Assembly: GCA_016209635.1 (NCBI GenBank)
Contig: JACQWC010000151.1
Coordinates: 1-36,743 of the forward strand
Length of the DNA: 36,743 nt
Reading direction: 5' to 3'
Source of the DNA: Candidatus Rokuibacteriota bacterium
GTDB taxonomy: Bacteria; Methylomirabilota; Methylomirabilia; Rokubacteriales; CSP1-6
Shown here: in pieces, positions 1 through 36,743 of the stretch
Position numbering within the stretch: position 1 is the first letter of the stretch
How the letters are laid out: the number at the start of each line of letters is the position of its first letter
The notes under the pieces: generated by a model
Database searches by the model: none
The model's input: only the letters and a program-made list of their open reading frames with translations
Told to the model about the DNA's origin: nothing
Position numbers and translations under genes: made by a program

Positions 1-73
1 CCCCCGCCCCCCGCGCTCGTACCATCCGCCCCCGTGCCCGCCGCCCCGTGTCGTGGCCACGTGACGCTTCCAG

Positions 74-1165
74 ATGTCTCGCGAGCCCATGACGGCTGGC
101 ATCCGGGTCACGGATCTGGTGAAGCGGTTCGGCGGCGTCCCCGCCGTCGACCACGTCTCCTTCGAGGTCGGCAAGGGGGAGTTCGTCTCGCTGCTCGGCC
201 CGTCGGGCTGCGGGAAGACCACGACCCTCCGGTGCATCGGCGGCTACGAGCGTCCCACCGGAGGCACGATCGAGATCGCCGGGAAGATCGTCAACGACGT
301 GCCGGTCCATCGCCGCGAGATCGGCATGGTCTTCCAGAACTACGCGCTCTTTCCCCACAAGACGGTCGCGGAGAACGTCGGCTTCGCGCTGAAGATGCGG
401 GGCGCCCCCCGGGACGAGCGACGCGTGCGTGTCGGGGAGGCGCTGGACCTCGTGGAGATGCCGGGCTACGAGGACCGCTACCCCGCGCAGCTCTCGAGCG
501 GCCAGCGGCAGCGCGTGGCGCTGGCGCGCGCCCTCATCCACCGCCCGTCCGTGCTGCTGCTCGACGAGCCCCTGGCGAACCTCGACCGGAAGCTCCGGCA
601 GACCATGCGCGTGGAGCTCAAGCTCATCCAGGAACGGGTGGGGATCAGCACGATCTTCGTCACGCACGATCAGGAGGAGGCGCTCGTCATGTCCGACCGC
701 ATCGCGGTGATGGAGGGCGGGCGCATCCACCAGCTCGCGACCCCGAGCGAGACCTACCATCGTCCGGCGACGAGCTTCGTCGCCACCTTCATCGGCGAGA
801 CCAACTTCCTCGAAGGCGAGGTCACCGCGGTCGAGGCGGGGCAGGCGCGCGTGCGGGTCGCGGGCGACCGCGTGCTCACCGTCGAGGCGGCCGACGGCTG
901 CACGCCGGGGCGCCGCGTGGGCGTGACGGTCCGGCCCGAGCGCATCGACATCGCCCGGGAGGCGCCGGCCGGCGCGCCGAACCTCGCCACGGGCCGGATC
1001 GAGTTCGTGACCTACCTCGGCTCCATCGCGAGCTACCGGATCCTCGTGGGCGGGGGCCAGCGGATCCACGTGACCCAGCCCATCGCGGGCGACCGGGCGC
1101 CCTTCGGCGAGGGCGAGACGGTCGCCATCTGGTGGGCACCGGACCGGGGGCTCATCGTTGTCTGA
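74..1165 (+). CDS. ABC importer ATP-binding subunit (PotA/FbpC-like)
   Basis: This 363-residue cytoplasmic ATPase would power import through the two permeases encoded next. The sequence shows Walker A GPSGCGKTT (42-50), Q-loop Q88, signature LSSGQ (140-144), Walker B VLLLDE (160-165) and switch His198 in THDQEEA. The region after about residue 240 resembles the TOBE domain of the polyamine/iron/thiamine/sulfonate importer class. The stop overlaps the next start, so the three transport genes are coupled. An in-frame ATG at 89 is an equally possible start; neither has a strong ribosome site. No binding-protein gene is visible and it may lie left of the window. Family assignment is secure; the substrate is unknown. 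Confidence 0.95.
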   Translation: MSREPMTAGIRVTDLVKRFGGVPAVDHVSFEVGKGEFVSLLGPSGCGKTTTLRCIGGYERPTGGTIEIAGKIVNDVPVHRREIGMVFQNYALFPHKTVAENVGFALKMRGAPRDERRVRVGEALDLVEMPGYEDRYPAQLSSGQRQRVALARALIHRPSVLLLDEPLANLDRKLRQTMRVELKLIQERVGISTIFVTHDQEEALVMSDRIAVMEGGRIHQLATPSETYHRPATSFVATFIGETNFLEGEVTAVEAGQARVRVAGDRVLTVEAADGCTPGRRVGVTVRPERIDIAREAPAGAPNLATGRIEFVTYLGSIASYRILVGGGQRIHVTQPIAGDRAPFGEGETVAIWWAPDRGLIVV

Positions 1166-2111
1166 GGCCGCCACGGCCCTCCCCGTCCGGAACCGCGCCG
1201 GGCTTCGCCGGAGGCTCGGCGACCTCGTGGTGAGCGCTGCCCGGTACCGCCGGTTCCTCCTGCTCTCGCCGGTCGCCGTGTTCTTCCTCGCCTTCTTCCT
1301 CTTCCCGCTGGTTTCCCTCTGGCGCGTGAGCTTCGCGCGAAACCCGGGGGGCACGGGGTACGGCGAGGGCACGCCCTTCTACATCCCCGGGACGTGGACG
1401 CTCGACAACTACGTCCGCTTCTTCACCGACGGCTTCTTCCTCCAGCTCTCGCTGTTCACGCTCGAGCTGGGGGTCCTCACGGCGATCGCGACGACGCTCG
1501 TCTCGTACGCGCTGGCCTATCAGATCTACCGGGCGCGGCCGCTGGTGAAGAGCGGGCTCCTGATGGTCGTCATCCTCCCGAAGTTCACGAACGTCCTGGT
1601 GCTGATGTACGGCTTCCTCGTCGTCTTCGGCGCCAACGGCCTCCTGAACCGCCTGCTCATGACGCTCGGGATCACGCGCGAGCCGATCCAGATGGTCTAC
1701 AACCTCTTCGCGGTCATCCTGGGGGAGATCGTGCTGATCCTCCCGTACTGCGTCCTGGTCATCGCCGCCGTCCTCCACGCGATCGACCCGTCGCTCCAGG
1801 ACGCGGCGCGCGGCCTCGGCGCGGGGCCGGCGCGGGTGTTCTGGGAGGTGACGCTCCCGCTCTCGCTGCCCGCCGTCTGGGTGTCGGTGCTGCTGAGCTT
1901 CATCTGGGGCGTCGGCGCCTTCGTGGCGCCCTACCTCCTGGGCAAGCCGGAACTCTACACGCTCGCCATCGAGGTGGACCGCCAGACCAACTGGCGGCTC
2001 AACTGGGCCATGGGGGCGGCCGTCGCGTTCGTCCTCATGGGCATCATTCTCGTGCTGGTCCTCGTGTTCATGCGGTTCCAGCGCGAGCCGGTCGCCGAGC
2101 CGTCCGCGTGA
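1158..2111 (+). CDS. ABC importer permease 1 (PotB-like)
   Basis: This 317-residue inner-membrane permease belongs to the binding-protein-dependent transport family. A first membrane segment spans about residues 33-54 after a basic N-terminus, and several more hydrophobic segments follow. The EAA loop that docks on the ATPase is visible at 215-236 (DAARGLGAGP, then FWEVTLPL). The start is a TTG inside the end of the ATPase gene; an 8-base overlap supports translational coupling, and no better start is seen. It should pair with the next permease as a heterodimer. The substrate cannot be read from the sequence. Confidence 0.92.
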   Translation: MSEAATALPVRNRAGLRRRLGDLVVSAARYRRFLLLSPVAVFFLAFFLFPLVSLWRVSFARNPGGTGYGEGTPFYIPGTWTLDNYVRFFTDGFFLQLSLFTLELGVLTAIATTLVSYALAYQIYRARPLVKSGLLMVVILPKFTNVLVLMYGFLVVFGANGLLNRLLMTLGITREPIQMVYNLFAVILGEIVLILPYCVLVIAAVLHAIDPSLQDAARGLGAGPARVFWEVTLPLSLPAVWVSVLLSFIWGVGAFVAPYLLGKPELYTLAIEVDRQTNWRLNWAMGAAVAFVLMGIILVLVLVFMRFQREPVAEPSA

Positions 2112-2905
2112 TCGCGCGGGTGGCCGTGGTGGGCCTCACCGTCGTGAACGGCCTCACGGTGGGCCTGCTCCTGATCCCGCTGGTGACATCGCTGCTCGTC
2201 TCCCTCACGCCGTCGGAGTTCATCGCGCTGCCGACCGACCGGATCTCCCTCCGATGGTACGAGCAGTTCTTCGGCGATTTCCGCTGGATGTCCGCGCTCA
2301 TGAACACGCTCACCGTGGCCGGGCTCACGATGGTGATCTCTTTCCCCGTGGGGCTCCTCGCGGCGCTCGCGTTCACCCGGTACCACCTGCGCTGGCGGGC
2401 GGTGGCGAACACGACGATCATGCTCCCGCTCTTCGTGCCGGCGGTGATCCTCGGGATCGGCTCCCTGACCTTCCACCGGACGATCGGGATCTGGGGGACC
2501 TCGCTCTCGCTCGCCGTCGCCCACTCGCTCTGGGCCGTGCCGCTGGTCTTCGTCGTGCTCAAGTCCACGCTCGGCGGGGTGGACCGGTCGGTGGAGGAGG
2601 CCGCGGCGGGCCTCGGCGCGAACCCGCTCCGGGTCTTCTGGGAGATCACGCTGCCGCTCATCGCGCCGGGCGTGTTCGTCGGGCTCCTCTTCGCCTTCAT
2701 CATCTCGGTGAACGAGTTCATCATGTCGCTGTTCCTCTCGACGCCGAGGACGCGCACGCTGCCCGTCGCGATCTGGCCGCAGATCCGCTACCTCCTGACG
2801 CCGATCGTCGCGGCGGCCTCGAGCGTCATCATCGTGATCACGCTCGTGATCCTCGGCGTGGCGGCGAAGCTCATGAATGTCCGGCGGCTGGTCGAGTACC
2901 GATGA
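2108..2905 (+). CDS. ABC importer permease 2 (PotC-like)
   Basis: This 265-residue permease is the second membrane subunit of the importer. Hydrophobic segments start at about residues 5-33 and continue to the C-terminus. The EAA loop is at 163-186 (EEAAAGLGANP, then FWEITLPL) and closely resembles that of the first permease. I chose the GTG at 2108 because it forms a GTGA overlap with the stop of the preceding gene and the protein then starts at the first membrane segment. The reading frame stays open far upstream, but that part is a shadow of permease 1. A 40-base gap follows before the crotonase gene. Confidence 0.92.
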   Translation: MIARVAVVGLTVVNGLTVGLLLIPLVTSLLVSLTPSEFIALPTDRISLRWYEQFFGDFRWMSALMNTLTVAGLTMVISFPVGLLAALAFTRYHLRWRAVANTTIMLPLFVPAVILGIGSLTFHRTIGIWGTSLSLAVAHSLWAVPLVFVVLKSTLGGVDRSVEEAAAGLGANPLRVFWEITLPLIAPGVFVGLLFAFIISVNEFIMSLFLSTPRTRTLPVAIWPQIRYLLTPIVAAASSVIIVITLVILGVAAKLMNVRRLVEYR

Positions 2906-2945
2906 GCGTCGCCGCGAAGCCCCCTCGGCGGGCGGAGGAGGAGAC

Positions 2946-3743
2946 ATGAACGCGACGGACGTCCTGCTGCGCCGGCAGGCGGGCGGCGTGCTGACGCTCA
3001 CCCTCAACCGACCGAAGAAGCTGAACGCGATGTCGTACGAGGTCTTCGAGGCCCTCGACGCGGCGGTCGGCGACGCGCGGGGCGACCGCGCGGTGCGCGT
3101 GGTCGTCGTGACGGGCGCCGGTCCCTTCTTCTCGGCGGGCGCCGACATCAGCATGGTGAGGGAGTTCTCCGATCCCGATCTGCCGGCCGAGGCCTTCAGG
3201 ACGAAGATCCGGCGTCTCCAGTCGGTCTTCGACCGGCTCGAGCAGCTCGAGAAACCGGTGGTCGCGGCGATCAACGGGCCCTGCGTGGGCGGGGCGGTCG
3301 ATCTCGTCCTGGCGTGCGATCTCAGGATCGCCGCGGAGGAGGCGTTCTTCCTGGTGCCGGAGGTCCGCCTCGGGCTGATCCCCGATCTGGGCGCCACGCA
3401 GCGGCTGCCGCGCATCGTCGGCGTCGGGCGCGCCAAGGAAATGATCCTGACGGGCCGCCGCTTCACCGCCGAGGAGTGCCGCGCGATGGGACTGGTCAAC
3501 CGCGTGGTCCCCCTCCGGGGGCTCGAGGACGCCGTCGCCGCGATGGCCGCCGAGCTGCAGGAGGGGGGGCCGCTCGCGGTCGGCGCCGCCAAGCAGGCCA
3601 TCGACCTCGCGTGGGCGACCGATCTGCGGTCGGGCGAGGAGTTCGAGGCCTTCGCCCAGGCGCCGCTCTACCGGAGCCAGGACGCGCGCGAGGGGTACGC
3701 GGCGTTCGTCGAGAAGCGCGCGCCCCGGTGGACGGGACGATGA
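2946..3743 (+). CDS. Crotonase family, dienoyl-CoA isomerase-like
   Basis: This 265-residue member of the enoyl-CoA hydratase/isomerase superfamily acts on CoA thioesters in the cytoplasm. The oxyanion-hole regions are SAGADI (63-68) and VGGAVD (114-119). The first catalytic Glu of enoyl-CoA hydratase is replaced by Asp119. Glu139 in VPEVRLG and Asp147 in IPDLG complete an Asp-Glu-Asp set like that of delta3,5-delta2,4-dienoyl-CoA isomerase (ECH1 family), and the surrounding sequence also looks like that family. An isomerase is therefore more likely than a hydratase. The start at 2946 has GGAGGAGG just upstream. Its stop overlaps the next start (ATGA). It likely works in the same CoA pathway as the following genes. 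Confidence 0.9.
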   Translation: MNATDVLLRRQAGGVLTLTLNRPKKLNAMSYEVFEALDAAVGDARGDRAVRVVVVTGAGPFFSAGADISMVREFSDPDLPAEAFRTKIRRLQSVFDRLEQLEKPVVAAINGPCVGGAVDLVLACDLRIAAEEAFFLVPEVRLGLIPDLGATQRLPRIVGVGRAKEMILTGRRFTAEECRAMGLVNRVVPLRGLEDAVAAMAAELQEGGPLAVGAAKQAIDLAWATDLRSGEEFEAFAQAPLYRSQDAREGYAAFVEKRAPRWTGR

Positions 3744-4954
3744 GCGCGATGCGGGAAGCGCCGCGGCTCCTCGAGGGTCTGCGCATGCTCGATCTCTCCG
3801 CGGAGCTTCGCGGCGCCTACTGCGGCCGCCTCCTCGCAGAGTACGGCGCCGAGGTGATCCTCGTAGAGGCGCCCGACGGGAACCCGTGGCGGCACGTCGG
3901 CCCCTTCGCGGGGGACGATCCCCATCCCGAGAAGAGCGTCGCCTTCCTCCACTACTACGCGGGCCGGCGGAGCGTCGCGATCGATCTCGCCGATGCGCGC
4001 GGCCGCGACCTTCTGCTGGCGCTGACGGCCACTGCGGACGTGCTCCTCGAGGACATGCTGCCGGCCAGGCGAAAGGCGCTCGGCCTGAGCGCCGCGATGC
4101 TCGCCGTGGCGAACCCCCGGCTCATCCTCGCGTCGCTCACGCCGTTCGGCCAGACTGGCCCCGAGCGTGACAGCGCCGGTGGGGATCTCGTCGCGACGGC
4201 GGCGGGGGGGCTCGCCGCGCTCACGGGCGATCCGGCGCGCGCGCCGCTCCGACCGGGCGGTGACCAGGGCGAGCACATCACGGCGCTCCACGGGGCGGTG
4301 GCGGTGCTGGGGGCGGTGCTCGCGCGCGACGCCGGAGGCGCGCCCGCCCGCGTCGACGTGTCGGCGCAGGAGTGCGTCGCCTCGGTGCTCGAGAACGCGA
4401 TGGAGTTCGCGCTCCTCGAGGGCCGGACGGTCGCGCGCCAGAACGGTCGCCACCCGATCAGCTGGCCCGGGCGAGTCTTCCCCTGCGCCGACGGGCACGT
4501 CGTGATCAGCTGCGGCTCGGCGCCCCAGGCCCGCGCCTGCTTCGCGCTCGTCGACGACCACGCGATGGCCGCCGATCCCGTGCTCGAGGACCGCGACGTC
4601 CGCCGCGCGAACGCCGACGGGCTCGAGGCGCGGCTCATCGAGCGGTTCCGCGACCGGGAGAAGGACGACCTCTTCCACCGCGGCCAGGCGCTCGGGATCC
4701 CGATCGGGGTCGTCCACGACGCGGAGACGCTCCTGCGCGATCCGCAGCTCCTCGCCTACGGCTTCTTCCGGGACGTGGAGCATCCCGACGCGGGCGTGTT
4801 CACCGACGTGGGAGCGCCGTTCCGCGTCGACGGGGCGGCGCCGCCCCTCGGGAGAGCGCCGCGCCTCGGCGAGCACACGGCCGAGATCCTCGAGGCGATC
4901 GGCGTGGACGCGGGCGCGCGCGCGGCGCTCGAGGACGAGGGGGTGATCCGGTGA
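3740..4954 (+). CDS. Family III CoA-transferase (CaiB/BaiF), copy 1
   Basis: This 404-residue protein resembles formyl-CoA:oxalate, carnitine and benzylsuccinate CoA-transferases, which move CoA between carboxylic acids through an aspartyl-CoA anhydride. The N-terminal motif LLEGLRMLDLS (10-20) and the long family III fold are clear. Asp175 in RPGGDQGEH is at the place of the catalytic Asp. The ATG at 3740 forms an ATGA overlap with the crotonase stop. The usual ENF/ENY motif is changed (LLEDMLPAR, 102-110), so this copy is more divergent than the next one. The two adjacent copies could form a heteromer, as BbsE/BbsF do, but this is inferred only from position. Confidence 0.92.
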   Translation: MSAMREAPRLLEGLRMLDLSAELRGAYCGRLLAEYGAEVILVEAPDGNPWRHVGPFAGDDPHPEKSVAFLHYYAGRRSVAIDLADARGRDLLLALTATADVLLEDMLPARRKALGLSAAMLAVANPRLILASLTPFGQTGPERDSAGGDLVATAAGGLAALTGDPARAPLRPGGDQGEHITALHGAVAVLGAVLARDAGGAPARVDVSAQECVASVLENAMEFALLEGRTVARQNGRHPISWPGRVFPCADGHVVISCGSAPQARACFALVDDHAMAADPVLEDRDVRRANADGLEARLIERFRDREKDDLFHRGQALGIPIGVVHDAETLLRDPQLLAYGFFRDVEHPDAGVFTDVGAPFRVDGAAPPLGRAPRLGEHTAEILEAIGVDAGARAALEDEGVIR

Positions 4955-6141
4955 AGCGCGCGCTCCTGCTCCCGGGGATCCGCGTCATCGACCTGTCGAC
5001 CGCCTACGCGGGCCCCTACGCGGGCAAGCTCCTCGGCGACCTCGGCGCCGACGTGATCCACGTGGAGACGGCGGAGCGGCTCGACATCATGCGGAACTAC
5101 CCGCCCTACCTCGCGGACGACGGGCTCGACCGGAGCGGCACGTTCGCGTCGCTCAACCGGAACAAGCGCGGCATCACGCTGAACCTCAAGCGCGCCGGCG
5201 CGCGCCGGGTCATGGAGCGGCTCGTGCAGTCCGCGGACGTGCTGCTCGAGAACTACACGCCGCGCGTGCTCCCGTCCCTCGGGTTCCCGTGGGCGCGGCT
5301 CGCGGAGCTGAACCCGCGGCTCGTGTACTGCACGATGCCCGGCTTCGGGATCGAGGGGCCGCACCGCGACTACCGGAGCTACGGGCCGACGCTGGAGGGG
5401 CAGAGCGGGATCGCGGCGATGACGGGGTACGAGGACGAGCCGCCGCTCCGGATGGGGTGCTCGTACCCCGACATGGTGGGCGGCGTGACCGCGGCCTTCG
5501 CGATCCTGGCGGCGCTCCGGCAGCGTACCAGGACCGGACGGGGCGCGATGGTCGAGGTGCCGCAGCAGCAGGCGGCCGCCGCGCTCACCGGGATCGCCCT
5601 CGGCGAGTGGACGCTCAACAAGCGGCTCCAGGGGCGCATGGGCAACGCGCATCCCTGGTTCGTTCCCCACAACGTCTACCGGTGCGCGGGCGACGACCGG
5701 TGGATCGCGATCGTCGTCCGCGACGACGCGGCCTGGGCGCGGCTCGGGGCCCTGGTGGATCTCCCGCCGATGGAGGGCGGCGAGCGGCGGCTCCGGCGCG
5801 CCGAGATCGACGCCGCGGTCGCGCGCTGGACCGCGACGCGGGACGCCGACGCCGCCTTCGCCGAGCTCCGGGCCCTCGGCGTGGAAGCGTCCCCGGTGCG
5901 GCGGGCCCTCGATCTGGTGGACGATCCCCACCTGGCCGCGCGCGGCTTCGTCGAGCCGGTCGGCCACCCGGTGGTCGGCCCGCGGCCGTACGCCGGTCCC
6001 CCCTGGCAGCTCCTCGGCGTCCCGACGGCGGAGCACGCGCCGGCGCCCTGTCTCGGTGAGCACACCGAGCGCCTGCTCGCGGGGCTGGGCTTTCCGCCCG
6101 ACGAGATCGCGCGGCTCGGGGACGAGGGCGCGCTCGCGTGA
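4951..6141 (+). CDS. Family III CoA-transferase (CaiB/BaiF), copy 2
   Basis: This 396-residue CoA-transferase is a paralogue of the preceding gene. It keeps the N-terminal GIRVIDLSTAYAGPYAGK (9-26), the LLENYTPRV motif (98-106) and the candidate catalytic Asp174 in SYPDMVGG. The GTG start at 4951 forms a GTGA overlap with the stop of copy 1, and its own stop overlaps the next gene in the same way. Tight coupling of two family III genes suggests either a two-subunit enzyme or two transfers in one pathway. The acyl donor and acceptor are unknown. Confidence 0.93.
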   Translation: MKRALLLPGIRVIDLSTAYAGPYAGKLLGDLGADVIHVETAERLDIMRNYPPYLADDGLDRSGTFASLNRNKRGITLNLKRAGARRVMERLVQSADVLLENYTPRVLPSLGFPWARLAELNPRLVYCTMPGFGIEGPHRDYRSYGPTLEGQSGIAAMTGYEDEPPLRMGCSYPDMVGGVTAAFAILAALRQRTRTGRGAMVEVPQQQAAAALTGIALGEWTLNKRLQGRMGNAHPWFVPHNVYRCAGDDRWIAIVVRDDAAWARLGALVDLPPMEGGERRLRRAEIDAAVARWTATRDADAAFAELRALGVEASPVRRALDLVDDPHLAARGFVEPVGHPVVGPRPYAGPPWQLLGVPTAEHAPAPCLGEHTERLLAGLGFPPDEIARLGDEGALA

Positions 6142-6965
6142 CCCGGCGCGTGATCGAGCCCGTCGTCCTGAACGCCCGGGAGCCCGCCGGCGCCTCGCGT
6201 CCGCTCGGCGAGCTCGGCGCGGAGCTGCGGACGCGGATCAACCGGATCATCGGAGCGCACGCGGATCCGGCGACGGGCTACCTCGACTACCGGGCGATCG
6301 GCGAGACGGCGGAGTTCCGCGGGTTCGTTGGGCTGACGGGCGGTCTCGCAACGGGTCGCCCGGAGGAGCTCCCGACGGCGGAGGCGCAGATCGCGTTCTG
6401 GGCGAACCTCTACAACGCGCTCACCCTCCACGCCATCGTGACCCTCGACATCCAGAACGGCGTCGGCGACGTCCACGAGTTCTTCAGGCGCGTCCAGTAC
6501 GACGTGGGCGGCGACCGGCTCTCCCTGCTCGACATCGAGCACGGCGTCCTCCGCCGGAACCGGCCGTCGCGGAACCAGCCGGCGCGGGTCTTCGGGCGGG
6601 GCGACCGGCGGCTCCGCTGGGTCGTCACCCGCTTCGACCCCCGCGTGCACTTCGCCCTCAACTGCGGCGCGCGCTCGTGCCCGCCCGTCCGCGCCTACGA
6701 CCCGCGGCAGCTCGATGGACAGCTCGACCTCGCGACGCGCGGGTTCGTCAACGCCGACGTCGAGATCGATCCGGCCGCCCGCTGCCTCACGCTCTCGCGC
6801 ATCTTCTACTGGTACGAGGACGACTTCGGCGACGTGCCCGGCTTCCTCCTCGCCCACCTCGATCCCGGTCCGGCGCGCGACTGGCTGGCCGCGCACCGAG
6901 GGGCGGTGACCCTCGTCCATCGCGCCTACGACTGGGACCTGAACGATGCCTCTGTCCGCGCCTGA
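6138..6965 (+). CDS. DUF547 domain protein
   Basis: This 275-residue protein carries the DUF547 signature: FWANLYNALTLH at 87-98, IEHGVLR at 133-139 and HFALNCGARSCPPVRAY at 171-187. Conserved His98, Cys176 and Cys181 could form an active site, since the family has been compared with papain-like peptidases; this is not established. No signal peptide or membrane segment is seen, although many DUF547 proteins are exported. The GTG start overlaps the CoA-transferase stop, and the end overlaps the next gene by 20 bases. Its presence inside a CoA-ester operon is unexplained. Function unknown. Confidence 0.85.
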   Translation: MTRRVIEPVVLNAREPAGASRPLGELGAELRTRINRIIGAHADPATGYLDYRAIGETAEFRGFVGLTGGLATGRPEELPTAEAQIAFWANLYNALTLHAIVTLDIQNGVGDVHEFFRRVQYDVGGDRLSLLDIEHGVLRRNRPSRNQPARVFGRGDRRLRWVVTRFDPRVHFALNCGARSCPPVRAYDPRQLDGQLDLATRGFVNADVEIDPAARCLTLSRIFYWYEDDFGDVPGFLLAHLDPGPARDWLAAHRGAVTLVHRAYDWDLNDASVRA

Positions 6966-8160
6966 AGTCGTCGTCGTGGGCTGCGGGCTCTCGAAGTTCG
7001 CCCCGGAGCGGGCCGACGGGACCCCGATCGACTGGATCGTCGAGGCGGCGCTCGCGGCGCTCGGCGAGGCCGGCGTCGAGCCGGGTGTGATCCAGCACTC
7101 GGTCGTCGCCTACGAGAGCGAGATCATCGCCAGGCAGCTCACGATGGGCCAGGTCGTCCAGGACGCCCTCGGCCTCTGCCCGCGGCCGAGCGTCCGCGTC
7201 GAGGCGGGCGGCGGGACCGGAGGTGCCGGGCTCCGGACAGCCTTTGCCTATCTCCGCGGTGGGCTCTGCGAGTCGCTCCTCGTCGTCGGCGCCGACGCGG
7301 TGGGCCGCCAGGTGCCGTCCACGACGGTGCGCCAGGTCTACGCGATGTCGGGCGACGTGGACTTCGAGATGGCGGCGGGCGGGTTCTTCTCCGCGTACTA
7401 CGCGCTCATGATGCGGGAGCACATGCGCCGCTACGGCACCACGGAGGCGCAGATGGCGCGCGTCTCGGTGAAGAACCACCGGAACGCGCTCTCGAACCCC
7501 ATGGCCGCGATGCCGCTCGCCCTCACGGTCGATGAGGTGCTGGGGTCCCCGCTCGTCGCCGCGCCCTACAAGCGGCTCGACTGCGCGGTCCTCGCCGACG
7601 GCGCCGCCGCGCTCCTGCTCGCGACCCCGCGCTGGGCGCGCGAGCACGCGCGCGGGTGGCGCGGTCGACCGCGCGTCGACTTCACCGGTTCGGGGTGCGG
7701 GACCGATCGCATGCGGCTCGGCGACCGGCCGCAGCCGTACCCGGGCCTCGCGCACTTCCGCGCGAAGCGCGAGGCCGCGCGCATGGCGTACGCGATGGCG
7801 GGCGTCCGCGAGCCGCGCCGCGAGCTGGACGTGGCCGAGGTGGCCGACCCGTACACGGGCGTGGAGCTCCAGTCCTACGAGGACCTGGGGTTCTGCGCGT
7901 ACGGCGAGAGCGGGCCGCTCACCGAGCGCGGCGTGTTCGATCTCGGCGGCGAGCTGCCGACGAACACGTCGGGCGGGCTGATCGGCCAGGGCGCGCCGCC
8001 GGGCGCGATGGGGCTCGCCCAGGCGGTGGAGATCGTGCGCCAGCTCCGCGGCGAGTGCCCCCGGGAGCGGCAGGTCCCGAACGCCCGGCGCGGGCTCGCG
8101 GACATCCACGGGGGCACGGCGAGCCTCTGCGTCGTCTCCATCTTCGAGCGGAGGAACTGA
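6946..8160 (+). CDS. Thiolase-fold protein lacking normal catalytic residues (Ltp2/SCPx-like)
   Basis: This 404-residue protein has the layout of the SCP2/lipid-transfer branch of thiolases (SYEDLGF at 310-316, HGGTASLC at 388-395). The nucleophilic Cys position is Gly89 (VEAGGGTGG, 85-93), and the His of the usual GHP motif is Ala350 (QGAPPGAMG, 348-356). A normal thiolytic reaction is therefore unlikely. Thiolase-fold proteins without the cysteines that pair with a DUF35 protein include the steroid side-chain aldolase Ltp2-ChsH2(DUF35), and a DUF35 gene follows directly here. A retro-aldol cleavage of a CoA ester is my best inference. The ATG at 6946 overlaps the previous gene by 20 bases. 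Confidence 0.85.
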   Translation: MPLSAPEVVVVGCGLSKFAPERADGTPIDWIVEAALAALGEAGVEPGVIQHSVVAYESEIIARQLTMGQVVQDALGLCPRPSVRVEAGGGTGGAGLRTAFAYLRGGLCESLLVVGADAVGRQVPSTTVRQVYAMSGDVDFEMAAGGFFSAYYALMMREHMRRYGTTEAQMARVSVKNHRNALSNPMAAMPLALTVDEVLGSPLVAAPYKRLDCAVLADGAAALLLATPRWAREHARGWRGRPRVDFTGSGCGTDRMRLGDRPQPYPGLAHFRAKREAARMAYAMAGVREPRRELDVAEVADPYTGVELQSYEDLGFCAYGESGPLTERGVFDLGGELPTNTSGGLIGQGAPPGAMGLAQAVEIVRQLRGECPRERQVPNARRGLADIHGGTASLCVVSIFERRN

Positions 8161-8162
8161 GC

Positions 8163-8687
8163 GTGGCCGAGCGCGTCGTCTCGAAGCTCAAGGTCGTGAC
8201 CCTGCCGGATCCGCTCGCGCGGCCGCCGGCCGAGGACCCGTGGCGGGAGTTCCGGCAGGTCGAGGTCATCGACCTCAAGCTCGAGTTCCGCTTCCGCCAC
8301 TCGCTCGGAAAGTACTCCCGATTCTTCCTCGAGCTGGAGCACCGCCGCCTCATGGCGACGCGCTGCCCCCGGTGCGGAGCCGTCTGGATGCCGCCCCGGC
8401 CGGCGTGCGGCAACGACCTCGTCGTGACCGAGTGGCTCGAGCTCCCCGGGCGCGGGACGCTCGCGGCGGCGACGGAGTGCGCGTACACCCTGACGACGGG
8501 CGGCGGCAAGGACCGGCTCGTGCTCGGCTACGTCGCGCTCGAGGGCGCCTCGACGCTCCTCCTCCAGCAGATCCGGAACTACGGCGACCCGCGCCGGCTG
8601 ACGGTCGGTCTCCCCGTGCGGGCCGTCTGGGCCGAGGGTCCGGTCAACCACCCGATGGAGCTCTTCTGGTTTGAGCCCGCGGACTGA
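8163..8687 (+). CDS. DUF35 OB-fold/zinc-ribbon acyl-CoA partner protein
   Basis: This 174-residue protein has the DUF35 arrangement: an N-terminal helical part, a rubredoxin-like zinc ribbon (Cys68-x2-Cys71, then Cys82) and an OB-fold from about residue 87. Such proteins bind CoA esters and form a complex with the thiolase-fold protein encoded beside them. The fourth zinc ligand, normally a Cys in CxxC, is Asp85 (ACGND), so the ribbon keeps only three cysteines. The GTG at 8163 starts two bases after the thiolase stop. The pairing with the preceding gene strongly suggests one enzyme complex. Confidence 0.87.
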   Translation: MAERVVSKLKVVTLPDPLARPPAEDPWREFRQVEVIDLKLEFRFRHSLGKYSRFFLELEHRRLMATRCPRCGAVWMPPRPACGNDLVVTEWLELPGRGTLAAATECAYTLTTGGGKDRLVLGYVALEGASTLLLQQIRNYGDPRRLTVGLPVRAVWAEGPVNHPMELFWFEPAD

Positions 8688-10824
8688 TCCGGGATCGGGC
8701 GAGCTGATCGCGCGCGCCCGCGGCGCCGAGCGGACGTGGGGCGTCTGCTACGTGTGCCCCTTCAACTGTCCGACCGAGGTCTTCACGCGGGATGGGCGCG
8801 TCGTCTACGTCCGCGGGAACCCAGAGGCGACGACGAAGGGCTCGAGGTGCGTGAAGGGCGAGGCGAGTACCCACCTCGCCTCGGACGAGACCCGGCTCAA
8901 GTATCCGCTGCGCCGGACGCGGTCGGGGGAGTACGAGCGGATCTCGTGGGACGCGGCCTTCGACCTGGTGGCGACCGAGCTCGGCCGCATCAAGGCGCGG
9001 TGGGGCCCGGAGGCGGTCGTCTACCTCTGGCACGTCGATCCCAACGGGATCTTCGCGCAGGTCTTCCTCCGCGACTGCTACGGGACGCCCAACTACTACG
9101 GGCACACCTCCGCCTGTGAGCAGGACCGCCGCCTCGCGGCGCTCACGGTCTTCGGCCACCCGTTCCCGGTCCACGACTACGAGCACGCCCGCCACGTGAT
9201 GCTCCTCGGCATCAACATGCTCGGCGCCAACCAGAACCTTTACGAGAGCCGGGGTCTCGTCGACGCCCTCGCGGCGGGCGCGCGCCTCGTCGTGGTGGAC
9301 CCGGCGCTCACGGCGACAGCGGCGAAGGCGCACGAGTGGGTCCCGATCGCCCCCGGCACCGACGGCGCGCTCCTCCTGGCCATGGCCCACACGATCGTCA
9401 CGGAGGGGCTCTACGACGAACCGTTCTGCCGCCGGTGGACTCACGGGTTCGAGGAGTTCTGCCGGCACGTGGTCGAGGGCGGGTACACGCCCGAGTGGGC
9501 CGAGACGATCACGACCGTCGAGGCGGGGCGGATCCGGCGGCTCGCGCGCGAGTTCGCCACCACCAAGCCCGCGCTGATGGAGACTTTCAAGGGGCTCGGC
9601 AACTACGCGAACGGCCTCGACGCCTCGCGGACGGTCTACATCCTGAACGCGCTCACGGGCCAGGTCGACGGACCCGGGAACCTGATCCTCAAGGACTGGG
9701 CGCCGCTCCAGCCGCCGGTGCGCGTCCCCAAGGAGCGCCGCGCGGCGATCGCGCGTCCGCCGCTCCACGTCGCGATGGGCTATCCGCTGGCCCCCGACCT
9801 CCCGACCCAGCTCCTCCCCGACGCGGTCCTCGAGGGCCGGCCCTACCCGGTCACGTGCATCTTCTTCCAGTGCACGAACCCCCTCATGAGCGAGCCGAAC
9901 ACGCGCCGCTACCGCGAGATGCTGCGCGCGCTCGAGTTCTCGGTCGCGATCGACACCTACATGAGCGAGACGGCGGCCGAGTGCGCGCTCGTCCTGCCCG
10001 AGGCCTCCTTCTACGAGCGCGCCGAGGTGCGCCAGGGCCTGGCGCTCTCCGCCGACGCGCTCCTCTGCACGCCGGCCCTGCCGCCCTTCTACGAGTCGAA
10101 GCCGCTCTACGACATCGTGCGGGGCGTCGCCGAGCGGATGGGGTTCGGCGATCTCTTCCGGTGGGAACGCTGGGAGGAGTGGGCCGGACGGGTCATCGCC
10201 GACCTGCCCGTCTCGCTCGACGAGCTCCGGCACCGCGGCTTCTGGCAGGGGCCGCTCGAGCACCGGAAGTTCGAGCGCCACCCGCTCCCGACGCCGTCGG
10301 GGAAGATCGAGCTGTACGCGGAGTCGTTCGCCAGGCACGGGTACGATCCGCTGCCCGGCTACCGCGACCGGAAGGTCATCCCGGACGCCGAGTACCCGTT
10401 CCAGCTCATCAACACGAAGCTCGAGACCCACTGCAACCTCACGACGCAGGAGAGCCCGCTGCTCCTCCGGATCGCCCCGGAGAACTGGGCGGAGCTGAAC
10501 ACGGAGGACGCGAGGGCCCTCGGGATCGAGGATGGCGACAGGATCGAGCTCGTCTCGCCCCTGGACCGAGTGGTGATCACGGCCCGGGTGCGGCCGGGGA
10601 TCCGACCCGGCGTCGTCTGCGTCCGCCACGGTCACGGCTTCGGCCACTGGCAGGGCCGGAGCCGCGGGCGCGGCGCCCACGTGAACCCCCTCATCGGGAC
10701 GAACGTGAACCCGATCTCCGGCGGGATCGGCTACAACGAGTGCAAGGTCCGCGTCACGAAGCTCGCCCGAGCAGAGGGCGGCGGACGGGCGGCGGCGAAG
10801 CCCCTTCAGGTGACTCCGAGGTAG
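8671..10824 (+). CDS. Molybdopterin oxidoreductase (DMSO reductase family catalytic subunit)
   Basis: This 717-residue protein has an N-terminal 4Fe-4S motif (Cys26-x2-Cys29-x3-Cys33, Cys60 in RCVKG) followed by the molybdopterin domains. The C-terminal dinucleotide-binding domain covers about residues 570-700. Cys149 in GHTSACEQDRR is the likely molybdenum ligand, as in polysulfide/thiosulfate reductase-like members. There is no twin-arginine signal, so the enzyme should be cytoplasmic. No iron-sulfur or membrane partner subunit is encoded nearby. The TTG start at 8671 overlaps the DUF35 gene and is the only reasonable start before the cysteine motif. It is probably the redox or hydration step of the CoA pathway; substrate unknown. 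Its 3' end overlaps the convergent livF. Confidence 0.9.
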   Translation: MSPRTDPGSGELIARARGAERTWGVCYVCPFNCPTEVFTRDGRVVYVRGNPEATTKGSRCVKGEASTHLASDETRLKYPLRRTRSGEYERISWDAAFDLVATELGRIKARWGPEAVVYLWHVDPNGIFAQVFLRDCYGTPNYYGHTSACEQDRRLAALTVFGHPFPVHDYEHARHVMLLGINMLGANQNLYESRGLVDALAAGARLVVVDPALTATAAKAHEWVPIAPGTDGALLLAMAHTIVTEGLYDEPFCRRWTHGFEEFCRHVVEGGYTPEWAETITTVEAGRIRRLAREFATTKPALMETFKGLGNYANGLDASRTVYILNALTGQVDGPGNLILKDWAPLQPPVRVPKERRAAIARPPLHVAMGYPLAPDLPTQLLPDAVLEGRPYPVTCIFFQCTNPLMSEPNTRRYREMLRALEFSVAIDTYMSETAAECALVLPEASFYERAEVRQGLALSADALLCTPALPPFYESKPLYDIVRGVAERMGFGDLFRWERWEEWAGRVIADLPVSLDELRHRGFWQGPLEHRKFERHPLPTPSGKIELYAESFARHGYDPLPGYRDRKVIPDAEYPFQLINTKLETHCNLTTQESPLLLRIAPENWAELNTEDARALGIEDGDRIELVSPLDRVVITARVRPGIRPGVVCVRHGHGFGHWQGRSRGRGAHVNPLIGTNVNPISGGIGYNECKVRVTKLARAEGGGRAAAKPLQVTPR

Positions 10825-11516
10825 AGCGCTTGCACCTCGGGGCTCTGCAGTAGCGCCGGTCCCGGCCCTTGGAAGCGAACCTCGCCCATGTCAAGGACGT
10901 ACCCTCGATCGGACGCCTCCAGCGCGCGGGTGGCGTTCTGCTCCACGAGGAGGACGGCGAGATCGTGGGCCTTGAGGTCGGCCAGTTTCGTGAACACCAC
11001 GGACACGTAGCGGGGCGAGAGCCCCAGCGACGGCTCGTCCAGGAGCAGCAGGTTCGGAGCGCTCATGAGCGCCCGCCCCATGGCCAGCATCTGCTGCTCG
11101 CCGCCGCTCAGGAGACCCGCTCGCCGGCCGAGCCGGTCACGTAGCTCGGGGAAGATCGTGAGGACGCGGTCCCTCGCCGCATCGAGCCGCCGCTTGTCCC
11201 GCTCCGAGAACGCTCCGAGCGAGAGGTTCTCGCTCACCGTCATCCGCGGGAACACGACCCGGCCCTGGGGAACGTACCCGATGCCCTTCTTCACGAGCAG
11301 GTCGGTCCGGATCCCGGTGATCGGCTCGCCGCGATACGTCACCGTCCCGGCGCTCGGCACGATGAGTCCCATCAGCGCCTTGAAGAGAGTGGACTTGCCG
11401 GCGCCGTTCGGTCCCACGACGGCCACCAGCTCTCCCCGGGCGACCTCGACGGACACCCCGCGGAGGATCTCCATTCGATCGTAGCCGGCGCGAAGCTTCT
11501 CGACGTGGAGGAGCAC
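10806..11516 (-). CDS. livF: Branched-chain amino acid-type ABC importer ATPase LivF
   Basis: This 236-residue ATPase shows Walker A GPNGAGKST (35-43), signature LSGGE (136-140) and Walker B LLLLDE (156-161). Its length and the GLSPRYV segment are typical of LivF. The GTG start comes one base after the stop of livG. It is the last gene of the operon, and its last 19 bases overlap the 3' end of the molybdopterin oxidoreductase on the other strand. Substrate of this HAAT-family importer cannot be told from sequence; amides, urea and aromatic acids are also known for the family. Confidence 0.95.
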   Translation of the reverse strand: MLLHVEKLRAGYDRMEILRGVSVEVARGELVAVVGPNGAGKSTLFKALMGLIVPSAGTVTYRGEPITGIRTDLLVKKGIGYVPQGRVVFPRMTVSENLSLGAFSERDKRRLDAARDRVLTIFPELRDRLGRRAGLLSGGEQQMLAMGRALMSAPNLLLLDEPSLGLSPRYVSVVFTKLADLKAHDLAVLLVEQNATRALEASDRGYVLDMGEVRFQGPGPALLQSPEVQALYLGVT

Positions 11517-11517
11517 G

Positions 11518-12225
11518 TCAGGTTCCGAGATACGCCCGGAGCACCTCGGGATTCCTGCGGACCTCCTCGGGCGTCCCTTCGGCGATCTTCTGGCCGTGAT
11601 CCACGACGACGACGAACTGGCAGAGGTCGGTGATCACCCGCATGTTGTGCTCCACGATGAGCACGGCCCGGCCGCGACGGTGGAACTCGTGGAGGATGCG
11701 GAGGAGCTTCTGGAGGAGAGCGGGGTTCACGCCAGCCGCCGGCTCATCGAGGAGCAGGAGCTTGGGATCGAGCAGGAGAACGCGCGCCAGCTCCAGCAGC
11801 TTCTTCTGCCCGAACGAGAGCGTAGCGGCCTCCTCCTCAGCCATCTTCGTGAGCCCCACCCACTCGAGGACCTCGGTGACCCGCTGGAAGACGTCCCGGC
11901 CGTTGCGCTGGCGGGCCACGACCACGAGGTTCTCGATGACCGACATCTCGGGGAAGATCCGAACGAGCTGGAAGGTCCGGCCGATCCCGAAGTGCGCGAC
12001 GCGGTAGGGATTGGCCCCCGTGATGTCTCGTCCCTCGAAGAGGACCCGGCCTCGATCCGGACGGTAGAGCCCGGTGATGCAGTTGAAGGCGGTGGTCTTG
12101 CCCGAGCCGTTCGGGCCGCAGAGCCCGACAACGGCGCCGTCGGGGACGGCGAGAGACAGCCCGTCGACGGCGCGGATGCCGGCGAACGCCTTCTCGATGC
12201 GCTCGAGCTCGAGAAGCGGCGCCAT
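11518..12225 (-). CDS. livG: Branched-chain amino acid-type ABC importer ATPase LivG
   Basis: This 235-residue ATPase pairs with LivF. Walker A GPNGSGKTT is at 37-45, the signature LSFGQ at 136-140 (the Phe variant is common in LivG), Walker B LLLLDEP at 156-162, and the VEHNM switch at 191-195 is diagnostic for LivG. The ATG at 12225 was chosen because it follows the livM stop by two bases and gives the normal length. The frame stays open upstream, but that part lies inside livM. Confidence 0.95.
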   Translation of the reverse strand: MAPLLELERIEKAFAGIRAVDGLSLAVPDGAVVGLCGPNGSGKTTAFNCITGLYRPDRGRVLFEGRDITGANPYRVAHFGIGRTFQLVRIFPEMSVIENLVVVARQRNGRDVFQRVTEVLEWVGLTKMAEEEAATLSFGQKKLLELARVLLLDPKLLLLDEPAAGVNPALLQKLLRILHEFHRRGRAVLIVEHNMRVITDLCQFVVVVDHGQKIAEGTPEEVRRNPEVLRAYLGT

Positions 12226-12227
12226 CG

Positions 12228-13214
12228 CTAACTGCCCGCCGTGGCGGGGAGCTCGAGGAGCCGGTTGCGGAGCGGGATCTTGAGCTCGAGCGCGCGCAGC
12301 CCTCGGTGCGACAGGACCCCGATGAGCCCCCGCGGCATGAACAGCACCACCACCACCAGCAAGACTCCGAAGAGGCTGTGCTGGATGTAGGGGAACCGGA
12401 CCCACAGGAACTCCCAGAGCAGGAACAGGCTGATCGTGCCCACCACGGGGCCGAGAACCGTGCCGCGCCCGCCGAAGAGGGCGAAGATGATCAGCTGGAA
12501 CGAGATCAGCGGGAAGAACACGCTGCTGGGCTCGATATAGCCGATCTGATAGGTGTAGACGCCCCCCACCACCCCCGCGAAGAAGGCGCTCAGGGTGAAC
12601 GCGGCGATCTTGTAGCGGACGGTCGGGATTCCGTAGACGCGGGCGGCGTCTTCGTCTTCGCGGATGGCGACGAGGACCAGCCCGAACCGCGAGTTCACGA
12701 TGAGGTAGGTCAGGACGATCACCGCCAAGGCCAACGCCGCCATCGCGTAGAAGGGGAGGATGACCGAGGTGGCCGGAGCCAGCGAGATCCCCATGCCTCC
12801 CCGCGTCCACGGCTCCGCCAGGAGGACACCGACGCGGACGATCTCGTTGAGACCGAAGGTCGAGATCGAGAAGTAATGGCTCCGGAGTCGGAGGCAGATG
12901 GCCCCCATGATCATGGCCAGCACGACGGCGGCGCCGCCCCCACCGAGGGACGCCAGCGGCCAGCTCACGCCGCGCCCCGTGATGAGCAGCGCCGCCGCGT
13001 AGGCGCCCACGCCGAAGTAGACGACGTGGCCGAACGACATGTACCCGGTGAAGCCCGTGATGAGGTTCCAGCTTCCCGCCAGCGTGATGAACATCAACAT
13101 CTGGAGAATCATGACGGTGATGTAGGTGCTCCCGACGAAGGGGATGCCCCCGAGGAGGCAGGCCGACGCGATCAGCGCGGCGACGTGGTGCGGGGAGGCG
13201 TTACGCACCTTCAT
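12228..13214 (-). CDS. livM: Branched-chain amino acid-type ABC importer permease LivM
   Basis: This 328-residue inner-membrane permease has about ten hydrophobic segments. It contains the LivM-type signatures GFTGYMSFGHVVYFGVGAYA (54-73) and, in the cytoplasmic loop, LVAIREDEDAARVYGI. Its ATG overlaps the livH stop by ATGA, so the two permeases are made in a coupled way, which suits a heterodimer. Confidence 0.95.
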   Translation of the reverse strand: MKVRNASPHHVAALIASACLLGGIPFVGSTYITVMILQMLMFITLAGSWNLITGFTGYMSFGHVVYFGVGAYAAALLITGRGVSWPLASLGGGGAAVVLAMIMGAICLRLRSHYFSISTFGLNEIVRVGVLLAEPWTRGGMGISLAPATSVILPFYAMAALALAVIVLTYLIVNSRFGLVLVAIREDEDAARVYGIPTVRYKIAAFTLSAFFAGVVGGVYTYQIGYIEPSSVFFPLISFQLIIFALFGGRGTVLGPVVGTISLFLLWEFLWVRFPYIQHSLFGVLLVVVVLFMPRGLIGVLSHRGLRALELKIPLRNRLLELPATAGS

Positions 13215-14092
13215 TCACGCTCTCCGAAGAAGAGCCCGGTCGGGCGCACGAGCAACGTCCCGATGAGGAGGATGAAGGCGATGGCTTCGACCGCCTGGGC
13301 GGTGACGAAGAGCGATCCTACCGTCTCGGCGACGCCGAGCAGCATCGCGGCGAGGAAGGCGCCGAGAAAGTTCCCGGCGCCTCCCATGATGATGATCGCG
13401 AACGCCTTGATGGTGAAGGTGATGCCCATCTCCGGATAGATCGTGAACATCATGCTCAGGAGGCTTCCGCCGATGGCGGCGAGACTGGCGGACAGGCCGA
13501 AGGCGATGACGTGGACCCGCCACACGTTGATGCCACACACGAGGGCGAGCTCCCGGAGCTGGGCGGTGGCCCGGATCGCGTGGCCGCCGCGCGTGAAGCG
13601 CAGGAACGCGTAGAAGGCGCCCGAGGTCGCCATCGCCACCGCGAACGCCAGGAGCCGAGTCGTCGAGAGCCGCACTCCCCCGACGTCCACCGCGGTGCTG
13701 AGGTACGGGACCGAGCGATAGTCGCTGGACCACGCGGTCAGGGCAAAGCCCACGATCGCGATGCCGATCCCGAACGTGAGCAGCTTCGACGTGAGCTCGG
13801 GCTTGCCCACCACCCGCCGCACGATCGTGTGCTGCAGGAGCCCGCCGAGCCCGAAGAGCGCGACCATGCTGATCGGCAGCGACAGCAACGGGTTGAGGTT
13901 GGCGAGGGTGAACAGCCAGAACGTCAGGTAGCCGCCGAGCATCAGGAATTCGCCGTGGGCCATGTTGATGATCTTCATCACCCCGAAGGCGAGCGTGAGG
14001 CCCAGGCCGACGAGCGCGTACACCCCGCCGAGGAGCAGGCCGCTCACCACCATCTGAACGACGTTAGTGAGGGTGATGAAGTCGGTCGCCAT
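13211..14092 (-). CDS. livH: Branched-chain amino acid-type ABC importer permease LivH
   Basis: This 293-residue permease shows the LivH hallmarks LLLGGVYALVGLGLTLAFGV near the N-terminus and IINMAHGEFLMLGGY at about 40-54, with membrane segments throughout. AGGAG lies six bases before its ATG start. The gene lies 36 bases downstream of the binding-protein gene. Confidence 0.95.
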   Translation of the reverse strand: MATDFITLTNVVQMVVSGLLLGGVYALVGLGLTLAFGVMKIINMAHGEFLMLGGYLTFWLFTLANLNPLLSLPISMVALFGLGGLLQHTIVRRVVGKPELTSKLLTFGIGIAIVGFALTAWSSDYRSVPYLSTAVDVGGVRLSTTRLLAFAVAMATSGAFYAFLRFTRGGHAIRATAQLRELALVCGINVWRVHVIAFGLSASLAAIGGSLLSMMFTIYPEMGITFTIKAFAIIIMGGAGNFLGAFLAAMLLGVAETVGSLFVTAQAVEAIAFILLIGTLLVRPTGLFFGERE

Positions 14093-14128
14093 ACGCTCTC
14101 CTGCGCGGTCCGGGCCTCGAGGGGGCGC

Positions 14129-15319
14129 CTACCACGGCGGCATGGGGAACACCGGGCGTCCGGTCGCCACGTCGTCCGGCCACACGACGACACGCTGCCC
14201 CTTCTGCCACTGGATCAGGAGGGCCGTCTTCTTGATCTGACAGCCCCGCTCGTCGACGGCATACGGACCGAAGACGGTCTTCGTCTCCAGTCGCCCGAGA
14301 GCCTCCCGGAGCTTCTCGCGGTCCAGGGAGCCCACCTGCTCGATCGCGCGCTGGAGGACCTGCATGCCCCCGTACGACTCGGCCACCTGGTATGTGGGGA
14401 GATAGCCGTAGGTCTTGTCGAACGCGTCGATGAACTCGGCCACCCCGGGGAACCCCATCGTCGGGATGGGCTCCCACTGGGTGGCGCCGTACACGTTCTC
14501 GGCCAGCGGTCCGAGCGCCTGGGCGAAGTCGGGGAGCGAGGGTCCCACCGTCTGTGCGAGCAGCTTCACATGGACGCCGAGCTCCTTCATCTGGCGCACG
14601 ATGAGGACCGCGTCGTTGAAGTAGGTGCCGGAGATCAGCGCTTCAGCGCCGACACTCTTCACCTTCGTCAGGATGGCGGAGAGGTCGGTCGCCTTCTCCG
14701 GGTAGGCCTCGTGGAGGACCACCTCCATCCCCCGCGCCTTCACCTTCTCGACGGCCGCCTTCGAGAACGCCTTGGGGTAGAGCGAGTCGCTGTTGATCAC
14801 GGCCACGCGCTTGAGGCCGCGGGTGGCGGCGATGTCGATGGCGCCATCCAGGTACGTCTCGCCGGCCGCGACGGTTTGGAAGATGTAGCGGTACCCCCGC
14901 TGGCAGATCTCGCTGATGGAGGCGCCGGCAGCGATCAGCGGGTAGCGGTACTTCTCGGTCACGGTGCTCACGGCGAGCGTCACGGGGCTGGAATACGGGC
15001 CGAGCACGAGGTCGACCTTGTCCTGCGTGATCAGCTTCTCGTAGAGCCGGGAACCGGTGGTCGGGTCGCTCTTGTCGTCGTAGATGACGAAGGCCACGGG
15101 GCGGCCCAGGAGGCCTCCGCGGGCGTTGACCTGGTCCTTCCAGAGCTCGTAGCCCCGGCGGAAGTGGAGCCCCGTCTGCGCGTAACGGCCGGTCATCGAG
15201 ATCGAGGCTCCGAAGACGATGGCGCGAGGCTGGGCGAACGCCGGAAGCGCCCATCCCGCCACCAGCAGCAGGCACGCCAGCACGAGCAGTCCGTACGTGA
15301 AGGGTCGACGTCGGTCCAT
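14129..15319 (-). CDS. ABC importer periplasmic substrate-binding protein (LivK/amide-type)
   Basis: This 396-residue protein starts with a Sec signal peptide: basic MDRRR, a hydrophobic core, and a probable cut after ALPAFA near residue 29. The mature part has the type I binding fold of the leucine/amide/urea group (FGASISMTGRYAQTG, then VLGPYSSPVTLAVS). It would deliver the ligand to LivHM. Located directly upstream of livH, it completes the importer. The ligand is not clear from the sequence. It sits with Rid proteins rather than with a catabolic enzyme. Confidence 0.94.
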   Translation of the reverse strand: MDRRRPFTYGLLVLACLLLVAGWALPAFAQPRAIVFGASISMTGRYAQTGLHFRRGYELWKDQVNARGGLLGRPVAFVIYDDKSDPTTGSRLYEKLITQDKVDLVLGPYSSPVTLAVSTVTEKYRYPLIAAGASISEICQRGYRYIFQTVAAGETYLDGAIDIAATRGLKRVAVINSDSLYPKAFSKAAVEKVKARGMEVVLHEAYPEKATDLSAILTKVKSVGAEALISGTYFNDAVLIVRQMKELGVHVKLLAQTVGPSLPDFAQALGPLAENVYGATQWEPIPTMGFPGVAEFIDAFDKTYGYLPTYQVAESYGGMQVLQRAIEQVGSLDREKLREALGRLETKTVFGPYAVDERGCQIKKTALLIQWQKGQRVVVWPDDVATGRPVFPMPPW

Positions 15320-15390
15320 GGTGGCCCTCCCTGGAGGAGCACCTCGCGGGCAAGTGCTCCCGATGTGGAGATTCCGGCGCTAGGCTTGGC

Positions 15391-15407
15391 CGTCGACGGC
15401 GTCGACG
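15391..15407 (-). other. Inverted repeat between AhpD-like and binding-protein genes
   Basis: CGTCGAC and GTCGACG (7-base arms, 3-base spacer GGC) form a perfect inverted repeat in the 96-base gap before the substrate-binding protein. An overlapping 12-base palindrome GGCGTCGACGCC lies at 15398-15409. Intercistronic stems before binding-protein genes are common. No terminator T-run is present. Confidence 0.35.
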
Positions 15408-15415
15408 CCGCGTCC

Positions 15416-15901
15416 TTAGACGGAGATCTCGGTTCCGAACGGCTCCGGTTCTGCCGCGAAAGCGAGGTTGAAGAGCCCGAGGCCGTGCTGCAGGCCGACC
15501 CACAGGCCGAGGTCGACGAGTTCCGCCTCGGTGAACTGGCGTCTCAGCTCCCCGAAGAGCTCGTCGTCGATGGCCTTGCCCACCATTGCGCAGGCAAACC
15601 GCAGGGCCCACTTTTCCCGCTCGGTGAAGGGGCCCGACTCGAACTCCGGGAGATGCCGGATCTTCTCTTCGCTGAGCCCGGCATTCTTGCCGGGAACGTA
15701 CCGGAGGGCGAGGCAGCTCAGGCAGTGATTCAAGCTGGCCACCTGCAACCGCACGAGTTCACGGAGATCGGCCTCCAGGACCCCCTTGTGCCACATCGCC
15801 TGGGTGAGTTCGTGGAGCGCGGACAGGATCGCCGGGCAGTGGGCGCGCATCCGCGTGCTCGAAGGGCCCCGAACGCCTGGTACGTGACTGACTCGCCCCA
15901 T
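15416..15901 (-). CDS. AhpD/carboxymuconolactone decarboxylase-like protein
   Basis: This 161-residue all-helical protein has the CMD-family core: RELVRLQVASLNHC then CLSC (Cys60-x2-Cys63). AhpD uses such a CxxC pair with a His four residues later as a thiol redox or peroxidase site. Here that residue is Arg67, so the proton relay is altered. The second half (EKWALRF, then GLWVGLQHGLGLFN) fits the family. The ATG has ACGGAGG upstream. Placed after a cysteine-rich regulator, it suggests a thiol-redox or electrophile response. Substrate unknown. Confidence 0.82.
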   Translation of the reverse strand: MGRVSHVPGVRGPSSTRMRAHCPAILSALHELTQAMWHKGVLEADLRELVRLQVASLNHCLSCLALRYVPGKNAGLSEEKIRHLPEFESGPFTEREKWALRFACAMVGKAIDDELFGELRRQFTEAELVDLGLWVGLQHGLGLFNLAFAAEPEPFGTEISV

Positions 15902-15916
15902 CGCCTTGTCCTCCGT

Positions 15917-15945
15917 GAGCCGGGCGGGCGCGCGCCGCCGGGCTC
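15917..15945 (-). other. Intercistronic stem-loop upstream of the AhpD-like gene
   Basis: GAGCCGGGCGG (15917-15927) and CCGCCGGGCTC (15935-15945) pair over 11 positions with one mismatch and a 7-base loop. It starts eight bases after the regulator stop and ends next to the GGAGG of the AhpD-like gene. No T-tract follows. It may tune translation or protect the upstream mRNA. Confidence 0.45.
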
Positions 15946-15952
15946 GGCGGCC

Positions 15953-16351
15953 TTACAGCATCTCCTTGCCGAGGACGATGGCCGCCAGCCGCCGCAGGGT
16001 TCCGCTGTTCGTCCGGCAGTTCAGACAGCCGCCGTCGCGCCGGGTCTGGATCAGGTTCGCTCTTCGGAGTTCCTTGATGTGGCCGGACACTGCCGACTGC
16101 GACAGCCCGAGCTTGGCTGCCATGTCCGCGAAGCACGAGCGCTCATTGTCGCCGTGGGTCCAGTAGAAATCGGGCTCCGCGTCTTCGGGCATGTGCGCCG
16201 CGATCGTCAGAAAGATCCTGAGACGGCCGGCGTTGCCTAGCACCTTGAACGCCTCGGCGGCGCCTTCGGCGTCGAGCAGGACATCGTCCGGGCGCGCCGA
16301 CTCGCCGGGGGTCCGCTTCGACGACGCGCTCCTTGGCATCTTTCCCGTCAC
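15953..16351 (-). CDS. Winged-helix (ArsR-like) regulator with wing CxxC
   Basis: This 132-residue putative repressor has an ArsR/SmtB-type winged-helix core: GRLRIFLTIA (42-51), a recognition helix in LGLSQSAVSGHIKELRRANL (81-100), and a wing GGCLNC (107-112). Cys109 and Cys112 lie in the wing, and Cys73 lies just before the HTH, so metal binding or thiol sensing is possible. The coordinates use a GTG that overlaps the stop of the upstream Rid gene (GTGA). An in-frame ATG at 16339 is an alternative, with AAGGAG 11 bases upstream. It probably regulates its own operon. Confidence 0.82.
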   Translation of the reverse strand: MTGKMPRSASSKRTPGESARPDDVLLDAEGAAEAFKVLGNAGRLRIFLTIAAHMPEDAEPDFYWTHGDNERSCFADMAAKLGLSQSAVSGHIKELRRANLIQTRRDGGCLNCRTNSGTLRRLAAIVLGKEML

Positions 16352-16749
16352 TCCTTCACGGCGGCGACGACCTCGACCTCGACCAGGTAGTCCGGATCGG
16401 CGAGGTTCGCCGGCTGGATGCAGCTGCAGGCGGGGAAGCTGGAAGGGTTGGTGAAGTACTCTCGCATGACCTGGTACACCTCGGGAAGCTGCTTGATGTC
16501 CCGCATGTAGATCGTGCGCTTGACCACGTCGTCCATGGTCGCGCCCTCGGCGGCAAGAATGTTCTTGATGTTCTCGAACACCTGCTTCGCCTGGAAGCGG
16601 ATATCACCCTTGCCGACGATCTTCCCGTTGACGTCACGCGCCGTCAGGCCCGTGGTGTAGATGAGGTTCCCGACCCGGACGGCCTGGGAGAACGATCCCT
16701 TGGGGTCGGTCTGATATGCGTCCTTCGTGTTGACGAGGACCTTACCCAT
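16348..16749 (-). CDS. Rid/YjgF family protein lacking catalytic Arg, copy B
   Basis: This 133-residue protein has the YjgF/RidA fold and normal length. RidA enzymes hydrolyse reactive enamines/imines and need the Arg of the PARSC motif; here the motif is PACSC, with Cys108 in the Arg position. Members without this Arg (Rid4-Rid7 type) are reported to lack the imine deaminase activity. The rest is conserved (GDIRFQAKQVFENIKNIL, 48-65; EVEVVAAV, 124-131). It is clearly a paralogue of the upstream gene. Cys108 and Cys110 sit near the subunit-interface pocket. Function therefore uncertain. Confidence 0.9.
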   Translation of the reverse strand: MGKVLVNTKDAYQTDPKGSFSQAVRVGNLIYTTGLTARDVNGKIVGKGDIRFQAKQVFENIKNILAAEGATMDDVVKRTIYMRDIKQLPEVYQVMREYFTNPSSFPACSCIQPANLADPDYLVEVEVVAAVKE

Positions 16750-16763
16750 CGACTCCTCCTTTC

Positions 16764-16787
16764 CGACGGCGCGCGAGGCGCCCGTCG
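16764..16787 (-). other. Intercistronic stem-loop between the two Rid genes
   Basis: CGACGG (16764-16769) pairs with CCGTCG (16782-16787). With one bulged C, GCGC also pairs across a GAG loop. It fills most of the 42-base gap between the two Rid genes, just before the ribosome site of copy B. There is no T-run after it, so it is more likely an mRNA-stability or translation element than a terminator. Confidence 0.4.
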
Positions 16788-16791
16788 ACGT

Positions 16792-17193
16792 TCATTCCTT
16801 GACGGTGGCCACGACCTCGATCTCCAGCAGGTAGTCGGGATCGGCCAGCTCTGCCGCCTGGATGCACGCGCAGGCGGGATAGGCACTGGCGTTGGGGAAG
16901 TACTGGGCCATGACCTTGTAGACCTCGGGAAGGTGCTGGATCTGCTTCAGATAGAGGTTCCGCTTGACGACGTCGTCCATGCTCGCGCCCTGGGAGGCGA
17001 GTACCGTCTTGATGTTCTCGAACACCTGTCGCGCCTGGGCGTGGATATCGCCCTTGCCGATGACCGTCCCGGATGCATCGCGTGCCGTCTGCCCGGACGT
17101 GAAGATCAGGTTGCCGACGCGTGTGACTTGCGCGTAGGTGGCGCCCGGGTCGGGCCTGGAGACTCCCTGTGGGTTGGCGCTGATCTTCGGCAT
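16792..17193 (-). CDS. Rid/YjgF family protein lacking catalytic Arg, copy A
   Basis: This 133-residue protein is the first gene of the operon and aligns with copy B without gaps. The catalytic Arg is also replaced by Cys108 (PACAC, 106-110). Shared features are KGDI at 47-50, ARQVFENIKTVL at 54-65 and LEIEVVATV at 123-131. The ATG has GGGGAGG upstream, and the -10 box of the operon promoter lies about 50 bases upstream. Two adjacent copies that both lost the Arg argue for a retained but different role, for example ligand binding or a heterotrimer. Confidence 0.9.
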   Translation of the reverse strand: MPKISANPQGVSRPDPGATYAQVTRVGNLIFTSGQTARDASGTVIGKGDIHAQARQVFENIKTVLASQGASMDDVVKRNLYLKQIQHLPEVYKVMAQYFPNASAYPACACIQAAELADPDYLLEIEVVATVKE

Positions 17194-17243
17194 GACGAGC
17201 CTCCCCTGGGCCGCTCCCGGCCCCTCGAATATATTGCAAAAGT

Positions 17244-17272
17244 CTTATATCGGGATGTCGAAAACCTGTCAA
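17244..17272 (-). promoter_or_regulatory. Sigma70-type promoter of the rid-liv operon
   Basis: Read on the minus strand, TTGACA (17272-17267) and TATAAG (17249-17244) are separated by exactly 17 bases. It lies about 50 bases upstream of the first Rid start, in an AT-rich patch that stands out in this GC-rich DNA. The downstream sequence contains ATATATTC (17234-17227). This is one of the clearest promoters in the window. Confidence 0.75.
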
Positions 17273-17310
17273 GAGGTATCTCGGGCGCGACGGTGACTTC
17301 TCCGGGCCCC

Positions 17311-18624
17311 CTACCCGAGCATCCGCGACGGGAGCCAGGTCGAGAGCGCGGGGAAGCCGATCAGCACCGCCAGGATCAGCAGCTCGAGGACGATGAACGG
17401 CCAGATGCCGCGGATCAGGTCCTCGATCGTGACGTGCTCCTTGCCGGCCGCGGCCACGGCGAAGAGGTTCAGCCCCACGGGCGGCGTCATCGTGGCGATC
17501 TCGACGAGCTTCACTAGGAGGACGCCGAACCAGATCGGATCGATCCCCGCCGTCTTGATGACCGGGAACACGAACGGAAGGGTGACGATCATCATCGACG
17601 TGGTGTCGATGAGGCAGCCCAGCACGAGGTACATCAGCGCGAACAGGAGGATGATGCCGACGGGCGAGCGCGTCGCCGCCAGCACGAGCGGGCCGAACGC
17701 GTCGATGAAGCCGACCATCACGAGGAGCCTCGAGAAGAGGAGCCCGCCGATGATGATCGTGAAGATCACGCACGTGATCGCGGCGGAGGCGCGCGCGGCC
17801 TCCCAGAGCCCGCTCCAGCCGAGCCGCCGGCGCCCGAGGGCGACGAGGAGCGTGCCGAAGGCGCCGGCCGCGCCCGCGCCGGAGGGCGGGAAGACGCCGG
17901 CGTAGAGCCCGCCCATGACGATCCCGAAGACGAGGATCATCACCCAGAGGCCCCGGAGCGCCCCGAACCGCTCCGCCCACGAGGCCTGGACCCGCGCGGG
18001 CGGGCCGATCTCCGGTCGCAGGCGCACGGCGAGCGCCACCGCCGCGGCGTAGAACGCCGCCGAGACGAGGCCGGGAACGATGCCGGCGATGAGCATCTGG
18101 CCGATCGAAACCTCGGTGATGATCCCGTAGATGACCATGGTGATCGAGGGCGGGATCATCGCCGCGAAGCTGCCGGTCGCCACCATGCACGCGCCCGCGT
18201 ACGTCTTGGGGTACCCGTACCGGATCATCTGGGGGAGCGCGGTCCGGGTGAAGACCGTGGCGTCGACGATGGTCGAGCCGGAGATGCCCCCGAACGCCGC
18301 CTGGCCCGCGATGGTCGTCAGGTACATCCCGCCGCGGAGCCGCCCCAGCCACTTGTACGCGACCTCGAAGAGCTCCTCCGCGACGCCGGCGGTGACGGCG
18401 AGGCTCCCCATGAAGATGAACATGGGCATGACGGCGAAGCCGTACTCCGCCGTGAGGCTGTAGGGGAGGGTCTGGGTCTGGATGAGCGCGGTCTGCCAGT
18501 TCGCGGTGAGCCCCATGCCGACGAAGCCGACCGCCGCCATCGCCACCCCGACGGGGATGCCGAGCGCCAACAGAATCAGCATCGCGAGGATGGCGAGCGC
18601 GCCGAGGAGGATGGACTCGGCCAC
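17311..18624 (-). CDS. TRAP transporter large membrane subunit (DctM)
   Basis: This 437-residue, very hydrophobic protein has the size and segments of the DctM family (ion-transporter superfamily): ALGIPVGVAMAAVGFVGMGL near the start, GGISGSTIVDATVF and MTPPVGLNLFAVAA in the re-entrant regions. It imports the ligand delivered by DctP, driven by an ion gradient. The GTG start lies seven bases after the dctQ stop. It is the last gene of the TRAP operon. No clear T-tailed terminator follows, so read-through into the rid operon is possible. Confidence 0.94.
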   Translation of the reverse strand: MAESILLGALAILAMLILLALGIPVGVAMAAVGFVGMGLTANWQTALIQTQTLPYSLTAEYGFAVMPMFIFMGSLAVTAGVAEELFEVAYKWLGRLRGGMYLTTIAGQAAFGGISGSTIVDATVFTRTALPQMIRYGYPKTYAGACMVATGSFAAMIPPSITMVIYGIITEVSIGQMLIAGIVPGLVSAAFYAAAVALAVRLRPEIGPPARVQASWAERFGALRGLWVMILVFGIVMGGLYAGVFPPSGAGAAGAFGTLLVALGRRRLGWSGLWEAARASAAITCVIFTIIIGGLLFSRLLVMVGFIDAFGPLVLAATRSPVGIILLFALMYLVLGCLIDTTSMMIVTLPFVFPVIKTAGIDPIWFGVLLVKLVEIATMTPPVGLNLFAVAAAGKEHVTIEDLIRGIWPFIVLELLILAVLIGFPALSTWLPSRMLG

Positions 18625-18631
18625 GGCCGCG

Positions 18632-19117
18632 TCAGCCGGGGCGGTCGCCGTCGCGGAGGACCCGCGCCACGTCGACCGCCGTCTGGAGCACCATCAGCGT
18701 GGCCCCCAGCGCCAGGGCCAGCTTCGAGGGATACACGGGGAACTGCACGATCCCCGAGGCGTACTCGCGGATCGAGAAGCTGGTGAGCGCGAGGACCCAG
18801 CCCCGCCAGGCGATCAGGACGAACACGCCGAGCGTCAGGAGCTTGGCGAGGAGGTCGAGACCCCGCCGGGCGGCGGGGCCGAGGCGCGAGACGACCAGGT
18901 CGACCGCGATGTGCTGCCCCCGCGCCTGCGTGTGCGCGAGGGCCAGGAAGACGGCGACCACCATGAGGGCCTCGGTCGCCTCGAAGGTGCCGGGGAGGGG
19001 GCGGTTCAGGAACTTGGTCCCGATGATGTCGATGGCGCCGATCAGCGTCATTAGAAAAAGGCTCGCCCCGGCGAGCCAGAGTCCCAGCTCACCGAGGCGA
19101 GCGACGAGGGCACCCAC
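18632..19117 (-). CDS. TRAP transporter small membrane subunit (DctQ)
   Basis: This 161-residue protein has four hydrophobic segments and the DctQ pattern: GTKFLNRPLPGTFEATEALMVV, where the Pro-Gly-Thr-x-Glu segment is typical. It forms the membrane complex with DctM. A GTG start follows the dctP stop by seven bases. Gene order dctP-dctQ-dctM is the standard one. Confidence 0.9.
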   Translation of the reverse strand: MGALVARLGELGLWLAGASLFLMTLIGAIDIIGTKFLNRPLPGTFEATEALMVVAVFLALAHTQARGQHIAVDLVVSRLGPAARRGLDLLAKLLTLGVFVLIAWRGWVLALTSFSIREYASGIVQFPVYPSKLALALGATLMVLQTAVDVARVLRDGDRPG

Positions 19118-19124
19118 CGTTCGC

Positions 19125-20165
19125 CTACCGGTGCTTCTCGCGCAGCTCCTTCCAGATGGCGACGGTCTGCCGGGCCGCGGCGCCCTTGCCGAGCTTCTCC
19201 ATCTTGTTGATCCAGTCGGCGAAGAAGTCCGGGTTCGCCTGGACCCACTTGAGCCGCTCGGATTCGGCGAAGGGGATGAACTGGACGCCGTTCTGCGCGA
19301 GGAACGCGCGCGCCTTGTCGGCGGCCTCGCCGACCGCCTGCAGGTCGCGCTTGTTGGCCTCGTCCGCGACCGCGAGCATCGTCTGCTTGTGCTTGTCGGG
19401 CAGCTTGTTCCACCGGTCGAGGTTGATCCAGACGCCCCAGGACGGCCCCTCCCACGCGACCACCTCGGTCACGTACTTGGCGACCTCGTAGATCTTGTAG
19501 GTCTGGATCAGGTCGACGGAGAACGGCGCGCAGTTGACGACGCCGCGCTGGAGGTTCTCGTAGATCTCGGGAAGGAAGATCGTGACGCCCGTGCCCCCCG
19601 CCGCCTGCATGAGCCGCGGCATGTCCTCGCCCCAGGTGCGGATCTTCTTCCCCTTGAGGTCCGCGAGGGCGCGCACCGGCTCCTTGCACACGAGCAGGTA
19701 CGGGTTCAGGTGATGGAAGAAGAGGGGCTTGAGGTTGTTGGTCTTGGCCTCCTCCGCGTACGCGGGGACCTTCTCCATGAGCGTGCGCATGATGATCCCC
19801 GCCTGCCGGATGTTGTCCATCGCCATGGGCAGCGAGTTCGGGGCCGTGAAGAACGGCAGGTCGCTCGGGAAGTAGGCCGGCGACATGGCGGCCATGTCGA
19901 TGGCGCCGCTCTTCACGAGCTGGAGGTTCTCCTTCGCCTTCCCGAGCGCCTCGGACCAGAAGATCTTGACCTGGACCTCGTTGGCCGTGCGCTTGGCCAC
20001 CTCGTCCGCGAACCACTGGTCGACCGCCGACCCGGGGGTCGTCGCCGGCCACTGGTGGTTCAGCTTGAGCTGCGCTTGTGCCTGGGCCACGCCGGGCGCC
20101 GCGGCGACCAGCGCGAGCGCGGCCAGGAGCGCTACCACTGTCGTGAGGAGAACGCGTCGATGCAT
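19125..20165 (-). CDS. TRAP transporter substrate-binding protein (DctP/TAXI-like DctP family)
   Basis: This 346-residue exported binding protein belongs to the DctP family. The start at 20165 is preferred because GGAGG (20171-20175) lies five bases upstream and the product then begins with a clean signal peptide (MHRRVLLTT, hydrophobic core, AQAQA). A longer in-frame start at 20210 would add 15 residues and cover the inverted repeat described separately. The mature part shows KLNHQWPATTPGS, the ligand-contact Arg region KKIRTWG, and GVVNCAPFSVDLIQTYKIYEVAKYV in the second lobe. Carboxylates are the usual ligands; the actual ligand is unknown. Confidence 0.93.
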   Translation of the reverse strand: MHRRVLLTTVVALLAALALVAAAPGVAQAQAQLKLNHQWPATTPGSAVDQWFADEVAKRTANEVQVKIFWSEALGKAKENLQLVKSGAIDMAAMSPAYFPSDLPFFTAPNSLPMAMDNIRQAGIIMRTLMEKVPAYAEEAKTNNLKPLFFHHLNPYLLVCKEPVRALADLKGKKIRTWGEDMPRLMQAAGGTGVTIFLPEIYENLQRGVVNCAPFSVDLIQTYKIYEVAKYVTEVVAWEGPSWGVWINLDRWNKLPDKHKQTMLAVADEANKRDLQAVGEAADKARAFLAQNGVQFIPFAESERLKWVQANPDFFADWINKMEKLGKGAAARQTVAIWKELREKHR

Positions 20166-20192
20166 GATGACCTCCAGGGGTCTCCGGATACC

Positions 20193-20212
20193 ATATGTGC
20201 CTTCGCGCATAT
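20193..20212 (-). promoter_or_regulatory. Inverted repeat in TRAP operon leader (operator candidate)
   Basis: ATATGTGC (20193-20200) and GCGCATAT (20205-20212) match as inverted repeats at 7 of 8 positions around a CTTC spacer. It lies 27-47 bases upstream of the chosen dctP start, in the 194-base divergent gap with the acyl-CoA ligase gene. A TTGACG that could be a -35 box lies upstream on the minus strand (20251-20246), but no good -10 box is seen. It may be an operator for a regulator of TRAP uptake. The rest of the gap shows nothing clear. Confidence 0.35.
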
Positions 20213-20359
20213 TCGGCGCGGCACCAGTTAGAGGGAAGGGGTGCCCGACGTCAAGGGCAAAATCGAACCCGGCCGCGGGTGGTCAAGCCGGCGCCGGGGT
20301 GCTAGGGTAGGCGCGGTGGGGGGACCGGAGAACTCGCGCGACGCGGAGCGTGGGGAGCC

Positions 20360-21718
20360 ATGAGGTTCGCCAACGAAGCGCTGAACTCGATGTCCGCGGA
20401 GGAGATCCTCGGGCTCCAGGAGACCCGGCTCCGGCGGCAGCTCCGATACTGCTACGACCGCTCCGAGTTTTACCGGCGGAAGTTCGCGGCGGCGGGGACC
20501 CACCCGGACGAGATCAAGACCCTGGCCGAGTTCCGGGCGCTGCCGATCTTCATGACCAAGCGCGACGAGCGCCTCAGCCAGCAGGAGTCGCTCGAGCGCT
20601 TCGGCCACCCCTTCGGCATGCACCTCTGCGTCGGCCTCGACGAGATCGAGCTGACCTCGACGACGTCGGGGACGACCGGGACGCCAACCTTCACGTACAC
20701 CTTCTCCAGACGCGAGCTGAACGGCCCGGTCGCCGACCTGTGGGCGTTCATGTTCCGCTACGCGGGGGTGAAGCCCGGCGACCGGGTCCTCTTCGGCTAC
20801 GCGCTCGGAGTCTACGCGACGAGCATGCTGCTGTGGGGCATCCGCCGGCTCGGCGCCATCCCGATCGACGTCGATGTCCGCGGCGGCGCCGACGCCATCC
20901 TCCAGTTCGCCGAGCTGACGCGGCCGGTCGCCGCCGCGCTGACCCCGTCGCTGGCGGAGTACCTGATCCACCGGGCGCCGCAGAGTATCGGCAGGGAGGT
21001 CGGGAGCCTCGGGCTCGGGTCGGTGCTCCTCTGCGGGGAGCCGGGCGCGGGCATCCCCGAGGTGAAGCGACGCCTGGAGAGCGCGTATCGGGCGCGGGTG
21101 TACGACTTCTGGGCGCCGGGCGGGCTCGGGTTCGGGCTCGCCTGCGACGCGGACGAGTATCACGGGCTCCACTGCTACGCGCCCGACTACAACCTCTATC
21201 AGGACGACCTGATCGATCCCTCGACGCAGAAGCCGATCGAGGTCGTCGACGGCGCCGTCGGGGAGGCCGTCCACACCTCCCTCGATCGCGACGCGAGCCC
21301 GGTGATCCGGTACGCGTACGGCGACATCGTCCAGGTCTTCACCGGGGAGTGCCCGGCGTGCGGGTTCAGGGGGAAGCGGCTCAAGTTCGTCGGACGCTCG
21401 GACGACATGCTGATCGTGAAGGGCACGAACTTCTACCCCGCCGCGCTCAGGGACCTCGTCTCGAGGTTCATCCCGCGGGTGACGGGCGAGCTCCGGGTCG
21501 TCCTGGAGGTAGAGCCGCCCCGGGTGATTCCGCCGCTCAAGGTGAAGCTCGAGTACGGCGCCGGCGTCGAGCCGCGGGAGCTGCCGGACCTGGCCCGCGA
21601 GGTCGTCGGCGAGTGCCGCCATCGGCTCAAGGTCTCGCCCGAGATCATCTGGGTCCCGCCGGGAACCTTCGAGCGCTCGCTCCGGAAGACCTCCCTCGTC
21701 GAGCGCGCGTACGCCTGA
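20360..21718 (+). CDS. Phenylacetate-CoA ligase-like adenylate-forming enzyme
   Basis: This 452-residue protein has the PaaK-type short N-terminus and the nucleotide-binding loop TTSGTTGTPT (101-110). In the middle is DFWAPGGLGFGLACDADEYHG, where PaaK enzymes show the adenylate-binding segment, and Cys residues in ECPACGFRGKR may bind zinc. Near the end SLRKTSLVER holds the likely catalytic Lys. It would activate a carboxylic acid as acyl-AMP and then as CoA ester in the cytoplasm. GGGGAG precedes the ATG. The aromatic substrate is not proven; the general family is secure. It lies divergent to the TRAP operon, so the transported acid could be its substrate. Confidence 0.88.
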   Translation: MRFANEALNSMSAEEILGLQETRLRRQLRYCYDRSEFYRRKFAAAGTHPDEIKTLAEFRALPIFMTKRDERLSQQESLERFGHPFGMHLCVGLDEIELTSTTSGTTGTPTFTYTFSRRELNGPVADLWAFMFRYAGVKPGDRVLFGYALGVYATSMLLWGIRRLGAIPIDVDVRGGADAILQFAELTRPVAAALTPSLAEYLIHRAPQSIGREVGSLGLGSVLLCGEPGAGIPEVKRRLESAYRARVYDFWAPGGLGFGLACDADEYHGLHCYAPDYNLYQDDLIDPSTQKPIEVVDGAVGEAVHTSLDRDASPVIRYAYGDIVQVFTGECPACGFRGKRLKFVGRSDDMLIVKGTNFYPAALRDLVSRFIPRVTGELRVVLEVEPPRVIPPLKVKLEYGAGVEPRELPDLAREVVGECRHRLKVSPEIIWVPPGTFERSLRKTSLVERAYA

Positions 21719-21743
21719 CCCGTCGACCGGGCCCTCACACCGC

Positions 21744-23417
21744 ATGACGCTCGCCCGCCCGCCGCTCGACCTCGGGCGCTACCAGGACTACGACGACATC
21801 ACGCGCAACTTCCGCTGGGCGATCCCCGAGCGGTACAACATCGCCGCGGAGACCGTGGACCGCTGGGCGGCGGCGACGCCGGAGGCGGTCGCGCTCCACT
21901 ACGAGGACGGGCGGGGAGCGCGCACGACCCTGACGTTCGGCGCGCTCCGCGCGGAGACGAACCGGCTCGCGAACGGCCTCGCGGCGCTCGGCGTCTCCCG
22001 CGGAGACCGCGTCGCGCTGGTCCTGCCGCAGCGGGCGGAGGTCGGCGTCGCCCATCTGGCGATCTACAAGCTCGGCGCCATCGCCGTCCCGCTCTCGTTC
22101 CTCTACGGTCCCACGACGCTCGAGTACATCCTGAACGACTGCCGCGCCGTCGCCCTCGTCCTCGGCGCCGACTTCGTCGACCGGATCGAGCCGATCCGCG
22201 CCCGGCTCCCGCACCTCCGCCATCTGATCCTCGTCGGCGGGCCCGGCCCCGGCCTCGCGTGGGTGGAGGTGGTCGGGCGGGGGTCGAGCGAGGCCGCGAC
22301 GGCGGAGACGCGCGCCGAGGATCCGGCGATGATCCTCTACACCTCCGGCACGACGGGCGCCCCGAAGGGCGTCCTCCACGCGCACCGGATTCTCGCCGGG
22401 TACCTCCTGACCTTCTCGCTCTTCTTCAACATCCGCTTCGGCGAGCGGGCGCTCTTCTGGACGCCCTCGGACTGGGCATGGGTCGGCGGCCTCCTGGACG
22501 TCCTGCTGCCCGCGTGGGCCTTCGGCCGGCCGGTGCTGGCGTCCGGGGCGCGCTTCGACCCCGAGCGCGCGTTCGCGCTGGTCGCGGACTACGGGGTCAC
22601 CCACGCGTTCCTCGCCCCGACCGCGCTCAAGATGCTGGCGCAGGTGCGGACACCCCGGGAGCGGTTCGCCACGCGCCTCGAGGTGATCGCCAGCGGCGGC
22701 GAGTCCGTCGCCGCCGAGGTGCTCCGCTGGGCCGAGGAGGAGCTCGGCGCGGCGGTGAACGAGTTCTACGGCCTCACCGAGGTGAACCACCTGATCGGCA
22801 ACTGCTCGGCGCTCTGGCCGGTGCGGCCCGGTCTCATGGGGCGCCCCTATCCAGGGCGGGAGGTCGCCCTCGTGGACGACGCGGGGCAGCCGGTCGGGCC
22901 CGGCGTCGAGGCGCAGATCATCGTCCGCCGGGGCGACCCCACCGGGTTTCTCGGCTACTGGGAGAAGCCGGAGAAGACGCGCGAGATGTTCCTCGGGGAG
23001 TGGCTGAAGACGGGCGACATGGCGGTGCGCGACGACCTCGGCTACTACCGCTTCATGGGGCGGAACGACGATCTGATCAAGAGTGGAGGGTATCGGATCG
23101 GCCCTGCGGAGGTCGAGGAGGCGCTCCTGGCGCTGCCGGAGGTGGCGGAGGCAGCCGTCATCCCGTCGCCCGACCCGGTGAGGGGGGCGGTCGTGAAGGC
23201 CCTCGTCCGTCTCGCCGCCGACGTCGAGGCCTCCGACGACCTCCGGGCGCGCATCCAGGACCACGTGCGGCGGGGGCTCGCGGCCTACAAGTATCCCCGC
23301 CAGATCGAGTTCGTCCAGAGCTTCCCGCTCACCACGACGGGCAAGATCGACCGGAAGCTCCTGCGGCAGCAGGAGGCGGAGCGGAAGCCCTCGCTGGAGC
23401 GCCGACACGGGCCTTGA
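21744..23417 (+). CDS. AMP-dependent acyl-CoA synthetase (ACS-like)
   Basis: This 557-residue acyl-CoA synthetase shows the phosphate loop YTSGTTGAPKG (199-209), the acyl-binding segment NEFYGLTEVNHLIGN (A5 region), the hinge FMGRNDDLIKSGGYRIGP and the catalytic Lys534 in TTGKIDRK. It resembles the acetyl-/medium-chain and benzoate-type ligases. It starts 25 bases after the PaaK-like gene, so the two are probably co-transcribed. Two ligases of different subfamilies suggest two acids, or an acid and its later product, are activated. Substrate unknown. Confidence 0.92.
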   Translation: MTLARPPLDLGRYQDYDDITRNFRWAIPERYNIAAETVDRWAAATPEAVALHYEDGRGARTTLTFGALRAETNRLANGLAALGVSRGDRVALVLPQRAEVGVAHLAIYKLGAIAVPLSFLYGPTTLEYILNDCRAVALVLGADFVDRIEPIRARLPHLRHLILVGGPGPGLAWVEVVGRGSSEAATAETRAEDPAMILYTSGTTGAPKGVLHAHRILAGYLLTFSLFFNIRFGERALFWTPSDWAWVGGLLDVLLPAWAFGRPVLASGARFDPERAFALVADYGVTHAFLAPTALKMLAQVRTPRERFATRLEVIASGGESVAAEVLRWAEEELGAAVNEFYGLTEVNHLIGNCSALWPVRPGLMGRPYPGREVALVDDAGQPVGPGVEAQIIVRRGDPTGFLGYWEKPEKTREMFLGEWLKTGDMAVRDDLGYYRFMGRNDDLIKSGGYRIGPAEVEEALLALPEVAEAAVIPSPDPVRGAVVKALVRLAADVEASDDLRARIQDHVRRGLAAYKYPRQIEFVQSFPLTTTGKIDRKLLRQQEAERKPSLERRHGP

Positions 23418-23442
23418 CGGGGGGAAATCTAAAATATATTCT
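23414..23442 (+). promoter_or_regulatory. Candidate promoter of the corrinoid methyl-transfer cluster
   Basis: TTGACG (23414-23419) overlaps the end of the ligase gene and is followed by an AT-rich island in otherwise GC-rich DNA. Possible -10 boxes are TATATT (23435-23440, spacing 15) or TATTCT (23437-23442, spacing 17). The leader to the ATG at 23460 would be very short. No good ribosome site lies between, so leaderless or weak initiation is possible. Confidence 0.5.
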
Positions 23443-23453
23443 TTATATATTCA

Positions 23454-23470
23454 TCGGGTATGATACCCGA
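23454..23470. promoter_or_regulatory. Perfect 17-bp palindrome over a start codon (GntR operator candidate)
   Basis: TCGGGTAT-G-ATACCCGA has 8-base arms around one central base and contains the ATG at 23460. It contains a GT-ATGAT-AC core that fits the (N)yGT(N)xACy(N) pattern of GntR-family operators, and a GntR/FCD regulator lies downstream in the same cluster. Either a repressor site just after the promoter or an mRNA hairpin covering the start codon would lower expression. Confidence 0.55.
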
Positions 23471-24077
23471 GGAGTTCGTCCCGAGCGGAATCCGTCTGAG
23501 ACTGGGGCCGATCCTCCGCTTCCAGCGCTACCGGAGCGTGGAGGCGGTCGCGCCCCCGATCCTGGAGGTTGCCCAGGAGATGACGACCCTCGCCGAGAAG
23601 CTCGTCGATCCGCGCGTCGTCTGGCTCCGGCGCCCGATCGCGAGGGTGGGCGGCGACAGCCTCACCCTCGAGAACGGCCCGACCTTCGGGGGCCGCTGCT
23701 TCTCGACCCACCTCGCCATGGCGGGGGAGGCGGTGTGCTTCGTCGCCACCATCGGCCCGGCCCTCGACGCGCGCGCGGCGGAGCTGACCGACGGGAACGA
23801 TCTCCTCGAGGCCCTCTTCCTCGACACGGCGGGGTGGCTCGCCATCGAGGAGACGCTCCGGGTCTTCCGCGCCCGTCTGCGGGCGCGCGTCCGGGGTGAG
23901 GGGCTGCGTCTGAGCCCGCGCCTCGGTCCCGGATACCTCGACTGGCCGCTCGGCGAGCAGGCGTCGTTCTTCCCGCTCTTCGACGGGACGCCGCTGCCGG
24001 TGGGGCTCAGCGAGTACTGCGTCATGACGCCGAAGAAGTCGATCTCGGGGCTCTTCGGACTCACCCCGGCCGGCTAG
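23460..24077 (+). CDS. Stand-alone MetH reactivation-domain-like protein
   Basis: This 205-residue protein resembles the C-terminal SAM-binding reactivation domain of cobalamin-dependent methionine synthase (MetH). RLSPRLGPGY (150-159) matches the Arg-Pro-Gly-Tyr motif that binds SAM in MetH, and LSEYCVMTPKKSISG (183-197) matches the LTES-x-MxP-x-SVSG segment. It would help return oxidised Co(II) corrinoid to the active form, probably on the separate corrinoid proteins encoded downstream. The start codon lies inside the palindrome described separately and has no good ribosome site. No other domain is attached. Confidence 0.85.
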   Translation: MIPEEFVPSGIRLRLGPILRFQRYRSVEAVAPPILEVAQEMTTLAEKLVDPRVVWLRRPIARVGGDSLTLENGPTFGGRCFSTHLAMAGEAVCFVATIGPALDARAAELTDGNDLLEALFLDTAGWLAIEETLRVFRARLRARVRGEGLRLSPRLGPGYLDWPLGEQASFFPLFDGTPLPVGLSEYCVMTPKKSISGLFGLTPAG

Positions 24078-24086
24078 GAGAGGACG

Positions 24087-25670
24087 ATGGAGGCGCCGCG
24101 CCACTCGAACGAGCTCCGACGACGACTCTCCGGCGGCGAGTGGGTCGTGTCGATCGAGTTCGTCACCCCCGAGGCGTCCGAGGAGTTCGAGGGCGCCATC
24201 GCGCCGATCGTGGCGCTGGGCGAGCGGAGCAAGGGCGACCCGCGGATCCACACGATCGCGCTGACCGACCGCGTGAAGTCCGATGACGACCACGACCCCG
24301 TGCGCGTCGCCCGGCGCGTCGCGGAGGCGTCGGGGAAGGCGCCGACGGTGCACCTCTCGGGCAAGGACCGGGATCCCGCGTGGCTCGCCGACGCGCTCGG
24401 GCGGATGCGGGAGGCCGGCCTCGAGAACCTGCTCCTGATCACCGGCGACAAGGTGAAGAGTCCAGGAAGCCACGGGCGCGTCCGCTACCACGACTCGGTC
24501 AACATGATCGCGCAGGCCCGCGCCGCGAGCCCCGCGTTCCACATCGCCGCGGCGGTCTCGCCCTTCAAGTACCGCGAGGAAGACCTCCTGAACCAGTATC
24601 TGAAGATGGTGAAGAAGGAGCGGGCCGGGGCCGGTTGCTTCATCACCCAGGTCGGCTGGGACATGCTCAAGTGGAAGGAGCTCCTCGCGTACCGGCGCCG
24701 GCGCGGCCTCCGGGCGCCGGTCATGGCCGGGCTCATGCTGCTGACCGTCGCGCGCGCCCGCTTCATCCGGGCGAACCGGCTCGCCGGGATCACGATCACC
24801 GACGAGCTCCAGGCCCGGCTCGAGGCCGACGCGACGCTCGCCGACAAGGGTCTGGGGGCCGCCTACCGGCGGCTCGCGCTCCAGATCGTCGGGCTCAAGC
24901 GGCTCGGCTATGCCGGGTTCCAGCTCACGGGCATGCACCAGTTCGAGAAGGTCGACGGGCTGCTCCGGCAGGCGGAGGACCTCGAGCGCCAGCTCCCCAC
25001 GGAGTCGGCCTGGTGGGAAGCGTGGTGGGAGGCGCTCCGGGGCCCCGAGGGCCGCCCGATCGCGACCGCGCCCGCCCGACCCTTCTATCTCTTCCGCGAG
25101 CACGCCGAGCCCGGCGGCGCGAGCGTCGCCCTCGACCGACTGACGCCGCGCGCGCTCGACCCGGACGCCACCCCGCGCGCCGAGCTGCGGACGTTCCGGG
25201 CGCTCGATGGGCTGGACCGCGCGGTGTTCCGCGAGGGCTCGCCGGGGAACGTGGTCCTCGGGCCGATCTCCCGACTGGTCCCTCGCGGGTCGGTCCTCGA
25301 TCGCGGGCTCCACTGGCTCGAGCGGCAGGTCAAGGCGCCCCTGGTCGGGTGCGAGACGTGCGGCTTCTGCCGACTCCCGTACACGATGTACGTCTGCCCC
25401 GAGACGTGCCCGAAGGGGCTCGCCAACGGCCCCTGCGGCGGCACGAGCGAGAACACGTGCGAGTTCGGCGACCGCGAGTGCGTCCACAACCGGAAGTACC
25501 GCGTGGCGAAGGCGACCGGGCGGCTCGACGAGCTGGAGACGGTGCTGATTCCCGTGGTAGGCTCCACCAAGCGCCACACATGCTCCTGGACCAGCCATTT
25601 CCGCGGAGAGGATCCGCCCGTCGTCAACCTCCTCCCCATTCGCCCGAAGGGACTCCAGCATGACCATTGA
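24087..25670 (+). CDS. metF: Methylenetetrahydrofolate reductase with C-terminal MTHFR_C domain
   Basis: This 527-residue protein has a MetF-type flavin TIM barrel (about 1-310). It keeps Glu24 in VVSIEF, at the place of the catalytic Glu, and Asp121 in LITGD. The C-terminal part (about 415-505) is the MTHFR_C type cysteine-rich domain, with Cys422, 425, 428, 437, 441, 450, 458, 465 and 499. In acetogens this part is similar to the separate metal-binding partner MetV. It interconverts methyl- and methylene-tetrahydrofolate. In this cluster it likely oxidises methyl-THF made by the next gene, or works in reverse. GGAGAGGA precedes the ATG, and the 3' end overlaps the next gene by 11 bases. Confidence 0.9.
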   Translation: MEAPRHSNELRRRLSGGEWVVSIEFVTPEASEEFEGAIAPIVALGERSKGDPRIHTIALTDRVKSDDDHDPVRVARRVAEASGKAPTVHLSGKDRDPAWLADALGRMREAGLENLLLITGDKVKSPGSHGRVRYHDSVNMIAQARAASPAFHIAAAVSPFKYREEDLLNQYLKMVKKERAGAGCFITQVGWDMLKWKELLAYRRRRGLRAPVMAGLMLLTVARARFIRANRLAGITITDELQARLEADATLADKGLGAAYRRLALQIVGLKRLGYAGFQLTGMHQFEKVDGLLRQAEDLERQLPTESAWWEAWWEALRGPEGRPIATAPARPFYLFREHAEPGGASVALDRLTPRALDPDATPRAELRTFRALDGLDRAVFREGSPGNVVLGPISRLVPRGSVLDRGLHWLERQVKAPLVGCETCGFCRLPYTMYVCPETCPKGLANGPCGGTSENTCEFGDRECVHNRKYRVAKATGRLDELETVLIPVVGSTKRHTCSWTSHFRGEDPPVVNLLPIRPKGLQHDH

Positions 25671-26640
25671 GCATCAGGGACTGATCGTCATCGGCGAGAA
25701 CCTGAACGCGACCCGGAAGATCAAGGGCTCGAGCCCCCGGATCCTCAAGGAGGACGGCCGGCGCGGCCTCCCCTATACGGACCTCTCGGGGACCAAGCGG
25801 GTCCTCGACCTCACCGCGGCCTTCCCCGAGGACCCCAAGGAGCACGCGAACGCGATGATCCCGTACGTCGCGCAGTGCTTCCGCGACAAGGACCTGCGCT
25901 ACCTCGAGTGGCAGGTGCACTCGCAGCTCAAGGCCGGCGCCCACATCATCGACCTCTGCGTCGACGAGATGTCCCCGTACCCCGAGGAGCGGATGGAGTG
26001 GATACGCTGGGTCGTCAAGGCCGTCCAGGCGATGACCGGCGCCATCCTCAGCATCGATTCGTCCGACCCGCTGACGATCGAGGCGGGCCTCAAGGTCCAC
26101 GACGGGAAGAAGAGCCGGCCGTTCATCAACTCGGTGAACCTCGAGGAGGGGCGGAGCGTGCTCCACGCGGTGGCCAAGGAGCACGGCGCGTACCTGGCCG
26201 GTAACGCGTCCGGGCGGTCCGGGATGCCGTACAGCGCGCAGGAGCGCGTCGACAATCTGGTCGAGCTGTCCAAGCAGATGGACGCGCACGGGATCCCGAT
26301 GGAGGACCGGTTCCTCGACGCGCTCGTCTTCCCCGTCGGCGCCGGGCCCGAGTACGGCATGCACTACCTCGACGCCGTCAGGCACCTGCGCGAGATGTTC
26401 CCCGAGGTGCACCTCTTCGGCGGCCACTCGAACGTCTCGTTCGGACTCCCGAACCGCAAGGTGCTGAACGACGCGTTCATCATCCTGTCGATCCTGGCCG
26501 GCTGCGACACGGTCATGGCCGATCCCCTGATGAACCCGCCGCGCGAGTACCTCGAGTTCAGGCTCGCCGCGGAGGCGCTCACCGGGAAGGACGATTACTC
26601 GATGAACTACCTCGCCTACCACCGGAGCCAGCAGGCGTAG
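25660..26640 (+). CDS. Methyltetrahydrofolate:corrinoid methyltransferase (pterin-binding, AcsE/MetH-like)
   Basis: This 326-residue pterin-binding TIM barrel moves a methyl group between a corrinoid protein and tetrahydrofolate (methyltransferase 2). Signatures are GENLNATRK (12-20), HIIDLCVDEM (95-104), LSIDSSDP (130-137), PFINSVN (154-160) and GGHSNVSFGLPNR (254-266), where the Ser-Asn segment contacts the pterin in MetH and AcsE. It corresponds to the second module of MetH. It overlaps metF by 11 bases, so the two are coupled. A dihydropteroate synthase is unlikely because of the SNVSFGLP motif and the context. Confidence 0.93.
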   Translation: MTIEHQGLIVIGENLNATRKIKGSSPRILKEDGRRGLPYTDLSGTKRVLDLTAAFPEDPKEHANAMIPYVAQCFRDKDLRYLEWQVHSQLKAGAHIIDLCVDEMSPYPEERMEWIRWVVKAVQAMTGAILSIDSSDPLTIEAGLKVHDGKKSRPFINSVNLEEGRSVLHAVAKEHGAYLAGNASGRSGMPYSAQERVDNLVELSKQMDAHGIPMEDRFLDALVFPVGAGPEYGMHYLDAVRHLREMFPEVHLFGGHSNVSFGLPNRKVLNDAFIILSILAGCDTVMADPLMNPPREYLEFRLAAEALTGKDDYSMNYLAYHRSQQA

Positions 26641-26643
26641 CGC

Positions 26644-27633
26644 ATGCTATACTCGACCGCCATGACGGGCCTGCTCGAGCGCTTGTCGACGCGCACGCCG
26701 CTGCTCACGGACAGCGCGACCGGCACGTGGTTCCAGCAGCGCCTCGGCGTCCAGCACGTCGGCGGCGAGTGCTGCGACCAGTACAACCTGACGCAGCCCG
26801 ACGTCGTCCGCGAGCTGTACCGCGCCAAGGTGGATGCGGGCGCGGATCTCGTCCTCACCAACACCTTCAACAGCACGCCGCTCCGTCTCCGCGAGTTCGA
26901 CCTCGAGGACGAGGCGGATCGGTTCAACGACGCGGGCGTGCGGCTCCTCCGCGAGGTCGTGGCCGAGTCCGGGCGCGAGGTCTTCGTCGGCGGGAACGTC
27001 GGACCCACGGGGAAGCTCGTGGGGCAGTCGGCGACCTACGACGAGGTGATGGACTCCGTGCTCCGCCAGGTCCGGGCGCTGGTGCGCGCCGGCGTCGACG
27101 CGATCTGCGTCGAGACCATGCTCCAGTCGCTCGAGGGGCAGATCGCGGTCGAGGCGGCGCGTCAGGTCTTCGCCGACGAGGGCGTGTCGGTGCCGCTCTA
27201 CGTGACGTTCGCCTTCATGAATCGGCCGGCGGCCAGCACGGCCGAGTTCCGGACCTTCTTCGGGGACACGGTGCGCCAGATCATGGAGGGGAACGAGGAC
27301 CTCCTGGCCGAGCGCCCGTTCGTCGGCGTCCGGCAGCTCGGCGTGGACGTGGTCGGCGCCAACTGCACGATCGGCGTCGACGACGCGGTGGCCGTGACCG
27401 AGGAGTTCACCCGCTACCTCGTCGCCCACGGCCTCGCGGGCCGCATGTGGGTGTCCGCCAAGCCGAACTCGCAGGTGATGGCCACGATGCAGTACGAGGA
27501 ACCCGAGTTCGTCGCCGCCAGGTTCGCGCGCTTCGTCGAGGCGGGCGCGCACTTCGTCGGGTACTGCTGCGGCTCGACGCCCGCGCACATCGCGGCGACG
27601 GCGCGCCAGCGGCGGGCCCTGCTCGGCTTCTAG
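26644..27633 (+). CDS. Homocysteine S-methyltransferase-type protein (MetH module 1-like)
   Basis: This 329-residue barrel belongs to the homocysteine methyltransferase family. Zinc ligands are all present: Cys241 in VGANC and Cys308-Cys309 in GYCCGSTP. The N-terminus LLTDSATGTWFQQ and GECCDQYNLTQPDVV also fit the family. It corresponds to the first module of MetH and would move a corrinoid methyl group onto homocysteine or a related thiol. The ATG at 26644 is used; the ATG at 26662 (MTGLLERL) is an equal alternative, with neither having a good ribosome site. No B12 or pterin domain is attached. Confidence 0.9.
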   Translation: MLYSTAMTGLLERLSTRTPLLTDSATGTWFQQRLGVQHVGGECCDQYNLTQPDVVRELYRAKVDAGADLVLTNTFNSTPLRLREFDLEDEADRFNDAGVRLLREVVAESGREVFVGGNVGPTGKLVGQSATYDEVMDSVLRQVRALVRAGVDAICVETMLQSLEGQIAVEAARQVFADEGVSVPLYVTFAFMNRPAASTAEFRTFFGDTVRQIMEGNEDLLAERPFVGVRQLGVDVVGANCTIGVDDAVAVTEEFTRYLVAHGLAGRMWVSAKPNSQVMATMQYEEPEFVAARFARFVEAGAHFVGYCCGSTPAHIAATARQRRALLGF

Positions 27634-27669
27634 GACGGCTCACCATGGCTCCCAGGGCGGGGGAGGTGT

Positions 27670-27706
27670 GGGCGCCGTCGAGATATATTGATAATATACG
27701 GGCGCC
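27670..27706 (+). repeat. AT-rich inverted repeat flanked by GGGCGCC repeats (internal promoter candidate)
   Basis: TATATT-GAT-AATATA (27684-27698) is a perfect inverted repeat with a 3-base spacer. It is flanked by two copies of GGGCGCC (27670-27676 and 27700-27706), each holding the palindrome GGCGCC. GATAAT (27690-27695) could serve as a -10 box, but no good -35 box lies upstream. The element sits in the 97-base gap before the UroD-type gene and may be an internal promoter or operator. Confidence 0.45.
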
Positions 27707-27730
27707 GGAGAGTACCGGGGGGAGAGGACA

Positions 27731-28900
27731 ATGAACGAGCTCAGGCCTCGCGAACGGTTCGCGCGCGCCATCCGGCGCGAGAAGGTCGACCGCGTGCCGA
27801 CGCTGTACCGCTTCAAGCGCGAGTCCAAGGAGAAGGCGGCCCGCGTCTTCGGGATCACCGACGCCGAGGTCGGCCTCAAGCACGCGCCGCACCTCGAGCT
27901 CAGGCTCGGGAACGACGCCATCATGTACCAGATCGGCATCAACGCCGAGTTCTCGCACCACCCGATCGCGATCGGCGAGACCTGGTACAGCGACTTCAAG
28001 GTCGCGTACGGCAAGAGCGGTCTCAAGGGCCTGTCGGAGGAGGAGCACAGGGAGTTCATGAAGACCCAGGAGTACTGGGGACCGGCCAAGGTGGTCCCCG
28101 AGAACTTCCCGAAGGCCCACCCCATCGGCTCGATGGAGGACCTCAAGAACTACACGTGGCCGAGCCCGGCGAACCCGCGGCTCCTCGACCCGATCAAGGA
28201 GATCTGCCGGCACTACCAGGACGACTACTTCATCATGGTCGATCTCTCCTCCACCCTGATCGAGGCGGCGTACGCGCACCTCGTCGGGACCCAGAACTTC
28301 TTCCTGTTCCTCTACGACGAGCCGGAGCTGGTCCGGGGCGTGCTGGACGGGCTCACCGAGTACTACTGCGCGCTCGGGAGGAACGTCGCCGCCCTCGGCG
28401 TCGACATGATCCGGGTCGGCGACGACATCGGCGCCCAGCAGGGGATGATGCTCGACCCCGAGGTGTGGCGGGAGCTGGCCAAGCCCCGCTTCCAGTACAT
28501 GTTCGAGCAGTTCCGGAAGGTCAACCGGGACGTCTACCTCAAGCTCCACTCGTGCGGCGACTACTCACCGATCATTCCCGACGAGATCGACCTCGGGGTG
28601 AATCTCTCCGGGCTCATGCAGCCGGTCGGCGGCAACCGGAACCAGACGGAGATCAAGAAGAAGTACGGCGACAAGATCGCCTTCATCGGCGGTCTCGACG
28701 TGCAGCGGCTCCTGCCCCGCGGCCAGGTCGAGGAGGTGCGGGCGGGGGTGCTGAACGTCATGAAGAATCTGGCCGTGGGCGGTGGCTACATCTTCTCGCC
28801 GTCGCACTACATCCTGGCCGACGTCCCCGTCCAGAACATCTGGGCGATGATCGAGGCGGTGAAGGATTTCGGCGTGTACGGCAAGTATCCGCTGAACTAG
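27731..28900 (+). CDS. UroD-family methyltransferase, module 1
   Basis: This 389-residue protein belongs to the uroporphyrinogen decarboxylase-like superfamily that includes methyltransferases MtaA/MtbA and O-demethylase methyltransferases. The zinc motif His273-x-Cys275 (KLHSCGDYSP) is present. The later Cys ligand of MtaA/MtbA is absent; the site reads SPSH (356-359). It should transfer a methyl group between a small substrate and the corrinoid protein encoded next. The ATG follows GGGGAGAGGA. Because true UroD lacks the HxC motif, a heme role is unlikely. The substrate (methoxy-aromatic, methylamine, methylthiol or other) cannot be told. Confidence 0.88.
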   Translation: MNELRPRERFARAIRREKVDRVPTLYRFKRESKEKAARVFGITDAEVGLKHAPHLELRLGNDAIMYQIGINAEFSHHPIAIGETWYSDFKVAYGKSGLKGLSEEEHREFMKTQEYWGPAKVVPENFPKAHPIGSMEDLKNYTWPSPANPRLLDPIKEICRHYQDDYFIMVDLSSTLIEAAYAHLVGTQNFFLFLYDEPELVRGVLDGLTEYYCALGRNVAALGVDMIRVGDDIGAQQGMMLDPEVWRELAKPRFQYMFEQFRKVNRDVYLKLHSCGDYSPIIPDEIDLGVNLSGLMQPVGGNRNQTEIKKKYGDKIAFIGGLDVQRLLPRGQVEEVRAGVLNVMKNLAVGGGYIFSPSHYILADVPVQNIWAMIEAVKDFGVYGKYPLN

Positions 28901-28914
28901 AGGGAGAGCGTCGT

Positions 28915-29625
28915 ATGTCCAACGGGCCGAGTCTTCAGATGCCCGACGGCTGGCAGACGCGCGTGCCGCCAGGATGGGACTGGAGCGAGCTCTGGGTCGC
29001 AGTCGAGAAGGGCAAGCACAAGGTCGCCCACGAGATCGTGCAGAAGGCGATCGACACCGGCATCAACCCCAAGACGATTCTCGACGACGGTCTCTTCCCC
29101 GGGTTCAATCTCCAGGGCGAGCGGTTCAGCGAGCAGATCATCTTCATCCCCGAGATGCTGATCACGGCGCGGGCGATGAAGGCAGGGCTCGCCCTCATCC
29201 GCCCCCTCCTCGCCGCGCAGGCGGAGAAGCCGGTGGGCACCTTCGTGATCGGCACCGTGCTCGGCGACATGCACGACATCGGCCAGTCGATCGTGACGAT
29301 CATGCTCGAGAACGCCGGCTTCAAGGTCCTGAACCTCGGGACCGACACCCACCCCGACAAGTTCATCAACACCGCGCGCGCCGAGAAGGCCGACCTCGTG
29401 GGGTTCTCGGCGCTGCTCTCGACGACCATCTACTACCAGAAGGTGACCATCGAGGAGTTCGTCAAGGCGGGGCTGCGGAACAAGGTGAAGATCCTGGTCG
29501 GCGGCGCGCCCACGAGCCAGCAGTGGGCGGATGAGATCGGCGCCGACGGCTGGGGCAAGGACGCGATGCTCGCCGTGCAGCTCGCGAAGAAGCTCGTCAA
29601 CGAGCCTCGCGAGCCCTGGGACTGA
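28915..29625 (+). CDS. Corrinoid protein, module 1 (MtaC/MtbC/MetH B12 type)
   Basis: This 236-residue methyl-carrier has the helical cap (about 25-100, with FIPEMLITARAMKAG) and the Rossmann B12 domain with Asp118-x-His120-x2-Gly123 (GDMHDIG), where His120 is the lower cobalt ligand. SALLST (165-170) and GGAPTS (196-201) are further B12-binding loops. It starts 14 bases after the UroD-type gene with a good AGGGAGAG ribosome site. The N-terminal 25 residues are longer than in MtaC. It is the third module of a split MetH-like system or the carrier of a methyltransferase system. Confidence 0.95.
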   Translation: MSNGPSLQMPDGWQTRVPPGWDWSELWVAVEKGKHKVAHEIVQKAIDTGINPKTILDDGLFPGFNLQGERFSEQIIFIPEMLITARAMKAGLALIRPLLAAQAEKPVGTFVIGTVLGDMHDIGQSIVTIMLENAGFKVLNLGTDTHPDKFINTARAEKADLVGFSALLSTTIYYQKVTIEEFVKAGLRNKVKILVGGAPTSQQWADEIGADGWGKDAMLAVQLAKKLVNEPREPWD

Positions 29626-29628
29626 ACC

Positions 29629-30012
29629 ATGGACTTCATCCCCATCGCCCGAGTCGACGAGGTTCCCACCGGCGCGACGCGCCTCTTCGGGACCGACGGC
29701 GTGCGCGTTCTCCTGGCGCGCGTCGGCGACACCGTCCACGCCCTCCAGCCGACCTGCCCGCATCGCGGCTGCGACTGGGACGGGGCCGCGGTGCAGGACG
29801 AGATCATCACGTGTCCGCGCTGTCGCTTCCGCTACTCGGCGCGGACGGGACTGAACCCCCTCACGACCGCGTGCCACGTGAACCAGTCGACGGCGGAGTA
29901 CCACTATCGGAACTTCCCGGAGGGCCGCGCCGATCTCCACGCGGTGCGGCTCCGCGACGGGCGGGTCGAGGTGTCGGCCACGCCGCTGCCGTTCAGGAAA
30001 GTGATCGTCTGA
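29629..30012 (+). CDS. Rieske-like 2Fe-2S ferredoxin with C-x-H / C-x2-C ligands
   Basis: This 127-residue protein has the Rieske fold layout but an altered second ligand box. Box 1 is CPHRG (Cys43, His45). Box 2 is CPRC (Cys62, Cys65) where Rieske proteins have CPxH, so the expected ligand set is three Cys and one His, as in mitoNEET. The codon at Cys65 is TGT, so a simple misread of CAT would need two changes. The start lies three bases after the corrinoid gene, and the stop overlaps the activating-protein start (TGATG). It is a likely electron carrier for corrinoid reduction; a dioxygenase ferredoxin is less likely here. Confidence 0.85.
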   Translation: MDFIPIARVDEVPTGATRLFGTDGVRVLLARVGDTVHALQPTCPHRGCDWDGAAVQDEIITCPRCRFRYSARTGLNPLTTACHVNQSTAEYHYRNFPEGRADLHAVRLRDGRVEVSATPLPFRKVIV

Positions 30013-31901
30013 TGCCGGCGACGGTGGCGGTGACGTTCGAGCCCGAAGGGCGGACGATTCGTGTCGCCCCCGGGGAGACCTTCCTGCGCGCCGCCCAGGA
30101 CGCGGGAATCGACGTCATGGCCACCTGCGGGGGCCGCGGCCGATGCCACAGCTGCCGGATCAAGATCCTGAAGGGGACGGTGGCGCCGCCGACGATCATG
30201 GACACCGTGCAGCTCGGTCACGAGGAGGTCCGCGAGGGCTTCCGGCTGTCCTGCCAGACCCCCGTCGTCGAGGCCTGCGCGGTGATGGTCATGCCGCCGA
30301 TCGCGGAGGGAGGGCATCAGATCCTCTCGTGCGCCCACGACTTCCGCGCCGACTCGCGGGTCGGGCTCGACTCCGGGGTGGAGAAGCGGTTCGTCAAGGC
30401 CCGGCTGCCAGCGGAGGAGCACCACCAGACGTCGGACGTCGAGGAGACGCTCGCGGCGCTCGGCGGTGGGGCTGGCGAGGACGTCCCCCTCGACGTCCTG
30501 CGCCGGATCCCGACGCTGCTCCGGGAGGCCGACGGCGCCGTGACCGTCACGACCTTCCGGGGGAAGGTCATCGACGTCGAGTCGGAGGACACCTCGGCGC
30601 ACAAGTACGGGATGGCGTTCGACATCGGGACGACCAGCATCGTCGGGTTCCTGATGGACCTCGACACCGGCGAGCAGCTCGCCGCCGTGGGGAACCTGAA
30701 CCCCCAGGCGGTGTACGGCGGCGACCTCATGTCGCGCATCGCCTTCGCCCAGTTCAACCCGGAAGCCCTCAAGAAGCTCCAGGTCCGCGTGCTCGCCGCG
30801 ATCAACGCCCACGTCAAGGAGGCGTGCGACCAGGCGGGGGTCTCGCCCGCGCAGATCTACAAGGTGGTCATCGTCGGCAACACCTGCATGCACCACGTCT
30901 TCCTCGGGATCGACCCGACGCACGTCGGCCTGGCGCCCTACGCGCCCACGGTGCGATCCCCCATCGTCCTCCCGGCCAAGGAGCTCCACCTCCGCGTGAA
31001 CCCGAACGCGGCGGTCTGCTTCCTGCCCATCGTGGCTGGCTTCGTCGGCGCCGACACCATGGGCGTCATCCTCGCGACGCGCATCTACGACAGCCCCGAC
31101 ATCCGCGTGGCGGTCGATATCGGGACCAACGGCGAGGTCGTGATGGGCTCGCGCCGCCGGCTCATGGCGTGCTCCGCGCCCGCCGGCCCGGCCCTCGAGG
31201 GGGCGCAGATCAGGCACGGGATGCGGGGTGCCATGGGCGCGATCGAGAAGGTCGAGATCGGCGGCGACGTCGTCTGCTCGGTGATCGGCGCCGTCCCGCC
31301 GGTCGGGATCTGTGGCTCCGGGCTCATCGACGCCATCGCGAAGATGCTCGACGCGAAGGTGCTCGACTCGTCGGGCCTCCTCCGGGTGGAGGAGCGGGAT
31401 CTCCTGCCCTCCGCCATCCGCGACCGGCTGATCGAGCGCGACGGCGAACGGCAGTTCGTGCTCGTGTGGGCGCCCGAGTCCGGGAAGGGCGAGGACATCA
31501 CGATCACCCAGCAGGACGTCCGGCAGCTCCAGCTGGCCAAGGGCGCGATCTACTCCGGCATCCTCATGCTGGAGCAGGTGATGGGCGTGACGAACGGGCA
31601 GATCACGGAGCTGATGCTCGCCGGCGGCTTCGGGAACTACATCAACATCGCGAGCGCGGTCCGGATCCACCTCCTGCCCGAGCTGCCCGTGGAGCGGATC
31701 ACCTACGTCGGAAACGCCGCGGGCCTCGGGGCCCAGATGGCGCTCCTGAGCGAGACCGAGCGGGAGCGGGCGACCGCGCTGGCGCGCACGATCGAGCACG
31801 TCTCGCTCGCGGCCCGGCCGGACTTCCAGGACGTTTTCGTCGGGGCGATCTGCTTCCCCGGCGACGAGGCGGCCGGTCTCCTGCTCTCGGGAGCGGAGTG
31901 A
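30012..31901 (+). CDS. ATP-dependent corrinoid-activating protein (RACE family)
   Basis: This 629-residue protein has an N-terminal plant-type 2Fe-2S domain (Cys39-x5-Cys45-x2-Cys48, Cys81) and a C-terminal ASKHA ATPase part: FDIGTTSIVGFLMD near 205 and DIGTNGEVVMG near 370. Such RACE proteins use ATP to reduce inactive Co(II) corrinoid proteins to Co(I). It sits just after the Rieske-like ferredoxin and the corrinoid protein, which fits an electron chain to cobalt. The ATG at 30012 overlaps the previous stop by one base. It is unlike the archaeal RamA, which carries 4Fe-4S clusters. Confidence 0.93.
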   Translation: MPATVAVTFEPEGRTIRVAPGETFLRAAQDAGIDVMATCGGRGRCHSCRIKILKGTVAPPTIMDTVQLGHEEVREGFRLSCQTPVVEACAVMVMPPIAEGGHQILSCAHDFRADSRVGLDSGVEKRFVKARLPAEEHHQTSDVEETLAALGGGAGEDVPLDVLRRIPTLLREADGAVTVTTFRGKVIDVESEDTSAHKYGMAFDIGTTSIVGFLMDLDTGEQLAAVGNLNPQAVYGGDLMSRIAFAQFNPEALKKLQVRVLAAINAHVKEACDQAGVSPAQIYKVVIVGNTCMHHVFLGIDPTHVGLAPYAPTVRSPIVLPAKELHLRVNPNAAVCFLPIVAGFVGADTMGVILATRIYDSPDIRVAVDIGTNGEVVMGSRRRLMACSAPAGPALEGAQIRHGMRGAMGAIEKVEIGGDVVCSVIGAVPPVGICGSGLIDAIAKMLDAKVLDSSGLLRVEERDLLPSAIRDRLIERDGERQFVLVWAPESGKGEDITITQQDVRQLQLAKGAIYSGILMLEQVMGVTNGQITELMLAGGFGNYINIASAVRIHLLPELPVERITYVGNAAGLGAQMALLSETERERATALARTIEHVSLAARPDFQDVFVGAICFPGDEAAGLLLSGAE

Positions 31902-31902
31902 C

Positions 31903-32811
31903 GTGCGCGTCAACGTGATCTGCGGTTTCCTCGGCTCCGGCAAGACGACGCTCGTGCGCCGCATCCTCGGCGGCCGGGCCGGGAAGGAGCGGCTCGCGGT
32001 CATCGTCAACGAGTTCGGCGATGTCGGGATCGACGGGGAGATCTTGCAAGGACACGCGATCGACATGATCGAGCTGAGCGCCGGGTGCCTCTGCTGCACG
32101 CTCAAGGGATCTCTCGTGACCGCCGTCGAGGAGCTGCGCGACAAGGCGGGCGTCGAGCGGATCGTGATCGAGGCGACGGGCGTGGCTCAGCCCGGCGAGC
32201 TGGTGGAGGTGCTCGCGGACCCCGCGATCCGTGACTCCGTCGCGCTGGGTCCGCTGGTGACGGTGGTCGACGCGCCGAAGTTCCCCGCGCTCCGGAAGGT
32301 GCTGGGCGAGTTCTACACGGCGCAGGTGACGCGGGCCGGGGTGCTGCTGCTCAACAAGACCGATCTCGCGACGCCAGGCCAGCTCGACGGGGTGCGGCGC
32401 GAGGTGACGGCGCTGAACCCGCGGGCGACCGTGGTCGCGACGGAACGGTGTGACGTGGAGCTCGACATGGTGCTGGAAGGGGGTAGCCGGGCGCCAGAAC
32501 CGAGCGCGCTCGAGCAGGGGCTGGCGTCGCCGGCTCCGGCGGCGTCGTTCACGTCGTTCGTGGCGACGACGAGCTTCGACGCCGACCGGGCGAAGGTGAT
32601 TCGCTTCTTCGCCGGTCTGCCGGACGCCGTGGTCCGGGCGAAGGGCTTCATGACGATCGACGGCCAGCCGGCGCTGGTGCAGTACGCCGTCGGGCAGCTC
32701 GAGATCACGGGGGCGCCGAGCCCGCGCGCCATGAACCTGGTGTTCATCCTCAACGGCGACGGGGACCAGGCCGGCCTCAAGGCCCGCCTGAGCGAAACCG
32801 CACGCCCATGA
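31903..32811 (+). CDS. CobW/COG0523 GTPase metallochaperone
   Basis: This 302-residue GTPase shows Walker A GFLGSGKTT (8-16), the metal-binding CLCC (62-65), a Glu-Ala-Thr-Gly switch segment at 90-93 and the G4 motif NKTD (151-154). COG0523 proteins insert or deliver metals such as Zn, Co or Ni. In this place it could supply Zn to the methyltransferases or Co to corrinoids. The GTG start is two bases after the activating-protein stop, and the stop overlaps the regulator start. Confidence 0.9.
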   Translation: MRVNVICGFLGSGKTTLVRRILGGRAGKERLAVIVNEFGDVGIDGEILQGHAIDMIELSAGCLCCTLKGSLVTAVEELRDKAGVERIVIEATGVAQPGELVEVLADPAIRDSVALGPLVTVVDAPKFPALRKVLGEFYTAQVTRAGVLLLNKTDLATPGQLDGVRREVTALNPRATVVATERCDVELDMVLEGGSRAPEPSALEQGLASPAPAASFTSFVATTSFDADRAKVIRFFAGLPDAVVRAKGFMTIDGQPALVQYAVGQLEITGAPSPRAMNLVFILNGDGDQAGLKARLSETARP

Positions 32812-33452
32812 AGAGCAAGGCCCACGCGTCGCTGACGGAGAAGGCCTACCACACGCTGGTGCACAAGATCGTCACGCTCGATCTGGCGCCGGGCTCCGTC
32901 CTCACGGAGAGCCGGCTGATGAACGAGCTCAAGATCGGCCGGACACCGATCCGGGAGGCGGTCCAGCGGCTGATCGCCGAGGGACTGGTCAAGCACCTCC
33001 ACCACCGGGGGATGCTCGTCGAGGAGATCCGGGCGGCCGATGTCCAGCAGCTCTACGAGTTCCGCGCCGAGATCGAGGGGTACGCCGCCCGATTGGCGGC
33101 GATGCGCATGACGCCGGCGCAGGTCGAGGAGCTGCAGCGGATCCACGCGGGTATGGACCGCGCGCTGGCGGAGTCCGATATCGAGAGCTTCACCACCCAG
33201 GACCGCCAGTTCCACGAGCTCCTCGGGCATGGCTCCCAGAACGGCTACGTCCAGTCCGTCCTGGCGAACCTCTACAACCTGCACCTGCGCCTCTGGTATT
33301 ACCTCTTCCAGCGTCGGGGCGGCCTCCAGGAGACCGTGCACGAACACCAGGAGCTGATCGCGGCGCTCGTGCGGCGGGATCCCGACGGCTCCGAGCAGGC
33401 GATGAAGAAGTACGTGTCCCGGCTCGCGCGCGAGATCAAAGGGATCCTCTAG
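32808..33452 (+). CDS. GntR family regulator, FCD/FadR subfamily
   Basis: This 214-residue regulator has an N-terminal winged helix (about 8-70, with SRLMNELKIGRTPIREAVQR as recognition region) and a C-terminal FCD ligand-binding domain with Asp132-x3-His136, His159 and His180 as probable metal ligands. FCD proteins usually sense small carboxylates or related metabolites. Its ATG overlaps the metallochaperone stop (ATGA). It is the only regulator of the corrinoid cluster in the window, and the palindrome at 23454-23470 is its best operator candidate. Confidence 0.9.
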   Translation: MKSKAHASLTEKAYHTLVHKIVTLDLAPGSVLTESRLMNELKIGRTPIREAVQRLIAEGLVKHLHHRGMLVEEIRAADVQQLYEFRAEIEGYAARLAAMRMTPAQVEELQRIHAGMDRALAESDIESFTTQDRQFHELLGHGSQNGYVQSVLANLYNLHLRLWYYLFQRRGGLQETVHEHQELIAALVRRDPDGSEQAMKKYVSRLAREIKGIL

Positions 33453-33470
33453 AGAACGACGGGGGAGGCG

Positions 33471-34691
33471 ATGGCGACGAAGAAGCTGACGGGGCGCGAG
33501 CGGGTGAGGATGGCGCTCAACCACCAGGAGCCCGACCAGGTGCCGATGGACATCTGGATCACGCAGGACTCCTACGTGGCGCTCCGGCGGGAGCTGGGGC
33601 TGCCCCCGAAGGTGTCGAAGCCCTGGGACTGGCAGAACACGCCCAATGCCATCCGGACGGGATCGACGACGTGGTCGACGGATGCGCCCGTCGACCTCGA
33701 CGTGATCGAGAAGCTCGACCTCGACATGGTCCGCGTGCCGAGCTACCCGCCGAACGGCGGGCGCGGGTTCGTCTACCGCCCGGAGGACGAGCTCTACCTC
33801 GACGAGTGGGGCGTGCCCCACCACCGCGCCGAGTTCGAGACCGGGTACGGCGGCGCGCACTTCGAGATCCGGATCTACCCGCTCGCAGAGGCGACGATCC
33901 AGGATCTCGAAGACTACCCCTGGCCGGACCCACGAGACCCCTCCTTCCTGGGGGACCTCCCCGAGCTGATCCCGCGGCTCCGCCGGGAGACGCCGTACGC
34001 GATCCTGTCGCAGTTCGGGCGGGGCGGGATCTACGAGCAGGCGAAGTACCTGCGCGGCTTCGAGCAGATCTTCATCGACATGGCGATCGACCAGGAGTTC
34101 GTGCACGCGCTGTTCGCCAAGCTCCTCGAGATCGAGCTCGAGATGAACCGCATCGGCATCCAGGCGGTCGGGAAGTACCTCGACGTCCTCCGGTTGTCGC
34201 CGGAGGACCTGGGGACGCAGACGAGCACGCTCGTGTCGCCGCAGATCCACGAGGAGCTGGTGCGGCCCTACTACAAGCGCCGCTTCCACGAGGTCCGGCA
34301 GATGCTCGACGCCGTCGGCAACCACGAGTGCAAGATCATGTACCACTCCTGCGGCGCCGCGTACCCGATGATGCCGGGGTTGATCGAGGACGGCATGCAG
34401 GTGTTCGATCCGCTCCAGCCGCTCGAGGTGATCTCCGAGCCGTGGCGGCTGAAGCGGGATTTCGGCGAGCGGATCTCGTTCGTTGGCGGCATCAACGTCC
34501 AGTCGACCCTGCCGCGCGGCACCGCCGAGGATGTGCGCGCGGAAGTCCGCCAGCGGATCAAGGAGATGGCGCAGGGCGGCGGCTACATCCTCTCCCCGGC
34601 GCACCGCATGCTGCCGGACATTCCGTTCCGCAACATCAAGGCGATGTACGAGGCGGGTCGGGAAAATGGCACCTACCCCATCAACCTGTGA
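33471..34691 (+). CDS. UroD-family methyltransferase, module 2
   Basis: This 406-residue protein is a second UroD-like methyltransferase. His292-x-Cys294 (YHSCG) is the zinc motif, and the third ligand is not Cys (SPAH, 375-378), as in module 1. The central and C-terminal parts (GGINVQSTLPRGTAEDV, 339-355) match module 1, but the N-terminal half differs, so substrates are likely different. It is followed directly by its own corrinoid protein. GGGGGAGG lies five bases before the ATG. Confidence 0.88.
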   Translation: MATKKLTGRERVRMALNHQEPDQVPMDIWITQDSYVALRRELGLPPKVSKPWDWQNTPNAIRTGSTTWSTDAPVDLDVIEKLDLDMVRVPSYPPNGGRGFVYRPEDELYLDEWGVPHHRAEFETGYGGAHFEIRIYPLAEATIQDLEDYPWPDPRDPSFLGDLPELIPRLRRETPYAILSQFGRGGIYEQAKYLRGFEQIFIDMAIDQEFVHALFAKLLEIELEMNRIGIQAVGKYLDVLRLSPEDLGTQTSTLVSPQIHEELVRPYYKRRFHEVRQMLDAVGNHECKIMYHSCGAAYPMMPGLIEDGMQVFDPLQPLEVISEPWRLKRDFGERISFVGGINVQSTLPRGTAEDVRAEVRQRIKEMAQGGGYILSPAHRMLPDIPFRNIKAMYEAGRENGTYPINL

Positions 34692-34699
34692 GTGAGTCC

Positions 34700-35368
34700 A
34701 TGGACGAGAGAACGCTGCTCGAAACGCTGGCTTTCACGGTCATCAAGGGTCGGGTCAAGGAGGGGACGGCGCTGACGGAGCAGGCGATCGCCGTGGGCGT
34801 CGACGCGCACCTCGTGATCAACGAGGGGCTCGTGCCGGGCATGGACGTGGTCGGTGAGCTGTTCCGGACGAACCAGTACTTCATCCCCGAGGTCCTGCTG
34901 TCGGCGCGGACCATGAACGGCTCGATGGCGCTCCTGAAGCCGCTCATCGTCGGCGCGGTGACGGAGACGGTCGGCGTCGCCGTCGTGGGCACGGTCAAGG
35001 GCGACATCCACGACATCGGCAAGAACCTCGTCTGCATGCTGCTCGAGGCGGCGCAGTTCAAGGTGCACAACCTCGGCGTGAACAACACGCCGGAGAAAAT
35101 TTTCGAGGCGGCCGAGCAGCACGGCGCCGACATCGTCGGCCTGTCCGCTCTGCTGTCGGTGACCATGCCCAACATCGGCAAGACCGTGGAGCACTTCGAG
35201 AAGATGGGCGTCCGGAAGAAGTACAAGATCATCTGCGGCGGCGCGCCCGTGACGCCGAAGTTCGCGCAGGAGTGCGGCACCGACGGTTACGGCGCCAACG
35301 CGCCGGAGGCCGTGCGGATCTGCCGCCAGTGGATCGAGGAGAAGCGCGCGGCGGCCGCGTCCGCGTAG
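34700..35368 (+). CDS. Corrinoid protein, module 2
   Basis: This 222-residue corrinoid protein has the helical cap (FIPEVLLSARTMNG, 61-74) and B12 domain with Asp102-x-His104-x2-Gly107 (GDIHDIG). SALLSV and GGAPVT follow as in module 1. The ATG at 34700 is used; an in-frame GTG at 34688 overlaps the preceding stop and is an alternative, as no ribosome site is clear for either. It should carry methyl groups for methyltransferase module 2, and both corrinoid proteins could share the same pterin methyltransferase and activating protein. Confidence 0.95.
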   Translation: MDERTLLETLAFTVIKGRVKEGTALTEQAIAVGVDAHLVINEGLVPGMDVVGELFRTNQYFIPEVLLSARTMNGSMALLKPLIVGAVTETVGVAVVGTVKGDIHDIGKNLVCMLLEAAQFKVHNLGVNNTPEKIFEAAEQHGADIVGLSALLSVTMPNIGKTVEHFEKMGVRKKYKIICGGAPVTPKFAQECGTDGYGANAPEAVRICRQWIEEKRAAAASA

Positions 35369-35395
35369 CCGCCGTGGCAACGAGAGGAGGGGCGC

Positions 35396-36743
35396 ATGGG
35401 GCAGAGTGACATCGAGATCGCGCGGGCGGCGCGCCTCCAGCCCGTCCAGGCCATCGCCGAGAGCCTGGGGCTCTCCGCCGAGGACATCGAGCCGTACGGC
35501 GCCCACAAGGCGAAGGTGCGACTCGACGCCCTCGAGCGGCTGCGCGACCGCCCGGACGGGGCGCTCGTGCTCGTCACGGCGATGACGCCGACGCCCGCGG
35601 GCGAGGGCAAGTCGACCACGACCGTCGGTCTCGGCGACGCGTTCCGACGGATCGGCAAGCGCGCGGCCGTGGCGATCCGGGAGCCGTCGCTGGGCCCGTG
35701 CTTCGGCGTGAAGGGCGGCGCCGCGGGCGGCGGGCACGCCCAGGTGGTGCCGATGGAGGACATCAACCTCCACTTCACCGGCGACCTCCACGCGGTCGGC
35801 GCCGCGCACAACCTGCTCGCCGCCGTCGTGGACAACCACCTCTTCCAGGGGAACGCGCGCGGCCTCGACTCGCGCCGGATCCACTGGAAGCGGGTGCTCG
35901 ACATGAACGACCGGGTGCTCCGCAGCATCGTGGTCGGGCTCGGCGGGCCGGCCAACGGCATCCCGCGCGAGTCGGGGTTCGAGATCACGGTGGCCTCCGA
36001 GATCATGGCGATCCTCTGCCTCGCCCGTGACCTCGCCGACCTCAAGGCGCGGATCGGGCGGGTGATCGTCGGCGAGACCGCGGACGGCACGTTCGTGACG
36101 GCGGGGGACCTCCGGGTCGCGGGCGCCCTCACCGTGCTCCTGAAGGACGCGATCAAGCCGAACCTGGTCCAGACGCTCGAGGGCGGCCCCGCCTTCGTCC
36201 ACTGCGGGCCGTACGGGAACATTGCCCACGGCTGCAACTCGATCCTCGCGACCCGGATGGCGCTGGCCCTGAGCGACCTCGTCCTCACGGAGGCCGGGTT
36301 CGGGAGCGATCTCGGCGCCGAGAAGTTCTTCAACATCAAGTGCCGGTTCGCGGGATTGACGCCGGAGGCGGCGGTGCTGGTGGCCAGCGTCCGCGCGCTG
36401 AAGCTCCACGGCGGCGCGTCCAAGGGCGACCTGGGACACGAAGATCTGCGATCGCTCGAGGCGGGCCTGCCGAACCTCGACAAGCACATCGAGAATCTCC
36501 AGCTGCACGGCGTCCCCGTCGTGGTGGCGGTGAACCGCTTCGCCACGGACACGGCGGCGGAGCTGGCGGCCGTGATCCGGCGCTGTGAGACCCAGGGCGT
36601 GCCCGCGGCGATCGCGGAAGTCTTCGACCGCGGGGGCGCGGGCGGTGAGGATCTCGGCCGCGTGCTGCTCGACACGTTACGGAGCCGCCGCGCGGACTTC
36701 CGTTACCTTTACGACATGGACCGCCCGATCCTCGAGAAGATCG
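35396..36743 (+). CDS. fhs: Formate-tetrahydrofolate ligase (partial, runs off the window)
   Basis: This ATP-dependent enzyme interconverts formate and 10-formyl-tetrahydrofolate. About 449 of roughly 557 residues are present; the 3' end is beyond the window. The ATP loop [10 protein letters not shown] is at 66-75, and the long conserved block at 94-129 (REPSLGP, then GGAAGGG, then NLHFTGD) is unmistakable. AGGAGG at 35385-35390 lies five bases before the ATG. In this cluster it may release formate with ATP gain when methyl groups are oxidised through folate, or load formate in the other direction. FolD, if present, should lie to the right. Confidence 0.95.

Follow-up and report, generated by a model that had tools for sequence, protein, structure and literature searches.

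A Rokubacterial operon-like gene block joining two UroD-type corrinoid methyltransferases to separate homologues of the methionine synthase modules

The DNA analyzed here (the window) is an entire contig, C108, of 36743 bases from a draft Rokubacteria genome (G000) of 270 contigs with 92.6% completeness and 7.9% contamination. From position 23460 to the contig end, it carries 13 genes on one strand, assigned to families by Pfam, profile, and PDB matches. Intergenic distances within this block range from -11 to +27 nt, the sole exception being a gap of 97 nt. The genes and two AT-rich palindromes are arranged in the following order.

23433..23451, no strand: AT-rich inverted repeat AATATAT-TCTTT-ATATATT, candidate GntR/FCD operator (0 mismatches to AATATA-N7-TATATT), overlapping a sigma-70-like promoter match
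23460..24077, + strand: stand-alone AdoMet-type corrinoid reactivation protein, MetH activation-domain homologue, TM0269-like (1J6R, RxxPGY)
24087..25670, + strand: MetF with a MetV-like C-terminal domain (DUF5981/MTHFR_C), methylene-THF reductase (PF02219, 2e-18; PF12225, 3e-20)
25660..26640, + strand: methyl-corrinoid:THF methyltransferase, MT2/AcsE-type, pterin-binding (PF00809; PRK07535, 194 bits; PDB 2yci and 4o0q)
26644..27633, + strand: homocysteine S-methyltransferase-like protein, HMT, S-methyl_trans (PF02574, 1.4e-46; zinc Cys triad)
27683..27698, no strand: second AT-rich palindrome, before UroD1 (0 mismatches to ATATAT-N5-ATATA)
27731..28900, + strand: UroD-type corrinoid methyltransferase 1 (UroD1; substrate:corrinoid, MT1), HxC...H (PF01208, 5.6e-31)
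28915..29625, + strand: corrinoid protein 1, MtgC/MtbC type, B12-binding_2 and B12-binding domains (PF02607 and PF02310; MtgC 184 bits versus metH 117)
29629..30012, + strand: Rieske-like ferredoxin with CPH...CPxC ligands (PF00355, 7.8e-9; motif present in three genomes)
30012..31901, + strand: RACo/AcsV-type ATP-dependent corrinoid reductive activase (PDB 3zyy, E = 1e-110; NF040756, 3e-131)
31903..32811, + strand: CobW/COG0523 family GTPase, metal or corrinoid chaperone (PF02492, 7e-48)
32808..33452, + strand: GntR-family regulator, FCD subfamily (PF07729, 3.6e-32; PF00392, 1e-14)
33471..34691, + strand: UroD-type corrinoid methyltransferase 2 (UroD2; MT1), HxC...H (PF01208, 9.9e-21)
34700..35368, + strand: corrinoid protein 2 (PF02607, 2.7e-19; PF02310, 2.6e-26; MtgC 177 bits versus metH 141)
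35396..36743, + strand: formate--tetrahydrofolate ligase (Fhs), interrupted by the contig end (NF010030, 5.8e-214)

All 13 genes are found in identical order in a second Rokubacteria genome, AR19 (G046; locus QHSZ01000025.1), with 64-89% protein identity, and the third codon position diverges most between the two sets. Kept gene order together with this codon-position pattern ruled out chance open reading frames in 70% GC DNA. The short gaps, the conservation in AR19, and the family matches establish that the genes named in the preliminary description are genuine, co-directional, and placed almost end to end, and its calls for two UroD-type proteins, MetF-MTHFR_C, a corrinoid activator, and Fhs agree with the Pfam, profile, and PDB matches. 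The B12 gene at 28915 was correctly identified there, but not its extent, as it stops at 29625 and is followed by the Rieske-like gene, which had been overlooked. Of the window genes that were compared, the two upstream CoA ligases and the TRAP genes are missing from the AR19 conserved block, and the CoA ligases and the TRAP/ABC transporters were therefore excluded from the unit. One weak CoA ligase match (29%) is present in AR19 outside the conserved block.

The same gene set recurs in part beyond AR19. In AR8, the order matches from MetF to the Rieske-like gene, up to the end of its 5.7 kb contig. In G094, which belongs to another family of the order, MetF, MT2, HMT, a corrinoid protein, and an MtaA-like UroD protein stand in one row, the pterin methyltransferase being 66-67% and the homocysteine-type protein 60-62% identical to those of the window. 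A GTDB scan with strict peptide patterns returned near-identical loci in two genomes named Candidatus Rokuibacteriota and overlooked the G094 relative (62% identity). Among 95 genomes of the phylum that were searched, four (G000, G046, G064, and G094; hereafter the carriers) encode homocysteine and pterin proteins of this clade and the others do not, so the 13-gene block is accessory. The HMT gene adjoins the pterin methyltransferase gene in all four, down to about 60% identity.

Homologues of the homocysteine, pterin, B12, and activation modules of methionine synthase (MetH) are all present in the block as separate genes, as the preliminary description had stated. However, their affinities lie elsewhere. 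The two corrinoid proteins stand apart from the MetH B12 domains of Escherichia coli and of a Rokubacterium in a phylogenetic tree (support 100/99), and both score best with MtgC/MtbC-type models. Likewise, the pterin protein reaches 194 bits with the AcsE-type model versus 90 bits with metH, and its closest solved structures are AcsE and 4o0q, the latter deposited as dihydropteroate synthase. The reactivation protein returned no match in Pfam or in a plasmid search. Its match to PDB 1J6R, an entry deposited under the name methionine synthase, has E = 4e-7 for the single sequence and 7.6e-17 for a profile; we take this entry to be TM0269, the stand-alone activation-domain homologue of Thermotoga. 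The RxxPGY AdoMet signature is retained; the structure predicted from the single sequence was of low confidence (pLDDT 40) and was set aside. Relatives of this protein adjoin MtmB-corrinoid-RACo genes (G001), corrinoid-RACo genes (G002), and a divergent UroD gene with a corrinoid protein gene (G065 and G089). Because several of the nearest relatives lie in catabolic corrinoid loci and not with MetH, it appears to serve corrinoid maintenance in general in this phylum. As the B12 proteins group away from MetH, the pterin protein is AcsE-like, and the reactivation relatives lie in catabolic loci, the block is not a MetH in pieces; corrinoid phylogeny and pterin scores rule out such a fragmentation. 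Judged from sequence, it is a split MetH by its parts list but not by descent.

The HMT retains D23, E157, C241, C308, and C309, which are invariant and correspond to the substrate and zinc positions of MetH/BHMT. The clade forms its own group at 100% support, is about 31-32% identical to known homocysteine enzymes, and carries its own inserted segment. It is long-branched, and the tree does not fix its placement relative to MetH, Bmt, the core HMTs, and the other Rokubacteria homologues.

UroD1 and UroD2 both contain an HxC motif followed by His where S-methyltransferases have a second Cys. A His-Cys-Cys arrangement is the S-type zinc site of UroD methyltransferases (PMC10418091), and because the third ligand is His, neither enzyme fits the S-type by this rule. 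Zinc is not used by all UroD MT1s (PMC13222342). O-methyl donors are a fair guess for both enzymes. The MtaA-like UroD protein of G094 does have a His-Cys-Cys site, so a constant MetF-MT2-HMT core may be combined with different donors. The substrate class was not read from the UroD tree, as the latter is poorly resolved and contains no characterized MtvB sequences.

The first palindrome lies 8 nt upstream of the first gene, amid 70% GC DNA, and is also present upstream of the AR19 reactivation gene. The second lies within the 97-nt gap 5' of UroD1. The numbers of sites expected by chance in the window are 0.00 for AATATA-N7-TATATT and 0.03 for ATATAT-N5-ATATA, and no further site of either type was found elsewhere in it. 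In AR19, a search for the second palindrome found none, and the short contigs of AR8 and G094 yielded neither of the two. The related AT-rich palindromes in front of each half suggest that the "methionine-like" genes at the start and the "demethylase" genes that follow are controlled together; the parts thus appear co-regulated, whereas separate regulation had been named in the preliminary description as a finding that would weaken its proposal. The GntR/FCD regulator within the block would be the obvious candidate to bind the palindromes. An Rfam search of the window returned no match of any kind, and control by a cobalamin or SAM riboswitch was rejected accordingly.

Methionine synthesis elsewhere in the genomes bears on the purpose of the block. 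Full-length MetH with PF02965 is present in two of the four carriers, G046 and G064. A PF02965 search of G000 found none, an absence that is not proof in a genome of 270 contigs, and no full-length MetH was seen in G094. The preliminary description had held that a normal MetH elsewhere, together with another thiol as the HMT substrate, would weaken its proposal; the former was thus found, in half of the carriers. Because G046 and G064 hold a complete ordinary MetH, the block is not needed for methionine in these genomes, and methionine synthesis is not its general purpose. The PF00809 proteins of G000 comprise only one strong DHPS-like protein and the operon MT2, and G094 likewise shows, apart from a DHPS-like protein, no pterin methyltransferase other than the operon MT2. 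In G000, the block could supply the missing folate-to-corrinoid step. This genome also encodes two further S-methyl_trans proteins, an HMT-MTHFR fusion on C95, and a third corrinoid gene, split across the ends of C98 and C76, that adjoins another homocysteine methyltransferase gene.

We consider it somewhat probable that the block is a catabolic corrinoid methyltransferase operon whose HMT taps a shared methyl-corrinoid pool, resembling MtgBCDE with UroD-type donors. The two UroD enzymes would be substrate-specific, each loading its own corrinoid protein, and the single MT2 would pass the methyl group from corrinoid to THF. MetF-MetV, probably in the oxidative direction, together with Fhs would convert it to formate with a gain of ATP, FolD being assumed to be encoded elsewhere. 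RACo (ATP-driven) and the activation-domain protein (AdoMet-driven) would both restore oxidized corrinoid. The HMT would draw on the same pool to form methionine and, through MT2 in reverse, also on methyl-THF; we infer homocysteine as its acceptor and one of the corrinoid proteins of the block as its source. Thus, methyl groups are probably stripped onto two B12 carriers and passed to folate, and probably also to methionine. The folate exit is supported by the pterin methyltransferase, MetF, and Fhs, and the homocysteine exit is plausible. A row in G019 that consists of RACo-Cor-UroD-UroD-HMT-DUF1638 lends independent support to a homocysteine tap in UroD systems; in Phaeobacter, genetic evidence indicates that the split MetH depends on DUF1638 and a RamA-like protein (PMC5764234). 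Counting against this reading are the MetH of G046 and G064, from which it follows that methionine need not come from the block, the two further S-methyl_trans proteins of G000, one of which lies beside the third corrinoid gene, the long branch and unfixed placement of the HMT clade, and the His, not Cys, that forms the third UroD zinc ligand.

The preliminary description envisaged a hub, in which one corrinoid pool would send methyl groups from unspecified substrates either to folate or to homocysteine. The corrinoid operon and the folate exit are borne out, and the homocysteine exit is rendered plausible by the zinc Cys residues, E157, and the MT2 neighbor in all four carriers, but two of the carriers do not need the block for methionine. 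A methyl exchange hub in the full sense, with two UroD demethylases of different substrates and two carriers unloaded to folate for energy or to homocysteine for methionine and AdoMet, both reactivators standing side by side, can be proposed only tentatively. In such a hub, with AdoMet- and ATP-driven reactivators at work together, the catabolic corrinoid proteins would produce the very AdoMet by which they are rescued.

If methyl groups went to folate only, the S-methyl_trans protein would methylate or demethylate another thiol or selenol, or would transfer methyl groups of S-methyl compounds to the corrinoid protein. The full MetH elsewhere in two carriers, the distance of the HMT clade from known homocysteine enzymes with its inserted segment, and the pairing of the G094 HMT with an MtaA-like His-Cys-Cys UroD protein, an S-type pattern (PMC10418091), all agree with this. 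However, the HMT retains the zinc triad and the substrate-binding Glu/Asp positions. Homocysteine is moreover the commonest acceptor in the S-methyl_trans family, and we regard a purely catabolic role as rather unlikely. The opposite emphasis, methionine synthesis as the main job, would make the block a split MetH standing in for one that G000 has lost, with the UroD proteins as auxiliary inputs. It would account for G000 and G094, in which the operon MT2 lacks any companion besides DHPS-like proteins and full-length MetH was not seen, but G046 and G064 carry both MetH and the cluster, and many relatives have neither MetH nor such a pterin enzyme, so that methionine is made or acquired otherwise. 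The two MT1/corrinoid pairs, Fhs, and the GntR/FCD regulator look catabolic, and the cluster is patchy (4/95 genomes), which leaves this explanation improbable.

The whole pathway might also run reductively, with formate supplying the methyl group through Fhs and MetF and the UroD enzymes methylating acceptors. Every step is reversible in principle, and MetF normally works in the reducing direction. However, a layout of two MT1/corrinoid pairs and a single MT2 fits multiple donors that feed one sink, and known loci with UroD-MT1, corrinoid protein, MT2, and RACo demethylate (PMC8630106, PMC3621897); we consider reductive operation very improbable.

Comparing the catabolic operon with known systems, the closest logic is that of MtgBCD and MtgE of Ruegeria pomeroyi, where mutants showed that MtgC and MtgD are common to glycine betaine demethylation and methionine synthesis (PMC12478193, Mausz 2025). 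Both have separate corrinoid, pterin, and homocysteine proteins together with a RamA-type activase; a MetF paralogue adjoins the pterin gene there, and MetF is linked to the pterin gene in the window. However, the Ruegeria donor MtgB belongs to the MttB family (PF06253), whereas the donors of the window are UroD-type, with two MT1/corrinoid pairs and the homocysteine gene in one operon plus an AdoMet-type reactivator. A search for PF06253 found none in G000, G046, G064, G094, or G019, while the control Methanosarcina acetivorans was positive, and an MttB-type glycine betaine system was thereby ruled out for the carriers.

In gene set, the block resembles the methoxy-aromatic O-demethylases MtvABC and MtoABCD of Moorella and Methermicoccus, which comprise a UroD-type MT1, a corrinoid protein of small size, MT2, and an activase of the 2Fe-2S RACo type (PMC8630106), a likeness of gene content. 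All four components lie in one locus in the Mto operon (PMC8630106), as they do in the window, but the parts of that report consulted here describe no homocysteine methyltransferase or AdoMet-type reactivator in those operons. The cmu chloromethane system of the aerobe Methylorubrum extorquens CM4 shares a UroD-type corrinoid methyltransferase, a folate methyltransferase (CmuB), MetF2, and oxidation to formate (PMC3621897). However, CmuA combines UroD and corrinoid domains in one protein, PurU stands where the window has Fhs, and the cmu cluster examined has no homocysteine gene; UroD1 and CmuA share about 25% identity across 62% of the UroD1 length.

The split MetH of Phaeobacter inhibens likewise has homocysteine, pterin, and B12 modules in separate genes with RamA-like reactivation (PMC5764234), but these are biosynthetic, not all in one locus, and without UroD donors or a PF02965-type reactivator. 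The Thermotoga activation domain (1J6R) is a similar separate small protein, whereas the homologue in the window lies within a catabolic corrinoid operon alongside RACo. Type 1 mlp clusters for methyl-S/Se compounds contain several MtaA-like (>25% identity) His-Cys-Cys UroD proteins and, in those described, no folate methyltransferase (PMC10418091). UroD1 and UroD2 differ in their third ligand and in the presence of MT2; the G094 protein has the His-Cys-Cys site, but MT2 is at its locus too.

The arrangement had been thought possibly new. Its shared-carrier logic is already published for Ruegeria pomeroyi (PMC12478193), and acetogens and methanogens possess UroD-type systems with MT2 and RACo (PMC8630106). 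What is new is the UroD-type donors in this logic, the phylum, and the pairing of AdoMet-type with ATP-type corrinoid reactivators within a single operon. The open-licence literature yielded neither a report of a UroD-type system that contains a homocysteine gene nor one of such a locus in Rokubacteria, which is weak evidence of absence because the search was confined to such papers; in a metagenome survey in which Rokubacteria are mentioned, none of the 1,233 genomes received an mtv, mto, or cmu annotation (PMC11264602). If the catabolic reading with an HMT tap is true, the coupling of demethylation to methionine synthesis demonstrated in marine Ruegeria would also hold for a further donor family and for an uncultured phylum of soil and subsurface, and Rokubacteria would possess a corrinoid-based means of using methyl groups. 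Moreover, the presence of both reactivator types in one catabolic operon makes it testable whether a MetH-style activation domain serves catabolic corrinoid proteins.

The gene that lies immediately upstream of RACo, the ATP-dependent corrinoid activase, encodes a Rieske-like ferredoxin carrying a CPH...CPxC motif that is found in three genomes. Its cluster ligands are three cysteines and one histidine, with a cysteine replacing the customary second histidine, and the protein may serve as the electron donor to RACo. The corresponding genes, together with a molybdopterin oxidoreductase encoded 5' of the 13-gene methyltransferase block, are located as follows:

29629-30012, window, Rieske-like ferredoxin (CPH...CPxC)
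12935-13315, locus L017, Rieske-like ferredoxin (CPH...CPxC)
5478-5729, locus L018, Rieske-like ferredoxin (CPH...CPxC)
8671-10824, window, molybdopterin oxidoreductase of 717 amino acids
13433-15529, locus L067, its homologue in AR19, the second Rokubacteria genome carrying the whole block

The 717-residue oxidoreductase could oxidize formate. Its top NCBIfam score is to PhsA and the next to the formate dehydrogenase alpha subunit, neither of which reaches the cut-off, and the AR19 homologue (71%) is also situated just upstream.

A core operon of Rokubacteria, in the order corrinoid protein, homocysteine methyltransferase (HMT), MetH activation-like protein, and fusion of HMT with methylene-THF reductase, was seen in all three operons examined (G084, G039, and AR19). 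Homologues of its genes, equally tightly spaced, occur in most genomes of the family. These observations concern loci L071 (7220-11973), L072, and L073 and genomes G068, G072, G073, G080, G081, G083, G084, and G092. Several genomes more than 90% complete lack MetH, and the only pterin-binding protein in them is one resembling dihydropteroate synthase. The window's own genome encodes eleven MetE C-terminal-domain (PF01717) proteins, located on contigs C184, C34, C16, C239, C162, C266, C150, C33, and C270, which are possibly core methionine synthases or methylcobamide:thiol enzymes.

Elsewhere in the phylum, genome G001 (L124, 3501-10978) encodes an FAD/GcvT fusion, and after it come, in a single row, a methyltransferase of the MtmB family, a corrinoid protein, an activation-like protein, and a RACo. 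This is probably a system of the same class that acts on methylamine or related N-methyl compounds. A matching row of corrinoid protein, activation-like protein, and RACo is present in G002 (L125). In family f5, the UroD-type methyltransferase-like genes number eleven in G006 and nine in G007, which suggests a broad set of methylated substrates.

Follow-up and report, generated by a model that had tools for sequence, protein, structure and literature searches.

A Rieske-fold protein with a conserved His-to-Cys ligand change encoded beside a corrinoid activator in Candidatus Rokuibacteriota

Respiratory and dioxygenase Rieske centres have a 2Cys-2His ligand set and potentials between -150 and +400 mV (PMC11138216). 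In ARF of Sulfolobus solfataricus, the ligands are C42, H44, C61, and H64; the H64C change yields a low-potential 3Cys-1His [2Fe-2S] cluster, and the H44C variant failed to assemble a cluster (PMC2946596). A triple mutant of ARF has a mononuclear site, and the Rieske loops share the geometry of rubredoxin and zinc ribbons (PMC2946596). Because the 3Cys-1His centre of mitoNEET has a potential near 0 mV (PMC9737848), the ligand count alone does not set the potential and, by this analogy, a 3Cys-1His set does not in itself mean a low potential. The RACE-type activators of O-demethylases carry a [2Fe-2S] cluster at about -330 mV; with ATP, RACE raises the Co(II)/Co(I) potential of the corrinoid from -530 to -250 mV, and its electron donor is named only as 'e.g. 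ferredoxin or flavodoxin' (PMC6739815).

The stretch of DNA analysed here (the window; 36,743 nucleotides of a Candidatus Rokuibacteriota metagenome assembly) encodes a variant of the Rieske ligand set directly upstream of a RACE gene (Table 1). The open reading frame has an ATG start and a TGA stop, and its translation reads MDFIPIARV...CPHRGCDW...CPRCRFRYSARTGLNPLTTACHVNQSTAEYHYRNFPEGR...PFRKVIV. Its coding composition is normal (GC3-GC2 = 0.41), and around the gene there is no Rfam match and no promoter- or terminator-like site. Residues 4-74 match the Pfam Rieske family (PF00355, E 7.8e-9) above the curated cut-off. An AF2 model (mean pLDDT 87.4, pTM 0.82; 42 aligned window and locus sequences) is matched by Foldseek to PDB entries 5bok, 1fqt, and 3dqy with TM by target of 0.85-0.86. 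The best matches are the ferredoxins of 3-nitrotoluene (5bok), biphenyl (1fqt, 2e4q), toluene (3dqy), and carbazole dioxygenases, for which TM by target is mostly 0.8-0.86. The family match and the model thus uphold the Rieske-like fold named in the preliminary description of this DNA.

Translation and alignment also bear out that description's account of the two ligand boxes. The first (C43-P-H45-R-G-C48) has the C43 and H45 that are normal for Rieske proteins, and the second reads C62-P-R-C65, vs. CPxH in Rieske proteins. From the box-2 Cys to the Gly of RTG there are 13 residues (CPRCRFRYSARTG), as in canonical relatives (CPWHGWMYDVRTG); this equal spacing between box 2 and YxxRTG puts Cys65 at the second His ligand position without an indel. 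The protein therefore departs from the 2Cys-2His motif C-x-H...C-x2-H and, like both orthologues described below, has C-x-H...C-x2-C; in the Rieske fold, its full pattern is C-x-H-x16-C-x2-C (C43, H45, C62, C65). It is a Rieske-type ferredoxin by fold but not by the defining 2Cys-2His motif, and is classed as a variant rather than as an ordinary member. A Pfam scan of the protein detected no CDGSH domain, the CDGSH motif is absent from the sequence, and there is no match to an Rrf2 domain.

Table 1. Features of the Rieske-variant gene and of the surrounding gene cluster in the window.
Feature	Coordinates	Strand	Evidence and remarks
MetH-activation-like protein	23460-24077	+	1j6r, E 4e-7; no curated family match
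MTHFR with C-terminal DUF5981 (MetF/MetV-like fusion; Cys-rich MetV-like C-terminus)	24087-25670	+	Pfam
Pterin-binding methyltransferase (methyl-THF:corrinoid type)	25660-26640	+	Pfam
Homocysteine S-methyltransferase family protein	26644-27633	+	Pfam
URO-D/MtaA-family methyltransferase A	27731-28900	+	Pfam; shares its 3/95 genomes with the Rieske variant
Corrinoid protein A (MtgC/MtbC-like), 3 bases ahead of the Rieske-variant gene	28915-29625	+	
Rieske-fold protein, 127 aa, predicted 3Cys-1His ligand set	29629-30012	+	Translation, Pfam, orthologue alignment, AF2 model
Ligand box 1, CPHRGC (C43, H45; extra conserved C48)	29755-29772	+	Translation, orthologue alignment
Ligand box 2, CPRC (C62, C65); Cys replaces the Rieske His in 3/3 orthologues	29812-29823	+	Alignment, motif scan
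Insert/linker after box 2, residues 77-96, with C82, H83, H92	29857-29916	+	Alignment, AF2 model
RACE (RACo family): Fer2 [2Fe-2S] domain (C39, C45, C48, C81), linker, ASKHA	30012-31901	+	Pfam; 3zyy, E 9.7e-111
CobW/COG0523-type GTPase	31903-32811	+	Directly after RACE, two genes downstream of the Rieske variant
GntR/FCD regulator	32808-33452	+	
URO-D-family methyltransferase B	33471-34691	+	
Corrinoid protein B	34700-35368	+	

Two clear orthologues, each in another genus of the phylum, were found by a search of 95 genomes and of the genome contigs. One (L001, genome G046) is full length with 71% identity; the other (L002, genome G064) has 65% identity and is partial (residues 1-84), because its contig ends inside the gene. 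Position 65 is Cys in both (CPRC and CPHC), and C43, H45, C48, C62, C65, C82, and H83 are invariant across the three proteins, one of them this 84-residue fragment. Homologues with His at this place had been named as the observation that would speak against a genuine ligand change; among the true orthologues, alignment gives Cys in three of three. In residues 62-96, the window and L001 differ in 12 codons, all of them synonymous (dN 0, dS 0.72), and dN is 0.25 for residues 1-61. The genomes are metagenome assemblies, which would leave room for Cys65 as a sequencing error, a mark of a pseudogene, or an oddity of a single strain. Such an origin has next to no probability, given three independent assemblies from three genera that all specify Cys, through different synonymous codons (TGT/TGC), and the strong purifying selection on residues 62-96; error and pseudogene are rejected on these two grounds.

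Across the phylum, 107 distinct Rieske domains were compared (108 distinct matches less one non-Rieske chance match). The aligned second ligand position is His in 104 and Cys in three, namely the Rieske variant and its two orthologues, so that the ligand change is a fixed property of one clade. The discarded match (L036) has no Rieske domain and is thus no further Cys case. Five one-residue BLAST misalignments were corrected by eye: four apparent Cys cases (L134, L144, L157, L167) are canonical CPCH proteins shifted by one gap, and a fifth (L147) has CPWH. The four CPCH proteins are small canonical Rieske proteins with CTHEDC...CPCH; they have the disulfide Cys pair of the respiratory type, yet the size of soluble ferredoxins. 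A chance origin of CPxC is rejected as well: a scan of the 95 genomes with a DNA motif for C-x-H-x-G-x14-C-P-x-C gave five matches, of which two (G021 and G027) lie outside the three orthologues and are zinc-ribbon-like proteins with CDHCGYRF...CPQC or CPRC. Beyond the phylum, the search covered exact 8-residue patterns of the Rieske variant in 84,980 species and gave two loci only; more distant orthologues may exist elsewhere. No orthologues were found on viral contigs; plasmids gave only ordinary Rieske/NifU-region matches, and the segment from box 2 to the C-terminus had no significant match there.

The spacing C-x-H-x16-C-x2-[H/C] is identical in the Rieske variant and ARF, and by this analogy the natural change falls at the position that tolerates Cys in ARF (H64). 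A 3Cys-1His [2Fe-2S] site on a Rieske scaffold, as predicted in the preliminary description, thus has a direct precedent in an engineered protein with this scaffold, and the parallel that it drew with mitoNEET holds for the ligand set only. Since CPxC is the classic zinc/rubredoxin knuckle, C43, H45, C62, and C65 might instead form a zinc or mononuclear iron site in the manner of a zinc ribbon or rubredoxin. The protein would then be structural or a metal carrier, for example for zinc-dependent URO-D-type methyltransferases, acting with the cluster-encoded CobW-type GTPase. The geometry shared by Rieske loops and rubredoxin/zinc ribbons, the mononuclear site of the ARF triple mutant, weak zinc-finger matches below threshold in residues 41-79, and the proximity of the GTPase gene all lend some weight to this alternative. 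We nevertheless regard it as unlikely: the mononuclear site in ARF took three changes, one of them a second loop-1 Cys at the place of R46 in the Rieske variant, and the single His-to-Cys change in ARF retained [2Fe-2S] (PMC2946596). Moreover, the zinc-family profile matches all fall below curated cut-offs, and of the two C-x2-C knuckles of a zinc ribbon or rubredoxin only loop 2 has one, loop 1 being C-x-H-x2-C.

Residues 77-96 form an insert that replaces a short loop of other Rieske ferredoxins and adds ~16-20 residues; it is identical in the window and L001, and is modelled as two helices at low confidence (pLDDT blocks 55-68). This conserved insert was overlooked in the preliminary description, as were C48, C82, and H83, which are as conserved as the ligand-box residues and may ligate the cluster or form a disulfide instead. 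A [2Fe-2S] cluster with other ligands (C48 or C82/H83, e.g. four Cys), or a redox-active disulfide near the cluster, would agree with the invariance of these three residues, with the position of C48 at the disulfide-Cys place of CTHxxC/CPCH-type Rieske proteins, and with the unchanged residues 62-96 in both full copies. However, H45 is likewise invariant, box 2 has R or H at position 64 in place of the usual disulfide partner, and the insert carrying C82 and H83 is poorly modelled, so that we judge such an arrangement improbable.

The gene cluster is rich in functions of methyl transfer (Table 1). The stop codon of the Rieske-variant gene overlaps the RACE start by one base (TGATG), in agreement with the overlap with a corrinoid activator that had been described. 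Gene order is the same in L001, and L002 keeps the upstream order as far as its contig end within the Rieske gene; the alignment of homologues, put forward as a check in the preliminary description, gave Cys in both. Methyltransferase A and the Rieske variant have an identical presence pattern across the genomes. Formate-THF ligase is encoded after corrinoid protein B in the operon, and the cluster has two pairs of URO-D methyltransferase and corrinoid protein, one on each side of the Rieske variant and RACE. The MetH-activation-like protein shows weak similarity to Met_synt_B12; together with the pterin-binding and homocysteine methyltransferases, it resembles a methionine synthase whose parts are encoded separately. 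No obvious reductase for the Rieske variant was seen among the window genes scanned.

The adjacent RACE has four Pfam domains above cut-off (Fer2, RACo linker, middle, and ASKHA) and is a full RACo-family protein with Fer2 intact. RACE homologues occur in 62 of the 95 genomes of the phylum. At the 28 loci examined outside the Rieske-variant cluster, no Rieske gene lies within 1.5 kb of RACE. Around seven unlinked loci viewed more widely, the other genes of the methyl-transfer cluster are missing, a distant AMP-ligase match (at L097) being the sole similarity to a cluster gene. The genomes of the window and of L001 each also encode an ordinary second RACE without a Rieske neighbour (L097, G000:C260; L098, G046:C259). 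This paralogue is widespread, with ~59% identity; it has no homologues of the cluster's corrinoid proteins, methyltransferases, or Rieske variant nearby, and its corrinoid partner is not evident. Residues 39-48 are CGGRGRCHSC in both Rieske-linked RACEs, with a His beside a cluster Cys, vs. CGGRGRCTSC (or that sequence truncated at the N-terminus) in the 28 unlinked ones; the His might be an adaptation in the Rieske-linked proteins.

Our tentative reading, to which we would give only a little less than an even chance, is that the protein is a low-potential 3Cys-1His [2Fe-2S] Rieske ferredoxin (C43, C62, C65, H45) that donates electrons to the Fer2 domain of RACE, for Co(II) to Co(I) reduction. 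The soluble ferredoxin would hold one iron by C43 and C62, as in Rieske proteins, and the second by H45 and C65; loss of the His would make the potential lower than that of a normal Rieske ferredoxin. In its reduced form it would be the electron source for the [2Fe-2S] domain (Fer2) of the RACE encoded immediately downstream; with ATP, this RACE would take the adjacent corrinoid protein(s) from Co(II) to Co(I), for use in a methyl-transfer pathway to tetrahydrofolate. The range of normal Rieske potentials is too positive for RACE, so a potential-lowering ligand change fits; given the spacing shared with ARF and a change at a tolerated position, a low-potential ferredoxin feeding RACE is the simplest mechanism. 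The reading draws on three orthologues, one of them partial, and the lack of a Rieske-type neighbour at most RACE genes argues against it, as does the absence of a reductase for the ferredoxin among the window genes scanned. A real 3Cys-1His ferredoxin might also have another partner (the MetH-activation-like protein or MTHFR/DUF5981) or be a sensor of redox state or oxygen. The two candidate partners both require electrons, but the Rieske-variant gene is flanked by those for a corrinoid protein and for RACE, and it is the RACE gene, not one of theirs, that it overlaps; we consider this alternative very doubtful. For the fuller proposal, a 3Cys-1His Rieske ferredoxin of natural origin that is the dedicated donor of an ATP-driven corrinoid activator, and with it the first natural counterpart of ARF H64C and a genetically marked RACE donor, the chances seem appreciable though distinctly short of even. 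If true, nature uses the same ligand exchange that was engineered for a lower Rieske potential, the protein shows how the Rieske scaffold can be retuned in evolution, and an electron donor can be named for a RACE protein, the donor being only surmised elsewhere (PMC6739815).

Among described systems, ARF H64C (Kounosu et al., 2004; reviewed in PMC2946596) is the closest match and a better precedent than mitoNEET: scaffold, spacing, and the single His-to-Cys change are all shared. ARF H64C is a laboratory variant, whereas the Rieske variant is natural, occurs in three genera in a corrinoid operon, and has extra conserved Cys and His residues. A search of mostly open-access literature returned no account of a His-to-Cys ligand change in a natural Rieske-fold protein, or of a Rieske protein beside RACE. 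With mitoNEET/CDGSH proteins and IscR, which are unrelated in sequence and fold, the Rieske variant shares the predicted 3Cys-1His ligand set alone. The neighbouring gene encodes a RACo/RACE activator of the full RACo-family type, for which a Rieske-type neighbour is not described in the literature found. The Rieske-type ferredoxins BphF, BphA3, CarAc, TodB, and T4moC share the fold, core size, box 1, box spacing, and C-terminal strand pair; the Rieske variant differs from them in the Cys for the box-2 His, the ~16-20-residue loop with C82/H83, and C48. Unlike the ferredoxins of ring-hydroxylating oxygenases, it adjoins RACE, and none of the cluster genes around it encodes an oxygenase.
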